Assembly: GCF_903819435.1 (NCBI RefSeq)
Contig: NZ_CAIJDP010000060.1
Coordinates: forward strand, 1 to 64,000
DNA from: Flavobacterium salmonis
Lineage (GTDB): Bacteria > Bacteroidota > Bacteroidia > Flavobacteriales > Flavobacteriaceae
DNA: 64,000 nucleotides
Direction: 5' to 3'
Shown here: in pieces, positions 1 through 64,000 of the stretch
Layout: each line of letters opens with the position of its first letter
Position numbering within the stretch: position 1 is the stretch's first letter
Made by a program: the position numbers and the translations under genes
The notes under the pieces: model-generated
What the model was told of the DNA's origin: nothing
Database searches by the model: none
Seen by the model: only the letters and a program-made list of their open reading frames with translations

Positions 1-231
1 CTCGCCGTTTGCTCCCTGATGGATCGCGATGGTCTGCACAGGTCGTCCCAGTCCATCAAAATAGGTGATATTCTGTGTTACCTGATCTTTTGTCAGGGTG
101 TTGAACTCAGCAGCCTTTACCGCTTTTTTGGGTACTGCTGTATATATAAAATTATCATCGCTTAAGTTTTGGGAATTTACGCCTAAACTTGTAAATGATA
201 ACAAAATCAATAGTAGTATGTGTTTTTTCAT
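1..231 (-). CDS. DUF6443/RHS-type secreted protein, N-terminal part (cut by window edge)
   Basis: Seventy-seven codons run open from an ATG at 231 to the window edge, so only the N-terminus is visible. It begins with a signal peptide of the MKKHILLLILLSF type ending near NSQ. The mature start then holds the pattern TKDQVTQNITYFDGLGRPVQ. That 'YFDGLGRP' segment is typical of the DUF6443 domain that opens many Bacteroidota RHS-repeat proteins; those usually continue for 1000 or more residues into an RHS core and a variable tip. The gene lies 100 bases downstream of two RHS-like genes on the same strand, so the three may be co-transcribed. The family call rests on this short segment; any toxin tip would lie outside the window. 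Confidence 0.75.
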   Translation of the reverse strand, partial: MKKHILLLILLSFTSLGVNSQNLSDDNFIYTAVPKKAVKAAEFNTLTKDQVTQNITYFDGLGRPVQTIAIHQGANGE

Positions 232-331
232 TTGAGTTATTTTATGTTTTTGGCACGAATAGAGTTATCTGATTCGTATGAATTGTTGTTTTCTAATTCT
301 TAAAATTTATTTAATTCATACTTTTAGATAC

Positions 332-3300
332 CTAAAGCATGTTATCAGTACTACAATTTATTGTTATTACTTCTGAACCTGTTTTTGTAAATGTTGGAGA
401 AGTTACAGAACTACCTGTTGTGCTAGGTCCATAATCATACAATGTCCCTCGGACAGAACTTGTAATGGTGATACTCTTATAATAAGTTGTTGTCGCATTT
501 ACTGTCACATAAAATGTATCTCCTGCAGCCAATGTTCCGCTTGATGTACCTGAAGTAGATCTGGTTAAATAACTGGATCCATTTTTAAATAAAGTACAGG
601 TTCCTGCTAATCTATTAAAATTCAAACTGCAACTATTGCTTATGGGAGCCGAAGCTGTAGTCATAGACACGGCAGTACTTAAAGGACTGTCTCCTGCGGC
701 ATTGACAGCTTTCACCTGGATACTGTAAGCTGTTGAGGCTGTTAATCCGGATAGTGATCCGGTGTTGGTAGAGAAGGTTATCCCGGTATCGGATCCATTT
801 TTATATATTTTGTAACTTGTAGCTCCTGCAACTGCTGTCCACGAAAAATTTAGTGACGTAGCTGTAGCGCTCGTAAATGTTAATCCTGTAGGTGCAGCAG
901 GTAGTGGAGTCGTACAGATTCCGTTTGTATTGGCATTTGCCTGACCATCGGTATTGAACTTGCTAAGTCCTAAAGCATCGGCATCAGCTTGTGAAATAGT
1001 CGAAGTTACAGCACCTTCGGCCTGATTATACGTTACATTCGACCCTGATGTTCCTGCAGCACAATTGTTTTTTGTAAAAGAACCGCTTCTGGCCATGCTT
1101 TTATATAAAGTACTTCCTGCAAAGGCAATATCACAGTCAATCTGCTGTCCTTTGTAATTATAGCAGTATTTCTGAAGGATATCAAGATTTTTGTCCTTAA
1201 CAAACTGTAATCTGCCAAAAGTGTCATAGGTATAAGTCATCTTATCACCTTTTGGATCAGTAATAGTGCTAACTCCAACTAACGGGATATGAGTGTAGGT
1301 AGTCACCATCGCATTAGGCAAATTGGTTCTTAAAGAATTCAGGTCTGTTAGTAAGGCAGCTTCTGTTCCCGTATCTGATTTAGCCTGGAGGTTAGATATA
1401 TAGGAAACCACTTCGCTGTAGGCAGCATTTTCTATCTTAGCGATGGGCTGTGTTTTATTGTAACCCCAGATAATAGATACAGGAGTCCCACTTTCTTGTG
1501 TATACTGCAAAATGTTTCCTTTGTCATCGTATTGATTATAAGTAACTTTTTTATCTTTTAATGTATCAATAACATCTGCACCTTTATTGGCATACACATA
1601 TTTTGGAAGCACTAAATTAGCGGTTGAGGCATCTTTTGCATATACAGTTTTCTGATCAGACAGTTTGTTTGCATTATAACTTTTTACTGCCAGAGGTGTT
1701 CCTATTCTGTTCTTACTGATTAGCTCAGGAACAAATGGTTCTAATCCCATTTCAGAATCTGTTGGATAATAATATTTAGTTTCCAAGGTTTCATTTGTTG
1801 AATTGACCACTTTTTTGCTTTTAAGCAAAGTCAGGTTTAAATCGTAATCAAATTTCGTTGACTGTACTACAGAATCATTTGCATAATAATTGATGTTTTC
1901 TTCACTACTTAAGTTATAATTTCTAGGCCAATATTTAAATGTAGCTACCTGAAAAGCATTTGAAGGTCTTGGATATGTTAGCGCACAGGCTCCAGCTCCC
2001 GCACCTAAATCTCCACCTACTTGCGCTCTTACTTCATAAACAAGTTTAGAGTTTAAAAAATATAAAAACTTGGCATTATTAGGTATTTCAGTAGCATTAT
2101 AACTGTTATTTTGTTCTGATACTTTTTTACCGGTATTGTTTCTAACCTCTTTATTTGTTAGTAGTCCGGTAGTGTATTGATATTGAAGATCTTGCAAGGA
2201 ATTAGAAACCTCATTGCCGCTGAATTTAAAAATTGTTTTTCCATTATTTAATAATGAATTGTTTATGTCATTTCCAGAATCTTTTTTTTCTACTATTTTA
2301 TATAACACTGGACTTCCTCTAAAATCAGATAATGGAAGAACACTTGTATAGTTATAAAAGTCCCGTCTTACATAAATTGAAGGGCTGCAGGCACTATTAT
2401 CCTGTACATGGACTCCTGAATAAAATTTTGGTTTTTGAAGCATTACCCCTGTGCTCTTTGAGTCCTGAGAATAATTATAAGTTGTTGTGATACATTGGTC
2501 ATTAAAGTCACAATTTTTAACCTGCTTTACTCTTAGTCCACCCACTGTCTGATTAAAATAATCTGAACGCTGTTTTATTGCTACATCAATTGAAGCAGTT
2601 GAGCCTATACTTGAAATTGCTTTTATACGATACGTTCCCGGAGTATTTATTATTTTTTTTATTGTACCTGCAAAGCTGTTAGTCTGTGGAATCCAGGTAA
2701 GCTCTTTTAGCCAGGTCTGATTAAAAATAAAAATAGCATTTGCTTCATTATCCCCATCTTTTAGCATCAGAACTTTAGTATCTCTTTGTTCCTGGTTTTG
2801 GGTTATTTCAGGTTGATTGGCAACGCGATAGTAAATAACTACTTCTGTTGGAACAGTATTGACAACAAAGGTTTCTTCATCTGTTATTCCGTTATGGGCA
2901 GAAGTGCCTGCTTGTGCATGAGTGGTAACTGTAGCGTCTGCTTCATATGGCAAATTATAGTCAGTTGATTTCAAATACACCGCATTGGGTTCATATTCTA
3001 TTAATGAATATCCTTTAGTTTGATATCCTATTTTAGTTAGTGCACCTATTTTAGTACTTAAGAAATCCGGTTTCAAATAAGGATTGTCATCAGGTAAAAT
3101 TAGGCCATCATAAGTTGCTAATATTCCATTTTTATTATAGTAACCCCACAAATCTTTTTTTACATAATCACTGTCAGCTGTCATGATCGGATATGGAGTA
3201 CTCATATCATATTCCATCTCGTTTATAATCTGTCCATTAAATTTAACATTCATCAGATTAGTTCTCTTTCCAGTCCATCCTGAATAAACAAAATCATAAC

Positions 3301-4324
3301 TTTTGACAACTGCTGTGGCTTTATTTTTAACGGATAAATTACTTATAACCGAGATTCCTGGCTCTAACGGATTATCATTGTATTGTAATTCAATGGTATA
3401 ATCATTTGTTATTATTTTTTTTAATTTATTGGTACCTGCATTACTGTATGTTTTGTTTGTTATAATCTCACCATCTTGTCTGCCTACAGACATAGTACCT
3501 TTTAGAATCAAGGTCTGGTTTACATTTATATCATTAGAAAAATCAACAGAAGGGGAGTATTCAAATAAAATTTTATTTGTTGTAGTAGGAAAATTAATTT
3601 CTGTCAACAAAAAAGAAGAAATGTAAATAGAAGAACTTTCCCCTGAAGATTTTGAACTTTCGGTGGGTATGTTAAAAATATAATTAATGCCTTTATCATC
3701 TGTCACTGTGAAGCCAGTATGGAGATAACCTGAAACTTTATAATTTCCATTTTTTAAAAAAAAGGCATTACTATCTTTATCCAAATAAAAGCTGCAATTA
3801 AGACTTCCGGCATTTACACTATATTTATCAGGTTCGCCATCAAGAATACCATTTGCGACATTTTCCAAATAATGTTGAATTGTTGTTAATCCGGAGGTAG
3901 TTGCATAGTCGTCGAAAGGAGGAAGTTTATTGATGTAATTATATACATATTCTTTATGTGCTTCTCTACCGGTATCATCTAATCCGTTAATTGAATGCAG
4001 TATTGAACCTCCAATATTAAATGTCCAGCCAACTCCCGCATATCCTGGAGCTTCATCCAATAAAAGTCCTGAGTAATTATAGGACAGATTAATTGGCATT
4101 GTAAAATCACCTTCTTTTATTTCAAAAATAGGTATAGTGTAATTCATCCTGCCTGTTGCAATATCAATAGGAATTTCACCTACTTTGGAAATTGAAGCAG
4201 CCTGAGGAGAGGCAACCGTAATATTGGGAATATTAGATTTTAGTGCATCTACTTCCTGCGATTTTACTTCTTGATAGTTAATTAATAAAATGATGATATA
4301 AAAAATAAGAGCATATTGTTTCAT
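332..4324 (-). CDS. Large secreted RHS/YD-like protein with one DUF5977 repeat, FN3 domain and unassigned C-terminal module
   Basis: The start at 4324 is chosen because it puts the signal peptide MKQYALIFYIIILL...EVKSQ at the N-terminus, as in the upstream paralogue; an ATG at 4375 would add 17 residues. The next ~100 residues carry the motif of Bacteroidota RHS-like proteins: 'GEIPIDIATGRMNYTIPIFE', then 'VGWTFNIGGSI'. YD-like segments follow (TYTYDTFGRLQFVKD; CYNYKGQ). Near residues 1070-1140 lies one DUF5977-type repeat (GSFTKNNC...SQADADA...FNTDGQANANTNG). It is followed by an FN3 domain (PTGLTFTSATATSLNFSW) and a ~100-residue Ser/Thr-rich C-terminal module I cannot assign. No T9SS signal or toxin domain is evident. 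It is a paralogue of the next gene and most similar over the last ~270 residues. Function is unknown; a surface or secreted adhesin or toxin-delivery scaffold is possible. Confidence 0.85.
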   Translation of the reverse strand: MKQYALIFYIIILLINYQEVKSQEVDALKSNIPNITVASPQAASISKVGEIPIDIATGRMNYTIPIFEIKEGDFTMPINLSYNYSGLLLDEAPGYAGVGWTFNIGGSILHSINGLDDTGREAHKEYVYNYINKLPPFDDYATTSGLTTIQHYLENVANGILDGEPDKYSVNAGSLNCSFYLDKDSNAFFLKNGNYKVSGYLHTGFTVTDDKGINYIFNIPTESSKSSGESSSIYISSFLLTEINFPTTTNKILFEYSPSVDFSNDINVNQTLILKGTMSVGRQDGEIITNKTYSNAGTNKLKKIITNDYTIELQYNDNPLEPGISVISNLSVKNKATAVVKSYDFVYSGWTGKRTNLMNVKFNGQIINEMEYDMSTPYPIMTADSDYVKKDLWGYYNKNGILATYDGLILPDDNPYLKPDFLSTKIGALTKIGYQTKGYSLIEYEPNAVYLKSTDYNLPYEADATVTTHAQAGTSAHNGITDEETFVVNTVPTEVVIYYRVANQPEITQNQEQRDTKVLMLKDGDNEANAIFIFNQTWLKELTWIPQTNSFAGTIKKIINTPGTYRIKAISSIGSTASIDVAIKQRSDYFNQTVGGLRVKQVKNCDFNDQCITTTYNYSQDSKSTGVMLQKPKFYSGVHVQDNSACSPSIYVRRDFYNYTSVLPLSDFRGSPVLYKIVEKKDSGNDINNSLLNNGKTIFKFSGNEVSNSLQDLQYQYTTGLLTNKEVRNNTGKKVSEQNNSYNATEIPNNAKFLYFLNSKLVYEVRAQVGGDLGAGAGACALTYPRPSNAFQVATFKYWPRNYNLSSEENINYYANDSVVQSTKFDYDLNLTLLKSKKVVNSTNETLETKYYYPTDSEMGLEPFVPELISKNRIGTPLAVKSYNANKLSDQKTVYAKDASTANLVLPKYVYANKGADVIDTLKDKKVTYNQYDDKGNILQYTQESGTPVSIIWGYNKTQPIAKIENAAYSEVVSYISNLQAKSDTGTEAALLTDLNSLRTNLPNAMVTTYTHIPLVGVSTITDPKGDKMTYTYDTFGRLQFVKDKNLDILQKYCYNYKGQQIDCDIAFAGSTLYKSMARSGSFTKNNCAAGTSGSNVTYNQAEGAVTSTISQADADALGLSKFNTDGQANANTNGICTTPLPAAPTGLTFTSATATSLNFSWTAVAGATSYKIYKNGSDTGITFSTNTGSLSGLTASTAYSIQVKAVNAAGDSPLSTAVSMTTASAPISNSCSLNFNRLAGTCTLFKNGSSYLTRSTSGTSSGTLAAGDTFYVTVNATTTYYKSITITSSVRGTLYDYGPSTTGSSVTSPTFTKTGSEVITINCSTDNML

Positions 4325-4462
4325 TCGTATTTTATTTGTTTTGAATGTTTGATTTTCCGTTCTTAATTTTTCCATATTTTAATGACTTTGACTGTTTCTG
4401 TTTTCATATTTTTTTAATGAAGTGTTTTTTAGACATGTTATTATTCCATTGTTAATATATTC

Positions 4463-7400
4463 CTAGAGCATTGTATCAGTAATACAATCTATTGTTATCA
4501 CTTCTGAACCTGTTTTTGTGAATGTCGGCGAAGTCACGGCACTACCTGTTTTACTCATTGCATAATTATACAATATCCCCCTGACAGAGCTTGTAATGGT
4601 GATCCCTTTATAATAGGTTGTTGTCGCACTGACTACTACATAAAACGTATCTCCCGTTGTTAGTGTCCCGCTGGAGGTGCCTGAAATAGATCTTGTCAAA
4701 TAACCCGAACCGTTTTTATACAATGTACTGGTCCCTGATACCCTGCTAAAATTTAAACTGCAGCTATTAGATACGGGTGCAGCAATGGTACTCATTGACA
4801 CAGCAGTACTTAAAACGCTATTGCCCGAAGCATTGACAGCCATCACCTGGATACTATAAGCCGTTGAAGCTGTTAATCCGGATAATGAACATGTATTGGT
4901 AGCGGATGTTATACCTGTAGCTGCCCCGTTTTTATATATTTTGTAACTGGTAGCACCCACGACCGCTGACCATGAAAAATTTAGTGATGTGGCTGTAGCA
5001 CTGGTAAATGTTAATCCTGTAGGCTTAGCAGGTATTGTATCACAGATTCCATTTGTATTGGCATTTGCCTGACCATCGGTATTGAATTTTGTCAATCCCT
5101 TAGCATCAGCATCAGACTGTGAAATGGTAGAAGTTACAGCACCGGCAGCCTGGCTATAGTCTACAAGAGAACCAACTCCAGAAGTACAGTTGTTTTTCAT
5201 AAAACCGCCATATTGGGCTACACTGCTAAAAATACACGTTCCGTTTGTGTTTGCATTCGCCTGTCCGTCTGTATTAAATTTCGTTAGTCCATTAGCATCA
5301 GCATCGGCTTGTGAAATGGTAGAAGTTACAGCTCCTTGAGCTTGGGTATACGTTACGCTTGACCCAGCTCCTGCAGTACAGTTGCTTTTGGTAAAAGAAC
5401 CGCTTTTGGCAATACTGCTAAAAGTACAGGTTCCGTTTGTATTGGCATTCGCCTGTCCGTCGGTATTAAATTTTACCAGTCCATTAGCATCTGCATCGGC
5501 TTGCGAAATGGTTGAGATTACAGCACCTTGAGCTTGGGTATACGTTACACTTGAAGCAGTTCCCGAAGTACAGTTGTTTTTGGTAAAAGAGCCGCTTCTG
5601 GCAATGCTTTTATACGAAATAACAGTAGTTGAGCTATTATCACTGCAGTCTGTTAGCTGTCCTTTATAATTATAGCAATATTTTTGAAGTACATTCAGAT
5701 CCTTGTCTTTTACAAATTTTAATCGGCCAAAAGAATCATATTCGTAGTAGGAAATATTTCCTTTTGGATCCGTTACACTCGTTACCCCTATCAAAGGATT
5801 ATACGTATAAGTGGTAACCATAGACTGAGGAAACGAACTTCTTAAAGTATTCAGGGCATTTCTAAAAATTTGCTCAGTGCACTCATTTGACACACAATTA
5901 TCATGGTCCCCATTAGATAAGGTTTGTAAATTAGAAACATAGCCGGCAATCTGGTCGTATGTGCCGTTTTCTATTTTGGCAATGGGCTGTGTTTTGTTAT
6001 AGCCCCAGATAATCGATACAGGTGTTCCGCTTTCAGGTGTATATTGCAAAATATTTCCTTTATCGTCGTATTGGTTAAAGGTTATTTTTTTATCATTAAT
6101 TTTATCAATGATGGCTGTTCCTTTATTGGCATAAATATATTTTGGCAGCAACAGATTATCAGCTGTTTTGATATAGTCTGTTTTTTGTTCGGACAGTTTT
6201 ATGCCACTATTATGGCTTTGGGTGTCTAAAGGGATTCCAATCATATTTGCCGCAACTAACTCATTTTTGAATGGTTCGCCTGACATTTCTGAATCCTGAG
6301 GATAATAGTATTTGGTCTCAAGTACTTCACCTTTTGAATTTATAGTGGATTGACTTTTTGTCAAACCTGTACTTTCATTATAATTGTAACTGCTGCTATT
6401 TACAAGAGATTCATTATTAAAATATTGGGTTGTAGTCTCCGTTTTTATTTTGTAATTATTGCTGCTGTGTGATATTACAAATGTTAAAAAAGAATTATGA
6501 TTATGAGCAGTATGTATGCACCCGATGCCACTTGTAGAAAAATAATCCTCTCTTAACTTTGTTGTAATACCATATACTTTTTTATTTACATCAGGATTAA
6601 CTGAATAGTCATACACATTAACAGTTTGTTCCAGTAATTTATTTGACTGGTCAATTGTATTTTTTTTAATCAAAACCCCATTTCTTAAAATTGCTTGTTC
6701 CGGATTAAGATTATCTACCGGATAGTCTGTTAATGAATAAAAGACTTCTTTTCCCTTTGCATTTCCACTGTCATCTTTAACAGTTTTTGTAACCACGCCA
6801 TACAATACAGGACTTCCTCTATAAGGAGATAAAGGATAAACACTGCCGTAATTATAGTAATTAAAAGTTGCATTAACCCCGGTACACATATTATCTAAAT
6901 GGTAACTTCCAGCACTGAACTGGATATCTGTTAAAGAAACTCCACTGCTGTAATTATTGCTGGCAGAATAAGAATAAGTATCTGTAATACAGGTACCATT
7001 AAAATCACAATTTTTGATTTGTTTTATTCTCAAGCCTCCAACAGTCTGATCTAACTCTTCGGGCAAAGTATTGGTAACTAATGAAATGCTTGCTTTTGTA
7101 CCTTTTATCGAAGATGCCTGCAGGTGATAGGTACCAGATTCTAAATCTGTTATGATTTCATTTCCATGAAAATTCAATTGGCTGGGGATCCATTGCAATT
7201 CATCATTCCAATTTTGAGATTTGATAAATATGGGTGAACTACTGCTACCTTCTTTATAAAATTTTACAGTGCCATTAGTATATGTTTCATCAAGTGGAAT
7301 ACCTATATTATTGGACAGATCATATGTTAATACTGCTTTACATGGAATAGTAATAGTGATTATCTTATCAATATTATCTAAGTCTTGATAAGGAGAGGTC

Positions 7401-8896
7401 TGAGCATTATCTCCTCCAACAGTAAAAATATCAGGGTCATAAGGAAGGTTATAACTTTCACGGGTCATATGTACCTTATTTGGTTCGTAATCTATCACTG
7501 AATATCCTTTGGTTGCATAGGTAATTTTGGTTAATGCGCCAATTTTTGTACTGTTATAATTAGGTTTTAAAGTGGGGTTGTTATAAGGTGAATTAGTATA
7601 TTCTAATGCTACAGGCGAACCATTTGGAGGATTATATGATGAATTTGTTGGAGGAATATAGGAAGAATTATAATATCCCCATAAATCTTTTTTTAAATAA
7701 TTATCATTTTGGATATTTGGTCCTCCAGGAATTGGATACGGGGTAGACATATCATATTCCATTTGGTTTAGCATTTGTCCATTATAACTTATCCCCAACA
7801 AATTGATTCTCCTGCCAAACCAATCAGAGTAGTCCAGGTCATAATTTTTTACTACATTATTGTTTTCTTTAATTATTAAATTATCAATTACAGCTAATCC
7901 TGTAGGTGAATTATTATACGACACTTCTATCGTTTCTTTTGATGTAATGATTTTTTTTAAATACGAATTGTAGGTAGAAATTAGAGTGGGGTTTTTATAA
8001 ATGGTTGTAAATGCACTGGTATTATAAGATAAAACTAATGATTGGTTTAACATAAAATCCTGATAATAGATGTTTGAATCTTCATATTGAAACGTGATCG
8101 TATTATTGGAATCAGGGAATGTGATTTCTGTAATTAAATAAGAAGAAATGTAATCATAATTTGTTGCAGCTTCCGCAACACTTAGGTCGGCATTTTTAGG
8201 AGCATCAAAATGGCTCATAGCCATTTTGTCGAATTTATATTTAATTCCTTTATCATCAGTAAGTGTAAAACCAGCTGTAGTAGTCCCAGATAGCTTATAC
8301 GGTTCATTTTTTGTAAATATAGCGTTGCCATCTTTATCAATATAAAAGGTACAATTGATATTGCCTATGTTTATAATATATTTATCCGGAAGTCCATCCC
8401 TTGTCGCGCCAGCAATACCTTCTAAAAAACTTACTTCATTTATTATATAAGGGTATTCACTATGATTGCCATCAAAAGGAGGTTTGTTAAATAAGTAAGC
8501 ATCAACCCCGTGTTTATCTCCTTCGTGATATTCATCATTTAGCCCATTTACAGAATGGACAATACTTCCGCCTATGTTAAAAGTCCATCCTGTTCCTGCC
8601 CATCCTGCATTTTCCTCTAACAACAATCCTGAATAATTGTATGAAAGGGAAATAGGAAGCGATAATCCTTTTTCCTTTATTTCGTAAATAGGGATTTTAA
8701 AATCCATTCTTCCCGTTGTTATGTCTACAGGAATTTCACTCACTTTTGCTAAACTTGCCTGTTGTGGCGTGGGCATAAAAACACTTGGAACAAATTGTGT
8801 ATTTGCAGTTGTCAGCGATCCTTGAGCATTGGCATGCATCACTGACAGCATGGTAATTATAAGTACTTTTAAACCTAAAAAGTAATTTTGTTTCAT
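4463..8896 (-). CDS. Large secreted RHS/YD-like protein with three DUF5977 repeats, FN3 domain and unassigned C-terminal module
   Basis: This 1477-residue protein starts with a clear signal peptide (MKQNYFLGLKVLIIT...NAQG). It has the same architecture as the 332-4324 product: an N-terminal 'SEIPVDITTGRMDFKIPIYE' and 'GTGWTFNIGGS' segment, a Tyr/Asn-rich body, YD-like repeats (SYYEYDSFGRLKFVKD), then DUF5977 repeats at about residues 1095-1285. An FN3 domain follows (about 1288-1375) and then a ~100-residue C-terminal module ending in CITDTML. Its main difference is three DUF5977 units instead of one. The gene ends 138 bases before the start of its paralogue, so the pair is a tandem duplication and probably one transcript. 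No enzymatic motif was recognised. Family knowledge links such proteins to RHS-type surface or secreted polymers; any toxin role is speculative. Confidence 0.85.
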   Translation of the reverse strand: MKQNYFLGLKVLIITMLSVMHANAQGSLTTANTQFVPSVFMPTPQQASLAKVSEIPVDITTGRMDFKIPIYEIKEKGLSLPISLSYNYSGLLLEENAGWAGTGWTFNIGGSIVHSVNGLNDEYHEGDKHGVDAYLFNKPPFDGNHSEYPYIINEVSFLEGIAGATRDGLPDKYIINIGNINCTFYIDKDGNAIFTKNEPYKLSGTTTAGFTLTDDKGIKYKFDKMAMSHFDAPKNADLSVAEAATNYDYISSYLITEITFPDSNNTITFQYEDSNIYYQDFMLNQSLVLSYNTSAFTTIYKNPTLISTYNSYLKKIITSKETIEVSYNNSPTGLAVIDNLIIKENNNVVKNYDLDYSDWFGRRINLLGISYNGQMLNQMEYDMSTPYPIPGGPNIQNDNYLKKDLWGYYNSSYIPPTNSSYNPPNGSPVALEYTNSPYNNPTLKPNYNSTKIGALTKITYATKGYSVIDYEPNKVHMTRESYNLPYDPDIFTVGGDNAQTSPYQDLDNIDKIITITIPCKAVLTYDLSNNIGIPLDETYTNGTVKFYKEGSSSSPIFIKSQNWNDELQWIPSQLNFHGNEIITDLESGTYHLQASSIKGTKASISLVTNTLPEELDQTVGGLRIKQIKNCDFNGTCITDTYSYSASNNYSSGVSLTDIQFSAGSYHLDNMCTGVNATFNYYNYGSVYPLSPYRGSPVLYGVVTKTVKDDSGNAKGKEVFYSLTDYPVDNLNPEQAILRNGVLIKKNTIDQSNKLLEQTVNVYDYSVNPDVNKKVYGITTKLREDYFSTSGIGCIHTAHNHNSFLTFVISHSSNNYKIKTETTTQYFNNESLVNSSSYNYNESTGLTKSQSTINSKGEVLETKYYYPQDSEMSGEPFKNELVAANMIGIPLDTQSHNSGIKLSEQKTDYIKTADNLLLPKYIYANKGTAIIDKINDKKITFNQYDDKGNILQYTPESGTPVSIIWGYNKTQPIAKIENGTYDQIAGYVSNLQTLSNGDHDNCVSNECTEQIFRNALNTLRSSFPQSMVTTYTYNPLIGVTSVTDPKGNISYYEYDSFGRLKFVKDKDLNVLQKYCYNYKGQLTDCSDNSSTTVISYKSIARSGSFTKNNCTSGTASSVTYTQAQGAVISTISQADADANGLVKFNTDGQANANTNGTCTFSSIAKSGSFTKSNCTAGAGSSVTYTQAQGAVTSTISQADADANGLTKFNTDGQANANTNGTCIFSSVAQYGGFMKNNCTSGVGSLVDYSQAAGAVTSTISQSDADAKGLTKFNTDGQANANTNGICDTIPAKPTGLTFTSATATSLNFSWSAVVGATSYKIYKNGAATGITSATNTCSLSGLTASTAYSIQVMAVNASGNSVLSTAVSMSTIAAPVSNSCSLNFSRVSGTSTLYKNGSGYLTRSISGTSSGTLTTGDTFYVVVSATTTYYKGITITSSVRGILYNYAMSKTGSAVTSPTFTKTGSEVITIDCITDTML
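5041..5616 (-). repeat. Three tandem 192-bp units encoding DUF5977 repeats
   Basis: Aligned landmark positions (the TTCC that begins each TTCCGTTTGT-like string, at 5047, 5239 and 5431) are exactly 192 bases apart, giving 64 residues per unit. Each unit encodes GSF-KN/SNC, a Val-rich strand, STISQADADA-GL-KFNTDGQ and NANTNG-C. The two upstream units are closest in sequence (both 'TCTFSS/TCIFSS' joined). The paralogue has only one unit at about 910-1100, so copy number has changed within this locus. Confidence 0.85.
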
Positions 8897-9052
8897 ATAA
8901 TAAAATTAATTTTGTTTTCGATTGTTTTTGATATACAGCATGCAGTTCATGAAAATCTACCATTTTAACCTGTTGTTATCGCTGAAGTAATTACCTGACA
9001 GTTATATAAAATATGAGGCTGTTTTCACTTTATTTTTTTATGTTTTTAGTAT

Positions 9053-10712
9053 TTAATTTCCCAATCCTTTAATCACTTTCACGGTTTCGGTTTTTACATT
9101 TGTTTTTATTTTTACCAGATAAACTCCCTGAGCATATTTACTTAAATCAATAGGGACTGTTCTTGCAGAAATAGTAAAATGCTGTAAGGTGTGCCCCATT
9201 ATATCTATGACTGTGGCCGTTCCTTGTTTAAAATCATGATCAATTATGATGTTTGTAAATGCACCTGCAGGATTTGGAATAGCTTCCATTGCAGCTTTGA
9301 CTTTCTCTACTTTAGTTTTGTCTTTTAGTTTTACTACCCAAAAATCATTACTGCCAATAGCAGAGTTCTTATCCTTAGAGGAATTGGAATTGGAAGTTCC
9401 TGCCATTAAATAGCCTCCGTCACGGGTTTCAAACAATTTTCTTAAAATATCCTCTCCGTTGCTCCCAACTGTTTTGTTCCAGATTTCCTCTCCCTGCCCA
9501 TCAATTTTCAAAGCGATATAATCATTAATGCCATCCTGTTCTTTTCCAACTCCTGCTTTTTTTGCCATATCATTTAGCAATGACCGTTTTGCTTCTGTTT
9601 TTGCATATCCCCCAATGAGATAGCTCTGATCTTCGTTTACAACCATAGAAGTCAAAATATCCACTTTGCCAAAATCATAGGTTTTACTCCAGATAACTCC
9701 TCCTTCATGATCCAATTTAAGAACCCAGTAATCTGTTCCATTACTCACAATTCCGCCTAAAGGTGTTAAAGGATTCCTGCTGTTAGAATTTCCCCCTACA
9801 ATATAGCCCTTCCTCTTTGGTCTGATAAATAATATAAGGCTGGTCATCGCCGTCTTCGCCATAAGTCTGCTGCCACTCGATAGTTCCGATTTCGTTTATC
9901 TTGATTATCCAATAATCACCGGCTCCGCGGCAGCCATCGATTTTATCTCCTGAAACAGGCGAATTTGAATAACCCGCCAAAATATAACCGTTATCTGATT
10001 TTTGCTGTATGCTTCGTAGTAAATCTGCATATTGTCCGCCAAAAGTCTTTTGTCATTCAATAACTCCTTCTTTATTTAATTTGACAATCCAGTAATCCAT
10101 ATTGCCCCTGGTCTTCTCTGATTTACTAAATAAATCTTCCTTGACAACAGCAACAGGATTTTCGATTAGTTTATTGCTCGCTATTGGACCAGATGCTGAC
10201 GAACCGCCTAAAATATACCCTCCGTCTTTGACCTGAAAAGCACACAATAATTCATCCTGGCCATTTCCCCCTATGGTTCTTTGCCATTGTTCTTCCCCTC
10301 TTGCGTCGAGTTTAATTACCCAAAAATCAGCCAGTCCTTTACAAGGCTCTTTTTTTTGAAAACCCTCAGATGAATTAGAAGTACCTGCCAGTATAAATCC
10401 CCCATCACGGGTACCTTTTACACTTTGTAATAAATCAAATCCACTTCCGACAAAGCTTTTTTGCCAGTCAGGATCCCCTTTTTCATCCATTTTCCAGATC
10501 CAGTAATCCAAATCGCCATGATTGTCTTCGGTTTTATTTCCGGTTTTGTCTGACAAAGAACTTCCCGCCAGAATAAAACCATAGTCTGCAGTAGGTATGG
10601 CATCAAAAAGATAATCGGCGTGCTTGCCGCCATATGATTTTTCCCAAAGGATGTCCTGAGAATAAGTTAAAGCCGAAACAAGAATAAGAAGGGATAAGTA
10701 AAGTTTTTTCAT
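9053..10712 (-). pseudogene. T9SS-secreted repeat protein, broken by an in-frame TGA and a frameshift
   Basis: Three collinear pieces belong to one gene. From the ATG at 10712 comes a signal peptide (MKKLYLSLLILVSALTYSQ), then repeats of the form 'DYW-WK-D--G---W-K--GG---D' and 'DGGFILAGTSNS'. The first piece stops at TGA 10055-10053 in 'NKEGVIE-stop-QKTFGGQYAD'. The same frame continues without other change for 90 codons, and the sister repeat reads 'GTIEWQQTYG', so the TGA replaces a TGG tryptophan codon. Near 9810 the frame shifts by one: 'QTKEEG' and 'GYIVGGNSN' lie in different frames. The last piece ends with a type A T9SS sorting domain (IPNPAGAF...GVYLVKIKT...TVKVIKG). The intact product would have been about 550 residues, exported through the type IX system. 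Two separate lesions argue for real decay rather than one sequencing error. Confidence 0.85.
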
Positions 10713-11220
10713 AAGCACTTTTACAGGTAATTGAATCATTTTATTTTCCGCAAATTTAATGAATATATCTGTAAAAATTTTCTGTTTTTTAGTCTTTTGG
10801 TTTCGTTTTTCGATACTATAACAAAGAGTAAAAAAACAACCTGTTGAAAACGAATGATTAATAAATTTCATATTTTTAAAATCAGGTATTTATACTTAGA
10901 ATTTATACCGACAAGCAATATGTGTCCCAAACATCTTTAAAACTTAGAAAATATAGCATGCTTGTATGAAATTAAGATTTTTCGGTAAGGAAAACTGGAA
11001 TATTTACGCCAATTACAATAGTCATAATTGCATTAAAACTATAGATTGCAAGTATATTTAGACTACCATCGATTTTATAGGATTATCAGGATCTCCAACT
11101 GAAAAAAATTGGTATAATTAAAAGCTAAATTTTAAAAAACAGATTTGAATCATAAATTATGATAACAAACAATTCACAATAATCTTCTAAGAACCGGTTA
11201 TATATTTCAATGTTCACCCG
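10713..11220. other. Gene-free stretch upstream of the broken T9SS gene
   Basis: About 500 AT-rich bases with stops in all frames and no family similarity that I can see. It should contain the former promoter of the broken T9SS gene on the minus strand, but no convincing -33/-7 pair stands out. Confidence 0.6.
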
Positions 11221-11233
11221 CTACAAAGATAAA

Positions 11234-11260
11234 AGCTTCAGATTTCTCTGAAGCTCTTTT
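11234..11260 (-). terminator. Perfect hairpin, probable intrinsic terminator
   Basis: AGCTTCAGA (11234-11242) and TCTGAAGCT (11247-11255) form a 9-bp perfect stem with a 4-base loop. On the minus strand the stem is followed by TTTTATCTTT. On the plus strand CTTTTGCTTTT follows, so it could work both ways. It lies beyond another terminator for the PRC-barrel gene. Confidence 0.6.
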
Positions 11261-11350
11261 GCTTTTAACCACAAAAACTGTGTAAAGTCAAAGATGTTTG
11301 TCAGCTTTTTATAAAGAAACTTTTTGAGGAACAGGGAATTTTTACCTAAT

Positions 11351-11385
11351 AAAAAAGACCAGACATACTTAAATATCCGGTCTTT
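11351..11385 (-). terminator. Terminator of the PRC-barrel gene
   Basis: AAAGACC (11354-11360) pairs with GGTCTTT (11379-11385). On the minus strand the stem is followed by a run of six T, about 60 bases downstream of the PRC-barrel stop codon. Confidence 0.65.
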
Positions 11386-11443
11386 ATATTTCATCTTTAT
11401 AAAAGTATCTATTTTTAAAGATACAACTCTTTTAATCCAGGCC

Positions 11444-11956
11444 TTAGTGCCCGTCAAATTCCCTGCGGTTGTAAAAAGCATCGTCATCACTTTCAGATCC
11501 GGATCGGGACTCCTCATCAGCATAGTATGATTTTAATACACTTCTTTCGTAGTTCCTATCAAAATTATGCTGTGTATTATATCTTCCTGTTCTCCTGAAA
11601 GTATCATAGGTTATACTGTTGGCCATGACAATTTTTGTGTCTTTATTGATGTTTACAGACCCAATTGGAATAATCAGATGGCTGTCTCCTTCTTTGTACA
11701 TAAATTCTCTTCCATTGTCATTTACTATCGTATCATGAACCTCATGACGGCTGTCGTCTATTAATTCTTTATCAACTTTCACGTCCAGATATACCACACG
11801 CTGCATGTCCTTATTGACCCATAAATTGTCAATTTTACCAATAGTGCGATTGTCAGCATCAACGATTTTCCATCCTCTTATATCAGAATAGTTTGAAGCT
11901 ACCTTATAATCTGTAAGTTCGTCAAGCCTGTATAAATTTTTATCTTTATTCTCCAT
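11444..11956 (-). CDS. PRC-barrel domain protein
   Basis: A 170-residue cytosolic protein without a signal peptide. Residues ~25-110 match the PRC-barrel fold: 'DIRGWKIVDADNRTIGKIDN' followed by 'VVYLDVKVDKEL' and 'HLIIPIGSVNINKDTKIVMA'. The C-terminal ~50 residues are polar and acidic (EESRSGSESDDDAF) and probably disordered. Proteins of this size and layout occur in many Bacteroidota and resemble stress-linked PRC-barrel proteins, but no biochemical role is established that I can name. The gene is followed on the same strand by a terminator hairpin. A tiny membrane-protein gene lies 42 bases upstream on the same strand, and the two are likely co-transcribed. Confidence 0.85.
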   Translation of the reverse strand: MENKDKNLYRLDELTDYKVASNYSDIRGWKIVDADNRTIGKIDNLWVNKDMQRVVYLDVKVDKELIDDSRHEVHDTIVNDNGREFMYKEGDSHLIIPIGSVNINKDTKIVMANSITYDTFRRTGRYNTQHNFDRNYERSVLKSYYADEESRSGSESDDDAFYNRREFDGH

Positions 11957-11998
11957 GTTCTTTTTAATTTTATCAATTATATCTTCCAGGTTTCAGGC

Positions 11999-12160
11999 TT
12001 ACTCTGCAATGGTATCTGTACCCGAAACGTTCTCAATGGTGGTTTCGCTCTGCACCTCATCGTCTCTTAAAAAGACATAATATAGCAGCCCAGCGATCAA
12101 AAGCACTGCAACAATCCATGGCCAGACTGGCCTCTTTTTCTCAATTTTAATTTCTGCCAT
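11999..12160 (-). CDS. Small single-pass membrane protein (53 residues)
   Basis: The ATG at 12160 opens a 53-residue reading frame ending in TAA at 11999-12001. It begins MAEIKIEKKRPVWPW, continues into one hydrophobic helix (about residues 12-30, IVAVLLIAGLLYYVF) and ends in an acidic tail (DDEVQSETTIENV...DTIAE). Positive residues before the helix and negative ones after it predict the N-terminus inside and the tail in the periplasm. The codon pattern and clean start and stop, just upstream of the PRC-barrel gene, support a real gene. Function is unknown; the pair may be a stress module. Confidence 0.75.
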   Translation of the reverse strand: MAEIKIEKKRPVWPWIVAVLLIAGLLYYVFLRDDEVQSETTIENVSGTDTIAE

Positions 12161-12467
12161 AACTTTATATTTTTATATGAATATTTTAACTTCATCATAA
12201 AGTTACAAATGAGACAAGCGTGTAAAGTATTTAATTTCAGATAGATGTTATAAAATTCCCAGCAGATAAAAAACCTCAATTATCACTATTAGTTATCAAT
12301 AAGATTTGTCTTAATGTAAATTTTATCTTATTTTTATCATAAGAGTATCAGTAAGAATTGTCAATAGTGAATATTAAACTATTCAAAATTAAAACTATAA
12401 ATATTGATTTTCCAGACTCTAATTATTGTGCACAGATCTTTTTATAATCAAATAACGGTATGTCTTC
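12161..12467. other. Divergent intergenic region
   Basis: About 307 AT-rich bases between the small membrane-protein gene (minus) and the S41 peptidase (plus). It must carry both promoters. Several AT-rich inverted motifs (TTATC/GATAA type) are present, but no site could be assigned with confidence. Confidence 0.5.
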
Positions 12468-14015
12468 ATGAATCATAAAAATCTGATATCAATTTTTACT
12501 ATCTTATTATTTTTGTTGTCTGGTAAAATTCAGGGACAAAGCTTTGATAAGGATAGCTTACTGATTTACAATAAAATGCTTTCAAAAAAACAGATCCATG
12601 AGGACCTTAAAATACTCCTTGCCATACGTGAAAAAGTAAACTCGGGATTGTATCAATATCGCTCTAAAAAACAGATAGACAGCATCTACAACACTACTAT
12701 TAAAAGCATTAAAAAACCTATGAGTGTTATCGATTTTTACAAAATAATACTCCGTCTGACCGATTATGAAGGAAGTGTCCATAACTATACTATTCCTAAC
12801 CTTGATTTGATAAATTTCCTGAACAGACAAAAATCATTTTTCCCTTATCCTCTTCTCTATATTAACGGACAAATTATTTTTGATGGTCAATCGTCAGATA
12901 TACCGCCCGGTTCGAGAATAAAAAGTATAAATGGCGTAACTGATGTAGAATTGATGCACTCTTTTTATAAATACTATACTGCAGATGGTCACACTATTAC
13001 AGAAAAGTTATCGGCTAGTGTAAACAAATCATTTGGGATAAACTATCTTTTGGAATATGGTCTTCATGATGCATTTGTAATAGAATACATCTCCCCAAAA
13101 TCTGACTCTCCTAAAAAAAAGGTGCTTCCTGCGGTAACGCAGCATGAGAGAGAAACAAACATTAAAAACAGATTTAGTGCCCCAGTTACTAACCTGACAG
13201 ATTTCAGGAAACAGTCTGCTTATAGTTTTCACATGCTTAATCCTGATACAGGTATATTAAATCTGAGATCTTTTGGCATGGCATCCGGATCAGACGATCC
13301 CAAATTTGAACCGTATGTGCAATTTTTGGACAGCGTTTTTAACACACTGGACAAAAACAAGGTTTCTAATCTGATCATTGATGTTAGAAATAATCCCGGA
13401 GGCAGTGACCCTAACTTTGAACAGCCTGTAATGTATCTCACAGATCAACCATTCAAAGAAAATGTACAGGCTACTATACTCTTTGACCCCAACTTTTTAC
13501 CTTACGAAAAATATTTTTGGGGTGTTTCAACATCAGAACGACTGGATAGTGTTTCAAGAAAAATGGGAAAAGAATACCTGAAAGGTGTTTATCCGGTTTT
13601 CAAAAATAATATAAGCATACAAAACCCAAAATACAATCCGTTTTATCATCCTAAATCGCCCTTCTTTAAAGGCAAACTTTACCTTTTGATTAATGAAAAT
13701 GTGGCATCAGCAGCTTCTCATTTTGCTTCTCTGGTAAAAGCTTATGTTCAGAATGTTACCATCGTTGGTGTTGAGACCGTTGGCGGTTACTATCGTCATA
13801 ATGGACATACGCCACTGGTTTATGAACTTCCGAATTCAAAGATAAAAACACAATTTTCAATTGTAAACCTGGTACAGGATGCACCCAAAAAAGATAATCA
13901 GCCAGATGGTCACGGTATTATGCCAGACTACGAAGTATGGCCTTCTTTAGATGATTTTTTCCAACAGAAGGATACGCAAATGGAATTTACTCTTAAACTT
14001 ATAAAAATGAAATGA
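12468..14015 (+). CDS. Secreted S41-family peptidase-like protein
   Basis: A signal peptide (MNHKNLISIFTILLFLLSG...QGQ) precedes an N-terminal helical region. A tail-specific protease/S41 domain follows from about residue 255: 'TGILNLRSFG', 'NLIIDVRNNPGG' and 'LYLLINENVASAASHFASL'. By alignment with the S41 motif, Ser414 in 'VASAAS' is the expected nucleophile. The canonical lysine of C-terminal processing proteases is not at its usual place: the segment reads 'VGVETVGGYY' where a GK is common. This is also seen in the tricorn/IRBP-like branch, which uses other residues, so activity is uncertain. It stands alone and is followed by a terminator at 14051. The substrate is unknown; it probably acts in the periplasm. 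Confidence 0.8.
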   Translation: MNHKNLISIFTILLFLLSGKIQGQSFDKDSLLIYNKMLSKKQIHEDLKILLAIREKVNSGLYQYRSKKQIDSIYNTTIKSIKKPMSVIDFYKIILRLTDYEGSVHNYTIPNLDLINFLNRQKSFFPYPLLYINGQIIFDGQSSDIPPGSRIKSINGVTDVELMHSFYKYYTADGHTITEKLSASVNKSFGINYLLEYGLHDAFVIEYISPKSDSPKKKVLPAVTQHERETNIKNRFSAPVTNLTDFRKQSAYSFHMLNPDTGILNLRSFGMASGSDDPKFEPYVQFLDSVFNTLDKNKVSNLIIDVRNNPGGSDPNFEQPVMYLTDQPFKENVQATILFDPNFLPYEKYFWGVSTSERLDSVSRKMGKEYLKGVYPVFKNNISIQNPKYNPFYHPKSPFFKGKLYLLINENVASAASHFASLVKAYVQNVTIVGVETVGGYYRHNGHTPLVYELPNSKIKTQFSIVNLVQDAPKKDNQPDGHGIMPDYEVWPSLDDFFQQKDTQMEFTLKLIKMK

Positions 14016-14050
14016 TCGTAATTTTTTATACTTCCTAAAACCTATAAAAG

Positions 14051-14075
14051 CTCCGGAGAAATCTGGAGTTTTTTT
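14051..14075 (+). terminator. Terminator of the S41 peptidase gene
   Basis: CTCCGGA (14051-14057), loop GAAA, TCTGGAG (14062-14068), then seven T. The stem includes one G-T pair. It lies 36 bases after the stop codon. Confidence 0.8.
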
Positions 14076-14248
14076 GTTTTTCTGAATAAAAATCTTTAGC
14101 AATCTTTTTTGCGCTCACAATCGGAGCATTATATCATCTTTATCCCTTTAGTTAATCATTTCTTAATCCGTTAAGAAAATTATCCGCAGTACTATAAATT
14201 CGTCTTATCAACGCGTATGAAATAAGCTCTGTTTAAAAAATTAAAAAA

Positions 14249-15385
14249 TTGATTTATACTACACTTTTAAATATTGCAGTTTTTCAGGGAATTGTTTTAG
14301 GTTTAATTATTTTAAAGTCTTCCTTGTTCAATAGTAATTCAAATAAATATCTGGCCTATTTACTTTTTACGCTTTCCATTATTTTACTGAATCATGTTTT
14401 TGAGATTGAAGATGCCTTTACCCGCTATCCTTTTCTACACTTTATTAACCATATTGAGTGGACATTTCTAATACCTGCTTTGCTATTTCTGTTTATAATA
14501 AACAGAGTTGATGATCGTGTAAAAAGCAAACAAAAAATTTATTTGTGTTTTATTCCGTTTGTCTATTCTGCTGTTCTTAATATTATACAAGATCTTGATC
14601 ATGTCGCCGGAATTTATACTATTCCTGAGTCAGGCATTGGTTTAATCAATATACTGGGTCTGATTCACCTTATTTTAGCGGTTACCTTCATCCCGTTTCT
14701 GTTACTTTACTCTTATTTTATGATAAAGCATTTAAAAGATTCAGAGGAAAAAAAATGGATTATTCCCTTATTAATAATTGTTTCCTCATTATTATTCGCC
14801 TTTATTATTACCGCTTTGGTGGGCTTATTTCTTCAATATGACATTTCTCCTGCTATGAACGTTCTGGCTTTATCTGTTACAATCATTATTCACTGGACCG
14901 CTTATAATGGTCTTTACAAATACAAACTAGCCAAAAACAAAGAGGCTATTTACAATTTTTTGAACAACGATTTGGCTATTCCACATACCAATATGCAAAT
15001 TATTGAAACTGACAATCCCGAAGAATACAGGGAATCTATCACGGCAGATAATCTTTATTTTCAAAAACTGGAACTTCTTTGCAAAGAGCAGCACCTTTAT
15101 ACTGATAGTACATTAAACAGAGAGAAAGTGGCAGAACAACTAGGCATAAGCGCGGGATACCTGTCACAAATTGTAAATACGATAACAGGAGACAATTTTG
15201 TGCAGTACATCAATCAATATCGGGTTGAAGCTGTCAAAGAAATGATTTCCAATTCTGAATATAACAATTATAATTTACTGGCAATGGGGCTGGAATCCGG
15301 CTTTACTTCGAAAACGACTTTTTTTAAAGCCTTTAAAAAAGTTACCGGTCAGACACCAAATGAATATAAAAATAGCTGTAAATAA
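14249..15385 (+). CDS. Membrane-anchored AraC-family transcription regulator (7TM-type sensor)
   Basis: The first ~215 residues contain about seven hydrophobic helices (for example LLNIAVFQGIVLGLIIL, FLIPALLFLFII and WIIPLLIIVSSLLFAFIITA). The C-terminal ~110 residues are an AraC-type double helix-turn-helix: 'NREKVAEQLGISAGYLSQIV' then 'LLAMGLESGFTSKTTFFKAF' and 'GQTPNEYK'. This is the common Bacteroidota layout of a membrane sensor fused to an AraC DNA-binding domain. The frame opens with TTG at 14249. No in-frame ATG is available upstream before a stop, so a TTG start is the best choice. It may control the next gene, which starts 88 bases downstream, but no site was identified. Confidence 0.85.
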   Translation: MIYTTLLNIAVFQGIVLGLIILKSSLFNSNSNKYLAYLLFTLSIILLNHVFEIEDAFTRYPFLHFINHIEWTFLIPALLFLFIINRVDDRVKSKQKIYLCFIPFVYSAVLNIIQDLDHVAGIYTIPESGIGLINILGLIHLILAVTFIPFLLLYSYFMIKHLKDSEEKKWIIPLLIIVSSLLFAFIITALVGLFLQYDISPAMNVLALSVTIIIHWTAYNGLYKYKLAKNKEAIYNFLNNDLAIPHTNMQIIETDNPEEYRESITADNLYFQKLELLCKEQHLYTDSTLNREKVAEQLGISAGYLSQIVNTITGDNFVQYINQYRVEAVKEMISNSEYNNYNLLAMGLESGFTSKTTFFKAFKKVTGQTPNEYKNSCK

Positions 15386-15473
15386 GTACCGATTTATACA
15401 TTTTTAAGCTTTTGAGACCTTCTTTAATTTTTCTTATGTGAATTTTGGAACTCAATAATTCAAATCACATTTT

Positions 15474-16013
15474 ATGAAAAAAAACTTTTTACTGCTTATT
15501 GTTTTGTTTGTCTTTTATTCTTCTAAAGCACAAAATGAAACTGATCCTTATCAGAAAAATAATGAAATCAAATTAAATGGACTTGCTCCTTTATGGCAAT
15601 CTTTTCAGGTTGGTTACGAAAGACATTTAAATCATAATTCGTCATTAGGACTTTCTGTTTATTATGTGTTTGACAATACAACAAATGAAAAAGATTTAAA
15701 TTATTCAATCTCTCCGTATTACAGAAGATACTTTGGTAAAAAATATGCATCAGGCTGGTTTGTTGAAGGATTTGGAATGCTGACTTCTACAGATGGTAAA
15801 AAAATATATGCATCAGAAGATCATTCCCTATATACAGAAAACCCGGATGTTATTGATTTAGCTCTCGGTGCAGGTGGAGGCTGGAAATGGGTCAGTAAAA
15901 CCGGATTCCTTCTTGAAGCGAACATTGGTTATGGAGGTCTGTTATTCAATGCAAATAAAACAGACCATACTATTGTTGCAAAATTTGGACTGAGTGCCGG
16001 GTATAGATTTTAA
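15474..16013 (+). CDS. Small outer-membrane beta-barrel-like protein (DUF3575-like)
   Basis: A 179-residue protein with a signal peptide (MKKNFLLLIVLFVFYSSKAQ). The rest alternates polar and aromatic residues, as expected for membrane strands ('SFQVGYERHLNHNSSLGLSV', 'YSISPYYRRYFGKK', 'GWFVEGFGML'). It ends in Phe (GLSAGYRF), as outer-membrane barrels usually do. The layout 'NGLAPLWQSFQVGYER' resembles the DUF3575 group. Length fits an eight-stranded barrel. It follows the AraC-type regulator with an 88-base gap and has its own terminator. Function is not known. Confidence 0.8.
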   Translation: MKKNFLLLIVLFVFYSSKAQNETDPYQKNNEIKLNGLAPLWQSFQVGYERHLNHNSSLGLSVYYVFDNTTNEKDLNYSISPYYRRYFGKKYASGWFVEGFGMLTSTDGKKIYASEDHSLYTENPDVIDLALGAGGGWKWVSKTGFLLEANIGYGGLLFNANKTDHTIVAKFGLSAGYRF

Positions 16014-16039
16014 TAAAACTTAAAAAACAGATTTAGTTT

Positions 16040-16082
16040 AACCAAAAAGTAGTTCAAAATTGAACTGCTTTTTGGTTGTTTT
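16040..16082 (+). terminator. Long hairpin terminator after the barrel-like gene
   Basis: AACCAAAAAG-AGTTCAA pairs with TTGAACT-CTTTTTGGTT (16040-16077), a nearly perfect stem with one mismatch, followed by GTTTTG. It lies 27 bases after the stop codon. Confidence 0.75.
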
Positions 16083-16196
16083 GAATCATTTTTATTTACT
16101 GTTCAAAGATTAGCCTTGTTTAAATAACCACGTTACAAATGCTACGATTTATATTATGTTTTAAGCAGGTCACCAGTTGATTTGTTACTCATCGTT

Positions 16197-16275
16197 GCGG
16201 ACACGGATTACAAATCAGCGTTATCGTGTTGTTTGGTCTTATATTGAGGGCACGGAAAAAATTTCCGCGCTATCG
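16197..16275. repeat. Two REP-like palindromic units
   Basis: Two units share the layout GG-CACGGA...A-TTTCCGCG-TATCG. Unit one (16197-16226) has CGGATT/AATCaG. Unit two (16248-16275) has the perfect stem CGGAAA-AAA-TTTCCG. Both are followed by a GCG(T/C)TATCG tail. They are richer in GC than the surroundings. Such 'CGGATT-nnn-AATCCG' palindromes are, to my knowledge, common intergenic repeats in Bacteroidota, often linked to RAYT transposases. No transposase is present here. Confidence 0.5.
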
Positions 16276-16460
16276 TTGTCTACATATTTGCGCAATCAGG
16301 TATAACCACGGTCGAGCATCATAAGCCATGCTCCTGTACTATTTGTGGGCAGGGTTGATCGCAACACCTTTTTTTTGTAGCTTGACCAGATTTCTTTGTA
16401 GGCACGAGCCTGAGGCATCGCGCGCTAGCCGTTACTTAATTCTGCTTACACCAGCGGGGG

Positions 16461-16613
16461 ACTACTGACCAAATTATTAATTACGATGGCAAAATTCCAA
16501 CCGAAGTTGTGATGGAAGATAAAACAGCCGTTGAGCAAATGAGACTCATACAACAGCTCGAAGACGATGACAAACAAACCATCTTTAAACTTATTGATAA
16601 AATGCTTACCAGT
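16461..16613 (+). pseudogene. Remnant: C-terminal tail of an XRE-type HTH regulator
   Basis: In one frame the DNA reads TTDQIINYDGKIPTEVVMED, then KTAVEQMRLIQQLEDDDK and QTIFKLIDKMLT. This matches the linker and C-terminal helix common to Bacteroidota XRE-family regulators (pattern 'EDK-..EQ.RLI..L...DK..IF.LID.ML'). The helix-turn-helix part that should precede it is missing: upstream lies REP-like sequence. Downstream the frame runs into an unrelated fragment. It is a relic, not a gene. Confidence 0.65.
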
Positions 16614-16622
16614 AGACTCTAT

Positions 16623-16772
16623 CTACATTGGCTCATCAAATTTTACGTGTTTGCATCCAAGTGCTATGACTTCGGCTATTTTATCTCTTAAAACATTCGC
16701 CCAGGTCCGACATAATGCCTGAGCATCCGGATAAAGATCTTTTCGCTCGTTGACAACAAAACGAAATAAGAC
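16623..16772 (-). pseudogene. Remnant of a MetE-like (cobalamin-independent methionine synthase family) gene
   Basis: Read on the minus strand, 16772 to 16626 gives NERKDLYPDAQALCRTWANV, then LRDKIAEVIALGCKHVKFDE and PM before a stop. The pattern 'W...L...I......GC..V..DEP' fits the substrate-binding barrel strand of the MetE/COG0620 family, where an 'IQIDEP' motif follows an 'L.EAG' helix. Only about 45 residues survive, with no start and an abrupt end against the XRE relic. The assignment rests on this short motif. Confidence 0.4.
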
Positions 16773-17556
16773 ACACATTATCAGAATTTTGAATTCAACA
16801 AATTAGGCTCTATTGAAAGCATTGGCAACACACAAAGTACTTTTATAATGGCCGAAATAAAAAATCTTCACAATATTAATGTAGAGAGCTAAATTAATGC
16901 ATTTAAAGGAATTGCTATATATGATTTACAAGAACCTTTTTTCCAGATAAATTTTAAATGTTTAGAGTTTCAAAAACAAATTATGTTAAGCAAAATTAAC
17001 ATAAAAAGTGTTAAAACAAACTTTCACAGCAAATGATAATTTTCTGAATATTTTCTAGACACTGTCCTAAAAAGAAGTGAATTATTTTTTACCTGATACT
17101 ATCAATCGAGATTAAACCTTTTGTTTTTTTTAGTCTTCAACTCATAATTACGACGATTTTCTGTCAAAACCTCAGTCTATTAGAGTGTTAACCTCTCTAA
17201 CTGCGTGCGAATTTTCTTCAAAAAAATTCTCTTCTCATTTGTAAAAATACCTTCCAATATTCTTTTTTTTACATTTTTCTATAATTTTCTCTAAAAAGCA
17301 GGAGCATTTTAATCATAATCGCCTATAAATACAGAGAACACAAAGCCTTACAAATACTGGAATTTACATATTTTTCAAATATTAACATATAAATTATAAT
17401 ATCAATATTTATTATAGATATAAAAAACACATACTAAAAAAAACAGGATAGTGCAGGATAGAATTAGCAACAGAACCTTTTAGGTTTGACATATTCGTAT
17501 TTACTAAAAAAAAGTTAAAACTAACTGACCTTTTCAATATAATAAATTAACCAAGA
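16773..17556. other. Long AT-rich intergenic region upstream of the FAS1-SusCD operon
   Basis: No gene is visible over about 780 bases. A short open segment at about 16786-16892 ('NKLGSIESIGNTQSTF') may be another unrecognised relic. From 17000 on, the DNA is very AT-rich with long A and T runs and should hold the operon promoter. A TTTG at about 17489 lies upstream, but I see no convincing TAnnTTTG at the right spacing. Confidence 0.5.
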
Positions 17557-19770
17557 ATGAAGAAAAAAATACACCATCTACTTATCTTTTCATTTTTAGT
17601 CCTTCTCTCAAGTTGCAGTAAGGATGCTTATGATGATTACTACGAGCGACCTGACTCTTTAGAACCTCCTATCTACCAACAACTAGAAGCTCGTGGAAAT
17701 TTTAAAAATCTTCTGGTTTTAATTGAAAAAGCCGGATACAAGGATATCTTAGGTAAAGCAGGATATTGGACCATGATGGCTCCGAATGATGAGGCATTTA
17801 CGAAATTTTTTCAAGAGCAGGGTATTTCAGATGTAAATAAAGTTGATGCTGAAACTGCTTCAAAAATTGTAAAATATGCTCTCATATACAATGCTTTCCG
17901 TGCAGATCAGCTTTCTGACTATCAATCAGGTACGGGATGGGTTCCGGATAATGCCTTTAGAAGAAGAACTGCCTTTTACGATGGCTTTCAAAACAAAACC
18001 ATAAACGGCAAACCCATGGTTGTTGTCGGATCTAACAGAAATGGAGGTTATCTTTCAGGAGACAATAATAACAAATATATCTCTTATTTTGAAAAAGAGT
18101 ATTTTGCCGCAAAGGGATTAACTTCGAATGACTACAATTTTTTCTTTCCAGGTTCAACTTATACCGACTTTAATTTATTAGGTGGAAGTGTAAAAGAAGC
18201 AGATATTGTGGCTGAAAATGGAATTATCCACGAAGTTACCAAAGTATCACTTCCTTTGGTAAATTTAGATCAGTATTTAGAAAACAACAGTCAGTACAGC
18301 CAATTCCGTAAGTTACTTGAGGACAATCTGGTTATTTATGCATTTAACCAATCTGCTACTACAACCTACCGTAATTTTTCTGGCAAAAACGACGATGTTT
18401 ATGTAAAATACTATGACCCCACTTTGCCTTATTCCCCTAATAATGAAAACTTTTTAAAGCAGGCAGATAATGATGGGCAGAGTGATGCTTATACCCTATT
18501 TGCACCTGATAATACATCTTTACAAAAATTCATTGACGAAGTTTTACTTAAGAACTATCCTTCAATTGATAAACTTCCTCAATATATTTTTCAGGATTTA
18601 TTTAAAGCACACATGGTACAGGGTGCTGTATGGCCATCAAAATTAGGTTCATTTAACAACGGTTTGGATGAAGAATTAAGATTCAACTTAAATACAGATG
18701 TAAAAGAAGCCAAAGTATTAAGTAATGGTTTCTTTTACGGAACTAACAAAGTACAGGCGTCAAATTTATTTTACAGTGTGTACACCTCAGCTTATCTGGA
18801 TCCTAAATTTACTTTAGCTACACGATTGTTTAATGATGGTTCTTCATACAGGGAAATTATCAGCAATATCAATCAAAAATACACCTTGTTTCTACCTTCG
18901 GATACAGTATTACGTGGACTTGGATATGAGTACAATACGGCCAGATCCGAATGGAATTATGTATCTCCAATTAATGGTGCTGCTTTATCAGGAACACCAG
19001 CCAGACTGCGTTTACTGCGTGTTTTATACAATTGTATTGTCCCTACACCTAATGGAGAACTAAATGATTTGTCAGGTTCCGGAATTATACGAACAGGAGA
19101 CATGGATATTCCCGGTGAATACATTAAATGGAGCAATAACAAACTCTATGCTGCAGGAAATGAAGTTTTGAATAACATGGTTAATATTCTTGGATATGAA
19201 GATCAGCAAAACGGACGTACTTACTATATTGACAAATTACTTGAATTTAGTGAAGAAACTCCAGGAACAGACCTTAAAAATTTAGCTGTTGCAGGATCAG
19301 AATATTTTAATTTCTATAGTTATTTAAAAAACTCTAATATCTATACCACAGCTGGTGACAAAATCGCAGGAGTGAACGTTGGTAACTCATACACGTTTGT
19401 TGTCCCGAACAATGCAGCCATTATACAAGCTGTGAAAGATGGGAAACTTCCAGGAAACCCTGCAACCGGTGTGCCTAATTTTGCTCCTTCTTTACTTGGT
19501 GACCAAGATCAGGTAGCAGATTTTATAAGGTATCATATATTGGTCAACAAAACTGTTTCTGACGACGGACTTGAAGCAGGACAAATTGAAACTTTAAGAA
19601 AAGACAGTAAAGATGAAAAAACTTACGTAAGTGTCATGAGTGATACTGGAGTCTTGACTTTTATTGATAAATCCAACAGATCTGCCAATTTCATTGCAAA
19701 CAAAAGTAACAACCTGGCTGACAGAACCTTAATCCATTTAGTAGACAACTATCTTTTATATACGGAATAA
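17557..19770 (+). CDS. Fasciclin (FAS1) multi-domain surface lipoprotein
   Basis: A lipoprotein signal peptide (MKKKIHHLLIFSFLVLLSSC, lipid Cys20) leads into four FAS1-like modules over 737 residues, at about 45-235, 245-410, 415-570 and 575-737. Module one shows the hallmarks well: 'YWTMMAPNDEAFTKF' and 'AENGIIHEVTKV'. The later ones are more diverged ('YTLFAPDNTSLQKFIDE', 'YTLFLPSDTVLRGLG' and 'YTFVVPNNAAII'). FAS1 domains mediate adhesion or ligand binding in other systems. In Bacteroidota they often sit next to SusC/SusD. This is the first gene of a seven-gene operon: its stop codon is one base from the SusC start. It is probably displayed on the cell surface through lipid export. The ligand is unknown. 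Confidence 0.9.
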   Translation: MKKKIHHLLIFSFLVLLSSCSKDAYDDYYERPDSLEPPIYQQLEARGNFKNLLVLIEKAGYKDILGKAGYWTMMAPNDEAFTKFFQEQGISDVNKVDAETASKIVKYALIYNAFRADQLSDYQSGTGWVPDNAFRRRTAFYDGFQNKTINGKPMVVVGSNRNGGYLSGDNNNKYISYFEKEYFAAKGLTSNDYNFFFPGSTYTDFNLLGGSVKEADIVAENGIIHEVTKVSLPLVNLDQYLENNSQYSQFRKLLEDNLVIYAFNQSATTTYRNFSGKNDDVYVKYYDPTLPYSPNNENFLKQADNDGQSDAYTLFAPDNTSLQKFIDEVLLKNYPSIDKLPQYIFQDLFKAHMVQGAVWPSKLGSFNNGLDEELRFNLNTDVKEAKVLSNGFFYGTNKVQASNLFYSVYTSAYLDPKFTLATRLFNDGSSYREIISNINQKYTLFLPSDTVLRGLGYEYNTARSEWNYVSPINGAALSGTPARLRLLRVLYNCIVPTPNGELNDLSGSGIIRTGDMDIPGEYIKWSNNKLYAAGNEVLNNMVNILGYEDQQNGRTYYIDKLLEFSEETPGTDLKNLAVAGSEYFNFYSYLKNSNIYTTAGDKIAGVNVGNSYTFVVPNNAAIIQAVKDGKLPGNPATGVPNFAPSLLGDQDQVADFIRYHILVNKTVSDDGLEAGQIETLRKDSKDEKTYVSVMSDTGVLTFIDKSNRSANFIANKSNNLADRTLIHLVDNYLLYTE

Positions 19771-19771
19771 A

Positions 19772-22700
19772 ATGAAACAAAATCTAACCAATTTACTTTA
19801 CCGTTTTTCATTTGCTTTGATTATTCTGGCAGCACTGCCGTCATTGGCTCAGGATTCTAAAAATGCCTTAGTGCGTGGTCAGATTGTCGACTCAAGTGAT
19901 AATTTACCAATTCCTTCAGCTACTATCGTTGAACAGGACTCAGAAAATCGTACCGTTGGAGGTGTTTTATCTGACATAGACGGAAATTTTGCAATACATC
20001 TAAAAAACCCAAATAATAAATTATTAATTTCAACTATTGGATATAAATCGAAAGTGGTTTCTGTTAACGGCAAAACCACAATAAAAATTGCTTTAGTTTC
20101 TACTATAACTTCTTTGGACAACGTTGTAGTTACAGGACAAAAAAAGGTAGAAACCGGACTACTTAACATTGCCGATAGAAATAAAACAACCAGCTCTGTT
20201 ACTATTAAAGCAGCAGATATAGCTAACTCTCAGGCTGCTTCTATTGATGAGCAATTACAAGGACGTATTGCAGGTGTGGATATTATTTCATCAAGTGGTG
20301 ACCCTGGTGCAGGAATGCAGATTAAAATCAGGGGAGCTTCTTCAATTTCAGGATCTTCAAGCCCTTTAATCGTTGTTGACGGAATGCCTTATGAAACCTC
20401 TATCCCGGCAGATTTTAACTTTGGTACTGCTGATGATGATGGTTATGCAGCATTACTAAATATTGCTCCTTCGGATATTGATACCATCACCATCGATAAG
20501 GATGCAGCAGCAACTGCTTTATGGGGGTCACGCGCAGCAGGTGGTGTTATTATCATCAATACGAAGCGTGGTGGAATCAGTGCTCCAAAAATTAGCTACA
20601 CTTTTGTAGGTACTCGTTCAAAAGTTCCTGATGCAATTCCGATGTTAAACGGAGATCAATACTCACAATTGATTCCGGAAGAATTCATGAACCGAAACGG
20701 TGTGCCTTTAAACACACAAAATATTAAAGAATTTCAATACGACCCTCAGGAGGTTTATTATTACAAAAACTATAGTAACAATACCGACTGGACAAAAGCA
20801 ATATCTCAAATTGGTCTTATACACGATCACAACCTTTCTTTACAAGGCGGTGGACAAAGAGCAAGATATTTCAGCTCAGTAGGGTATTACAACTCTAAAG
20901 GAGTAACTATAGGTACTGGCTTTGAACGAATCAGTACTCGTTTAAATTTAGATTATGTAGTTTCAGACCGTATTCGTTTTAAAACTGATATAGCGTATAC
21001 ACATTCCAGTACAGACCGTAATTATGTCAATAATTTTTCGGGTACTGACAAGGATTTACTTAGAAGTGTTTCCTACGGAAAAATGCCAAACATGGGAATT
21101 TTTGAATATGATCAATCCGGAGTTCTTACTCCTAACTATTTCTCTCCGGCCCAAAACGTTCAGGGAGGATACCCAAGCACTTATAATCCTGTTGCTATGG
21201 CGGAATTTGCTACTAACAATCAGGTAAGTGACAGAGTAGTACCCCATTTTAACATCAATGTTGATATTATACCAAAAAAATTAATCTCAACATTTGATCT
21301 ACAATTTGATTTTAACAGTACAAAAGCGAAATCTTTTCTGCCTCAAAATGCTACAGGACGTCCAATTACAGAAACAGTAGTTAACAGAGCTTCTGATGTG
21401 GATGTTGATATGGCTAATATAACGACCAAAACCAATTTCATTTACACCCCTGATCTTGGTGAAAAACAAAATTTATCGGTACTTTTATCTTTACAATCGA
21501 ATGATTCCCGTTACGAGTCACATCAGGTAATTACCTCGAACACAGCATCATCTTTACTTACAGATCCATCCAATCCGTCAAGAACACAAAATTCAGAATT
21601 AAATTTATATACCAGTAATAGCCAGACAAGAACTGTTGGTAGTTTATTGAATGCGCAATATGGTTTATTAGACCGTTATATTCTAAACGTAGGTTTACGT
21701 GCAGATGGTAATTCAAGATTTGGTCAGGAAAACAGATACGGCTTATTTCCTTCGGCATCTGCGCGTTGGAGAATTTCAGGAGAATCTTTTATGAAAAATG
21801 TCAGTTGGATTGATGACCTTAGTTTAAGACTTAGTTATGGACAATCAGGAAAAGCTCCTAGGTATGATTACCTTTATTTCAATGTGTATGGAAATTACAG
21901 CACAGAATACTTAGGACTTAACGGCGTATATCCTCAAAATATTCAACTGAGTAATTTTCGTTGGGAAACCCTGATTGGAAAAAATTTAGGATTCAATCTT
22001 CAAATGTTTAATAAGCGTGTTACACTGGATGCAGAATTTTACAGAAACACCACAAAAGACATGATTTTCCTGGATCTTGATATCACCACCGTTTCAGGAT
22101 ACAGCAAAATGGATCAGAATGTTGGGACTATGGACAACCAGGGATGGGAATTAGGTCTTTTTACTACACCAATTAAATCTGGTAAGTGGAAAGTAGAATT
22201 CAATTTTAACATTGCCAGCAATGAAAATATGATTCGTGAAATTTCTCCATACTTCCCTAATGAAAGTGGAAATACGGATCGTAATGGAGAATACAAACGT
22301 TTTCTTCAAAAAGACAGCCCTTTTGGATCATTCTACGGATATAAATTCAAAGGAGTTTATACTGACAAGGAAGCAACTCTGGCAAGAGATGCAAATGGAA
22401 ATGTAATTACAGGTCCAAATGGACAAACGGTGTATATGCGTTTTAATTATCCAAATACCGACTATACTTTTCAACCTGGTGATGCTATTTATGAGGACAT
22501 CAATAAAGATGGTAACATAGACAGTCGTGATGTGGTATATTTAGGAAACAGTAACCCTAAATTTACAGGTGGATTTGGCCCTAATATAATTTTTAACAAC
22601 CAGTTCAAATTATTACTGTTCTTTAACTTTCGTATGAATTATGATATTGTAAACGGAACGGATATGACCACAACCAACATGTATGGATGGGGTAATCAAA

Positions 22701-23056
22701 GTACAGCAACATTATCGAGATGGCGTAATCCTGGTGATGTAACCGAAATGCCAAGAGCAATTTACGGAGCAGGGTATAACTGGTTAGGATCTGACCGATA
22801 TGTAGAAGATGCTTCTTTCCTTCGCCTTCGTTCGGTTACTTTTAGTTATTCTTTTGGAAAAAAACTTTTAAAAAGTTTAAGAATGGATGAAATAAGAACT
22901 TATGTAACTGCAGACAATTTATATACATGGACAAACTATAGAGGTCAGGATCCTGAAGTGAGTATGAAAGCCGGAGATCCATTCGGAATTGCTATTGACA
23001 ACTCCAGAACTCCTCCTACAAGTCGTGTATCATTAGGTATTACAACACGTTTCTAA
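19772..23056 (+). CDS. SusC/RagA-type TonB-dependent outer-membrane transporter
   Basis: A signal peptide (FALIILAALPSLAQ, cleaved near residue 27) is followed by a carboxypeptidase-D regulatory-like beta-sandwich at about 34-115 ('GQIVDSSDNLPIPSATIV'). The plug is at about 140-255 ('IKIRGASSISGSSSPLIVVD', 'DIDTITIDKDAAATALWG', 'GVIIINTKRG'). The remaining ~840 residues form the 22-strand barrel, ending in Phe (GITTRF). Length is normal for the family. There is no STN signalling domain. Partner genes surround it: a FAS1 lipoprotein starts the operon one base upstream and SusD follows after 16 bases. SusC/SusD pairs import oligomers such as glycans or peptides with TonB energy. The substrate here cannot be named. 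Confidence 0.95.
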   Translation: MKQNLTNLLYRFSFALIILAALPSLAQDSKNALVRGQIVDSSDNLPIPSATIVEQDSENRTVGGVLSDIDGNFAIHLKNPNNKLLISTIGYKSKVVSVNGKTTIKIALVSTITSLDNVVVTGQKKVETGLLNIADRNKTTSSVTIKAADIANSQAASIDEQLQGRIAGVDIISSSGDPGAGMQIKIRGASSISGSSSPLIVVDGMPYETSIPADFNFGTADDDGYAALLNIAPSDIDTITIDKDAAATALWGSRAAGGVIIINTKRGGISAPKISYTFVGTRSKVPDAIPMLNGDQYSQLIPEEFMNRNGVPLNTQNIKEFQYDPQEVYYYKNYSNNTDWTKAISQIGLIHDHNLSLQGGGQRARYFSSVGYYNSKGVTIGTGFERISTRLNLDYVVSDRIRFKTDIAYTHSSTDRNYVNNFSGTDKDLLRSVSYGKMPNMGIFEYDQSGVLTPNYFSPAQNVQGGYPSTYNPVAMAEFATNNQVSDRVVPHFNINVDIIPKKLISTFDLQFDFNSTKAKSFLPQNATGRPITETVVNRASDVDVDMANITTKTNFIYTPDLGEKQNLSVLLSLQSNDSRYESHQVITSNTASSLLTDPSNPSRTQNSELNLYTSNSQTRTVGSLLNAQYGLLDRYILNVGLRADGNSRFGQENRYGLFPSASARWRISGESFMKNVSWIDDLSLRLSYGQSGKAPRYDYLYFNVYGNYSTEYLGLNGVYPQNIQLSNFRWETLIGKNLGFNLQMFNKRVTLDAEFYRNTTKDMIFLDLDITTVSGYSKMDQNVGTMDNQGWELGLFTTPIKSGKWKVEFNFNIASNENMIREISPYFPNESGNTDRNGEYKRFLQKDSPFGSFYGYKFKGVYTDKEATLARDANGNVITGPNGQTVYMRFNYPNTDYTFQPGDAIYEDINKDGNIDSRDVVYLGNSNPKFTGGFGPNIIFNNQFKLLLFFNFRMNYDIVNGTDMTTTNMYGWGNQSTATLSRWRNPGDVTEMPRAIYGAGYNWLGSDRYVEDASFLRLRSVTFSYSFGKKLLKSLRMDEIRTYVTADNLYTWTNYRGQDPEVSMKAGDPFGIAIDNSRTPPTSRVSLGITTRF

Positions 23057-23072
23057 AAAAAAAAATTGATTT

Positions 23073-24587
23073 ATGCGAACTACAATAAAATCTACAATAG
23101 CAATCCTTCTAATTTTTGTTACTGCAACATCTTGTGACAATTATTTAGATTTAAAACCTGAAGACGGAATCGTACGTGAGGAATTCTGGAAAACTAAAGA
23201 AGACATCCAGGCTGCCGTTATAGGAATCTATTCTTCATTATTAAAAAGACCTCCTGGAGCGCAAATTCCAACAGGGGGAACCGATTATAATATCAGTGAA
23301 TACTTGTTTATGTATGGAGAAATCAGAGCCGATATGATAACTCCGGGAGGAAATATTACAGAAGAACAAAGAGATATTACAACTTCAAATATCCTGTCAT
23401 CGAACGATTTGACAAGCTGGGCCGCATTTTACCGTGTTATCAATTACTGTAACACTGTTATTGAACTCGCCCCTGCTGTAAGAAATAGTGATCCAACTTT
23501 GACACAAACACAATTGAACAATTTTCTTTCTGAGGCTTTAGCCATCAGAGCCTATATGTATTTTACCCTGGCCCGTACTTTTAAGGATGTACCTCTTAAA
23601 CTGACTGCAACACTTTCTGACAAGGATAATTTTCAAATAGCAAAAACACCACAAAATGAAATTTTTGCACAAGTTATCAAAGATCTTATTTTAGCTGAAG
23701 AGTATGCCGTTGTCGATTATGGAAATGCCGCTTCTAATAAAGGAAGAATTACAGTTTATACAATTAATGCTATGCAGGCTGATGTTTATCTTTGGATGGA
23801 TAAATATGCCGAAGCTCTGGCTGCAGCTACTAAAGTGACTGATTCAGGTAAATTTGAATTAATTCCTGCTTCCAATAGCTGGTTCAATAATGTATTTGCT
23901 GTTGGAAATACCACTGAGAGCATTTTTGAGTTTCAATACACGAAACAAAACCTTAATCCGTTTTACGACATGTTTTTTCAAAGACCGGAATTCCTGGCAG
24001 CTCCACATGTAATAGAGGATGTATTTGGTATTGACTTTAACAATCCGTTGAACAGGGATGTAAGAGGTGAAAGATGCGCTTTGGTTCCCGGACTTAATTT
24101 TATCTATAAGTACACCGGACTTAACAACAATGATTTTAAAACTTCACAAGAATCTGACACACATTGGTTTGTATACAGATATTCAGATGTTTTACTTTTA
24201 AAAGCAGAAGCTTTAACGCAATTAGGTGAAGGAGATAAAGCCCTTATTATTATCGATGATATCCGTACCAAACGCAAAGCCATCAGTTCAACTTCACAAA
24301 CCGTGACTACTACAAGCAAATCAGAAATGACTGATTATATTTTAGCAGAGCGAGCCCGCGAATTTGCTTATGAAGGAAAGAGATGGTTTGATGTTCTGCG
24401 AAATGCCCGAAGAAATAATTATGAGCGCTTAGATTTATTGATTAGTATGGCACTGATTAGCGCTCCGGCAGATCAGCAGCAATCTATTATAGCTAAACTT
24501 GAGGATCCAAATAGTCATTATTTGCCTATTAATGAATACGAATTATATACTAATAAAGCACTTGTTCAAAATCCATTTTATAAATAA
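23073..24587 (+). CDS. SusD/RagB-family surface lipoprotein
   Basis: The lipobox ends at Cys21 (LLIFVTATSC). The sequence has the SusD signatures: 'NYLDLKPEDGIVREEFWKTK' at the N-terminus, 'EALAIRAYMYFTLARTFKDV' in the TPR-like helices, and 'YILAERAREFAYEGKRWFDV' near the C-terminus, ending 'YLPINEYEL..NKALVQNPFY'. At 504 residues the length is usual. SusD acts as the lid on its SusC partner, here the gene 16 bases upstream. The next gene begins 7 bases downstream, supporting a single transcript. Confidence 0.95.
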   Translation: MRTTIKSTIAILLIFVTATSCDNYLDLKPEDGIVREEFWKTKEDIQAAVIGIYSSLLKRPPGAQIPTGGTDYNISEYLFMYGEIRADMITPGGNITEEQRDITTSNILSSNDLTSWAAFYRVINYCNTVIELAPAVRNSDPTLTQTQLNNFLSEALAIRAYMYFTLARTFKDVPLKLTATLSDKDNFQIAKTPQNEIFAQVIKDLILAEEYAVVDYGNAASNKGRITVYTINAMQADVYLWMDKYAEALAAATKVTDSGKFELIPASNSWFNNVFAVGNTTESIFEFQYTKQNLNPFYDMFFQRPEFLAAPHVIEDVFGIDFNNPLNRDVRGERCALVPGLNFIYKYTGLNNNDFKTSQESDTHWFVYRYSDVLLLKAEALTQLGEGDKALIIIDDIRTKRKAISSTSQTVTTTSKSEMTDYILAERAREFAYEGKRWFDVLRNARRNNYERLDLLISMALISAPADQQQSIIAKLEDPNSHYLPINEYELYTNKALVQNPFYK

Positions 24588-24594
24588 TTAAGTC

Positions 24595-26286
24595 ATGAAA
24601 AGATACGCTGCATTCCTAAAATTGATGAGACTTACTTTAGTGGTTTTTTTAACCCTGGCATTTCTTAACTGTACTTCTGAAAAAATCAATGAACGAACTG
24701 ATGAAACAGTAAACATTACTGATTTTTTAAGACAAAATGATGAATATTCCATGTTCCTGGAAATGTTAGAACTTACTAACTATTCTTCATTCATGAATAC
24801 TTATGGTACCTACACTTTATTCCTGCCAAGCAACAATGCGATAAAAAACTATTTAACTGATGTTGGTGCAGCTGCTGTAAAAGACGTACCATTAGAAGAT
24901 TTAAAAGAACTTGTAAAACTGCATATTCTTGATCAGGAAGTAGCTACTACAGCATTTACTGATGGTAAAATTGCAACTCCGAGCCAGCAAGGACAATTTA
25001 TTATTACCGGGGCTGCCAATGTTGGCGGAATTTCAAGCATCACTGTTAATAAAACATCCCGAATTATGTCTTCAAATGTAAAAGTAGGAAACGGGATAAT
25101 CCATATAATAGATAAAGTATTGCGTGTTGCCGATAAAACTTTGGCCCAGACTATTGAAGCTGATCAATCACTTTCATTATTTACCGAAGCTTTAAAAGCA
25201 ACCGGATGGTATGACAAATTAAATATGCCGTTAACTTCGACTACTGTTGAAGGAAAAACAACACTTTCAGGACATTTGACTGTATTAACAGAAACAAATG
25301 AAGTATTCAAAGCAGCCGGTATCAATAGTCTTGCTGATTTAAAAGCAAAATACAGTCATCTAAACGATCCTTTAAATCCTGAGGACAGTCTGAATCTTTT
25401 TGTAAGCTACCGTGTTTTACCAAAACTTCAATACTTAGCTGATTTAGCTGTTTCTCCATCACTTGAAACCAAAGCACCACTGGAAGTAATTAGTGTAAAA
25501 CTGGCTACAGGTAAAATTTTACTAAACGAGGAAACTTTTAATGGTGTTTTAGAAAAAGGAATTCCGGTAAACCGTACAGGAAGTGATGTAACAACTTCAA
25601 ACGGAGTGGTTCATACTGTTGAACAGAATTTCTTTATCAAAAAAAGAAACCCGGCTCCGGTTTATTTTGACTTGGGTGACCAACCGGAATTCAGAAAACT
25701 GAGTGCTGTTTTTAGAAAACCGGGTAATTATGTATCGCTTGCCAAATCACTTTTTACAGAAGTAACCTGGGATGGTGTTGATGCCCTTACTTATGTTTGT
25801 GCTGCTAAAGGAAGTTCCAGCTATCAGGATCGCGCATGGAAAGGGGATGTAATTGAAATATTCCGTTTTAGAAATGGTAATACTCAAAATATTGCTTTTA
25901 AAACACCGGTCATTATAAAAGGTAAATACAAAGTTTGGGTATCTTACAGATGGAAAAGCGCTAAAAACCCAACAGTTAGAGCTTATTTTGATGGTGTTGC
26001 ATTGCCAAGGCTGATTAACTTTCAGGAACAAGGCGTTAATAATATTGACGAAAGAGTATTAGAGTCACAAGGTTATAAAAGTCATATTGATCCATTTACC
26101 AATAGATTTAACAGCAGGCTTTGCGGTGTTATCGATGTACAAACAACAGGACGACATACTATAACCTTTGAATCACTTTCTAATCCTGGAGATACTGCAT
26201 GGATGGATGTCGTGGAATTCCGACCAATAAATATGGATCAACTGTATCCTAGACTTAAATCTGGAGGAGAAGGTTTTGTGGAGTAA
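24595..26286 (+). CDS. FAS1-domain lipoprotein with C-terminal beta-sandwich domain
   Basis: The lipid Cys is Cys26 (VVFLTLAFLNC). Two FAS1 modules follow, about 45-185 ('YGTYTLFLPSNNAIKNYL', 'GNGIIHIIDKVL') and 185-350 ('GVVHTVEQNFF'). The last ~200 residues are different. They look like a jelly-roll carbohydrate-binding-type domain: 'ALTYVCAAKGSSSYQDRAW', 'GKYKVWVSYRWKS' and 'RHTITFESLS...AWMDVVEFRP'. No catalytic motif is seen. The gene starts 7 bases after SusD and is followed after 53 bases by a third FAS1 lipoprotein. A surface-exposed ligand-binding role beside the SusCD pairs is the simplest inference. Confidence 0.88.
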   Translation: MKRYAAFLKLMRLTLVVFLTLAFLNCTSEKINERTDETVNITDFLRQNDEYSMFLEMLELTNYSSFMNTYGTYTLFLPSNNAIKNYLTDVGAAAVKDVPLEDLKELVKLHILDQEVATTAFTDGKIATPSQQGQFIITGAANVGGISSITVNKTSRIMSSNVKVGNGIIHIIDKVLRVADKTLAQTIEADQSLSLFTEALKATGWYDKLNMPLTSTTVEGKTTLSGHLTVLTETNEVFKAAGINSLADLKAKYSHLNDPLNPEDSLNLFVSYRVLPKLQYLADLAVSPSLETKAPLEVISVKLATGKILLNEETFNGVLEKGIPVNRTGSDVTTSNGVVHTVEQNFFIKKRNPAPVYFDLGDQPEFRKLSAVFRKPGNYVSLAKSLFTEVTWDGVDALTYVCAAKGSSSYQDRAWKGDVIEIFRFRNGNTQNIAFKTPVIIKGKYKVWVSYRWKSAKNPTVRAYFDGVALPRLINFQEQGVNNIDERVLESQGYKSHIDPFTNRFNSRLCGVIDVQTTGRHTITFESLSNPGDTAWMDVVEFRPINMDQLYPRLKSGGEGFVE

Positions 26287-26339
26287 TAATCACACAAGCA
26301 ATTGAAAAGCATTCTAATCAAAATTTTAATCATCTAAAA

Positions 26340-27815
26340 ATGACCATATCAAAATTAATTAATAAAAAACTTTTTGCTGGCATTGTGACATTAGCATTAT
26401 TTTCGTGTTCTGATCCATGGTCAGACCGGGAAAATAATGGAGATGACAACCTAAATATCACTCTTAGCGAAGCCATCGCGAGCAACCCGGAAACATCAAA
26501 GTTTGCAGAATTGTTAGTACAATCAGGTTATGACGAAATTTTGTCGGGCTCAAAAACTTATACTGTTTTTGCTCCTACAAATGAAGCCATGACTCAGGTC
26601 GACGCTTCGCTATTAAATACTCCTGAAAAGGTTACTGCTTTTGTACAAAACCATATTGCACTAACAGCCTATTCTTCTATAAGAAAAGATGCCTCAGAAA
26701 AAATTAAAATGCTGGGTTCTAAATATTTGCTATTTAAAGGTAATGCAACAATTGGTGATGCCACTATTGTTACCGCCGATAAATATGCTGCAAATGGTGT
26801 TTTTCATATTATCAACCGTTCACTTGCACCAAAAAAGAATATTTGGGAATACATCAATTCGCAAACAGCTTCTTCTTCAATGTGTAATTATCTGGTAAGC
26901 TTAAATGAATTAAATATTTACGATTCTGACATTACTGCGAAAGAAAATGCTGTCCCTGGGGTGCTTGCAGATTCCTTAAGTAATTCTTTTTTAAAAAATG
27001 TATACAATGTAAACAACGAAAAGAACTCTTACACACTATTTTTAATTGAAGATGAAGGTTATAATGCTGAAGTAGATAAACTCAGGCCGTATCTAAATAA
27101 ATCAACTGCAGATGCTACCACAACATATTCCAGCTATTTCACGGTGAGGGATATGGTTTTTCCTAAAGCGTATATACCAAATGAATTACCAGACAAATTA
27201 ACTTTAACTACCCGTTTTGGAGTGAAAGTAGAGATAGACAAAACCCAAATTGTGGGAGAACCTGTTATTTTGAGTAACGGGATCGTTTACCGCATGAAAA
27301 AAGTAGATGTTCCGTTGACTGATCGCTTAGTTACCACTAAAATAGAAGGAGAAGATAATACTTCTTTCTCCCCTTCTAACTTACGCAGCAAGATTTTTTA
27401 CCGTGAGCAAAAGGATCTTAAAGGTATTTTTTTCAAAGATGTTATGGTATACAATTCAGGAGTATCATTGTTTCAGCTGAATTACAAAGCAACCGATTTA
27501 TTTAGTACTAAATACGACGTATACTGGAGGGCCACTAACATCAATAATTACAGTTCAAATGCTACCGTTTTTCAACAAAGGTTAGTTGTAGGAAGAGTGA
27601 TTAGGGATGGTGTAGAATATCCAAACGAGGTTATTAAAAATTTTGATTTTAAAAACGTTGAAATCGGTGTTTATGATGACGTGTATTTAGGAGAATTCAC
27701 CTTAACAAACGCTCAGGATATTGAGAGAATTACCCTCTATGGAGCCAATACAACTACAGTAGGTAATAACACCATGATCCTTGATTATTTAAAATTTGTT
27801 CCTGTCGTTAAATAA
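26340..27815 (+). CDS. FAS1-domain lipoprotein with C-terminal beta-sandwich domain (second copy)
   Basis: The lipobox ends at Cys23 (LALFSC). FAS1 module one lies at about 38-175 ('SKTYTVFAPTNEAMTQV', 'ANGVFHIINRSL'). A diverged second module covers about 178-330 ('NSYTLFLIEDEGY', 'VILSNGIVYRMKKVDVPL'). The C-terminal ~155 residues form a beta-rich domain ('LFSTKYDVYWRATN', 'IERITLYGANTTTVG', 'MILDYLKFVPV') with the same general layout as the previous protein, though sequence similarity is low by eye. It is followed after 18 bases by a second SusC gene. Architecture and position suggest a paralogue of the preceding gene adapted to the second SusCD pair. Confidence 0.87.
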   Translation: MTISKLINKKLFAGIVTLALFSCSDPWSDRENNGDDNLNITLSEAIASNPETSKFAELLVQSGYDEILSGSKTYTVFAPTNEAMTQVDASLLNTPEKVTAFVQNHIALTAYSSIRKDASEKIKMLGSKYLLFKGNATIGDATIVTADKYAANGVFHIINRSLAPKKNIWEYINSQTASSSMCNYLVSLNELNIYDSDITAKENAVPGVLADSLSNSFLKNVYNVNNEKNSYTLFLIEDEGYNAEVDKLRPYLNKSTADATTTYSSYFTVRDMVFPKAYIPNELPDKLTLTTRFGVKVEIDKTQIVGEPVILSNGIVYRMKKVDVPLTDRLVTTKIEGEDNTSFSPSNLRSKIFYREQKDLKGIFFKDVMVYNSGVSLFQLNYKATDLFSTKYDVYWRATNINNYSSNATVFQQRLVVGRVIRDGVEYPNEVIKNFDFKNVEIGVYDDVYLGEFTLTNAQDIERITLYGANTTTVGNNTMILDYLKFVPVVK

Positions 27816-27833
27816 TATTTTATAAAAATAGAT

Positions 27834-30800
27834 ATGTTAAAAAATTTACAACTAACCTGTGCAATAAGCATCTTCCTTGCCGGAAGCCTTAGTGTATCCC
27901 TATATGCTCAAAACGTTCAGGATTCAACTGCAACTACTGTAACTGCTCCTAAAATAAAAAAGGGAATAATAGTAAAAGGTATTGTTAAAGATGCCAAAAC
28001 TAAAGCAGGTTTATCAGGGATAAATGTAGTAGTTAAAGACTTTTCTGCAGCCATTACCAATGATGACGGTAGTTTTGAAATCAATGTACCTGATTTACAA
28101 GCGCTGTTGACTATAAGCGGACAGGAATTCCAAACCAAAGTCTTTCCTCTTAAAAACAGAAATTCAGATTTAGAAATATTTTTGTACGAAGCGTATTATT
28201 CTCCTATTTACCAAATAGCCAATTTACCTACCGGAACTGAATTCCAGTACGGAAGCACCAAAGCGGTAAATGTGGTTAATTTTAAAACCAATCAATGGTC
28301 CAGTCCCATTAAAGAGTCTGTTGGCGATTTTCTTCAGGGAAGAGTAGCCGGTCTTAACAGTATTAGAAGATCCGGAGTTCCGGGATCAGGGGCTTATTTA
28401 AACCTTCGCGGTTTTACTTCTTTGTATGGAACAAATAAACCGTTGATTATTGTTGACGGAATGATTTATGACGATGAAGATTATGGTTCCGGAATTATAC
28501 AAAACAACTCTTCCTCTCCTTTGGATAATCTGGACGTAAAAGACATTGAAAATATCACTGTCCTTAAAGATGACAGTGCGCTGTATGGAGCCAAAGGAGC
28601 TAACGGTGTACTTATTATCAATACCACGCGTCCGACAGAACTGACTACAAAAATTGATTTTACGATGTACGGGAGTGCCAATCAGACACCTGACCAATTA
28701 CCGGTTATGGGTGCAGATGCCTACCGTACACATATTTCGCAGTTAGAAGCTACTCGCGGACTTTCTCAGGATCAAATTGCGGCTCTTCCGTATATGAATG
28801 ACAATCCTCTGCTTCCGGGATATTACAAATATCATAATGAAACCAACTGGCAGGATAAAATTTTCAAGTCGAGTGTTAGCCAAAACTATTTCCTTAAAGT
28901 GCGTGGAGGGGATGATATTGCAAAATATGGTTTGTCTGTGGGATATCTTAATAATCAGGGAATTGTTGAAAACACCGAATCAAAACGTTACAGCACCCGT
29001 TTAAATGCAGCTTTGCGTTTAACTGAAAAGCTTTATGTAGATGCCAACATGTCTTTTATCAATAATCTTCAGGAACAGAGAGATCAGGGATTTGCTTACA
29101 AAACCAGTCCAATTTATCTGGGTCTTACAAAAGCACCTTTTTTAGCAGCCAATGCTATAGATGATGCCGGAAATGTTTCTCCAAACCTGGCAGATACGGA
29201 TGATTTTAATGTCAGCAATCCAAGAGCTATACTAAATGACGGAATTGGAACCAACAAAAACTATCGTTTCTTTGGAAACCTGAATTTTAAATATACAATT
29301 AATAATGCATGGAATGTAAATACCCTTTTTGGACTTACTTACAACAAAGAGCGCGAAATTTTCTTTATTCCGGACAAAGGAGTAGCCGATGTTATTCTCC
29401 CTACTGCAATAGCTAAAAACCGTTCCGGTAGTGAGGTACAAATTTTAAACAGCATTTATACTGATACTTACGCCAATTACTTTAAGAAATTTAAGGATGA
29501 TCAGCAAGTAGATGTTCGTTTTGGTTTTAGAACACAAAGTAATCATTCTGAAAGTGATTTAGGTTTGGGATACAATTCTGCTACTGATGATTTTACAAGC
29601 GTAGGAGCCGGATCTAACCTATTGCGCCAGGTTGGAGGAGCTTTAGGAGAATGGAATTGGCTAAACATATATGCCAGTGCAAATTACAATTACCATAATA
29701 AATACTTCCTGACAACCAGTTATGCGGTTGATGGTTCAAGCCGTTTTGGAGATAAAGAGAACGGGAATAATAAGTTCTCTCTTATGACGGCTATAACAGG
29801 AGCATGGATGGTTTCTGCTGAAAATTTCATGAAAAATTCAAAAACCATTGATTATTTAAAATTGAGAGGAACAATCAGTGAAGGCGGTAATGACGATATC
29901 GGAAATTTTACAGCTCAAAAATATTATGTTTCACAAAACTTATTGGGTGTACAAGGTTTGGTAAGTGGTAATATTGGAAATCCAAACCTGCAGTGGGAAA
30001 CCGTTAAAAAATTTAATGTTGGTGCTGACTTAGGTTTGTTTAATGAACGTATTAATCTTTCTATGGATTTTTACAGAAAGAAAACAGAGGACATGATTGT
30101 TTATGAATCTGTTAGCAATGTAACCGGTTTTGATTATGTAGTTTCAAACAGTGGTCAAATGAAAACTTTAGGGGCAGAATTATCTTTGAATAGCCGTGTA
30201 ATAAGTTCGCCAGATTTTACTTTTGATTTTGGACTGAATTTAGCCACATATAAAAATAAGGTACAAACCCTTCCAAATGGTGATATCCTGACTCAGTTTG
30301 GTGGAGCGACATATATTACCTCAGTAGGAAATGATGCTAATTTATTTTATGGTTTAAAAACTAATGGTGTATATTCTACTACTGCAGATGCCAACGCTGA
30401 CGGATTTTCAAAACGTTTAAGTAATGGTCAATTAGTTCCTTTTGCCGGTGGAGATATGCGGTTTACAGACACAAACGGTGATAAAGTAATTGATGATAAA
30501 GACCGTATGATAATTGGTAATCCAAACCCGGATTTAACAGGAAGCATTACAACTAATTTTACCTATAAACGCTTCAGCCTACAGGGACTATTTACTTTTT
30601 CAGTAGGAAACGACCTTTATAATGGGGTACGCTACAACCTTGAAAAGATGAGTGGATACGAAAACCAAAGTACTGCTATAGCAAACCGCTGGAGAGCCGA
30701 GGGACAACAAACTGATATACCAAAAGCTACATGGGGAGATCCTATGGGAAATGCCAGTTTTTCTGACCGATGGATCGAAGACGGTTCTTACTTAAGGTTA

Positions 30801-31019
30801 AAAACTTTAGTATTGGGTTATGATTTTAATGTCGAAAAAATGAATTATATAAAAGCCATAAAAATTTATGCTACTGCCAATAACTTGTTTACACTGACAG
30901 ATTATCTGGGCTATGATCCAGAATTCAGTGCGACCTCATCTATATTTGGTCAGGGTGCAGATATCGGATTAGCACCTCAGTTTACAAGTTTTCAATTAGG
31001 ATTACGTTTAGGCCTTTAA
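27834..31019 (+). CDS. SusC/RagA-type TonB-dependent outer-membrane transporter (second of operon)
   Basis: A signal peptide (ISIFLAGSLSVSLYAQ) is followed by a Ser/Thr/Lys-rich linker, a carboxypeptidase-D-like domain at about 45-125 ('KGIVKDAKTKAGLSGINVVV') and a plug at about 150-265 ('LNLRGFTSLYGTNKPLIIVD', 'DIENITVLKDDSALYGAKGA', 'GVLIINTTRP'). A normal-length barrel ends at residue 1061. It has no STN domain. It differs clearly from the first SusC of the operon, so this is not a recent duplication. SusD follows after 27 bases. Substrate unknown. Confidence 0.95.
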   Translation: MLKNLQLTCAISIFLAGSLSVSLYAQNVQDSTATTVTAPKIKKGIIVKGIVKDAKTKAGLSGINVVVKDFSAAITNDDGSFEINVPDLQALLTISGQEFQTKVFPLKNRNSDLEIFLYEAYYSPIYQIANLPTGTEFQYGSTKAVNVVNFKTNQWSSPIKESVGDFLQGRVAGLNSIRRSGVPGSGAYLNLRGFTSLYGTNKPLIIVDGMIYDDEDYGSGIIQNNSSSPLDNLDVKDIENITVLKDDSALYGAKGANGVLIINTTRPTELTTKIDFTMYGSANQTPDQLPVMGADAYRTHISQLEATRGLSQDQIAALPYMNDNPLLPGYYKYHNETNWQDKIFKSSVSQNYFLKVRGGDDIAKYGLSVGYLNNQGIVENTESKRYSTRLNAALRLTEKLYVDANMSFINNLQEQRDQGFAYKTSPIYLGLTKAPFLAANAIDDAGNVSPNLADTDDFNVSNPRAILNDGIGTNKNYRFFGNLNFKYTINNAWNVNTLFGLTYNKEREIFFIPDKGVADVILPTAIAKNRSGSEVQILNSIYTDTYANYFKKFKDDQQVDVRFGFRTQSNHSESDLGLGYNSATDDFTSVGAGSNLLRQVGGALGEWNWLNIYASANYNYHNKYFLTTSYAVDGSSRFGDKENGNNKFSLMTAITGAWMVSAENFMKNSKTIDYLKLRGTISEGGNDDIGNFTAQKYYVSQNLLGVQGLVSGNIGNPNLQWETVKKFNVGADLGLFNERINLSMDFYRKKTEDMIVYESVSNVTGFDYVVSNSGQMKTLGAELSLNSRVISSPDFTFDFGLNLATYKNKVQTLPNGDILTQFGGATYITSVGNDANLFYGLKTNGVYSTTADANADGFSKRLSNGQLVPFAGGDMRFTDTNGDKVIDDKDRMIIGNPNPDLTGSITTNFTYKRFSLQGLFTFSVGNDLYNGVRYNLEKMSGYENQSTAIANRWRAEGQQTDIPKATWGDPMGNASFSDRWIEDGSYLRLKTLVLGYDFNVEKMNYIKAIKIYATANNLFTLTDYLGYDPEFSATSSIFGQGADIGLAPQFTSFQLGLRLGL

Positions 31020-31046
31020 TTATTTTACACTTAGATAAGAATACAG

Positions 31047-32789
31047 ATGATGACAATTAGTATAAAAACAAAAAAAAGCATTCTATTAGGAATACTGGCT
31101 CTAACATTTAGCCTGAATTCCTGCTCTGACTATCTGGATGTGCAGCCTGAAGACAAGCTTATTGAAGAGCAAATGTATCGTAATATATATGATGCTGATG
31201 CCGCTGTAATGGGGGTTTACGGAAAATTTATGGCACTTGCAGAGAAAAACGTTATTTTGAATGAAATGCGTGCTGACCTGATGACAACAACCAGAAATTC
31301 AAGTCCATACCTTAAAGAAATTTCAGAACATAATGTTTCAGCTGACAACCCGTATGCCAATCCTAAAGATTTTTTTGTGGTGATTCAAAACTGTAATAAT
31401 GTGCTTAAAAATTTCGATATGATGCTCGAAAAAAAGCGTTTTACTCAGGAACAGTATGACCAGCGTTACTCTGATGTGGGAGCAATTCGCAGCTGGGTTT
31501 ATCTTCAGTTAGGAATTCACTATGGAAACATTCCTTACATCACAGAACCTATTGAAACAATAGAAGATGCAAAAAACATTTCTAAATATCCCCGCATACC
31601 ATTTAATCAATTATTAGATCAATTGATTTTATTTACCGAAAATTTGCCTTATAAGGATTTATATGCTTCAGGAAGTTCTTTGGTAATTACCATTGACGGC
31701 TACAATACAGCTAAATTCTTTATCAACAAAGAATGTTTGCTGGGTGATTTACATCTTTGGAAAGGAAATTACAATGCTGCTGCTATACATTACAAAAATG
31801 TTATGGAAACCGGAACTAAAGGAGGTACAGATACAGAACTATATAATACTTACAGGGTAAAATTTGCAGAGGTTACAACGCATGACGATTTAGCGGTTGG
31901 TTATTTAAGATATTCTGAACAAGACGCTACAACCTTAATTAATAGCAATACACAAGGCTGGAGATCCATTTTTGCCAGGGACAGAGATGCATTATGGAAC
32001 ACAGAATGGATTTGGTCTTTGCCTTTCGAAAATAATTTTGCTCCTAAAAACCCATTTATCGCTTTATTTTCGAGCAAAAATGGCGATTATCTAGTCAAAC
32101 CATCCAACACAGCTATTGCTCTATGGGACAATCAGAAACAAAGTAATGATATCCCTTACGATGCACGTGGACCAAAATTCACCTATAATATTATAAATGG
32201 CGATCCCGTAATTATGAAATACCTTTACAGCAGTGAAGCAGTAGCTACAACCGGAATTGGTAATACAAAAGGGCAATGGTTTTTATACCGTGCAGCTAAA
32301 TTACATCTGCGTTATGCAGAAGCTGCCAACAGAGATAACCAGCAAAAAGTAGCTTATGCTATTTTAAACAATGGAATAAGAAGGGCTTATACTCCAAGTC
32401 CTGCACCTACAGATGTTACTGATGTACAGCAAACCAAATTGCCATTCCCATATGATTTCGATGCCCGTATGGGGGATTATCCATTTTATAGAGCAAACTG
32501 GCATCGTAATGATGGAATTCGTGGCCGTGCTTTCATGAAATTTGTCGGAGCAGTTGGAGATGATGTAATTACGACCGAAAACAATATTATTCAGGAAGAC
32601 GCATTAGAATTAGCTTACGAAGGAAACCGTTGGGAAGATTTGGTTCGTGTAGCTTTACGCCGAAATGATCCATCGTTTTTAGCTGAAAAAGTATACCAAA
32701 AACTGAACAGTGAAGGAAACAGTAAAGCAGACGAAGTACGTTCTAAACTGATGAACGTTAACAATTGGTATTTGCCATTTAATTGGTAA
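31047..32789 (+). CDS. SusD/RagB-family surface lipoprotein (second of operon)
   Basis: The lipobox ends at Cys26 (ALTFSLNSC), followed by 'SDYLDVQPEDKLIEEQMYRN'. Internal SusD landmarks include 'VGAIRSWVYLQLGIHYGNIP' and 'LHLRYAEAANRDNQQKVAYA', and the C-terminal 'EDALELAYEGNRWEDLVRVA'. It ends 'VNNWYLPFNW', the usual type of ending. At 580 residues it is longer than the first SusD. Two ATG codons in tandem open the gene; the first is used here. It is the last gene of the seven-gene operon, and a strong terminator begins 15 bases after the stop codon. Confidence 0.95.
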   Translation: MMTISIKTKKSILLGILALTFSLNSCSDYLDVQPEDKLIEEQMYRNIYDADAAVMGVYGKFMALAEKNVILNEMRADLMTTTRNSSPYLKEISEHNVSADNPYANPKDFFVVIQNCNNVLKNFDMMLEKKRFTQEQYDQRYSDVGAIRSWVYLQLGIHYGNIPYITEPIETIEDAKNISKYPRIPFNQLLDQLILFTENLPYKDLYASGSSLVITIDGYNTAKFFINKECLLGDLHLWKGNYNAAAIHYKNVMETGTKGGTDTELYNTYRVKFAEVTTHDDLAVGYLRYSEQDATTLINSNTQGWRSIFARDRDALWNTEWIWSLPFENNFAPKNPFIALFSSKNGDYLVKPSNTAIALWDNQKQSNDIPYDARGPKFTYNIINGDPVIMKYLYSSEAVATTGIGNTKGQWFLYRAAKLHLRYAEAANRDNQQKVAYAILNNGIRRAYTPSPAPTDVTDVQQTKLPFPYDFDARMGDYPFYRANWHRNDGIRGRAFMKFVGAVGDDVITTENNIIQEDALELAYEGNRWEDLVRVALRRNDPSFLAEKVYQKLNSEGNSKADEVRSKLMNVNNWYLPFNW

Positions 32790-32803
32790 AACTATTTTTA
32801 GAG

Positions 32804-32840
32804 AGGCTTATAGATATTGAAATATTTATAAGCCTTTTTT
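32804..32840 (+). terminator. Strong terminator of the FAS1-SusCD operon
   Basis: AGGCTTATA-GATATT pairs with AATATT-TATAAGCCT across a GA-centred loop (32804-32835), then six T. The stem is long and nearly perfect, and lies directly after the last SusD gene. Confidence 0.9.
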
Positions 32841-32951
32841 ATACAAAAAATAAAGCTTTAAGCTTTAATAATAAAAAGATTAAACCTTTTTATATCAAAT
32901 AAAGTATTGTATTTAGTAGTTTAATTTTTATCTAATTTAAAAACCATTTTT

Positions 32952-33362
32952 ATGAAAAAGAATACTGTTTTATTGATGTTATTATTATGTGGTGTATTTA
33001 GTACCCTATCTGCTCAGAGTGTTTTACGCTGGTCAGTACATACACCCGATGGTGAAGCTACCTTAAAAATTAAAATAGACGGTGTTGTTGTTGTAAATGT
33101 ACAGCAGGCACAATATGCTTCTTCACAGAGCGGGATCATACAGGTTGACAATTATTCAACAATTGAATATGAAGCGACTACCAGTGGTGCACCATTACTT
33201 TGTGCTGCCACTGAAACACTCTTAGTTCCTGGTTGGATTGCCAGCTGTTATGATGCGAATGGCAATTTCATAGACCCTTATATTTATTCAGAATCCTGGT
33301 CATGGACTGCTTATGATGATGATTATACAATACAATTATCCACTATCCCAAATAACTCATAA
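32952..33362 (+). CDS. Small secreted protein of unknown function
   Basis: A signal peptide (MKKNTVLLMLLLCGVFSTLSAQ) precedes about 114 residues rich in Ser, Thr and aromatic residues, predicted mostly beta ('GEATLKIKIDGVVVVNVQQA', 'YIYSESWSWTAYDDDYTIQL'). Two cysteines (LLCAATETLLVPGWIASC) could form a disulfide in the periplasm or outside. It lies after the operon terminator and so has its own promoter. I do not recognise the family. The size and beta content suggest a small secreted or periplasmic binding protein. Confidence 0.7.
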   Translation: MKKNTVLLMLLLCGVFSTLSAQSVLRWSVHTPDGEATLKIKIDGVVVVNVQQAQYASSQSGIIQVDNYSTIEYEATTSGAPLLCAATETLLVPGWIASCYDANGNFIDPYIYSESWSWTAYDDDYTIQLSTIPNNS

Positions 33363-33380
33363 AAACTCATATTAACAAAA

Positions 33381-33428
33381 AAAGCGGTTGTATCCTTTAA
33401 AAGGTTTTACACCCGCTTTTAATAATAT
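33381..33428. terminator. Bidirectional terminator between convergent genes
   Basis: AAAAGCGG (33380-33387) pairs with CCGCTTTT (33413-33420), with further pairing inward (TGTA/TACA). On the minus strand the stem is followed by seven T, and on the plus strand by AATAATATTTTTT. It serves both the small secreted-protein gene and the Nudix regulator. Confidence 0.8.
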
Positions 33429-33491
33429 TTTTTCAACACTTTCCTGTGGAATTTTACAAAAAAGAAAGTTTTATATTTATTTTACTATCAT

Positions 33492-34136
33492 TTAAAAATC
33501 CAAAACAAAATCCTTTGAAGCACATTTGTTGAAAAAAGCAGCATTAAATTTATACAGTTTATCTCCTTTTTCAGAAACATTTTCTTTTTTTTCTTTCAAA
33601 GGGACTACTACTTTCTGCTTTAAAAAATTTCTGCTAAAACTATCCTTATCCGTTTCTATGCCCAAAATTCCCTTATAAAGATTCATTAATTCTGATATCG
33701 TAAATTTCTCCGGCAGAAGATTAAAATCAACAGGAGACTCACGAACACATTTTTCTAACTGATACAAACTATAATCTAAAATTAAATTGTGATCCTGAAT
33801 TAAATCAGGTACATCTGTAATCATAAACCATCTTTGGTATAAATCAACTACACCAAATTTCACCCGATAATCTTCAATATTAATAACCGTGTAATATCTT
33901 AAAGTTTGAGAATTTGTACCGGCTCCCTCTGTCAGCTGTTTCAGGAACACATTTTCAAAATTACCAAATTCATTCAGTAAATCCAGGGCAGTCTCATCTG
34001 CTTTTTTAGCATCCTTAGCAATTCCGGATATAAGCCCCCATTTTGTCCCTACTCCTTTATTCCCCTTAGATAAGAGCACCTTAAGGCTTCCGTTATCATA
34101 GCCGAAAACAACACAATCAATCGTGACCTCATTCAT
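33492..34136 (-). CDS. Nudix-fold transcription regulator with winged helix (NrtR-like)
   Basis: The N-terminal ~135 residues form a Nudix fold ('IDCVVFGYDNGSLKVLLSKG', 'WGLISGIAKDAKKADETALD'). The C-terminal part is a winged-helix domain ('FTISELMNLYKGILG', 'DSFSRNFLKQKVVVPLKEK'), as in the NrtR/AraR-type regulators. The Nudix box is degenerate: where active enzymes have RE-x-x-EE, this protein reads LDLLNEFG, so hydrolysis is unlikely and ligand sensing is the probable role. In Bacteroidota such proteins regulate sugar or NAD genes, often next to their targets. The nearest candidates are the FAS1-SusCD operon, which is convergent, and the genes upstream on its own strand. Target and ligand are not shown by the sequence. 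Confidence 0.8.
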   Translation of the reverse strand: MNEVTIDCVVFGYDNGSLKVLLSKGNKGVGTKWGLISGIAKDAKKADETALDLLNEFGNFENVFLKQLTEGAGTNSQTLRYYTVINIEDYRVKFGVVDLYQRWFMITDVPDLIQDHNLILDYSLYQLEKCVRESPVDFNLLPEKFTISELMNLYKGILGIETDKDSFSRNFLKQKVVVPLKEKKENVSEKGDKLYKFNAAFFNKCASKDFVLDF

Positions 34137-34360
34137 AATTAATCGTTTTAGTATTAATAAAATAGTATTGACAATATGTAAATAAAATTTGCTAAAAAGA
34201 ACTCTTTATAACATTTGTCGTCACAAACTTATTCGATTAAAATAAAATAACCATCCTGAACCGTGCTGGTACACGGAAATTTTAATTTCATTTACAATAT
34301 GAAGAAATACAAGGATTGGGAAGACTTTTATGAAAATTGTATAATCTAAAACTCGTATAA

Positions 34361-34392
34361 AAAAAACTCCAAAATCAATTTGACTCTGGAGC
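34361..34392 (-). terminator. Terminator of the GNAT gene
   Basis: On the minus strand CTCCA...TGGAG, with an inner TCAA/TTGA pairing, is followed by eight T. It lies about 20 bases after the GNAT stop codon. Confidence 0.7.
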
Positions 34393-34412
34393 TACTTTTA
34401 TTAGAATGCATT

Positions 34413-34898
34413 CTAAAAAATCAATGACATATCGTGCCAAACTTCTCCGCCATGAACAGATTGGGAAACTCCAAAATCAGCAAATCCAAAACGTTGATAA
34501 TATTGGATTAAATGTGATTTACAAGTCAGGATAACCCCGTTACGCCTTTCCTTTTTAGCCTGCATAATCAAATGGTTCATGAGCTGGCCAGCATAACCCT
34601 GATTGCGATATTCTGGTGCCACAGCAATCCCAAAAACACTTTGCCATTTACCATTTTTATCGTGTAATGAGGCTTCTCTAAACAATGTATCACTTATGGT
34701 ATTTTGATTCGTAACCATTCCGTTTACAAAGCCAATTAACTTTCCCTCAGCTTCCAGAAGCCAAAAATGCTCTGGATAGATTTGAATTCTTTTTGTAAAT
34801 GATTCTTTTGATGCTGCCTCTTTAGGCGGAAAACAAATATTTTCAATTTCAGTAATAACATCAAGATCGTTTAAAGTAGCATTTCTAAAAGTTATCAT
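34413..34898 (-). CDS. GNAT-family N-acetyltransferase
   Basis: A 161-residue single-domain protein with the GNAT pattern: 'FRNATLNDLDVITEIENICF' at the N-terminus, the acetyl-CoA loop 'VAPEYRNQGYAGQLMNHLI' (the Q/RxxGxG/A motif) near residue 94, and 'YYQRFGFADFG' near the C-terminus. Residue layout and length are normal for the family. It has hairpin terminators on both sides, so it is probably transcribed alone. The acceptor substrate cannot be told from sequence. Confidence 0.9.
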   Translation of the reverse strand: MITFRNATLNDLDVITEIENICFPPKEAASKESFTKRIQIYPEHFWLLEAEGKLIGFVNGMVTNQNTISDTLFREASLHDKNGKWQSVFGIAVAPEYRNQGYAGQLMNHLIMQAKKERRNGVILTCKSHLIQYYQRFGFADFGVSQSVHGGEVWHDMSLIF

Positions 34899-34945
34899 AG
34901 TTTTAAAATTTTAGCAAAATTAAACAAAGTCCTGTTTTAAACAAT

Positions 34946-34978
34946 AAGCCTGCAAATTCAAAATGATTTTGCAGGCTT
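34946..34978 (-). terminator. Terminator of the aminotransferase gene
   Basis: AAGCCTGCAAA (34946-34956) pairs with TTTTGCAGGCTT (34967-34978), an 11-bp stem, followed on the minus strand by ATTGTTT. It starts 10 bases after the stop codon. Confidence 0.75.
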
Positions 34979-34987
34979 CTGTTCTAT

Positions 34988-36475
34988 TTATAAAACAAAC
35001 CAATCTCTCACATCTTCTGCAATCGTTTCTTCTGCCATAAGATTTTCAAATTCATTTGTTGACGGATTATACTGATACTCTTTTTGCCACTCTTCATAAC
35101 AAAGCGCCACTTTTTGAATGGCATTACAAATAAACAATAGCTCTTCGTCTTTCAATGTCGGATGGAGCGATAGTCTCACCCAGCCCGGCTTATTGATTAG
35201 GTTTTTCTGAAGAAGTTCATTGGTCATCATTTTAGACTTTTCCTCACCTAAATCAAACAAATAATGTGCATACGTACTGGCACATGACCAGCCACCACGA
35301 ACCTGGATTCCGAAACGGTCATTTAAAAGACGGACGATTAAATTGTAATGGATGTTTTCTATTGTAAAAGAAACACAGCCAATTCGTTCGCTTTTCAAAT
35401 CGCCCAAAATGGATAAACCATCCACTTTTTGAAGTTCCGAATAACAGAGATCCAACAACTCTTTCTCTCTTTTTTGAATCTTCTTTACGCCCATCTGTTC
35501 TTTCAGTTCCAGACATAAAGCTGTACGCATCACCTGCAGAAACCCCGGAGTTCCGCCATCTTCTTTTACTTCTATTGCATCACTGTAATCATAGCCGCCC
35601 CACGGATTCGTGTATTTTACATTTCCTCCGCCCGGATTATCCGGAAAATTAGCTTTATATAGCTTCTCATTAAAAACCAAAACCCCACAGGTTCCGGGTC
35701 CGCCTAAAAATTTATGAGGCGAAAAGAAAATCGCATCCAATTGCTCTTCAGTCTCTTTTGGATGCATATCGATTTTGACATAAGGTGCCGAAGCTGCAAA
35801 ATCGACAAAACATAAACCTCCGTGCTGATGCATGATTTTTGCCAGTTCATGATACGGAGTGATAATTCCGGTAACGTTGGAACAGGCCGTAAAAGAACCG
35901 ATTTTCAAAACTCTGTTTTCGTATTTTTTAAGTTCTGATGCGAGTATTTTCGGATCAACCAAATTGTTTTCACCTGCCGGCAGAATCACCACATCGGCAA
36001 TGGTTTCATACCACGGAACCTGATTGGAATGATGCTCCATGTGGGTGATAAAAACCACCGGTCTTTCATCATCAAAATTCAGTTTTACATTGTAGATGTT
36101 ATCCGCAGACCGCAATCCCATGATACGCTGTAACTTATTTAAAGCTGCTGTCATTCCGGTTCCGGTGGTAACCAAAACATCGGATTCATTGGCATTCACA
36201 TGTTTTTTAATCAATTCTCTTGCATACTGATAAGCATAAGTCGATGCCTTACCGGTTTCACTTGAAAAAGAATGCGTATTAGCAATCATCGGACCTATTT
36301 TATTAAGCATAATATCCTCAATCGGGATGTACAATCTTCCGCTGGCAATCCAATCGGCATAATATAATTTTTGTCTCCCGTAAACCGATTCAAAAGTATG
36401 GTTTACTCCTATTATATTTCCTCTAAACGTAGAAAAATGCTGTTCTAATTGGGTTGTCTTCAAAGTAACTTCCAT
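34988..36475 (-). CDS. Class V PLP-dependent aminotransferase (cysteine desulfurase/selenocysteine lyase-like)
   Basis: A 495-residue cytosolic enzyme with PLP-fold landmarks. 'VTTGTGMTAALNKL' binds the phosphate; 'MEHHSN' (His149) stacks on PLP; 'CFVDFAASAPY' holds the aspartate; and 'FFSPHKFLGGPGTCG' carries the Schiff-base Lys255. The family covers NifS/SufS-like sulfur donors and several other lyases. No active-site cysteine loop of classical SufS is obvious, though 'GGWSCASTY' occurs near residue 400. The gene ends 23 bases before the dsbD start in transcription order, so the pair (dsbD first) may be one transcript. A role in sulfur or thiol metabolism would fit the neighbours, but the substrate is not known. 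Confidence 0.85.
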   Translation of the reverse strand: MEVTLKTTQLEQHFSTFRGNIIGVNHTFESVYGRQKLYYADWIASGRLYIPIEDIMLNKIGPMIANTHSFSSETGKASTYAYQYARELIKKHVNANESDVLVTTGTGMTAALNKLQRIMGLRSADNIYNVKLNFDDERPVVFITHMEHHSNQVPWYETIADVVILPAGENNLVDPKILASELKKYENRVLKIGSFTACSNVTGIITPYHELAKIMHQHGGLCFVDFAASAPYVKIDMHPKETEEQLDAIFFSPHKFLGGPGTCGVLVFNEKLYKANFPDNPGGGNVKYTNPWGGYDYSDAIEVKEDGGTPGFLQVMRTALCLELKEQMGVKKIQKREKELLDLCYSELQKVDGLSILGDLKSERIGCVSFTIENIHYNLIVRLLNDRFGIQVRGGWSCASTYAHYLFDLGEEKSKMMTNELLQKNLINKPGWVRLSLHPTLKDEELLFICNAIQKVALCYEEWQKEYQYNPSTNEFENLMAEETIAEDVRDWFVL

Positions 36476-36498
36476 ATCATTTATTATTTAAAAGCATT

Positions 36499-38502
36499 TT
36501 ACTTTTTAAAGTTCCGGATTCCGGACAGCAGCCAGCTATAATATGCTGTAACCTCAGGATTGTAAGCAGAAGGTTCCGTCAAATTAGTACTGTTATGATC
36601 TACAATTACATAAAAGGGCTGGGCATTTGCTTTATAATTCTTAATTTGAAGATCGCTCCATTTATTACCAATCGTTTTGATTTTTTTTCCTGTTGTTTCA
36701 GAAACATACTGCTCACTTTCCGGTAAGTCTTTTTTATCATCTACATACAATGAAATCAGTACAATATCATTTTTTAAAACGCCTAAAACTTTTGGATCAG
36801 ACCAAACCAGTTCTTCCATTTTTCGGCAGTTTACGCATGCATATCCTGTAAAATCCAACAAAACCGGTTTTCCTGCTTTTTTAGCGAATTTCATTCCATT
36901 GTCATAATCATGAAACGTGATGATATTGTGCGGACCATATTCTGCGCCTTCAGGCAATGTTTCTTTGCTGGCTGTTTCTGTCTTTCCACCGCCAATACCG
37001 TTTGGAGATTCGCTGTAATACATTGCCGGAGGAAATCCGCTGATGAGTTTTAAAGGTGCGCCCCAAAGTCCCGGAATCAGATAAATGGTAAAAGTCAAAA
37101 CGATCAGTCCAAAACTTAATCTTCCTACTGAAATATGATTTAACGGAGAATCGTGCGGCAGCGTAATTTTTCCAAATAAGTAAAATGCCAAAACGCCAAA
37201 AACAGCAATCCAGATGGCAAGAAAAACTTCTCTTTCCAGCCAGTGCAATTGTAAAACCAAATCGGCATTGGATAAAAATTTAAAAGCCAGAGCCAATTCT
37301 AAAAATCCTAAAACCACTTTTACAGTATTTAACCATCCGCCTGATTTTGGCAAAGCATTCAGCCAGCCCGGGAAAGCAGCAAACAATGAAAATGGTAATG
37401 CAATGGCAATTGAGAATCCTAACATCCCGACAATCGGGGCAATTCCTCCTTTTGATGCTGCTTCAACTAATAGTGTGCCTACAATTGGCCCCGTACACGA
37501 AAATGACACAATTGCTAAAGCCAAAGCCATAAAGAAAATCCCGATCAATCCTCCTCTGTCTGCCTGAGAATCCACCTTGTTTGCTAATGCATTTGGAAGC
37601 ATAATTTCGAAAGCACCCAAAAATGAAATTGCAAAAACAACCAATAAAACAAAGAAAATCAGGTTGAACCAAACATTTGTAGAAAGTGCATTCAATGAAT
37701 CGGCACCAAAAACAGCCGTTACAATCGACCCCAACAAAACATAAATAACTACGATTGAAAATCCGTAAATCAGAGCATTTCTAATTCCGGCTGCTTTCGT
37801 TTTACTTTGCTTGGTAAAATAACTTACCGTCATTGGAATCATCGGGAAAACACAAGGTGTCAGTAAAGCCGCAAATCCTGATAAAAAAGCAAGAATAAAA
37901 ATGCCTAAAAAACCTCTTGACTGACTTTTTTTAGCTGGTTTAATAACCTCTTTTACGGTTTTATCTTCTGTCACAACAGCTGTTTTTTCTTCAACTGTAA
38001 TCGTATCACTATTAACAACTGCAGTATTTTTGGCTACAGCCAATTTCTTTGAATTCGGGATTTTAAACGATAATTCTTCTGACGACGGAGGCAAACAATT
38101 ACTGTCATCGCAAACCATAAAATCAACGTCTGCTGTAACGTTCAGAATTTCATCCGAAGTAAATTTGATTTTTTGCGTAAAAACCGCTTTATCTTCAAAA
38201 TATTTAATTTTCATGTCGAAGATTTTATCGATGGTTTCATGGCCTTTTTCTTCGGTTGTTTTTCCGATTAACTCGAATTTCTTTGCTGTATTTTTAAAAG
38301 TAAAAGCAGTTGGAGATGGGCCGCCTTCTTCAATATATTGTCCGTACAGATGCCAGCCGGATTGTATTACTGCCTGAGCTTTTAAAAGATATTCTTTATC
38401 CGAGATTTTTTCTACAGAAGTACTCCATTTTACCGGATTGTACATTTGGGCAAACATACTTCCTGAAAGAAGGAACCATAATGCCATTAGTATATTTTTC
38501 AT
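36499..38502 (-). CDS. dsbD: DsbD: thiol:disulfide interchange protein (transmembrane electron carrier)
   Basis: DsbD moves electrons from cytoplasmic thioredoxin to periplasmic thiols. The start at 38502 gives a signal peptide (MKNILMALWFLLSGSMFAQ). An ATG at 38562 would add 20 residues that are encoded by a terminator-like hairpin. The domains are an N-terminal DsbD-alpha domain (about 20-140), a transmembrane core of about eight helices, and a C-terminal thioredoxin domain. The core carries the redox cysteines in 'LLTPCVFPMIP' and 'SFSCTGPIVG'. The thioredoxin domain has Cys556/Cys559 in 'YACVNCRKMEE'. Length is normal. With the two TlpA-like proteins upstream in the locus, DsbD is the likely electron source for their CxxC sites. 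Confidence 0.93.
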   Translation of the reverse strand: MKNILMALWFLLSGSMFAQMYNPVKWSTSVEKISDKEYLLKAQAVIQSGWHLYGQYIEEGGPSPTAFTFKNTAKKFELIGKTTEEKGHETIDKIFDMKIKYFEDKAVFTQKIKFTSDEILNVTADVDFMVCDDSNCLPPSSEELSFKIPNSKKLAVAKNTAVVNSDTITVEEKTAVVTEDKTVKEVIKPAKKSQSRGFLGIFILAFLSGFAALLTPCVFPMIPMTVSYFTKQSKTKAAGIRNALIYGFSIVVIYVLLGSIVTAVFGADSLNALSTNVWFNLIFFVLLVVFAISFLGAFEIMLPNALANKVDSQADRGGLIGIFFMALALAIVSFSCTGPIVGTLLVEAASKGGIAPIVGMLGFSIAIALPFSLFAAFPGWLNALPKSGGWLNTVKVVLGFLELALAFKFLSNADLVLQLHWLEREVFLAIWIAVFGVLAFYLFGKITLPHDSPLNHISVGRLSFGLIVLTFTIYLIPGLWGAPLKLISGFPPAMYYSESPNGIGGGKTETASKETLPEGAEYGPHNIITFHDYDNGMKFAKKAGKPVLLDFTGYACVNCRKMEELVWSDPKVLGVLKNDIVLISLYVDDKKDLPESEQYVSETTGKKIKTIGNKWSDLQIKNYKANAQPFYVIVDHNSTNLTEPSAYNPEVTAYYSWLLSGIRNFKK

Positions 38503-38521
38503 TTTTTTGATTTGATATTTT

Positions 38522-38550
38522 AAAAAAAGAGCTGCTTTCAAACAGCTCTT
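38522..38550 (-). terminator. Terminator-like hairpin 20 bases upstream of the dsbD start
   Basis: AAGAGCTG (38527-38534) and CAGCTCTT (38543-38550) form an 8-bp perfect stem. On the minus strand it is followed by seven T. It lies after the M16 gene and only 20 bases before the dsbD start codon. It can end M16 transcription or act as an attenuator for dsbD. Confidence 0.75.
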
Positions 38551-38687
38551 ATAGTCTTTCATAGAAAATGGCTTACTAATTCAGATTCTAAAAATGAAAT
38601 AATGAAAGACGATTATTAAAATTATTTTAGATTGCTGGAATTTTGGCAAAATGGTAGTATTGCTTTTGTTTGATGCAAATTATTAAG

Positions 38688-38816
38688 CGCATAGATTCAT
38701 AGTTTTCGTAAGCTAAAAAAGCCGTTTCACTTATTCAAAAACACATAGCTATGTGTTAAGAAATGAGTTTCTCTTTTATATTCTTTTCAAAAAAGAAAAA
38801 TCTATGTTTCTATGTG
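38688..38816. repeat. Dispersed ~130-bp repeat with terminal inverted repeats, copy 1
   Basis: This element is about 85% identical by eye to 41670-41799 and has the same orientation. Its ends, CGCATAGATTCATAG and CTATGTTTCTATGTG, are imperfect inverted repeats. The middle holds the palindrome ACACATAGCTATGTGT. It lies 13 bases after the M16 peptidase stop codon. No ORF is present in it. Confidence 0.85.
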
Positions 38817-38828
38817 CTCAATAAAAAG

Positions 38829-41618
38829 TTATTTCAAAGGATTTCCGCTTTGATCAAGCGAACCAGATTTAATGATGATCATTTTGTCTAACTGAATGTA
38901 CTTTTTAATAGCATCATTCACCTGTTGCAAAGTCACTTTTTCAATATCTTTTGGATATTGGTCGATGTAATTTGGCTCCTGTCCTCTCTCGATAAAACTC
39001 AAAATCGTTCTTGCCATTCCGCTTGTGGTAGACATTCCAACTTTAAAACTTCCGATTAAATTGGTCTTCTTATTTTCTAATTCTGTTGCAGTAATGCCCT
39101 CCTTTACCCATTTATCAATCTGAACCATCGTAGCATCCAGTCCTTTTTGAAATAAAGACGGATTGAAAGAAGCATTTACCATCCAATACCCACCGGTTTG
39201 GATATTTCCTCCTAAGCCAGATGAAATGCTATATGTTAAGCCATCATTATCCCTAACGGTCTGCATCAAACGACCTGCAAAACCGGCACCTAAAGTGTAA
39301 TTTCCAATGTAAAACGGAATATAATCTGCATCGGCTCTTTTTAAACCTGTGTACTGACCAATATACAATTCGGCACTTGGCTTTTCAGGAATTGTAACTA
39401 CTTCTGTTTTTGAAGCTATTTTTACGGCATCCTCAAATTTTAAAGTTTCAGAAACGCCACCATTCCAGTTCTTGAATGATTTTTTCAAAGAAGCATTTAA
39501 ATTAGCCCCATCTGTATCTCCAACAATTACCAAATGCATAGAGGCAGGACCGAAATATTTTTTATGAAACGCTTTTACTTCTTCTAAATTTGCATTTTTG
39601 ATGTTGGCTAAATCTTCTTCAACGCTTAGGCTATAATTTGGATTTCCTTTTGGATAAATTGCCTGAGAAAGCGCAATATCACCTCTTTCGCCCGGATCAT
39701 TTAAATTTTGCTGAGCATTTCCTGTAAACTGCTGTTTGAGGTTTTCGAATTCTTTCAGGTCAAATAAAGGATTGCGGATTTCTTCTGCCAATAAAGCAAC
39801 AACCTGATCTAAATCTTTTTTAAGACATTTAAAACCAATATTTATTTTGGTCGTTGAAGCACTCACATTTAAGTTCACCCCTAATTTTTGAAGCTTTTCA
39901 GAGAATTTAAATTTATCATTCAGTGTAGTTCCTTTTGATAACATAGAAGCTGCTAAAGAAGAAACCATTGGATTTTTAGTCTCATTAACAAAATTCCCTA
40001 ATGAAATACTTGCTGCAACTGTCACAAAATCTTTTGCAGATGTTTTTACCGAAACCACATCGATTCCGGCTACTTTTTCTCTTTTGAAAGCCGAAGCTGT
40101 TTTTTCAATTATACTTTCGTCTAAAATAATTTCTGCAGTAGTATTATTTTGTACTGAAATTTCAGAAGAAGTTTCTTCATGTGAATGTCCGCCTTCCGGA
40201 TGTCTGTAATAAAAAGGACCGTTTTCAGGCATGAAATTATTAGACTGAGCCGCATCCTGATTTTGAGCACCGGATTGTTTTGGTATAAAATAGCCCGTTG
40301 TACTTTGATCTTCAACCAAATATTGCTGAGCTACGCGTAAAACATCCGCCGGGGTTACTTTTTTCAATCGGTCAACACCGGTTACAAAGTCTGTCCAGTC
40401 GCCTGAAGCGATAGCTTCGTTTAATTCTGAAGCAATAACACCAGAACCGTCGCGCGCTAAAATAGTCTGTGCACTAATTTTGGCAACCACTCGGTTTACC
40501 TCATCCTGAGTTACACCTTCTTTCTGGATTTTAGCAATAACTTCGCTTATTTTAGCGTCGATATCTTCGTGTTTTGATGTTGTTGGAAAACCAACCCCAA
40601 TGGTAAAAAGACCAACTTCTTTAAAATTTGTCGCACTTGCATAAGCGTAAATTCCCATACGGGTATCTACAAAAGTTTTGTTCAAAATTGCTGAAGGCCC
40701 TGATCCGATGATTTCGCCTAAAATATTCAAAGCCGGTAAATCTTCATGCAAAGCCCCCGGAATTTTATACGCTTTATTTACAACACCTAATTCACCCGGT
40801 TTTCTAACCACAATTTTACGCGCGCCGTATTGCTGTGGCTCTTCGGTATAAGGCTGAGGTAATGTATGAGGTGCTTTGGTAATTCCACCGAAATATTTTT
40901 CGATCAATTCAAAAACATTCTCTTTTTTAAAATCACCGATTATCGTTAAAGTTGCATTATCCGGCCAGTAATAGGTATTATAGAAATTACGCAAAACCTC
41001 AATTGGTGCTTTTTCAATATCCGATTTCCAACCGATTGTTGAATGATGATACGGATGTGCAATGTAAGCTGAAGCCCAGATTTCTTTATCCAGTAAACTG
41101 TTCGGGTCGTTTTCACCGCGTTCAAATTCATTGCGGACAACGGTCATTTCTGCTTCTTTATCTTCTTTGGTCAATAAAGAATTGCGCATTCTGTCGGCTT
41201 CAATTTGTAATGCTAATCCAATTTTGTCACTTGGCAGGGTTTCAAAATAATTGGTTCTGTCGTACCACGTTGTGGCATTTAATTGTGCTCCGGTATTTTG
41301 AAGCACATCCGTAATTGTCGTACCGCTTTTTTTGTTGAAAGTCGGCGTTCCTTTGAACATTAAATGCTCCAAAAGATGCGTCGATCCCGTGTTTCCTAAA
41401 ACTTCATGTTTGGAACCTACACGATATACAATTTGCACCGTTGCCACTGGCGAAGCATTGTCCTGTAAAAGCAAAATATTCATTCCGTTCGGCTGGTACA
41501 AATATTCTTCGATTCCGCCTAACTCTTTTATTTTCTTAAAGTTATCTGATTTTCCCTGTGCTGAAACCAGCGTACAGAAAGCAAGTGAACAATAGCCCAG
41601 AAAGATGTATTTTTTCAT
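38829..41618 (-). CDS. M16-family zinc metallopeptidase (pitrilysin/insulinase type), two-domain
   Basis: A signal peptide (MKKYIFLGYCSLAFCTLVSA) places it in the periplasm. The zinc-binding inverted motif HxxEH is intact in the N-terminal half: His81, Glu84 and His85 in 'GSTHLLEHLMFKG'. The distal Glu lies in 'VVRNEFERGEND'. The C-terminal half (about 500-929) is a second, inactive-type M16 domain containing 'GDTDGANLNASL' and a late 'RDNDGLTYSISSGLGG' segment. At 929 residues it is a normal two-domain clam-shell enzyme that cleaves small unfolded peptides. It sits downstream of two TlpA proteins and the third SusCD pair on the same strand, flanked by two copies of a ~130-bp repeat. Degrading peptides imported by that SusCD is a plausible role. 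Confidence 0.92.
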   Translation of the reverse strand: MKKYIFLGYCSLAFCTLVSAQGKSDNFKKIKELGGIEEYLYQPNGMNILLLQDNASPVATVQIVYRVGSKHEVLGNTGSTHLLEHLMFKGTPTFNKKSGTTITDVLQNTGAQLNATTWYDRTNYFETLPSDKIGLALQIEADRMRNSLLTKEDKEAEMTVVRNEFERGENDPNSLLDKEIWASAYIAHPYHHSTIGWKSDIEKAPIEVLRNFYNTYYWPDNATLTIIGDFKKENVFELIEKYFGGITKAPHTLPQPYTEEPQQYGARKIVVRKPGELGVVNKAYKIPGALHEDLPALNILGEIIGSGPSAILNKTFVDTRMGIYAYASATNFKEVGLFTIGVGFPTTSKHEDIDAKISEVIAKIQKEGVTQDEVNRVVAKISAQTILARDGSGVIASELNEAIASGDWTDFVTGVDRLKKVTPADVLRVAQQYLVEDQSTTGYFIPKQSGAQNQDAAQSNNFMPENGPFYYRHPEGGHSHEETSSEISVQNNTTAEIILDESIIEKTASAFKREKVAGIDVVSVKTSAKDFVTVAASISLGNFVNETKNPMVSSLAASMLSKGTTLNDKFKFSEKLQKLGVNLNVSASTTKINIGFKCLKKDLDQVVALLAEEIRNPLFDLKEFENLKQQFTGNAQQNLNDPGERGDIALSQAIYPKGNPNYSLSVEEDLANIKNANLEEVKAFHKKYFGPASMHLVIVGDTDGANLNASLKKSFKNWNGGVSETLKFEDAVKIASKTEVVTIPEKPSAELYIGQYTGLKRADADYIPFYIGNYTLGAGFAGRLMQTVRDNDGLTYSISSGLGGNIQTGGYWMVNASFNPSLFQKGLDATMVQIDKWVKEGITATELENKKTNLIGSFKVGMSTTSGMARTILSFIERGQEPNYIDQYPKDIEKVTLQQVNDAIKKYIQLDKMIIIKSGSLDQSGNPLK

Positions 41619-41669
41619 TGTGTTTGATATTTTAATGAAGAAATTTATAATTCGTTATTTAGATTTAAA

Positions 41670-41799
41670 CACATAGAATCATAGTTTTTGTAACCGTGAA
41701 AAGACGTTTCACTTATTCAAAAAAACATAGCTATGTGTTGAGAAATATGTTTCTCTTTTGTATCCTTTTTGAAAAGAAATAAATCTATGTTTCTATGTG
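41670..41799. repeat. Dispersed ~130-bp repeat with terminal inverted repeats, copy 2
   Basis: Terminal inverted repeats CACATAGAATCATAG (41670-41684) and CTATGTTTCTATGTG (41785-41799) match at 14 of 15 positions. Inner hairpins on the minus strand include GAGAAA-CATA-TTTCTC, ACATAGCTATGT and GTGAAA...TTTCAC. It lies 28 bases after the TlpA-like gene stop codon, in the same orientation as copy 1. There is no ORF. Confidence 0.85.
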
Positions 41800-41826
41800 T
41801 TTATTTTTCTTGAATTATAAGGCAAT

Positions 41827-42960
41827 TTATGATTTACTGAAAATCTCTTTCAGCTTTGACTGAAGTTCAGCTTCTCTAAGGTTTTTAGCCACGATTTTTC
41901 CGTCAGGTCCAATCAGATAATTAGTTGGAACCAATTTTACCCCGTACAAAACAGCTGCTTCATTTTTCCAGCCTTTAAGATCTGAAACATGTGTCCAGGT
42001 TAAACCATCTTTTTCGATTGCTTTTTCCCAAAGTTTCTTTTTATCATCTAATGAAACTCCTAATACATCAAATCCTTTGTCGTGGTATGTTTTGTATGCC
42101 AAAACCACATTTGGATTTTCTTTTCGGCATGGACCGCACCAGCTTGCCCAAAAATCAATCAATACATATTTCCCTTTATAATCAGATAATTTTACCACTT
42201 TTCCATTCACGTCGTTTTGAGAAAATTGTGGCGCTGCAACACCTACAGCCGTTTTATTATTCAATTCAATTCCTTCTTTTATTTTTTTACCAAAATAAGA
42301 GCCTTGTACCTCAGGAGTCAAAACTGCAAAATATTCATTTACCTGTTCCGGCGTTCCGTAAGTTACCAAACGGTCATCTAAAACTAATGCTCCCGCAACC
42401 TGATCTTTGTGTGATTTGATAAATTTAAAAGTCAGGTCATCTGCCTGAGTCTGCAAATCTTTCCATTTTTTATCCATCATGGCCTGCTGCTCAGCAGTAA
42501 GCTTTACTTTTCCGTTTTGACTTAAGGAATCTGATAATTTATAAATTGGTCCCGCAACATCCTGAATCTTTTTAAATTCGTTTTTATAATAAGAACCATA
42601 AATAGAATCCTGGGTTGCTCCGGACAATTTGGCCATATAAACTGAATCCTTATGCGCTGTAAATCCAATAGTTTCATTAGACAACACAAAAACTTTTCCG
42701 TATTCCTGACCTTTTAACTTAATGCTGTATCTCAAGGGCTCTTCCACTTTTCCTGTAAAACTAAATTTACCGTCAACAATTTTTGCAGAATCCTTAACTA
42801 CGGTTTGATCACCATCCTGAAACTCTAAGTAAACTGTTCCGTCTTTTTGTCCCGGAATATTTCCGTTGATAGTAAATCCTTCCTCTTTTTTAGAACAGGA
42901 AGTAATTGTGGTTACCAGCGCCAACGCTAATAAACCTGATTTTGAAATTATACTTTTCAT
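41827..42960 (-). CDS. TlpA-like thioredoxin lipoprotein with N-terminal DUF4369 domain
   Basis: The lipobox ends at Cys22 (LALALVTTITSC), so it is a membrane-anchored periplasmic or surface lipoprotein. Residues ~28-125 form a DUF4369 beta domain ('GFTINGNIPGQKDGTVYLEF', 'GKFSFTGKVEEP'). The C-terminal ~140 residues are a TlpA/ResA-type thioredoxin, with Cys275/Cys278 in 'DFWASWCGPCRKE' and 'YGVKLVPTNYLIGPDG' (cis-proline segment). Such proteins reduce or isomerise disulfides of exported proteins. It is one of two adjacent paralogues between SusD and the M16 peptidase. The reductant is probably DsbD, encoded nearby. Confidence 0.92.
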   Translation of the reverse strand: MKSIISKSGLLALALVTTITSCSKKEEGFTINGNIPGQKDGTVYLEFQDGDQTVVKDSAKIVDGKFSFTGKVEEPLRYSIKLKGQEYGKVFVLSNETIGFTAHKDSVYMAKLSGATQDSIYGSYYKNEFKKIQDVAGPIYKLSDSLSQNGKVKLTAEQQAMMDKKWKDLQTQADDLTFKFIKSHKDQVAGALVLDDRLVTYGTPEQVNEYFAVLTPEVQGSYFGKKIKEGIELNNKTAVGVAAPQFSQNDVNGKVVKLSDYKGKYVLIDFWASWCGPCRKENPNVVLAYKTYHDKGFDVLGVSLDDKKKLWEKAIEKDGLTWTHVSDLKGWKNEAAVLYGVKLVPTNYLIGPDGKIVAKNLREAELQSKLKEIFSKS

Positions 42961-43109
42961 GTTGCTATTTTTTTATTTGTAAATGCTTTATGCTTATTTT
43001 TTCAACATATAGCATATTTGTGTTTATTTTTTTCTCGCAGATTTAGGAGATTCAGAAGATTTTTAGTCTTTCAATCCGAGGCTGATTTAAAAAAAAATTA
43101 AAAACCAGA

Positions 43110-44306
43110 TTATGATTTGAAAAGTTCTTTTAATTTTTCTTCTAATGCCGCTCCTCTTAGATTATCACTAATAATAACACCTTTACTGTCTACTAAATAA
43201 GTTGCAGGAATCGCTTTTACATTAAATGCTTTGCTTACTTTATCATCATCATACAAATTTGGCCATTGCATGTTTTCCTGACCTAAAGCTTTCAACCACG
43301 CTTTCTGGTCACTATCGATTGAAATGCTTAAAATCTCAAATCCTTTTCCGGAATACTCTGAATAAGCTGTTTTCAGGTTTGGGATTTCTTTACGGCATGG
43401 TCCGCACCATGATGCCCAGAAATCAATCAGGATGTATTTTTTTCCTGCCACGATCTCTTTTACGCTTAATGGTTTTCCGCCTTTATCATTTAAGGCAAAA
43501 TTTGAAACACTTGTCCCAATCAATGATTTCGGATTTACTTCTTTATCAACCAATTGTCCGTAATAACTTTTTTTAGCTGCTTCAGAAAATTGTTCAAATT
43601 CCGGTTTTTGATCCGGTGTAAAATAGCTGTACTGTATCATCATAAAAAAGGGGCCCCACCAGGTATCTTTATGTTTTGAAATCAGATTTTTTGAACTGGA
43701 TGCTACTTTATCAAAAAATGCTTTTTCTTTTGCTTCAAAACTTTTCCATTCCGGAGTGTTTCCAATAGAATCCATTGCCTTTTTATTTCCGGCAACCCTT
43801 GCTTTACCATAAGCTTCCGAAACTTTTTCAGTGCCTTTGTGATACTCTTGGTAGTCTTTTTCTAATTCTTTTCTAAAAGCAGTTTCTTTTTTATAATAAT
43901 CATGTGATTTGGATCCTGAAACTACTTCATTTTTAAAGTTAATTTTTTTGTCTTCTCCTTCTGAAACAGTTCCTTCAGCTGATAATTTTATTTTAGAATT
44001 TTCTACTAAAACCGGTATAAATCCTTTGTTGTTTCCAAATGCAACATAAAAAAAGCGAGGTTCTTTTAATTTTCCTGTCAATGTAAATTTGCCGTCTTTA
44101 ATTTTTGATTCTGCAACTGCAGGTTCTGAAGAATGTGTTGCTCCCGGAATTAATTTTACTGCTGTTCCATCTTCAAGTCCCGTAATATTTCCTTCAATGG
44201 TATAAGAAGCTGCTGCCGGAGCTGCTGATTTTTTCTTTTGCGCAATGCCGGAAATTGTGAGAAGGCAGATGCACAATCCTGCTATTTTAAATTTAATTGT
44301 ATTCAT
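43110..44306 (-). CDS. TlpA-like thioredoxin with N-terminal DUF4369 domain (periplasmic paralogue)
   Basis: It begins with a type I-like signal peptide (IAGLCICLLTISGIAQ) instead of a lipobox, so it may be soluble where its neighbour is lipid-anchored. DUF4369 covers about 35-130 ('YTIEGNITGLEDGTAVKLIP', 'GKFTLTGKLKEP'). A charged helical linker follows (about 130-230). The TlpA-type thioredoxin domain carries Cys301/Cys304 in 'DFWASWCGPCRKE' and 'FNVKAIPATYLVDSKG'. It ends 149 bases before its paralogue. The pair likely act on the same imported or exported thiol substrate. It starts 76 bases downstream of the SusD stop. Confidence 0.92.
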   Translation of the reverse strand: MNTIKFKIAGLCICLLTISGIAQKKKSAAPAAASYTIEGNITGLEDGTAVKLIPGATHSSEPAVAESKIKDGKFTLTGKLKEPRFFYVAFGNNKGFIPVLVENSKIKLSAEGTVSEGEDKKINFKNEVVSGSKSHDYYKKETAFRKELEKDYQEYHKGTEKVSEAYGKARVAGNKKAMDSIGNTPEWKSFEAKEKAFFDKVASSSKNLISKHKDTWWGPFFMMIQYSYFTPDQKPEFEQFSEAAKKSYYGQLVDKEVNPKSLIGTSVSNFALNDKGGKPLSVKEIVAGKKYILIDFWASWCGPCRKEIPNLKTAYSEYSGKGFEILSISIDSDQKAWLKALGQENMQWPNLYDDDKVSKAFNVKAIPATYLVDSKGVIISDNLRGAALEEKLKELFKS

Positions 44307-44382
44307 TTTTGATTGATATTTTTGATATTTTATAAGAAGCTCCCCTTTCGGAATACCTACTCAGGAAGCTTTGGGGCCTTTA

Positions 44383-45792
44383 TTATTTTGCTACATTCTG
44401 CGTTATTGTTCCGTTACCCGGATTTTTTACAGCTCCTTGTGGGAAAGGCATTGTCCACATATGAGAAGTTGCTGATAACGTATAAGTTGTTCCACCAGCT
44501 ACTTTTGAGAAACTTACCGGATAAACACCTTCGGCATTTAAACGACGTGCATCTGCAAAAGGAATCAGCGTGTTGGTAAGTTCATTATTTTTTGTTCTGT
44601 AAATAGCCTTTAAAGCAGTTGTTTTGTCTGTAGTCGAAATATCCTGATAAGAAGCAGGAAGAATACGTGTCTTACGAACAGTATTCAAAACAGCCAATGC
44701 ATCACTGATTTGGTTGGCACGTGCCAGACATTCTGCTTTAATCAAATAGATTTCTACAGTTGTCATTCCGCCAAAATTAAAAGCACCGGATAAGGTTCTT
44801 CTAAAATAGGTTTCAGCACCAACAGTGTAGGTTTTCCAACGTGACAAGAAACGCGCGTCTCCGGCTTCAAAACGCTGTGCACGTTCTACAGGAATACTGT
44901 TTTCTGTTGTTAAACTAGAGTTAGCTCCATGACGATAGTTGTAATTCTCTACATAATTATATCCCATTGGAGATGTAAATGTGGTATAATTAGCAGGAGT
45001 TTCAATTAATGTTTTATTAGCATTGTAAAAAGCAATCCAGTCATACAGTTTATTGTTTTCTGCCAATGCCAGATCTGCATATTTCAAAGCTTCTGTATAG
45101 TTGTTCATCTGAAGATATACCCTTGCATAAAAAGCATAACCTGTTCCCAGATTTGGATGTAAAACCGTCTGGGAAACTTTTGGCAGATAAGGCAAAGCTT
45201 CTTTAACATCATTCAGAATAAAATCATACAACTCCTGAATCGTTACCTGTTTACTTGGTGCATTAATATTAGCACTTGTAATTAAGGGAACAGATAATTT
45301 TGTTGAAGCTGTTGAAGCAACATAAGTATCTGCATAAAAATTAACCAGATTAAAGTAGTTCATCGCGCGCAGTACTTTTGCTTCTGCCCACACTATTCTT
45401 TTTTGTTCTTCAGTAGCCTCTGTTGTAGAAAGAGCATTTTCAATAATTAAATTGAAAGTCGAAATTCCCTGATAGCTTGCATAATAAGTCGTTTCATCAG
45501 ATACTTTCAATGCAATTCGGTCGGCATTTTGATCCCACATATAATTAGCATTGATTAATCTGTCACTTGATAAAGTAGCAAGCGTTGCATATTGGTCATT
45601 CATTAATTGTGAAGCTCCTGCTATATTTACTCTGTGATTGGTATATTCGTCACGAAGAAAAGCTTCATAGTCTGCTAATGTTGTAGGTACTTTAGATCCT
45701 TTTGGAGCGTCATCCAGATAGTTTTCGCAAGATGCAAAAGTCAATCCTAAAGCTAAGAAGTACACTACACTTTTATATATATTTTTCATCAT
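44383..45792 (-). CDS. SusD/RagB-family surface lipoprotein of the FecR-controlled locus
   Basis: The lipobox ends at Cys22 (FLALGLTFASC), followed by 'ENYLDDAPKGSKVPTTLADY'. SusD-type helices ('EAKVLRAMNYFNLVNFYADT', 'GTGYAFYARVYLQMNNYTEA') and the C-terminal 'ELTNTLIPFADARRLN' segment identify the family. At 469 residues it is on the short side. It belongs to the subgroup that pairs with STN-bearing SusC proteins. The gap from SusC is 14 bases. Its substrate is presumably the same as that of its transporter. Confidence 0.93.
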   Translation of the reverse strand: MMKNIYKSVVYFLALGLTFASCENYLDDAPKGSKVPTTLADYEAFLRDEYTNHRVNIAGASQLMNDQYATLATLSSDRLINANYMWDQNADRIALKVSDETTYYASYQGISTFNLIIENALSTTEATEEQKRIVWAEAKVLRAMNYFNLVNFYADTYVASTASTKLSVPLITSANINAPSKQVTIQELYDFILNDVKEALPYLPKVSQTVLHPNLGTGYAFYARVYLQMNNYTEALKYADLALAENNKLYDWIAFYNANKTLIETPANYTTFTSPMGYNYVENYNYRHGANSSLTTENSIPVERAQRFEAGDARFLSRWKTYTVGAETYFRRTLSGAFNFGGMTTVEIYLIKAECLARANQISDALAVLNTVRKTRILPASYQDISTTDKTTALKAIYRTKNNELTNTLIPFADARRLNAEGVYPVSFSKVAGGTTYTLSATSHMWTMPFPQGAVKNPGNGTITQNVAK

Positions 45793-45806
45793 TTAGTCTT
45801 TATAAA

Positions 45807-48800
45807 TTAGAAATTAACATTTACACCCATAACAAAACTTGGAGACTGGAAACCGCCTAACATGTATTTAGCATCTCTGCTTTTTGCCCATGTGTAAACA
45901 TTTTCTGCATTCAGATTGAAACGTACATTTTGTAATTTTACTCTCTGAATAAGATCTTTTGGCAATTGATAACTCAATGAAATGTTGCTTAATCTTACAT
46001 TTGAAGCATCCAAGATGTTGATGTCCGCATAGGAATAAATGGAACGGGAATCTGAATTAAAATCTGCTTCATACTCGTATACGGCTCTTGGAATATCTGT
46101 AAATGCTTCGTCACCCGGCTGCATCCAACGGTTTGCAATATTATTATTAACCATTGTAATGTCTGTTACATATCCGCCAGCTGCACCATTGTAATTATTG
46201 GTTAACATTGGCAGGAATGTATTTCTTACTTTATGCCCCAATTCATAAATGAAAAGTGCAGAAAGTGAGAAGTTTTTATAACTAGCAGATGTATGGAAAG
46301 ATCCGCTGTGTGTAGGGACTGTTGAACCAAAATCCTTAATAGCATCAATTTGACCCGGATTATATTTTACTGCAGTTCCTGAAGCATCATAAACCTGAGG
46401 CACTCCTGTGTTGCTTAAGCCAGCCCATTTGTAACCATAAATAGAATTAAAACTGGTTCCAACTCTTGGGAAAGCCTGAGGATAATCTAATTGCAAGAAA
46501 TAAACAGGAGCTTCAACTTTTACGTTATCGACATTATTTTTGTTATACGCATACAAAACAGTTGCATCCCATGAAAATGAAGGTGTTTTTACGATAGCCC
46601 CGCTTAAACTAACTTCGATACCTTTATTGGTCATTTCTCCATTATTTGTATTGTAAGTAGAATAACCCCATCCTTCTGTTGGAATCCCCTGGCTGCTTGC
46701 TAATAAATCCTCTCCTTTTTTGTTGTATAAATCTACAGTTCCGCTTAATCTGTTTTTGAATAGTGCAAAGTCCAAACCGATATTCGTAGTGGTTGTTTTT
46801 TCCCAGGATAATTCAGGATTTGGTCTCGAACTAACAGTTCCCTGATTTCCTCCAACATTTGAATTAGAATTGTAATACGCTGTTAAATAGGGTGCTGAAT
46901 TTTTAGCAATATTTCCTCCAATACCATAAGAAGCACGAACTTTTAGCGCATCTACCCATGAAACTTTAAAAAATGATTCTTTATCAATATTCCATGCAAC
47001 ACCTGTTGACCAGGTTGGTTTGTTTTGATATTTATTGTCTGTTCCCCAAAGGTTCGAACGGTCCCAGCGTACACTTCCTGTTGCAGAATACTTTCCGTCA
47101 TACGTATAACCTCCTGTTCCATATACCGAAACATAACGGTTTATTAATTCTCTTTCTAAAGAAAAATCATTTTGTGTCATCGATCCGCCAAACACACTTC
47201 CGTACACTTTAAGCAAATCAGCCTGATTTACCGGAGCAAAGCCTAAAGTCTGATCATCATAGCCGTAACGGGTGTTATCTGTGTACTCTAGTTTTGTATG
47301 TCGAATTTCCATACCAGCAATAGCGGACACATCATGCTTTTCATTAAAAGTCTGATTGAAATTTAGCTGTTGACGGAAATTATAAGCGTTATTGTACTGA
47401 TTTGCTTCTTTTATAATGTCTCCATAAGGCAGATTATAAACCGGTTTGTTATTTACAACAGTGACCATACCATTTACTTTGCTTCTAACATAGTATGATT
47501 CTTTTTCAAATAACTGACTTGTACGATCTGCACCATATTCGTACTGGAACATTACGTTGTAATTGAATGCATGACTGATCTTGGCGTTAAATTTAGCAAA
47601 CGTTCTGTTTAAGAAATTTTTGCTTTTAATCAGGTTTCTTCCAAACTCATCCATTGGAGTAATGTCCATGTTGTAAAGGCCATAATTTTGTAAAGACTGA
47701 AGCGTAAAAGCATTATAACGGGATGCTGCAGTAGAAACAAAATTAGTTCCGTCGTTATTAACCAATTGGTTGTATGGCTGATATTTAAATCCAGGTCCTG
47801 AAGTAAAATTAGGTTGCGAAGCAAAATAACTCTGTGTATCTCCTTTACCATAGTTAATATAAGTTCCTAAATCCAAAGAAAGCCAGTTGTTAATCTGGGT
47901 TGTATTTTTCAAGTTAATCCCAACAGATTGATTTTCAGAATATTTATCTTCAAGCTCATTGTTTCTATAGGTCAAAGAGGCATTAAAAGTATTGTTTTCA
48001 GTAGCTTTACCTAAACTAACGTTGTGCTGCATAAAATACTGGTCACGTTTTGCATATCTGGCAATATCATCAAAATATTTATAACCTTGCCCGGCTAATG
48101 AATTTAAACGGTTATTTGCTTCTGTCTGAGAAATATTTCCGGCATAACCATTTAAAATAGTCTGCATTCCTAAACTTGTAAATACAGCATTATTTAATAA
48201 AGATTTTGCATAGGTACTTGCATTAGTCCCTTGTAAACTAGGGTTTCCTGCTGCCCAGCCTCTTTCTAAACCAATAATATCGGCAGAATCAGTTAGGTTT
48301 CCTGTATAGTTTCTGTAAGGTGTAACGGTTAAGTTACTTGAAAACGAAATATTTGTTTTCCCTGCTTTTGCCTTTTTAGTTGTAATTACCACAACTCCAT
48401 TGGCGGCACGTGCTCCGTAAATAGAAGAAGCTGCTGCATCTTTTAAAACAGTAATCGTTTCAATATCTTCTAAATTCAGATTAGGCACATTTTCATCAAG
48501 AGCAGAATATGGAGTTAATTTTGTATTCTCAACAGGAAATCCGTCAATAACATACAACGGAGTTGTTGTTCCGGTCATAGTAGTCGTTCCACGAATTTTA
48601 CCATCCTGATACCCTACAATGCGTCCCTCCAAAATGGAGTTTAAACTGCTTAACCGCTGTTCCTGAAAATCTTTTGCTTTTAAATTTGAATAAGCCCCTG
48701 TTGCTTTTTCTGCTGTAATATTTTGATATCCCGTAGTCAAAACTACTCCTTCTAATTCCAGAACATCTTCTTTTAAAACAACATTGATAATGCTTTTACC

Positions 48801-49388
48801 ATCTACTTTAATTTCTTTTCTGATGTATCCTAAGTAAGCAAAAGCTAAAGTAGTTTCGCTGCTTACTGCAATAATCTGATATTCTCCGTTAAAATCGGTT
48901 TGCACACCACGACCTGAACCATTATCCGAAATCGCCGCACCTACTAAAGGCATTCCTTTTGTATCGGTTACCCTTCCTTTTACTATAAAATCCTGTACCT
49001 CAGCTTTTTGTTTTTCAGCCGGTGCTTTTTTTGGTGTCAAAACAATATGTGAACCACTCACTTTAAAATCGGTACCCGAATCTTTAAAAATGGTATTTAG
49101 TATCGTTTCAATAGAAGCATTGGTTAAATTAATATCTATTTTTCTATCTAAATCAACTGATCTTACATTGTATACAAATCTGTAATCACTGGTATATTCA
49201 AGCTTTTCAATTGCTTTTCCAACAGTCATATTACTGGCGCTGAAAGAAAGTCTGGCCTTTTGAGAATAGGTCACACCCGCTTGCATAACGGATAGAGTGG
49301 TTAATAATAATAATGTAGTCAATTTCATCTTCAAATCAAATTTCAAAAAAGGCTTGTCGAACCTGATTTTGTTCAATAGTTTTTTCAT
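45807..49388 (-). CDS. SusC/RagA TonB-dependent transporter with N-terminal STN signalling domain
   Basis: The 1193-residue protein has a long N-terminus (MKKLLNKIRFDKPFLKFDLK, then a hydrophobic core, cleaved near residue 43) typical of FecA-like SusC proteins. The STN (secretin/TonB N-terminal) domain lies at about 45-115 ('NMTVGKAIEKLEYTSDYRFV', 'ASIETILNTIFKDSGTDF'). A carboxypeptidase-D-like domain (about 135-210) and plug ('IRGTTTMTGTTTPLYVIDGF', 'DIETITVLKDAAASSIYGAR') precede the barrel. The STN domain lets the transporter signal substrate presence to FecR, which is encoded just upstream, and so to the divergent ECF sigma factor. It is the sensor of this locus as well as its importer. 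Confidence 0.95.
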   Translation of the reverse strand: MKKLLNKIRFDKPFLKFDLKMKLTTLLLLTTLSVMQAGVTYSQKARLSFSASNMTVGKAIEKLEYTSDYRFVYNVRSVDLDRKIDINLTNASIETILNTIFKDSGTDFKVSGSHIVLTPKKAPAEKQKAEVQDFIVKGRVTDTKGMPLVGAAISDNGSGRGVQTDFNGEYQIIAVSSETTLAFAYLGYIRKEIKVDGKSIINVVLKEDVLELEGVVLTTGYQNITAEKATGAYSNLKAKDFQEQRLSSLNSILEGRIVGYQDGKIRGTTTMTGTTTPLYVIDGFPVENTKLTPYSALDENVPNLNLEDIETITVLKDAAASSIYGARAANGVVVITTKKAKAGKTNISFSSNLTVTPYRNYTGNLTDSADIIGLERGWAAGNPSLQGTNASTYAKSLLNNAVFTSLGMQTILNGYAGNISQTEANNRLNSLAGQGYKYFDDIARYAKRDQYFMQHNVSLGKATENNTFNASLTYRNNELEDKYSENQSVGINLKNTTQINNWLSLDLGTYINYGKGDTQSYFASQPNFTSGPGFKYQPYNQLVNNDGTNFVSTAASRYNAFTLQSLQNYGLYNMDITPMDEFGRNLIKSKNFLNRTFAKFNAKISHAFNYNVMFQYEYGADRTSQLFEKESYYVRSKVNGMVTVVNNKPVYNLPYGDIIKEANQYNNAYNFRQQLNFNQTFNEKHDVSAIAGMEIRHTKLEYTDNTRYGYDDQTLGFAPVNQADLLKVYGSVFGGSMTQNDFSLERELINRYVSVYGTGGYTYDGKYSATGSVRWDRSNLWGTDNKYQNKPTWSTGVAWNIDKESFFKVSWVDALKVRASYGIGGNIAKNSAPYLTAYYNSNSNVGGNQGTVSSRPNPELSWEKTTTTNIGLDFALFKNRLSGTVDLYNKKGEDLLASSQGIPTEGWGYSTYNTNNGEMTNKGIEVSLSGAIVKTPSFSWDATVLYAYNKNNVDNVKVEAPVYFLQLDYPQAFPRVGTSFNSIYGYKWAGLSNTGVPQVYDASGTAVKYNPGQIDAIKDFGSTVPTHSGSFHTSASYKNFSLSALFIYELGHKVRNTFLPMLTNNYNGAAGGYVTDITMVNNNIANRWMQPGDEAFTDIPRAVYEYEADFNSDSRSIYSYADINILDASNVRLSNISLSYQLPKDLIQRVKLQNVRFNLNAENVYTWAKSRDAKYMLGGFQSPSFVMGVNVNF

Positions 49389-49444
49389 ACTTTTAAAATG
49401 TTTTTTTAATGTTGGTTGGTTAATTAACTGACCGCATTCCTATA

Positions 49445-49476
49445 CCGGGAAATGTTGGCGCATTTTCCGGTTTTTT
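49445..49476 (+). terminator. Terminator-like hairpin in the fecR-susC gap, oriented opposite to both genes
   Basis: CCGGGAAATG (49445-49454) pairs with CATTTTCCGG (49461-49470), ten pairs including one G-T, and is followed by six T on the plus strand. Both flanking genes are on the minus strand, where no T run follows. It could end an antisense RNA or be a structured leader of susC. Confidence 0.5.
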
Positions 49477-49573
49477 ACAGCCGCTTCTCGAACTTTTGTT
49501 ACATAGGCTTATTCCTTTTTATGGTTCTTAATTTCAAATTTGTTCTTGGATTTATATTTTGATATTTTAAACT

Positions 49574-50725
49574 CTATTTAATCGTAATTTTATCTCTGTC
49601 AATAGTATAATCTATTGCATAACTGTCGCTAAAATATTTCAGCACAACTTCAATAGGCTCATTATCAAAACGGGCATTAAAAATTTCTTTTCCGAGCATT
49701 TTATTTCTGTTAATGAAAGTCACATTGTATCGTCGTTCCAGTTTTTTTATAATATCTTCAAACGAGGCATTTTTAAATACTAAACTTCCTTTTACCCAGT
49801 CTGTGTAATAATCCGGATTTACTTCTTCTGTTGTAATTACAGACTTCCCTTTTATACTCGATCCTTTGAAACCCGGTTTCAAATACACCTGATTTTCATT
49901 TGTTTTCTGACCTTTATAAAGCGAAACTTTTCCTTCAACCAGCACAATATCAGTACTTGTATTATCCATGTACGCATCTGCATTAAACCTGGTTCCCAAA
50001 ACCTCAACACTTACTTCATGTGTATTTACCGTAAACGGATGCGCCTTGTCTTTGGCAACTTCAAAATAAGCTTCCCCTGTCAGATTCACTTTTCGCCCCT
50101 CGCTCTTTAAAAACTGTATCGGATACGTCAATTGAGTTCCGGCGTTCAAATACACAATGGTTCCATCTGACAACTGTATTTCAAATTTTTTACCATAAGG
50201 AATCTTAATTGTATTGTAAACTAACTTTCCTTCAGTATAGGCTTTGTTATACACCAGCCTGTTTTTTTCCTGTCTGCCAATAATGTTACCGTTTTTATCC
50301 GTTAGATTTCGAGTATCAGCCGTATCAATTTCTTCTTCTGAATTATTATCTAATTGTAAAACAATTTCATCTTGTCTCGGAATCACAACATTTTGTTTCT
50401 CTTTCAGGATATTCGAATTTTTATAAAAATAAAATCCGCCCAGAGCGACAACCAAAATCGCTGCATATTTGTAATAAGAAGAAAATCTTCTTTTATAAAA
50501 AACATTATTTTCTTTCTGAATTCTTTCTGATAACTGCCTTCTTATTTCAGCAGAATCGAATGTATTCATAGCGGTGTCAATGGCATAATTCGTTTTTACA
50601 AATTCCCTAAACTCAATTTGGTTTGCTTCATCCTTTAACCACTCCGTCAGTTGTTCAATTTCATCCTGACTGGCCTGATTTGTGATAAATTTTACCATTA
50701 ATCGTTCTGACTTTTTTACTGTCAT
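49574..50725 (-). CDS. FecR-family anti-sigma factor
   Basis: The start at 50725 (MTVKKSERLMVKFIT) is preferred over an ATG at 50764, because the extra residues are hydrophobic and the FecR family begins like this. Domains are: a cytoplasmic helical region that binds sigma (1-75), one membrane helix ('YKYAAILVVALGGFYFY', about 80-95), a FecR periplasmic domain ('PYGKKFEIQLSDGTIVYLNA', 'GEAYFEVAKD', 'VEVLGTRFNADAY'), and a C-terminal DUF4974/STN-like domain ('SFEDIIKKLERRYNVTF'). It should receive the signal from the STN domain of the downstream SusC and hold or release the ECF sigma factor encoded divergently. Confidence 0.95.
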   Translation of the reverse strand: MTVKKSERLMVKFITNQASQDEIEQLTEWLKDEANQIEFREFVKTNYAIDTAMNTFDSAEIRRQLSERIQKENNVFYKRRFSSYYKYAAILVVALGGFYFYKNSNILKEKQNVVIPRQDEIVLQLDNNSEEEIDTADTRNLTDKNGNIIGRQEKNRLVYNKAYTEGKLVYNTIKIPYGKKFEIQLSDGTIVYLNAGTQLTYPIQFLKSEGRKVNLTGEAYFEVAKDKAHPFTVNTHEVSVEVLGTRFNADAYMDNTSTDIVLVEGKVSLYKGQKTNENQVYLKPGFKGSSIKGKSVITTEEVNPDYYTDWVKGSLVFKNASFEDIIKKLERRYNVTFINRNKMLGKEIFNARFDNEPIEVVLKYFSDSYAIDYTIDRDKITIK

Positions 50726-50848
50726 TTTATCTTTTTTTAATATTATTACGAAGCCAAAAAACAAAACCCTAACAATTTGATAAAGTTTTTTTGATTTTAC
50801 TGATTTTTTTATTTTTCACAAGTCTTTTCTTTCAATAAACTCTATTAA

Positions 50849-50884
50849 TTTGATAGAATTAAAAAACAAAATGATTTATCTTTG
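50849..50884 (+). promoter_or_regulatory. Candidate promoter of the ECF sigma factor gene
   Basis: TTTG at 50849-50852 and TATCTTTG at 50877-50884 fit the Bacteroidota -33/-7 pattern (TTTG, TAnnTTTG), though the 24-base spacer is longer than the usual ~19. A second exact -7 match, TATATTTG at 50991-50998, is too close to the ATG unless the message is leaderless. Confidence 0.35.
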
Positions 50885-51003
50885 CATTTTTAGGCATTTT
50901 TATTTGTAATAAAATTCAAATAGAAAATCTGAATACAGGGCTTATTTTGGGAAATATCCGTTCTGATTAAGTCCTAAAATTTTAAATTTATATATTTGTT
51001 ACT

Positions 51004-51606
51004 ATGAAAACCGATGATTACAACGATAATAATATTCTGATTGAATCTCTTCGAAACGGAGATGAAAAGGCATACACTTATCTCATCGACTCCTACCATC
51101 ATAAACTTTGTGTTTATGCCAATAGCCTTGTAAAAAATATTTACAGCGCCGAAGACATCGTTCAGAATGTCTTTATAAAAGTTTGGGAGCAAAGAGCGCG
51201 GTTAAAATCAGATCATGCCATCAAAAGCTTTCTTTACAAATTAGCTTATAATGAGTTTATCGATTTATACAGAAAAAACCAATCCTTGTTTTCTCTCGAA
51301 AAAACGTATCATGATGCCTTAAACTCAGTTGTTCTTGAGGATGATTCTGAATCTTTTCAACGCATCTTAAAGGTAGTAAATAAAGAGATAGAAAGTTTAC
51401 CTCCTAAATGCAGGGAAGTTTTTATTTTAAGTAAAAAAGAAGGTTTAACCAATATCGAAATTGCCGAACATCTTGATGTATCCATCAAAACTGTTGAGGC
51501 GCAGATTACCAAAGCATTTTCGATTTTGCGTTCTTCGCTTGAAGAAAAGATAAAAAGTGTTTTGTTTATGTTCTTCGGAAAAAAGAAAAAGCTGGGATTA
51601 AGCTAA
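51004..51606 (+). CDS. ECF RNA polymerase sigma factor (FecI-like)
   Basis: A 200-residue sigma-70 family protein with region 2 ('NGDEKAYTYLIDSYHHKLCV', 'SAEDIVQNVFIKVWEQRARL', 'AIKSFLYKLAYNEFIDLYRK') and region 4 ('ESLPPKCREVFILSKKEGLT', 'NIEIAEHLDVSIKTVEAQIT'). It has no region 1 or 3. It is transcribed divergently from fecR and the STN-type SusC operon. The arrangement sigma - FecR - SusC is the standard one for trans-envelope signalling in Bacteroidota, so this factor most likely drives the minus-strand locus when SusC binds its substrate. Confidence 0.95.
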   Translation: MKTDDYNDNNILIESLRNGDEKAYTYLIDSYHHKLCVYANSLVKNIYSAEDIVQNVFIKVWEQRARLKSDHAIKSFLYKLAYNEFIDLYRKNQSLFSLEKTYHDALNSVVLEDDSESFQRILKVVNKEIESLPPKCREVFILSKKEGLTNIEIAEHLDVSIKTVEAQITKAFSILRSSLEEKIKSVLFMFFGKKKKLGLS

Positions 51607-51769
51607 ATTGAATCTCTTTTATTCTAAAGTAATTACAGTTATTCCATTTCTTTTATTTACAAAGAACTCTTTACATGATTTTCCTAAAGCTATTTTCCTA
51701 AAATAAATCTCATCCTGTTTTATAATTTCCTTCTTATCTTTAATCTCAGGAAATATTAAAAAAGAAAGT

Positions 51770-53050
51770 ATGAGTACTCCAAATACCATTAGAAAAGTTG
51801 CTATTGTTGGTTATAACCGAATTCCATTTGCAAGAGCTAATACGGCCTACGCCGAAGTTGGAAACCAGGAAATGATGACCGCAGCCTTAAACGGACTTAT
51901 TGATAAATACGATTTAAAAGGTCAGCTATTAGGCGAAGTAGCTGGCGGTGCGGTTATCAAACATACGTATGACAACAATCTGATTCGGGAATGTGTCATG
52001 AAAACAACTCTCGATCCCGCTACTCCAGCCTGTGACTTACAGCAAGCCTGTGATACCGGAATAGAAAGTGCCATTTATATTGCCAATAAAATTGCTCTTG
52101 GGCAAATTGAATCCGGAATTGCCGGAGGTGTTGATTCAATCAGCGATATGCCGATTGCGGTGAGCGAAAAACTACGTAAAATTTTACTGAATGCCAGAAA
52201 AGCGAAATCATTAGGCGAAAAAATCAAATTATTTTTAAAACTCCGACCAAAAGATTTAACACCACTCGTTCCCCGAAATGAAGAGTCACAAACCGGACTT
52301 TCAATGGGCGGACATACAGAAATAACCGCAAAACATTATAAAATATCCAGAGAAGACCAGGATAATCTGGCTCTTAAAAGTCATTTGAATATGGCAAAAG
52401 CCTATGATGAAGGTTTTTTTGATGATATGATTACTCCGTTTAACGGACTTGAAAAAGACAATAATCTGAGAAAAGACAGTACTATTGAAAAATTAGCCAA
52501 ATTAAATCCTGCCTTTGATAAAGTAAACGGAACATTAACAGCCGGAAACTCAACACCGCTTACAGATGGAGCCTCGTGTATTCTTTTAGCCAGTGAGGAA
52601 TGGGCAAAAGAACGCGGACTTCCAGTTCTGGCTTATATTACTTTTGCAGAAGTTGCTGCGATTGAATATGTTAAAAATCAGCAAAACCTTTTATTAGCTC
52701 CATTATTTGCTGCCAGCAAAATGTTAGAAAAAGCCGGATTGACTTTACAGGATTTTGACTATTATGAAATTCACGAAGCTTTTGCAGCACAGGTTTTGGC
52801 AACTCTCAAAATTTGGGAAAGTCCGGAACTGAGTGCAGCAATCGGTTTAAAAAAAGCATTGGGAACAATAGACCGGGAAAAGTTAAATGTAAAAGGAAGC
52901 AGTCTGGCAGCAGCGCATCCTTTTGCCGCAACCGGAGGCAGAATCATTGGTGTGATAGCAAAATTATTGAACGAAAAAGGATCCGGAAGAGGATTTATTT
53001 CAATTTGTGCCGCCGGCGGACAAGGAATTACCATGATTATTGAGAAATAA
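51770..53050 (+). CDS. Acetyl-CoA C-acyltransferase (thiolase, FadI-like)
   Basis: A 426-residue thiolase, joining or cleaving acyl-CoA at the beta-keto position. Catalytic residues are visible: Cys94 in 'LQQACDTGIES', the His of 'YEIHEAFAAQ', and the Cys of 'ISICAAGGQG'. The use of HEAFA in place of the commoner NEAFA matches the FadI/trifunctional-beta type. N-terminal 'RKVAIVGYNRIPFARAN' and 'LTAGNSTPLTDGASCILLAS' are also typical. No other beta-oxidation gene is nearby. The gene has its own terminator and seems to be a single-gene unit. Cytoplasmic. Confidence 0.92.
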   Translation: MSTPNTIRKVAIVGYNRIPFARANTAYAEVGNQEMMTAALNGLIDKYDLKGQLLGEVAGGAVIKHTYDNNLIRECVMKTTLDPATPACDLQQACDTGIESAIYIANKIALGQIESGIAGGVDSISDMPIAVSEKLRKILLNARKAKSLGEKIKLFLKLRPKDLTPLVPRNEESQTGLSMGGHTEITAKHYKISREDQDNLALKSHLNMAKAYDEGFFDDMITPFNGLEKDNNLRKDSTIEKLAKLNPAFDKVNGTLTAGNSTPLTDGASCILLASEEWAKERGLPVLAYITFAEVAAIEYVKNQQNLLLAPLFAASKMLEKAGLTLQDFDYYEIHEAFAAQVLATLKIWESPELSAAIGLKKALGTIDREKLNVKGSSLAAAHPFAATGGRIIGVIAKLLNEKGSGRGFISICAAGGQGITMIIEK

Positions 53051-53060
53051 CTTAAAAGCA

Positions 53061-53086
53061 AAATCCCGTCAGAACCGGGATTTTTT
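53061..53086 (+). terminator. Terminator of the thiolase gene
   Basis: AAATCCCG (53061-53068) pairs with CGGGATTT, using the first T of the run, followed by a T tract. It begins 11 bases after the stop codon and lies 10 bases from the convergent azoreductase end. Confidence 0.85.
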
Positions 53087-53095
53087 ATGCAAATC

Positions 53096-53708
53096 TTAAA
53101 AAGAAAATTCTTCAACAGCTGCCAAAGCCTTTGGTAAAGCACTTTCAGCAAAATCAGGAATTGATGTTCCCTCTACACGAAAAGTAGTCACATCTGTCAT
53201 ACCTAAAAAACCTAATATTGCACGTAAATAAGGATCTGCAAAATCATTACTTTTGTATGGCCCTTCAGAAAATACAGCCCCGGACGCAATAGATAAATAT
53301 ACTTTTTTATTCACTACCAATCCTTTTGGCGTGCCATCAGCATAACTAAAAGTCACTCCCGCTCTGGAAACCTGATCGACCCATCCTTTTAAAACCGCCG
53401 GAATTCCGAAGTTGTAAAATGATACTCCAATCACAATAATATCAGCGTCAAATAATTCTTTTACTGCATTATTTGAACTTATAATGGCTTCTTTTTGTTC
53501 ATCAGTATGCATTTCTTCAGGCGTAAAAAATGCTCCAATCTGTGAGGCATCCAGATAAGGCAAAGGTGTTTTCGAAAGATCAAAGGTCTGAACCTCAATC
53601 TCCGGATATACATTTCCCAGTTTTTCAATCACTGCATTCGATAATTTATTACTAAAGGAATTATCTCCTTTGATACTTTGTAATTATATTCAGAATTCTT
53701 TTACTCAT
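53096..53708 (-). pseudogene. azoR: FMN-dependent NADH-azoreductase with a single-base frameshift near the N-terminus
   Basis: The main frame (53632 down to 53096) shows AzoR hallmarks: 'PLPYLDASQIGAFFTPEEMH', 'ADIIVIGVSFYNFGIPAVLK', 'GWVDQVSRAGVTFSY' and 'LRAILGFLGMTDV'. It begins mid-domain, at a GTG, without the FMN-binding N-terminus. That part exists upstream in another frame: ATG at 53708 gives MSKRILNIIT, and removing one base of the AAA triplet at 53677-53679 joins it to SIKGDNSFSNKLSNAV and the rest. The full-length enzyme would be about 203 residues, normal for the family. So either this strain has a frameshift mutation or the sequence has a one-base error. An intact AzoR reduces quinones and azo bonds with NADH. 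Confidence 0.8.
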
Positions 53709-53719
53709 AATTTATTTGT

Positions 53720-53784
53720 TTTGTTTTACAATACAAACTTATTTACATTTACTATCTCTTTTATAGTACTATCCTCAGAGATAG
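53720..53784 (+). promoter_or_regulatory. Divergent azoR/hxlR promoter with palindromic operator candidate
   Basis: TTTG (53720-53723) and TACATTTA (53744-53751) with a 20-base spacer fit a promoter for hxlR. On the minus strand TAAGTTTG (53741-53734) fits an azoR -7 box. CTATCTCT (53752-53759) and AGAGATAG (53777-53784) are a perfect inverted repeat around ATAGTACTAT. This layout suits binding by an HxlR dimer. Confidence 0.5.
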
Positions 53785-53815
53785 CGCTTTCATTGAGCAT
53801 AGTAACGTTATAAAC

Positions 53816-54196
53816 ATGAAAATGAAAAGCGAAAACACCACTATTACAAAAGAAACTGAGTGCTCAAAAAACAACTGTATTGGTGCTTTATTGCCCGTAA
53901 GAGATGCTTTGGAGGTTTTAAGCGGCAGATGGAAACTGCCCATTTTAATTGCTTTATCTGATCGCCCAAAACGGTTCAAGGAAATCTCAAAAGACCTCGA
54001 TGGCATCACAGACAAAATGTTATCTAAAGAGCTCAAAAATCTGGAAATAAACAAACTGGTAATCAGAACTGTTTATGATACGTTTCCGCCAACCGTTGAA
54101 TACAGAAGAACAGAACACAGCAAGTCTTTAGTAAATGTAATTCTGGCATTAAAAGACTGGGGAGATTTACATCGAAAAGAAATCATTGGTAAATAA
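53816..54196 (+). CDS. HxlR-family winged-helix transcription regulator
   Basis: A 126-residue protein with the HxlR core: 'VRDALEVLSGRWKLPILIAL', 'RPKRFKEISKDLDGITDKML', 'SKELKNLEINKLVIRTVYDT' and 'FPPTVEYRRTEHSKSLVNVI'. Two cysteines precede it (Cys16, Cys21). In some HxlR proteins such as Bacillus YodB, a Cys in this place senses quinones and diamide and controls an azoreductase. The gene is divergent from the azoreductase, with a palindrome between them. The inference is that it represses azoR and itself and responds to electrophiles. Two ATG codons lie at the start (53816, 53822). Confidence 0.9.
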   Translation: MKMKSENTTITKETECSKNNCIGALLPVRDALEVLSGRWKLPILIALSDRPKRFKEISKDLDGITDKMLSKELKNLEINKLVIRTVYDTFPPTVEYRRTEHSKSLVNVILALKDWGDLHRKEIIGK

Positions 54197-54235
54197 TTTT
54201 TCTGATTAAGCGTTTAAAAAGATAAATAGATTTTG

Positions 54236-54279
54236 TTTTCTTTTGCAAATAACATTTCTATATTTGCAACTTGGTTGCA
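54236..54279 (+). promoter_or_regulatory. Promoter with overlapping TGCAAC/GTTGCA operator candidate
   Basis: TATATTTG at 54259-54266 is an exact match to the Bacteroidota -7 box, with a weak TTTT at 54236 at the right distance. TGCAAC-ttg-GTTGCA (54265-54279) is a perfect 6-bp inverted repeat overlapping the -7 box, so a bound repressor would block transcription. The next gene encodes a His/Cys-rich protein, so a metal-sensing repressor is a fair guess. Confidence 0.5.
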
Positions 54280-54308
54280 TTACAACAACTGAGATTTCCA
54301 AAATAAGA

Positions 54309-54662
54309 ATGAATAAAAAGAAATTCGTCATAATTAATCTTTTAATGTCTTTAACGGTATTGCTCGCAATGCTTTTTCAGACGATTCACTCTTACGAGCA
54401 TGTTTATGCGCAAATTCAGGAGAAACATTGTGATCATAAATACATCCCTGGACAAAAGCAAATCACTCACAGTCATAATATAGAGAATAATTGTTCTATA
54501 TGTCATTTTGAATTTAGCACTTTTATTTCCAACGCATTTCCTACTTATACCTTTCATAAAACACACATTCCTACTGTACAGGAATTCACTTACAACCTAA
54601 TAACTGCAGCGTTTTTCAAGGGCAGTCTTTTTGCTTTAAGAGCACCTCCTGCTCTGGCTTAG
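54309..54662 (+). CDS. Small His/Cys-rich membrane-anchored protein (putative metal-binding)
   Basis: The start at 54309 is chosen because the signal or anchor helix (FVIINLLMSLTVLLAMLFQT) follows it at once; a start at 54243 would fall inside the promoter. The mature part of 117 residues is rich in metal ligands: His27, His31, His40, Cys41, His43, His54, His56, and Cys62-x-x-Cys65-His66 ('HSYEHVYAQIQEKHCDHK', 'NCSICHFEF'). It ends in 'SLFALRAPPALA', like the DUF2946-like small proteins found beside TonB receptors in Bacteroidota. It lies ahead of an ABC/TonB-receptor block and behind a palindromic promoter. Role is inferred: binding or trafficking a transition metal in the periplasm. Identity as DUF2946 is not certain. 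Confidence 0.75.
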   Translation: MNKKKFVIINLLMSLTVLLAMLFQTIHSYEHVYAQIQEKHCDHKYIPGQKQITHSHNIENNCSICHFEFSTFISNAFPTYTFHKTHIPTVQEFTYNLITAAFFKGSLFALRAPPALA

Positions 54663-54836
54663 TTTACTATATTACTTTAAAAAGAATCATTCACTTGCTT
54701 TTAACAGAAAGTGAAGAACACTCCTATTCGTACGTCTTTTTCTAAAGGAAACTTTTCCGCTGAAATTATATTACGTCTTTTTTTTAAATTTTACATAGTA
54801 AACTCCTTCCTTATTCCGACAATACGATTTTGGTTC

Positions 54837-54857
54837 AAAAGCACCTTGGTGTTTTTG
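54837..54857 (+). terminator. Weak terminator or attenuator hairpin before the ABC ATPase gene
   Basis: AAAAGCACC/GGTGTTTTT around a short loop, followed by T, 46 bases before the ATPase start. It is small and could be an attenuator within the operon. The same gap has a 10-bp inverted repeat, AGTTTACTAT (54661-54670) and ATAGTAAACT (54795-54804). Confidence 0.35.
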
Positions 54858-54902
54858 TGAATCAAATCATTCCATATTCATAATTCCAAACAAATATAAA
54901 AG

Positions 54903-55598
54903 ATGCTTACCGCAGAAAACCTGACTAAAAAATACGGCGATCAAATTGCTTTGAATGCCTTGAATTTAAACATTAAAGAGGGAGAAATTTTTGCGCTGTT
55001 GGGACAAAATGGTGCCGGAAAAACGACTACCATAAATTTGTTTCTGGGTTTTATAAAACCAACCCATGGCGAAATTAAAATCAACAATATTTCGGTTGTT
55101 ACCGATGCAGATAAGACCAAAAAAGATGTGGCATACATTCCTGAAACGGTAATGTTATATCCAAATCTTACCGGACTGGAAAACCTGAAATTCTTTTCCT
55201 CCCTTGCCGGATTTAAATATTCAACCGGAGAACTGACTTATTTTTTAACCAAAGCAGGTCTGCAAATTACAGCTCATGATCAAAATCTGGGCGGCTACTC
55301 AAAAGGAATGCGCCAAAAAGTAGGGATTGCAATTGCTATTGCCAAAAGAGCAAAAGTGCTATTATTAGACGAACCTACGAGCGGTTTAGACCCGAAAGCT
55401 TCCAACGAATTCTCTCAAATCTTAAAAGAACTTTCAGCAGACGGAACAGCAATTTTAATGGCTACACACGATATTTTCAGGGCCAGAGAAGTCGCAACAC
55501 ACATCGGAATCATGAAACAGGGCAATCTGGTTACGATTATCGAAGCCGAAAAAATATCAGCAAACGAATTGGAAGATTTGTATTTACAAACTGTTTAA
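54903..55598 (+). CDS. ABC transporter ATP-binding protein (ABC-2 type exporter family)
   Basis: A 231-residue ATPase with Walker A at 34-42 (GQNGAGKTT), signature 'LGGYSKGMRQK' near 131-141, Walker B 'VLLLDEPTSGLD' near 150-161, and the H-loop 'ATHDIF'. The group (NatA/NosF-like) works with ABC-2 permeases. Those are present two genes downstream, separated by a TonB receptor gene that starts 28 bases after this one. The three kinds of gene probably form one operon. Transport direction is not shown by sequence; ABC-2 systems normally export or act mechanically on membrane proteins. Confidence 0.93.
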   Translation: MLTAENLTKKYGDQIALNALNLNIKEGEIFALLGQNGAGKTTTINLFLGFIKPTHGEIKINNISVVTDADKTKKDVAYIPETVMLYPNLTGLENLKFFSSLAGFKYSTGELTYFLTKAGLQITAHDQNLGGYSKGMRQKVGIAIAIAKRAKVLLLDEPTSGLDPKASNEFSQILKELSADGTAILMATHDIFRAREVATHIGIMKQGNLVTIIEAEKISANELEDLYLQTV

Positions 55599-55626
55599 AA
55601 AGGAAAAATTTCCATCTACATAAAAA

Positions 55627-57924
55627 ATGAAACATCTATTTATAGTACTGTTTTTTGTCTTTAGTTCTGCTTGTTTAAAAGCGCAGACGAATACAAAAAG
55701 TAACGACAGTATCGCTAAGGATTCCATTAAAACGGAAGCCAAATTAAACGAACTCCAAGCCGTAGAAATCATAGGCCGTTCTACCCGAAAATACAACAGC
55801 GATTATTCTTTTGGAGCAACAAAAACAGCTACGCTTAACAAAGACATTCCACAATCAATTTCTACGGTTACCAAAGAATTAATTGCAGACAAAGCCGCAA
55901 TTTATCTCGCCGATGCTGTAAAAATGACAAGCGGTGTGATTCCGGCGAGTTATTACAATCAATACACCATCAGAGGGATCAGCCAGAACGAAGAGGGACA
56001 AATCATCAACGGAATGCGTACCCGCCAATATTATTTCCTGCAGCCGCTTACCAGTAATATTGAGCGTGTGGAAGTAATTAAAGGACCGTCGAGCGCTACT
56101 TTTTCTTCTGTAGATCCAGGAGGAAGCATCAATCTGGTGACCAAAAAACCATTAGCCACTGACCGAAAAGAAATAAGCCTGAGTGCCGGAAGTTTTAGCA
56201 CTTTTAGAGGAACTCTTGATTTTACCGGCCCATTAAATGAATCAAAAACACTATTATATCGTGTAAATGCAGCGTATCAGGAAGCAAAATCGTTTCGTGA
56301 TTTAGTGGGCAATAAATCGTATTTGCTCTCTCCGTCCTTCAGTTATATTCCAAATGAAAAAACAGCTATCAATACAGAGTTAATCTTAAGCGACATGACT
56401 GGAATTCTGGATCGCGGGCAGCCTATTTTTGGAGCCGTTGCCGGAGTTACAAGTCTGAATAAAACGCCCATAAGCCTGAACTTAGGTGCGCCAAGTGATT
56501 TTTTTAAATCGAAAGAAATGATTTTCACTACGAATTTCTCTCATAAATTCACTTCAAAAATTGGTTTTAATGCCGCATACATGAAACAATCCTGGAGAGA
56601 AGATTTGCAGGAACACCGAACCACAAACGGATTTGCCGTAGACATGAACAACCAGCCTGTAACAAGTCTTGCAATGATGCAGTTTGTACAGCGCCAGCAA
56701 TACTGGAATGTGGACAACTTAACAGCCTTTTTAAATTTCGATTTCAAAACCGGAAAACTGAATCATAAACTACTAACGGGTTACGATTTAAGCAGCTGGA
56801 ACAAAACCAAAGGCGGCGGACAAAATGCAGCAAGAGGTTACCTGTTGAAAGACGGAACTGTTGCAAGCACTTTTGTACCCGCAAATGCATCTAATTATCA
56901 AACTATTACAATTGACGGTGTTACTTTACCAAAACCAAATGTAAATTATTTCAATTTAAATAATCCGACTTATACCGTAAGAAGTCCTGATGATTATACT
57001 TTGAATATACGAACAGCATTACCATCGGCTTTAACCACTACGAATGCTATTTATATTCAGGATCAGATTCAGTGGGACAAGTTTACGTTTCTTTTAGGAT
57101 TACGAAACGAATGGTTTGAAGACATCACCAATTACGAGACGAATAACGAATTAACCGTTAAGAAATCGGCTTTACTGCCTCGTGTAGGAATTACGTATGC
57201 CATCAATACCGCTATCAATGTTTATACGACTTATCTCGAAGGGTATCAGCCCCAATCGAACACCGTTACGTTGATGCCGCAAACCGGAAGTTTACCTGCC
57301 GGAAGTTTGTTTGATCCTCTCGAAAGCAATTTGAAAGAAGTGGGTTTAAAAGCTACTTTTTTAAACAATTCAATGAGTTTTAACGCCGCTGTTTACGAAA
57401 TAAACCAGCGCAATATCCTGATGAATGCCAACGACCCTGTTAATCCTGATTTATTGGTTACCAGAGGTTCTGAGCGCAGCCGTGGTTTCGAATGTGATTT
57501 GGCAGGCTATATTACACCAGACTGGCAAATCAATGCTTCGTACAGTTATATTGATGCCAAAATTACCAATGACCGCAATGCTTCCTTAATTGGCGCCAGA
57601 AAACAAAATACGCCAAAAAACAGCGCCAACTTATGGACACGCTACAATTTCAAATCCGATTCTGCTTTGGATAATTTCGGAATTGGTTTCGGAATGCAGT
57701 ATCAAAGCAGTAAAATTCCATGGTTTACCAGAGATTTTACACTTCCTGATTTTAGCATTTTTGATGCTGCTATATACTACAAACCTGAAAGAAGTAATAT
57801 TCAGGTTGCTGTAAACGCAGGGAACATTTTTAACAGAACTTACTGGTTAGGCGCTCAGAACTATTTGAGGTTATTTCCCGGAGCTCCTAGAAATGCAACG
57901 CTTACCGTAACTTATAAATTTTAA
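55627..57924 (+). CDS. TonB-dependent siderophore-type receptor
   Basis: A 765-residue outer-membrane receptor with signal peptide (MKHLFIVLFFVFSSACLKAQ). The plug at about 65-170 carries 'KDIPQSISTVTKELIADKAA', 'YTIRGISQNEEGQIINGMRT' and 'VEVIKGPSSATFSSVDPGGS'. The barrel ends in Phe (TLTVTYKF). No CarboxypepD or STN domain precedes the plug, so it is the FhuA/FepA-like class, not SusC. This class imports ferric siderophores and other metal chelates. Its placement between an ABC ATPase and two ABC-2 permeases is unusual and suggests a dedicated metal or metallophore system. The ligand is not identifiable. Confidence 0.92.
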   Translation: MKHLFIVLFFVFSSACLKAQTNTKSNDSIAKDSIKTEAKLNELQAVEIIGRSTRKYNSDYSFGATKTATLNKDIPQSISTVTKELIADKAAIYLADAVKMTSGVIPASYYNQYTIRGISQNEEGQIINGMRTRQYYFLQPLTSNIERVEVIKGPSSATFSSVDPGGSINLVTKKPLATDRKEISLSAGSFSTFRGTLDFTGPLNESKTLLYRVNAAYQEAKSFRDLVGNKSYLLSPSFSYIPNEKTAINTELILSDMTGILDRGQPIFGAVAGVTSLNKTPISLNLGAPSDFFKSKEMIFTTNFSHKFTSKIGFNAAYMKQSWREDLQEHRTTNGFAVDMNNQPVTSLAMMQFVQRQQYWNVDNLTAFLNFDFKTGKLNHKLLTGYDLSSWNKTKGGGQNAARGYLLKDGTVASTFVPANASNYQTITIDGVTLPKPNVNYFNLNNPTYTVRSPDDYTLNIRTALPSALTTTNAIYIQDQIQWDKFTFLLGLRNEWFEDITNYETNNELTVKKSALLPRVGITYAINTAINVYTTYLEGYQPQSNTVTLMPQTGSLPAGSLFDPLESNLKEVGLKATFLNNSMSFNAAVYEINQRNILMNANDPVNPDLLVTRGSERSRGFECDLAGYITPDWQINASYSYIDAKITNDRNASLIGARKQNTPKNSANLWTRYNFKSDSALDNFGIGFGMQYQSSKIPWFTRDFTLPDFSIFDAAIYYKPERSNIQVAVNAGNIFNRTYWLGAQNYLRLFPGAPRNATLTVTYKF

Positions 57925-57933
57925 TCTGCAGTT

Positions 57934-59370
57934 ATGTCCTTACACGTAGAAAATTTAATAGCCAGACATTTCAGAAAATCTGTTTTTAAAAATCAGGCAG
58001 TTTACATCATTACCCTTTTTATTGGTGTTTTATTGCTGTACGCTGCGTTTTCGGGTTGGGAGAATTACACGAATCAAAATGAAACCAGCGAAAAATACCA
58101 ACACGAATCCAGAGAAGACTGGTTGAAAAACCCGGATAAAAACCCACACCGAATGGCACATTACGGAAATTTTGCTTTCCGAAAAAGTACTTCTTTAAGC
58201 GTTTTTGAATTTGGAATGGAACCTTTTTTCGGAAATGCCATTTATCTGGAAGCTCACAAACAAAATACAGCTAATTTTTCTGAAGCCGGATTTTCAAACA
58301 GTATGCTTCGTTTTGGAGAAATTAGTATTGCCATGGTTTTACAAATTTTGCTGCCTCTGTTGATTTTCTTCCTCGGATTTAATTCGGTCGCAGCCGAAAG
58401 AGAAAACGGAACATTAAAATTACTTTTGATTCAGGGTATCAGCTGGAAACAGCTTTTACTGGGAAAAACACTCGGCATTGCATCTGTCATTATGATGCTT
58501 TTTATCCCTACGATTATTATTTTGGTTTTCGTTTGGCTATTGCTTCAGAACTTTGCCGTTTCATTTGACGAGACTGTTAAAATGCTCTTGTTTATTGGTT
58601 TTCATTTTCTATATCTGTTATTTTTTTGCGCCATTGCCGTTTTGATTTCTGCTTCAAGCAAAACTTCAAAAAAAGCGTTGATTTCGTTAATTGGGATTTG
58701 GTTGGTTTTCACAATTATTTTACCGAGAACAACGCAGGCAATTGGTGCTTATATTTACGAAGCGCCTTCTAAAATTAAGTTCAACAGTGATATTGAAAAA
58801 GACATTTTAAAACAGGGAGACAGCCATAATCCGAACGACCCACATTATAAAGCGATCAAAGATTCTTTGCTTAGGGTCTACAAAGTCGATTCAGTTCAAA
58901 AACTACCCTTTAATTATTCCGGTTTCATTATGACCGAAGGCGAAAGAATAAGTTCGAATATTTACAATAAACATCTTGAAGATTTATTGGAGATTTATAA
59001 AAAGCAAAACAGCTTTTCAAAAACAGTTTCGTTTATAAATCCCTACATCGCCATGAAAAATTTATCGATGGGATTGTCGAATACCGATTATGATTCGTAC
59101 ATCGATTTTCAGAAACAGGCTGAAACGTATCGTTACGATATGGCACAAAAAATGAATGCTTTACAAATTAAATACATCAGCAATGATAAAAGTAAACCAG
59201 CTTCAATTAATAAAGAACACTGGGCTGACGTACCCGAATTTCATTACGAACCAAAAGGAATTTGGGAGGTTTTGAGAAGCGAAATCATTTCAATTATCTC
59301 CATTATTCTCTGGATCAGCCTGCTGTTTCTTTTTATAAAAATAGCCGCTAAAAACCTAAAAGCCATTTAA
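57934..59370 (+). CDS. ABC-2 permease, DUF3526-type (first)
   Basis: A 478-residue integral membrane protein. An N-terminal helix (VYIITLFIGVLLLYAAF) is followed by a ~120-residue non-cytoplasmic loop, then a cluster of helices ('MVLQILLPLLIFFLGF', 'MLFIPTIIILVFVWLL', 'FLYLLFFCAIAVLIS', 'ALISLIGIWLVFTIIL'). A second large loop and a last helix ('IISIISIILWISLLFLFI') complete it. 'FNSVAAERENGTLKLLLIQG' is the ABC-2 coupling motif. The two big extracytoplasmic loops fit the DUF3526 group. It partners the next gene and the ATPase at 54903. It starts 9 bases after the receptor stop. Confidence 0.88.
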   Translation: MSLHVENLIARHFRKSVFKNQAVYIITLFIGVLLLYAAFSGWENYTNQNETSEKYQHESREDWLKNPDKNPHRMAHYGNFAFRKSTSLSVFEFGMEPFFGNAIYLEAHKQNTANFSEAGFSNSMLRFGEISIAMVLQILLPLLIFFLGFNSVAAERENGTLKLLLIQGISWKQLLLGKTLGIASVIMMLFIPTIIILVFVWLLLQNFAVSFDETVKMLLFIGFHFLYLLFFCAIAVLISASSKTSKKALISLIGIWLVFTIILPRTTQAIGAYIYEAPSKIKFNSDIEKDILKQGDSHNPNDPHYKAIKDSLLRVYKVDSVQKLPFNYSGFIMTEGERISSNIYNKHLEDLLEIYKKQNSFSKTVSFINPYIAMKNLSMGLSNTDYDSYIDFQKQAETYRYDMAQKMNALQIKYISNDKSKPASINKEHWADVPEFHYEPKGIWEVLRSEIISIISIILWISLLFLFIKIAAKNLKAI

Positions 59371-59371
59371 T

Positions 59372-60724
59372 ATGTTAGTATTAGTATTTAAAAATTTCAT
59401 ACGCTCAAAAGGAACCAAAATTGGATTGCTTTTTTTGCTGGGTATCGGGTTCATAAGCCTTTTGATTGGGCATCAATTTCAGGAAAAACAAGACCGGAAT
59501 ATCAAAGAAGCAGCGGCTTATCAAAAAGAACACATTGCGAGAAATGCTGCATATCATTCAGACGAAATGGGACTGCTGCTCTATTACATCAAATTCTCTA
59601 TGGTCAATAAAACGTTACCGATCAATAGTCTGGCAATTGGACAGCGGGATGTAAATCCGTCGATACAAAGTGTTACGATTCGGGGGCTGGAAGGCCAGAA
59701 GTACGATTCAGAATTAAATAACCCGAACAATTTGATGTTAGGAAATATCGATTTTAGTTTTGTACTAATCTATCTTTTTCCTCTCCTGATTATTGCTTTT
59801 ACGTATAATGTGATCTCCGAAGAAAAAGAATCCGGAACCTGGAAAATCGTGGCAACACAAAGCGATAATACCTTTTTGTATATTCTGAAATTGTTTTACA
59901 TCCGAATTTTAAGTTTCATGGCATTATTAACGTTTACCCTTTTTATTGCAGTTTTCTTATTGAATATTCCCTTAGACAGTTCACTTTTTGCTTTTTACAC
60001 AATCAGTATTTTATACATCTTTTTTTGGTTTGCCGTTTGTTTTTTTATCGTATCCCTGCAAAAGAATTCCAATTTCAACGCCTTGATTTTATTAACGATC
60101 TGGCTGTTTCTGATTATTATTCTTCCGGCAACAATTAATACTTATATCGTGAATAAATACCCTGTCCCGGAAGCTTTGGAGCTGACGCTGAAACAGCGAA
60201 ATGCATATCATGAAAAATGGGATATGGATAAAAAGGCGACAATGGAGAAATTTTATAGTCATTATCCACAGTTCAAAAGATACATTTTGCCTGATACCGA
60301 ATTCAGCTGGCTCTGGTATTATGCCATGCAGCAAATGGGCGACGACGAATCGTCAGTTCAGTCTAAAGAGCTGGAAACAAAACTGAAGCAACGAAATGAA
60401 GCCGGTCAAAACATTGCACAATTTATTCCGACACTGTACACTCAGATTCAGCTAAACGAAATTGCCAAATCTGATTTAGGAAACCAGCTTTTATTTATGG
60501 AGAAAACAAACCAGTTTCATGAAAAACTGCGCTTGTATTTCTACCCGAAAATCTTTGACAATGCCGATGTAAAAAAAGAAAACTGGTCGAAATTTAAGGT
60601 TGAAACTTTTGAAGATGATTCGAAAACCAATTTTGCAAAAGCCCTTTTACCACTGGTATTGTTCAATTTGCTGTTGATTAGTTTAGGCTGGATGAATTTC
60701 AGGAAAAACCATCAGGGAATTTAA
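59372..60724 (+). CDS. ABC-2 permease, DUF3526-type (second)
   Basis: A 450-residue protein built like the previous one: N-terminal helix (IGLLFLLGIGFISLLIG), a large external loop, 'FVLIYLFPLLIIAFTYNVIS' leading into the coupling motif 'SEEKESGTWKIVATQ', then several helices ('FMALLTFTLFIAVFLL', 'LILLTIWLFLIIILPATI') and a final 'LLPLVLFNLLLISLGWM'. The gap to the first permease stop is one base. The two are likely to form a heterodimer energised by the ATPase. The loops differ, so they are old paralogues. They could extract or exchange metals or lipids from the envelope; no substrate is shown. Confidence 0.88.
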   Translation: MLVLVFKNFIRSKGTKIGLLFLLGIGFISLLIGHQFQEKQDRNIKEAAAYQKEHIARNAAYHSDEMGLLLYYIKFSMVNKTLPINSLAIGQRDVNPSIQSVTIRGLEGQKYDSELNNPNNLMLGNIDFSFVLIYLFPLLIIAFTYNVISEEKESGTWKIVATQSDNTFLYILKLFYIRILSFMALLTFTLFIAVFLLNIPLDSSLFAFYTISILYIFFWFAVCFFIVSLQKNSNFNALILLTIWLFLIIILPATINTYIVNKYPVPEALELTLKQRNAYHEKWDMDKKATMEKFYSHYPQFKRYILPDTEFSWLWYYAMQQMGDDESSVQSKELETKLKQRNEAGQNIAQFIPTLYTQIQLNEIAKSDLGNQLLFMEKTNQFHEKLRLYFYPKIFDNADVKKENWSKFKVETFEDDSKTNFAKALLPLVLFNLLLISLGWMNFRKNHQGI

Positions 60725-60736
60725 AGATTAATGTTA

Positions 60737-60790
60737 ATTTAGAGGGAATTTTGAAGGTATTTATAGTACTTTCAAAATCCCTTCTAAATC
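60737..60790. repeat. Long inverted repeat after the permease genes
   Basis: ATTTAGAGGGAATTTTGAAG pairs with TTTCAAAATCCCTTCTAAAT in a stem with a few mismatches around the centre GTATTTATAGTAC. No T run follows on the plus strand. It may stop transcription inefficiently, protect mRNA, or be a mobile-element scar. Confidence 0.7.
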
Positions 60791-60796
60791 AAAAAA

Positions 60797-61432
60797 ATGA
60801 AAAAAATACTTTTAATACTGCTAATTATAATTGCTTTTTACGCCTTAAAACAATTGGTCTACAAACCGTATGCATGGAAAAAAGCAATCAATACGCCGGA
60901 ACACAAATTGCAGTTGGGAAGTTTTATCTTTAGCAAACAAAGAGGCCATAACGGCAGCCAAAGTTTTGAAAACAAATATTTTATTTTTAAGGTAACTGAA
61001 ATAAATGGTGATTATGTGAGACTTTCTGTTATTAGGCAACTATCACAACCGGATAAACTTTTGCAGTCTGATTTTTCGACTACTAAAGATTCTTATAACT
61101 ATTTAAAACAAAACATTCACAGCATCACAATTACACCTATACTTTCTGAAGATTTATATAAAGGAGACGCATCTTATATCATAAATGATTACTTATTAGA
61201 AAAATATCCTGTTTTAGCTACATCGCGCTACTATTATGAAGATCTTCCGGAAGAAAGAAAAAAAGTTGTTTTATCAAATAATCCGGATAAATTGAATAAC
61301 TACTTCAATATGGTTTATTCTAAAAAGGAAATCATTAAAAATGGAAAGCTTGTTCCGTACACTTTAAACTATAATAACGAAATTCAATTGTCTGGGCAAG
61401 TCGAGGAAAATATAGAATTGATTTTAAACTGA
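60797..61432 (+). CDS. Membrane-anchored protein of unknown function
   Basis: A 211-residue protein with one N-terminal helix (KILLILLIIIAFYALKQLVY) and a soluble domain predicted outside the cytoplasm. The body contains 'LGSFIFSKQRGHNGSQSFEN', 'DYVRLSVIRQLSQPDKLLQS' and 'VLATSRYYYEDLPEERKK'. No family is recognised. It lies 72 bases after the second permease, behind a hairpin that may separate the two. It is a possible accessory protein of the metal/ABC block, but that is only neighbourhood. Confidence 0.75.
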   Translation: MKKILLILLIIIAFYALKQLVYKPYAWKKAINTPEHKLQLGSFIFSKQRGHNGSQSFENKYFIFKVTEINGDYVRLSVIRQLSQPDKLLQSDFSTTKDSYNYLKQNIHSITITPILSEDLYKGDASYIINDYLLEKYPVLATSRYYYEDLPEERKKVVLSNNPDKLNNYFNMVYSKKEIIKNGKLVPYTLNYNNEIQLSGQVEENIELILN

Positions 61433-61866
61433 GAAATGTAGTCAACAATAATTCGATTATAAGTTGTCTCCAGCTTTAGCGCACATGATTCGTCTTTATG
61501 GTGCTCGTCTGTACCAAATACCTACCTAATCCGTTTGCAAACAAAACAACCGTTTGCAAAGCACCCTTATAATTTTTTTTCAAGTAGTTATAAGTCCTTT
61601 GAAAACTTATGTTTTATTTTTTTCAAATTATTTATTTCCAGAACAATTAAAAGCTGGCTTATTTAAGGGCAAAACATCATTCTGATTGGTTAGCCACATT
61701 GCAAAATGTTTTTTTCTATAAATTTAAATAGGAGCTTGTTGTAAACGAGTACAAATTGGGCTGTTTTGTTAAAATATTCCTATTAATAGTTAAAGAAAAA
61801 TTTGAAAACATCTTTTTTAATTTTTATTTTTACAAAATAAAATCTTACATTTTTAATAATTAAAAT
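61433..61866. other. Gene-free stretch with paired GTTTGCAAAC palindromes
   Basis: No ORF is supported over 434 bases. It contains GTTTGCAAAC (61533-61542), a perfect 10-bp palindrome, and GTTTGCAAAG (61552-61561), one mismatch, 19 bases apart start to start. The promoter of the next gene must lie here. AT content is high. Confidence 0.6.
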
Positions 61867-63726
61867 ATGAAATATAAACTACCCGAATTATTTTCTATTA
61901 TCTGTTTTTTATTCTTCTCTCAAAATACATTCTCTCAAATTTCGCAGGTTACAAGCTATGCCGATGCCCCAAGTATGCAAAGCCCTAACGCAAATACTTT
62001 AGGAAGGTTTGGAGATATACCGGTTTCTTTATTTAATGGTACTACTAATATAAATATTCCATTAACAGAAATTAAAAATGGATCTATCAGTGTGCCAATT
62101 AGTTTGGTATATAACTCAGAAGGCTGTAGACCAGATCAACATCCTACATGGGTTGGATTGAACTGGAGCTTACAAGCTGGAGGAGTGATTACAAGAACCG
62201 CCAATGGAAATTTTGATGAATGTGTTGATATAGATAATGGAACACAATATAGTTATTATGATATATTTACATCATTATCCACTCCTAATTGGAGCAATTT
62301 AGTGCAAATGGGTATGGGAGATTTATCTCCTGACGAGTTTTCTTTTTCAGTTGGCAATATTTCTGGGAAATTTATGCTGAATCATGAAGGAAAATGGATT
62401 GTACAGTCAAAAAACAATTTGAATTTAAAAGTAGTGCATGAGATACAGACTAATTATTCTGTTTATTTAGGATCAGAAAGTGTAATTGTACCAAGGAGTT
62501 ATACCAAATTTATTTTAATCACTGGTGATGGAACAAAATATATTTTTGGCGACAAACCAGATGCTATAGAGTTTTCTCTTCCTCATTTTCCAAGAGAAAT
62601 AGGAATAGATAATTTAGGGGATCCCGTGTCTTCTGATACCAGAGGCTGGAAAAATTCCTTGCAAGCCTCTACATGGCATCTGTCTGAAATTATTTCACCT
62701 TCAGGAAATCATGTTACCTTTAGTTATACAACAGATTTTAGTTTTCAGCAAGTTACTTATTCTCAAATATCGAATGGTCTTTTGTGTGGTACTGCTAATT
62801 TTCTCTATGTTGAAGCTATCAATGATACTCGAAAATATTTAATTAAAAGTGCTTATCTGGATAAAATAGAAACGGATAATGGTTTAATTTGTAAATTCTC
62901 AAAATCAATTTCCAATGAACTTAAATGGATACCCCAAGCATCCAGTATTCCTCATGTTTTTATAAGACAACCGTCTTATTTGTTCCGCTATTATAAATTA
63001 GATGCTTTAGAGTTAAAAGTGAATAGCAAAACTACAAAAAAGATAGCTTTGGGGTATATTGAGAAAAGCACGGAGCGTCTTAAACTTAATAAAGTAGAGT
63101 TTCTCTCATTATCTGGAGATCAAAAAGAGTCCATTTACAGGATGGAATATAATAACAAGCCTCTTCCTGTTTATAATTCAGGCCATGAAGACCATTGGGG
63201 GTTTTATAACGGTAAGAACTATTGGGAAACAAGATCTGCAACGTCTTATACAATGCCTAATATTGCAGAATATTATGAATCAAGAGAAGCCGACCCCAAT
63301 TTTATGGATGCGGAGATTATTAAAAGAATAATTTATCCAACCGGTGGATACTCAGAATTTTCTTTCGAACCACATACATATTCTAAAATCATCAAACAAA
63401 GCCCAACAATAATACTGAATACATTAACAACAAATAAAATAGCAGGAGGATTACGAATAAAAAAAATAGAAACGTACGATTCATTTTCTAATGTACCTCA
63501 GGTAAAAGAATATTTTTACAACACCGATTATATAAATGGCGGTATGCTTTCAAGCGGTGTGCTATCAGGAGAGCCTATCTATCAAGAAACCTTGGTAAAT
63601 AACCTGATATATAAATTCAGTAGCTCTCCTTTGCTTTATTTGAATTCTACAAATGGGAACCATATTACTTCTTCAAAAGTAACAATATATATAAATCAAT
63701 ACTTTACAAATATATGGTACAAATAA
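61867..63726 (+). CDS. RHS/YD-like secreted protein, C-terminally truncated
   Basis: A 619-residue protein with a signal peptide (LFSIICFLFFSQNTFSQ) and the same N-terminal theme as the two large genes at the other end of the window: 'FGDIPVSLFNGTTNINIPLT', 'VGLNWSLQAGGVITR' and 'IIYPTGGYSEFSFEPHTYSK', then 'GGLRIKKIETYDS'. Where the others continue for 700 or more residues with YD repeats, FN3 and a C-terminal module, this one ends in 'SSKVTIYINQYFTNIWYK'. The tail after 'SKVTIY' is unlike the family, and no other frame downstream resumes it. It is probably a gene cut by recombination, possibly still expressed. It could be an orphan N-terminal half. Confidence 0.8.
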   Translation: MKYKLPELFSIICFLFFSQNTFSQISQVTSYADAPSMQSPNANTLGRFGDIPVSLFNGTTNINIPLTEIKNGSISVPISLVYNSEGCRPDQHPTWVGLNWSLQAGGVITRTANGNFDECVDIDNGTQYSYYDIFTSLSTPNWSNLVQMGMGDLSPDEFSFSVGNISGKFMLNHEGKWIVQSKNNLNLKVVHEIQTNYSVYLGSESVIVPRSYTKFILITGDGTKYIFGDKPDAIEFSLPHFPREIGIDNLGDPVSSDTRGWKNSLQASTWHLSEIISPSGNHVTFSYTTDFSFQQVTYSQISNGLLCGTANFLYVEAINDTRKYLIKSAYLDKIETDNGLICKFSKSISNELKWIPQASSIPHVFIRQPSYLFRYYKLDALELKVNSKTTKKIALGYIEKSTERLKLNKVEFLSLSGDQKESIYRMEYNNKPLPVYNSGHEDHWGFYNGKNYWETRSATSYTMPNIAEYYESREADPNFMDAEIIKRIIYPTGGYSEFSFEPHTYSKIIKQSPTIILNTLTTNKIAGGLRIKKIETYDSFSNVPQVKEYFYNTDYINGGMLSSGVLSGEPIYQETLVNNLIYKFSSSPLLYLNSTNGNHITSSKVTIYINQYFTNIWYK

Positions 63727-63808
63727 GGTACAAAATAAATGTTATATATCTTTATAAGATACTGAGTAAAAAACTATTAAATGAAAGATTTATACGATTA
63801 TATAATCC

Positions 63809-63854
63809 CAGAAGGCTTCATTGTTGGCTTTGCAAGCCCAACGAAGCCTTAGCT
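63809..63854. repeat. Long imperfect palindrome beside the truncated RHS-like gene
   Basis: AAGGCTTC...GAAGCCTT flank an inner GTTGG-CTT and AAG-CCCAAC, so almost 40 bases fold into one stem with small bulges. No long T run follows on either strand, though it lies between convergent genes. It could be a bidirectional terminator or a mobile-element end. Confidence 0.6.
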
Positions 63855-63872
63855 GTTATTAGTAGTACTTTT

Positions 63873-64000
63873 TCAGTTAAACGATTGTCGAAACTCCAAA
63901 GGTGACATTTCAGTTTTGTTTTTGAACAATTTGTTGAACGATTGAGAACGTTCAAAGCCTAAGTTATAGGCAATTTCCGAAACCGTTAAATTTGTTGTCG
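63873..64000 (-). CDS. AraC-family transcription regulator, C-terminal end (cut by window edge)
   Basis: On the minus strand 42 codons run from the window edge to TGA at 63875-63873. They read TNLTVSEIAYNLGFERSQSF, then NKLFKNKTEMSPLEFRQSFN. This is the second helix-turn-helix and C-terminal end of an AraC/XylS domain (pattern 'ISEIAY..GF.d.s.F.r.FKk..G.tP.ef'), with Met-Ser in place of the more usual Gly-x-Thr. The rest of the gene lies outside the window. It was found by reading the minus strand. Its sensor domain and target are unknown. Confidence 0.85.
   Translation of the reverse strand, partial: TTNLTVSEIAYNLGFERSQSFNKLFKNKTEMSPLEFRQSFN

Follow-up and report, generated by a model that had tools for sequence, protein, structure and literature searches.

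The seven genes at positions 17557-32789 of the window, which is the whole 64,000-nucleotide stretch of Flavobacterium salmonis DNA analysed here, probably encode cell-surface machinery that captures fragments of rhamnogalacturonan-I (RG-I), a plant pectin, and imports them. They form an operon that is conserved as a set of seven, lies within RG-I loci in some relatives and has a promoter element in common with RG-I and rhamnose genes elsewhere in the genome. We consider it likely that the operon is the capture-and-import part of a dispersed RG-I/rhamnose regulon, with the FAS1 lipoproteins acting as surface glycan-binding proteins.

All seven open reading frames are uninterrupted and lie on the + strand. 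The first encodes FAS1_A (17557..19770), a lipoprotein of 737 aa with several FAS1 modules. It is followed by the TonB-linked outer-membrane transporter SusC1 (19772..23056; TIGR04056, 704 bits) and the lipoprotein SusD1 (23073..24587; PF07980/PF14322). Two further lipoproteins come next: FAS1_B (24595..26286), which has two FAS1 modules and a C-terminus with weak similarity to DUF5108, and FAS1_C (26340..27815), with FAS1 module(s) and a C-terminal part, in the position of BT4167 of Bacteroides thetaiotaomicron. SusC2 (27834..31019; TIGR04056, 642 bits) and the lipoprotein SusD2 (31047..32789; PF07980) complete the set. The gaps are 1, 16, 7, 53, 18 and 27 nt, and the sequence-only reading, which had described a seven-gene operon of these families with gaps of 1-53 bases and a strong terminator at its end, was right on each of these points. 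The intrinsic terminator is a hairpin with a T run at 32800..32839 (+ strand; -19.3 kcal/mol, z -6.06), matched by none of 200 shuffles; a consensus terminator scan did not detect this hairpin. The seven genes are under purifying selection, with dN/dS of 0.05-0.23 across all of them (window vs genome G529).

The three FAS1 proteins score 88.3, 87.9 and 72.1 bits against PF02469 (FAS1; cut-off 22), and the Cys at residue 20 of FAS1_A is the same in all 14 aligned sequences. The earlier count of about eight FAS1 modules agrees with what is seen by eye (4+2+2), while Pfam marks six stretches (3+2+1 in FAS1_A, FAS1_B and FAS1_C). Beta-sandwich C-terminal domains, also claimed for two of the proteins, are unproven. 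The C-terminus of FAS1_B in the window reaches 14.3 bits against DUF5108, below the cut-off of 27.4 (among FAS1_B members 12/15 have E<=0.05, the best being 2.9e-6), a Pfam search found no second convincing family in FAS1_C, and the predicted models of FAS1_B and FAS1_C, built from 4-row alignments of the window and related loci, are too poor for use (pLDDT 48.5 and 37.8).

The same seven-gene order, below called the cassette, is present in 22 further complete sets, which come from the family of the window, from a second family in the same class and from Bacteroides. A search of relatives for FAS1 genes and SusCD pairs in unrelated places did not refute the grouping: the order is kept also in loci chosen through SusD2 or an adjacent lyase, independently of FAS1, and the suggestion that the grouping is not accidental is supported. 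The count of 22 omits two sets of B. reticulotermitis and three of A. ginsenosidivorans with broken frames and G613, where the contig ends inside the set; it includes G691, whose FAS1_C was missed by ORF calling and recovered by tblastn, and contig C41 of Bacteroides sp. 224, though its FAS1_C slot (573 aa) has no profile match and gave no match at 1e-5. Identity between the cassette proteins of the window and those of B. faecis is low (21-36%). Positional counterparts nevertheless outscore paralogues in comparison with B. faecis set 1: for SusC1 1025 vs 458 bits, for SusC2 771 vs 393, for SusD1 356 vs 82 and for SusD2 154 vs 38. FAS1_C matches its counterpart there at 53 bits.

Animal FAS1 domains mediate adhesion, and the closest solved structures to the FAS1 proteins of the operon are periostin and TGFBI. 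The FAS1 proteins could on this ground be adhesins or matrix proteins that are co-transcribed with the transporters by chance. We regard this as very improbable: the three cassette FAS1 genes accompany the same two SusC/D pairs in every complete set, whereas nine FAS1-only loci of the window's family contain none of 15 query families (polysaccharide enzymes, rhamnose genes and HTCS), and the FAS1 trees track the SusC/D trees (Mantel r 0.907-0.978, 16 loci).

Nine of the 22 complete sets, two of them in the window's genus, have RG-I or rhamnose genes nearby. In B. faecis the cassette directly precedes a PL9 rhamnogalacturonan lyase, which is 95% identical to the chain of 5OLQ, a structure that we take to be BT4170, and in Bacteroides sp. 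224 a cassette is likewise followed by PL9. In G205 it is placed inside a locus with two GH28, GH88/105, PL22 and GH106, while its neighbours are two PL9, GH88/105 and a rhamnose mutarotase in G159, and GH106 and rhamnose genes in G441. The two members of the window's genus, G632 and G588, have homologues of PL11, GH28, GH105 and GH43 beside the cassette. The flanking DNA examined around the other 13 sets has no clear RG-I or rhamnose gene, as in the window. G115 is placed among these 13 despite a GH88-family match of 28.8 bits, just above the Pfam cut-off of 26.6, and a weak PL11-like match (72 bits); its flanks also encode GH2, GH43, GH30_2 and a sulfatase. Seen from the lyase side, cassette FAS1 genes occur in the DNA examined around only 4/80 PL9 loci.

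In three genomes the order is kept among other genes, which counts against the RG-I reading. The flanks contain a fucosidase, sulfatases, GH97 and HTCS in G121, sulfatases, HTCS and an alginate-lyase-family protein in G002, and HTCS, an esterase and a GH78-type rhamnosidase in G173.

The window itself has two SusC/SusD pairs and no linked carbohydrate-active enzymes. Among its 37 ORFs of >=90 aa, none matches the 15 query families at E<=1e-20, and the statement that degradative enzymes are absent is true locally for polysaccharide enzymes. Such enzymes are present on contig C79 of the same genome, in a locus with PL11, GH106, two GH88/105, an esterase, RhaM and rhaT-rhaD-rhaI-rhaK homologues; a GntR-like protein is encoded next to rhaT (C79:322757-323794). 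This locus has two SusC/D pairs of its own, so the cassette is not the sole importer available. The cassette may instead import a different glycan, from plants or algae, that has sugars in common with RG-I (for example arabinogalactan side chains or sulfated rhamnose or galactose glycans), and may have come under the control of the same rhamnose-linked regulon. The flanks of G115, G121 and G002 listed above fit such a substrate; the genus members with linked enzymes, however, have PL11, GH28 and GH105 homologues, and RG-I lyases or GH106/GH28 accompany the cassette in Bacteroides, G159 and G205. We consider another glycan rather unlikely. RG-I is the probable ligand in the window's species.

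The operon and the enzymes have a promoter element in common, CAGGATAG-N2-CAGGATAG followed after 19 nt by the -7 type box TANNTTTG, which in the window lies at 17444..17488 (+ strand) and ends 68 nt before the start of FAS1_A. Its repeat has no mismatch, and the RG-I/rhamnose genes of C79 sit behind the same element. With the 19 nt spacing it is found upstream of the cassette in 9/9 genus genomes checked, the window included. It is important to note that this spacing was first noticed in the window, C79 and relatives and that the genome-wide test came after; some sites in the nine genomes were already known, so the test, in which 51 of 78 other sites are no more than 25 kb from a GH106 or RG-lyase (RGL11) gene (2.9 expected), is not fully independent. 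The reversed pattern gave no site in 10 genomes, and the pattern tried first (TTTG or TTGG, 18-24 nt, TANNTTTG) had no match in the 600 bp preceding the operon. The element is a putative activator site.

A second copy (34224..34268, - strand, 1 mismatch) is located upstream of a gene for a NUDIX/NrtR-AraR-type regulator (33492..34136, - strand; PF21906, PF19368), which is convergent to the operon and about 700 bp downstream of it. Among the loci compared, a homologue adjoins the cassette elsewhere only in G127 and G645, with a copy of the element at the same place and 0 mismatches. It is possible that the NUDIX protein is a member of the regulon or its regulator. The claim that no regulator is present is right only in part: none of the 37 ORFs matches HTCS, but this regulator-type gene lies close by.

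These data also bear on the idea that the operon is an orphaned, decaying relic whose enzymes have been lost. Such a relic would agree with a window devoid of RG-I enzymes, but seven open frames with low dN/dS, a promoter repeat free of mismatches and enzymes encoded elsewhere in the genome make this explanation hardly credible. Nor do the RG-I/rhamnose genes near 9/22 sets and those of C79 behind the same element support the earlier view that the lack of enzymes indicates a different kind of system.

Cassette and RG-I enzymes also occur together across genomes. GH106 of the BT4145 type is present in 8/8 cassette genomes against 22/387 others in a draw of 395 genomes from the phylum, and the RGL11 lyase in 8/8 against 12/142 in 150 genomes of the genus; the numbers of cassette genomes are lower bounds (up to 3 SusD candidates per genome were scored in the phylum draw and 9 in the genus). 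GH10 xylanase, used as a control, is commoner in cassette genomes too (7/8 vs 33/142, genus), so lifestyle accounts for part of the co-occurrence. The association with RGL11 persists among the 40 GH10-positive genomes (7/7 vs 11/33, p 0.0017), and among the 20 RGL11-positive genomes there is no GH10 association (p 1.0); the p values are from Fisher tests that ignore phylogeny.

In the dispersed RG-I/rhamnose regulon that we favour, the three FAS1 lipoproteins would hold RG-I or its fragments at the surface and the two different SusC/SusD pairs would take up fragments of two classes. The lyases, glycosidases and esterases, together with rhamnose catabolism, would be encoded elsewhere, on C79, and switched on together with the operon through the common promoter element. 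Contact between the FAS1 domains and the glycan is predicted. A broader reading is put forward tentatively, at somewhat less than even chances: FAS1 could be a Bacteroidota-wide RG-I-binding surface fold in a fixed seven-protein machine. This machine could separate from its enzymes and change its place in the genome, as a compact promoter element read by a regulator would hold transporters, lyases and rhamnose catabolism together as one regulon. Polysaccharide utilisation loci (PULs) are usually recognised by enzymes adjoining SusC/D. In the window the transport half is on its own, with a promoter element that points to partner genes elsewhere, and orphan SusC/D operons could be assigned in this manner. 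For FAS1 domains a bacterial role is proposed, the capture of glycans during pectin uptake, in both environmental and gut Bacteroidota.

In the Sus/PUL paradigm a SusC/SusD pair works with surface glycan-binding proteins. The operon resembles it in having SusC-SusD pairs and extra surface lipoproteins, and differs in that two pairs and three FAS1 lipoproteins form one enzyme-free block of seven genes. Maribacter arabinogalactan PULs and the B. plebeius sulfated AGP system were dropped as counterparts, 'fasciclin' being absent from the main texts. B. thetaiotaomicron BT0267-BT0273 (arabinogalactan) was dropped as a seven-gene match because BT0267 is an HTCS regulator according to the published text available. 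Pectin proteomics of F. johnsoniae reports induced SusC/D clusters and does not name FAS1 in the text available (PMC8056085).

The closest system is the RG-I locus BT4145-BT4183 of B. thetaiotaomicron, whose genes BT4163-BT4169 probably have the seven-gene order of the window, judging by B. faecis as a stand-in. The available text of a review gives the SusC/D pairs BT4164/65 and BT4168/69 as importers and BT4170 as lyase, and calls BT4167 a surface protein that binds RG-I; the B. faecis layout agrees with the BT4164-BT4170 layout published there (PMC8002723). Another source groups BT_4163-4165 in PUL77 (PMC13088901). The sequence-only suggestion of surface capture by the FAS1 lipoproteins gains support from this, since in Bacteroides the corresponding locus is one for RG-I and BT4167 is called RG-I-binding. 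Unlike in B. thetaiotaomicron, the window genes are apart from the enzymes, have no HTCS match and use a different promoter element; a scan of B. faecis stretches did not find the repeat. In the HTCS_Rgu-2 regulon, as far as the available text describes it, rhamnogalacturonan-activated BT4145-83 are under a direct-repeat element that also governs a distant gene (PMC3878776). Common to both systems is a direct-repeat element associated with rhamnogalacturonan genes, a distant member included, but the HTCS_Rgu-2 motif is given there as two 14-bp sites with a 6-bp spacer, whereas the window has two 8-bp boxes with 2 bp between them, 19 nt from TANNTTTG.

The operon proposed by the sequence-only reading was confirmed as seven open reading frames on the plus strand at 17557-32789, in the order FAS1_A, SusC1, SusD1, FAS1_B, FAS1_C, SusC2 and SusD2, separated by 1, 16, 7, 53, 18 and 27 nt and followed at 32800-32839 by a hairpin with a T run (−19.3 kcal/mol, z −6.06). 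Each of the three FAS1 and two SusD proteins of the window begins with a lipobox-like sequence. Because the paralogues share only 30.5% (SusC1/SusC2), 31.0% (SusD1/SusD2) and 26.6% (FAS1_B/FAS1_C) identity, the halves of the operon are old and not a fresh duplication. dN/dS of the cassette genes between the window and genome G529 is 0.046–0.233. Directly past the terminator, at 32952-33362, a small secreted-looking protein without Pfam family is encoded; small ORFs of 143 aa (G588) and 141 aa (G691) lie at the matching position. Elsewhere in the window, the minus strand at 332-8896 encodes two large proteins, 1347 aa and 1477 aa long, in which DUF5977 and fn3 are accompanied by weak RHS repeats, and a second SusC/D locus (38829-51606) carries an M16 peptidase, two DUF4369-thioredoxin proteins, a FecR anti-sigma and an ECF sigma factor. 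Homologues of the genes of this second locus adjoin the cassette in G127 and G645 too.

The grouping of FAS1 genes with SusC/SusD pairs had been proposed not to be accidental, and neighbourhoods across Bacteroidota bear this out: the order is kept whether loci are picked by FAS1_A, SusD2 or a PL9 lyase. The window's genus and family are taken here to be Flavobacterium and Flavobacteriaceae. FAS1_A, by which the family and phylum loci were picked, has some match in 63 of 199 same-family genomes (the window's genome counted), mostly short FAS1 matches; long matches occur in six other genomes, and all six have the full order, with FAS1_B doubled in one. The FAS1_A profile matched 25 of 395 phylum genomes at 1e-10, and long matches, the window's aside, are found in seven (G127, G529, G391, G340, G441 (twice), G205 and G229), again all with the full order. 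When SusD2 was used, the cassette was found in 8 of 150 genus genomes; in the six new ones it is complete in five and ended by the contig end in one. Cassette FAS1 genes are also present at 4 of 80 named loci picked by the PL9 lyase. Specifically, B. faecis (L216-L217) has two complete cassettes back to back within one RG-I (rhamnogalacturonan-I) locus, Bacteroides sp. 224 has two, the FAS1_C slot of one giving no profile match, and the cassettes of B. reticulotermitis and Arachidicoccus ginsenosidivorans have broken frames. Complete cassettes outside the window thus number 22 (13 + 5 + 4). Trees of the seven proteins from 16 loci are concordant (Mantel r 0.907–0.978, 21 pairs), for which shared descent accounts in part. 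Moreover, in all seven trees one of the two G441 cassettes is closest to that of G229 and the two B. faecis cassettes are closest to each other. Copies that move as whole sets argue for the cassette being a functional block.

The surroundings of some of the cassettes point to RG-I. In B. faecis, cassette 1 lies directly 5' of a PL9 gene, which encodes a protein sharing 95% identity with 5OLQ, a rhamnogalacturonan lyase chain; PL11 and two homologues of GH88/GH105 proteins (PF07470 in Pfam; hereafter GH105) are found within about 12 kb of it. Around the cassette there are two GH28, GH88/105, PL22, GH106 and an esterase in G205, and two PL9, GH88/105, GH43, a sulfatase and rhamnose mutarotase in G159. 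The G441 C13 cassette is near a GH106-type rhamnosidase, with RhaT, RhaD and RhaM above the NCBIfam cut-offs and rhamnose isomerase and weak rhamnulokinase matches under them; rhamnose-gene homologues are also near the G229 cassette. In the window's genus, G632 and G588 have GH105, GH28, GH43, sulfatase and PL11 homologues at one side. Altogether PL9, PL11, GH106, GH105, GH28, PL22 or rhamnose genes surround 9 of the 22 complete cassettes (both of B. faecis, Bacteroides sp. 224 C41, G159, G205, G229, G441 C13, G588 and G632). None of these was found in the compared flanks, which vary in length, of the other 13 (G127, G529, G391, G645, G718, G691, G115, G121, G002, G173, G340, G441 C9 and Bacteroides sp. 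224 C35). Among these 13, G121, G002 and G173 all have HTCS, the first two together with sulfatases and the third with an esterase and a GH78-type rhamnosidase, and G340 and G718 have an esterase. The cassettes of G121, G002 and G173 (L040-L042), with HTCS nearby and, in the first two, sulfatases, form a diverged lineage that probably serves another substrate. None of the 15 query families (enzymes, rhamnose genes, HTCS) was found at nine FAS1-only control loci. By eye, FAS1-only lipoprotein genes in the window's family (L043, L045-L048, L050) repeatedly adjoin CTP synthase-, YidC- and MnmA-like genes.

The window belongs to contig C60 of its genome, G000, in which RG-I genes are on another contig, C79: PL11 carrying a type IX tail, GH106, two GH88/105, an esterase, GH43, GH2, a rhamnose mutarotase homologue, two other SusC/D pairs and consecutive homologues of rhaT, rhaD, rhaI and rhaK. 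BT4145-type GH106, counted at E<=1e-100 (above the curated cut-off in 2 of 395), occurs in 30 of 395 phylum genomes, including 8/8 with the cassette (Fisher 4.3e-10). Among the 150 genus genomes, RGL11 is found in 8/8 cassette genomes versus 12/142 others (p 2.4e-8) and GH106 in 8/8 versus 25/142 (p 2.6e-6); the GH10 control gives 7/8 versus 33/142 (p 4.0e-4). RGL11 matches beginning at profile position 1-6, a split spotted post hoc after the search, are in 6/8 cassette genomes versus 0/142 others (p 2.0e-9).

The cassette and the C79 genes share a promoter element. An alignment of the sequences 5' of nine genus loci, the window among them (G613, whose sequence ends too early, was left out), shows shared CAGGATAG-NN-CAGGATAG-like boxes, ending 91–103 nt before the start codon. 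Exactly 19 nt past the repeat all nine have TANNTTTG, the −7 promoter box of Bacteroidota. With up to 3 mismatches G000 has 42 copies of the repeat versus 7 of the reversed pattern, and the sole mismatch-free copy is at the cassette operon. On C79, repeats with 2–3 mismatches, not all with TANNTTTG at 19 nt, lie 49–82 nt 5' of PL11, the esterase, a GH43 homologue, GH106, a SusC and rhaT. The composite element (1 mismatch) occurs at 87 sites across nine cassette genomes and at 2 in G589, a genus member lacking the cassette, one of these 2 being 11 kb away from the GH106 gene of that genome; the reversed pattern has none in these ten genomes. With the nine cassette sites set aside, 51 of 78 have a GH106 or RGL11 gene no more than 25 kb away (expected 2.9), a count for which G529 and G391 contribute just one known GH106 match each. 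Repeats with 1–3 mismatches also precede FAS1_A in G115, G159, G205 (four copies), G340 and G441 C13, and among G115, G159, G205 and G441 C13 the 19-nt spacing is seen only in G159; in three B. faecis stretches scanned the repeat was not found. Further copies of the element are at G000:C89:284220 and C84:6511, one 5' of a second GntR-like gene and the other without a downstream called ORF. From these sites we infer that the cassette and the RG-I/rhamnose genes may be induced together. Candidate regulators are the NUDIX protein at 33492-34136, whose gene has a copy of the element in the window, G127 and G645, and a GntR-like protein (by eye) divergent from rhaT, with relatives that other genomes encode in their RG-I or rhamnose regions.

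Genes, gene order and the shared element are the observed parts of the mechanism that we propose. Most likely, C79 lyases, predicted to be secreted, would cut RG-I at the cell surface, where the FAS1 lipoproteins would hold it, and the fragments, presumably of two classes, would enter via the two SusC/D pairs. It is likewise most likely that GH105, GH106 and others, putatively periplasmic, and the rhamnose genes would complete the breakdown.

Searches of the open-licence literature for FAS1/fasciclin with SusC/SusD, PUL or rhamnogalacturonan gave no paper on the cassette among the matches listed, and the authors of the primary RG-I paper may have noted FAS1 domains. Among the matches listed, PMC10199937 contains all terms of one such search, and in excerpts of a FAS1 review (PMC6032426) the string 'bacteroid' is found a single time, within a citation about root nodules. 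A search with the letters of the promoter motif gave no evident link among the matches listed. As to B. thetaiotaomicron, excerpts of PMC8002723 assign RG-I binding at the surface to the protein BT4167, import to both BT4164/65 and BT4168/69, and the lyase role to BT4170, and according to an excerpt of PMC3878776 the RG-I locus BT4145-83 is activated by rhamnogalacturonans.
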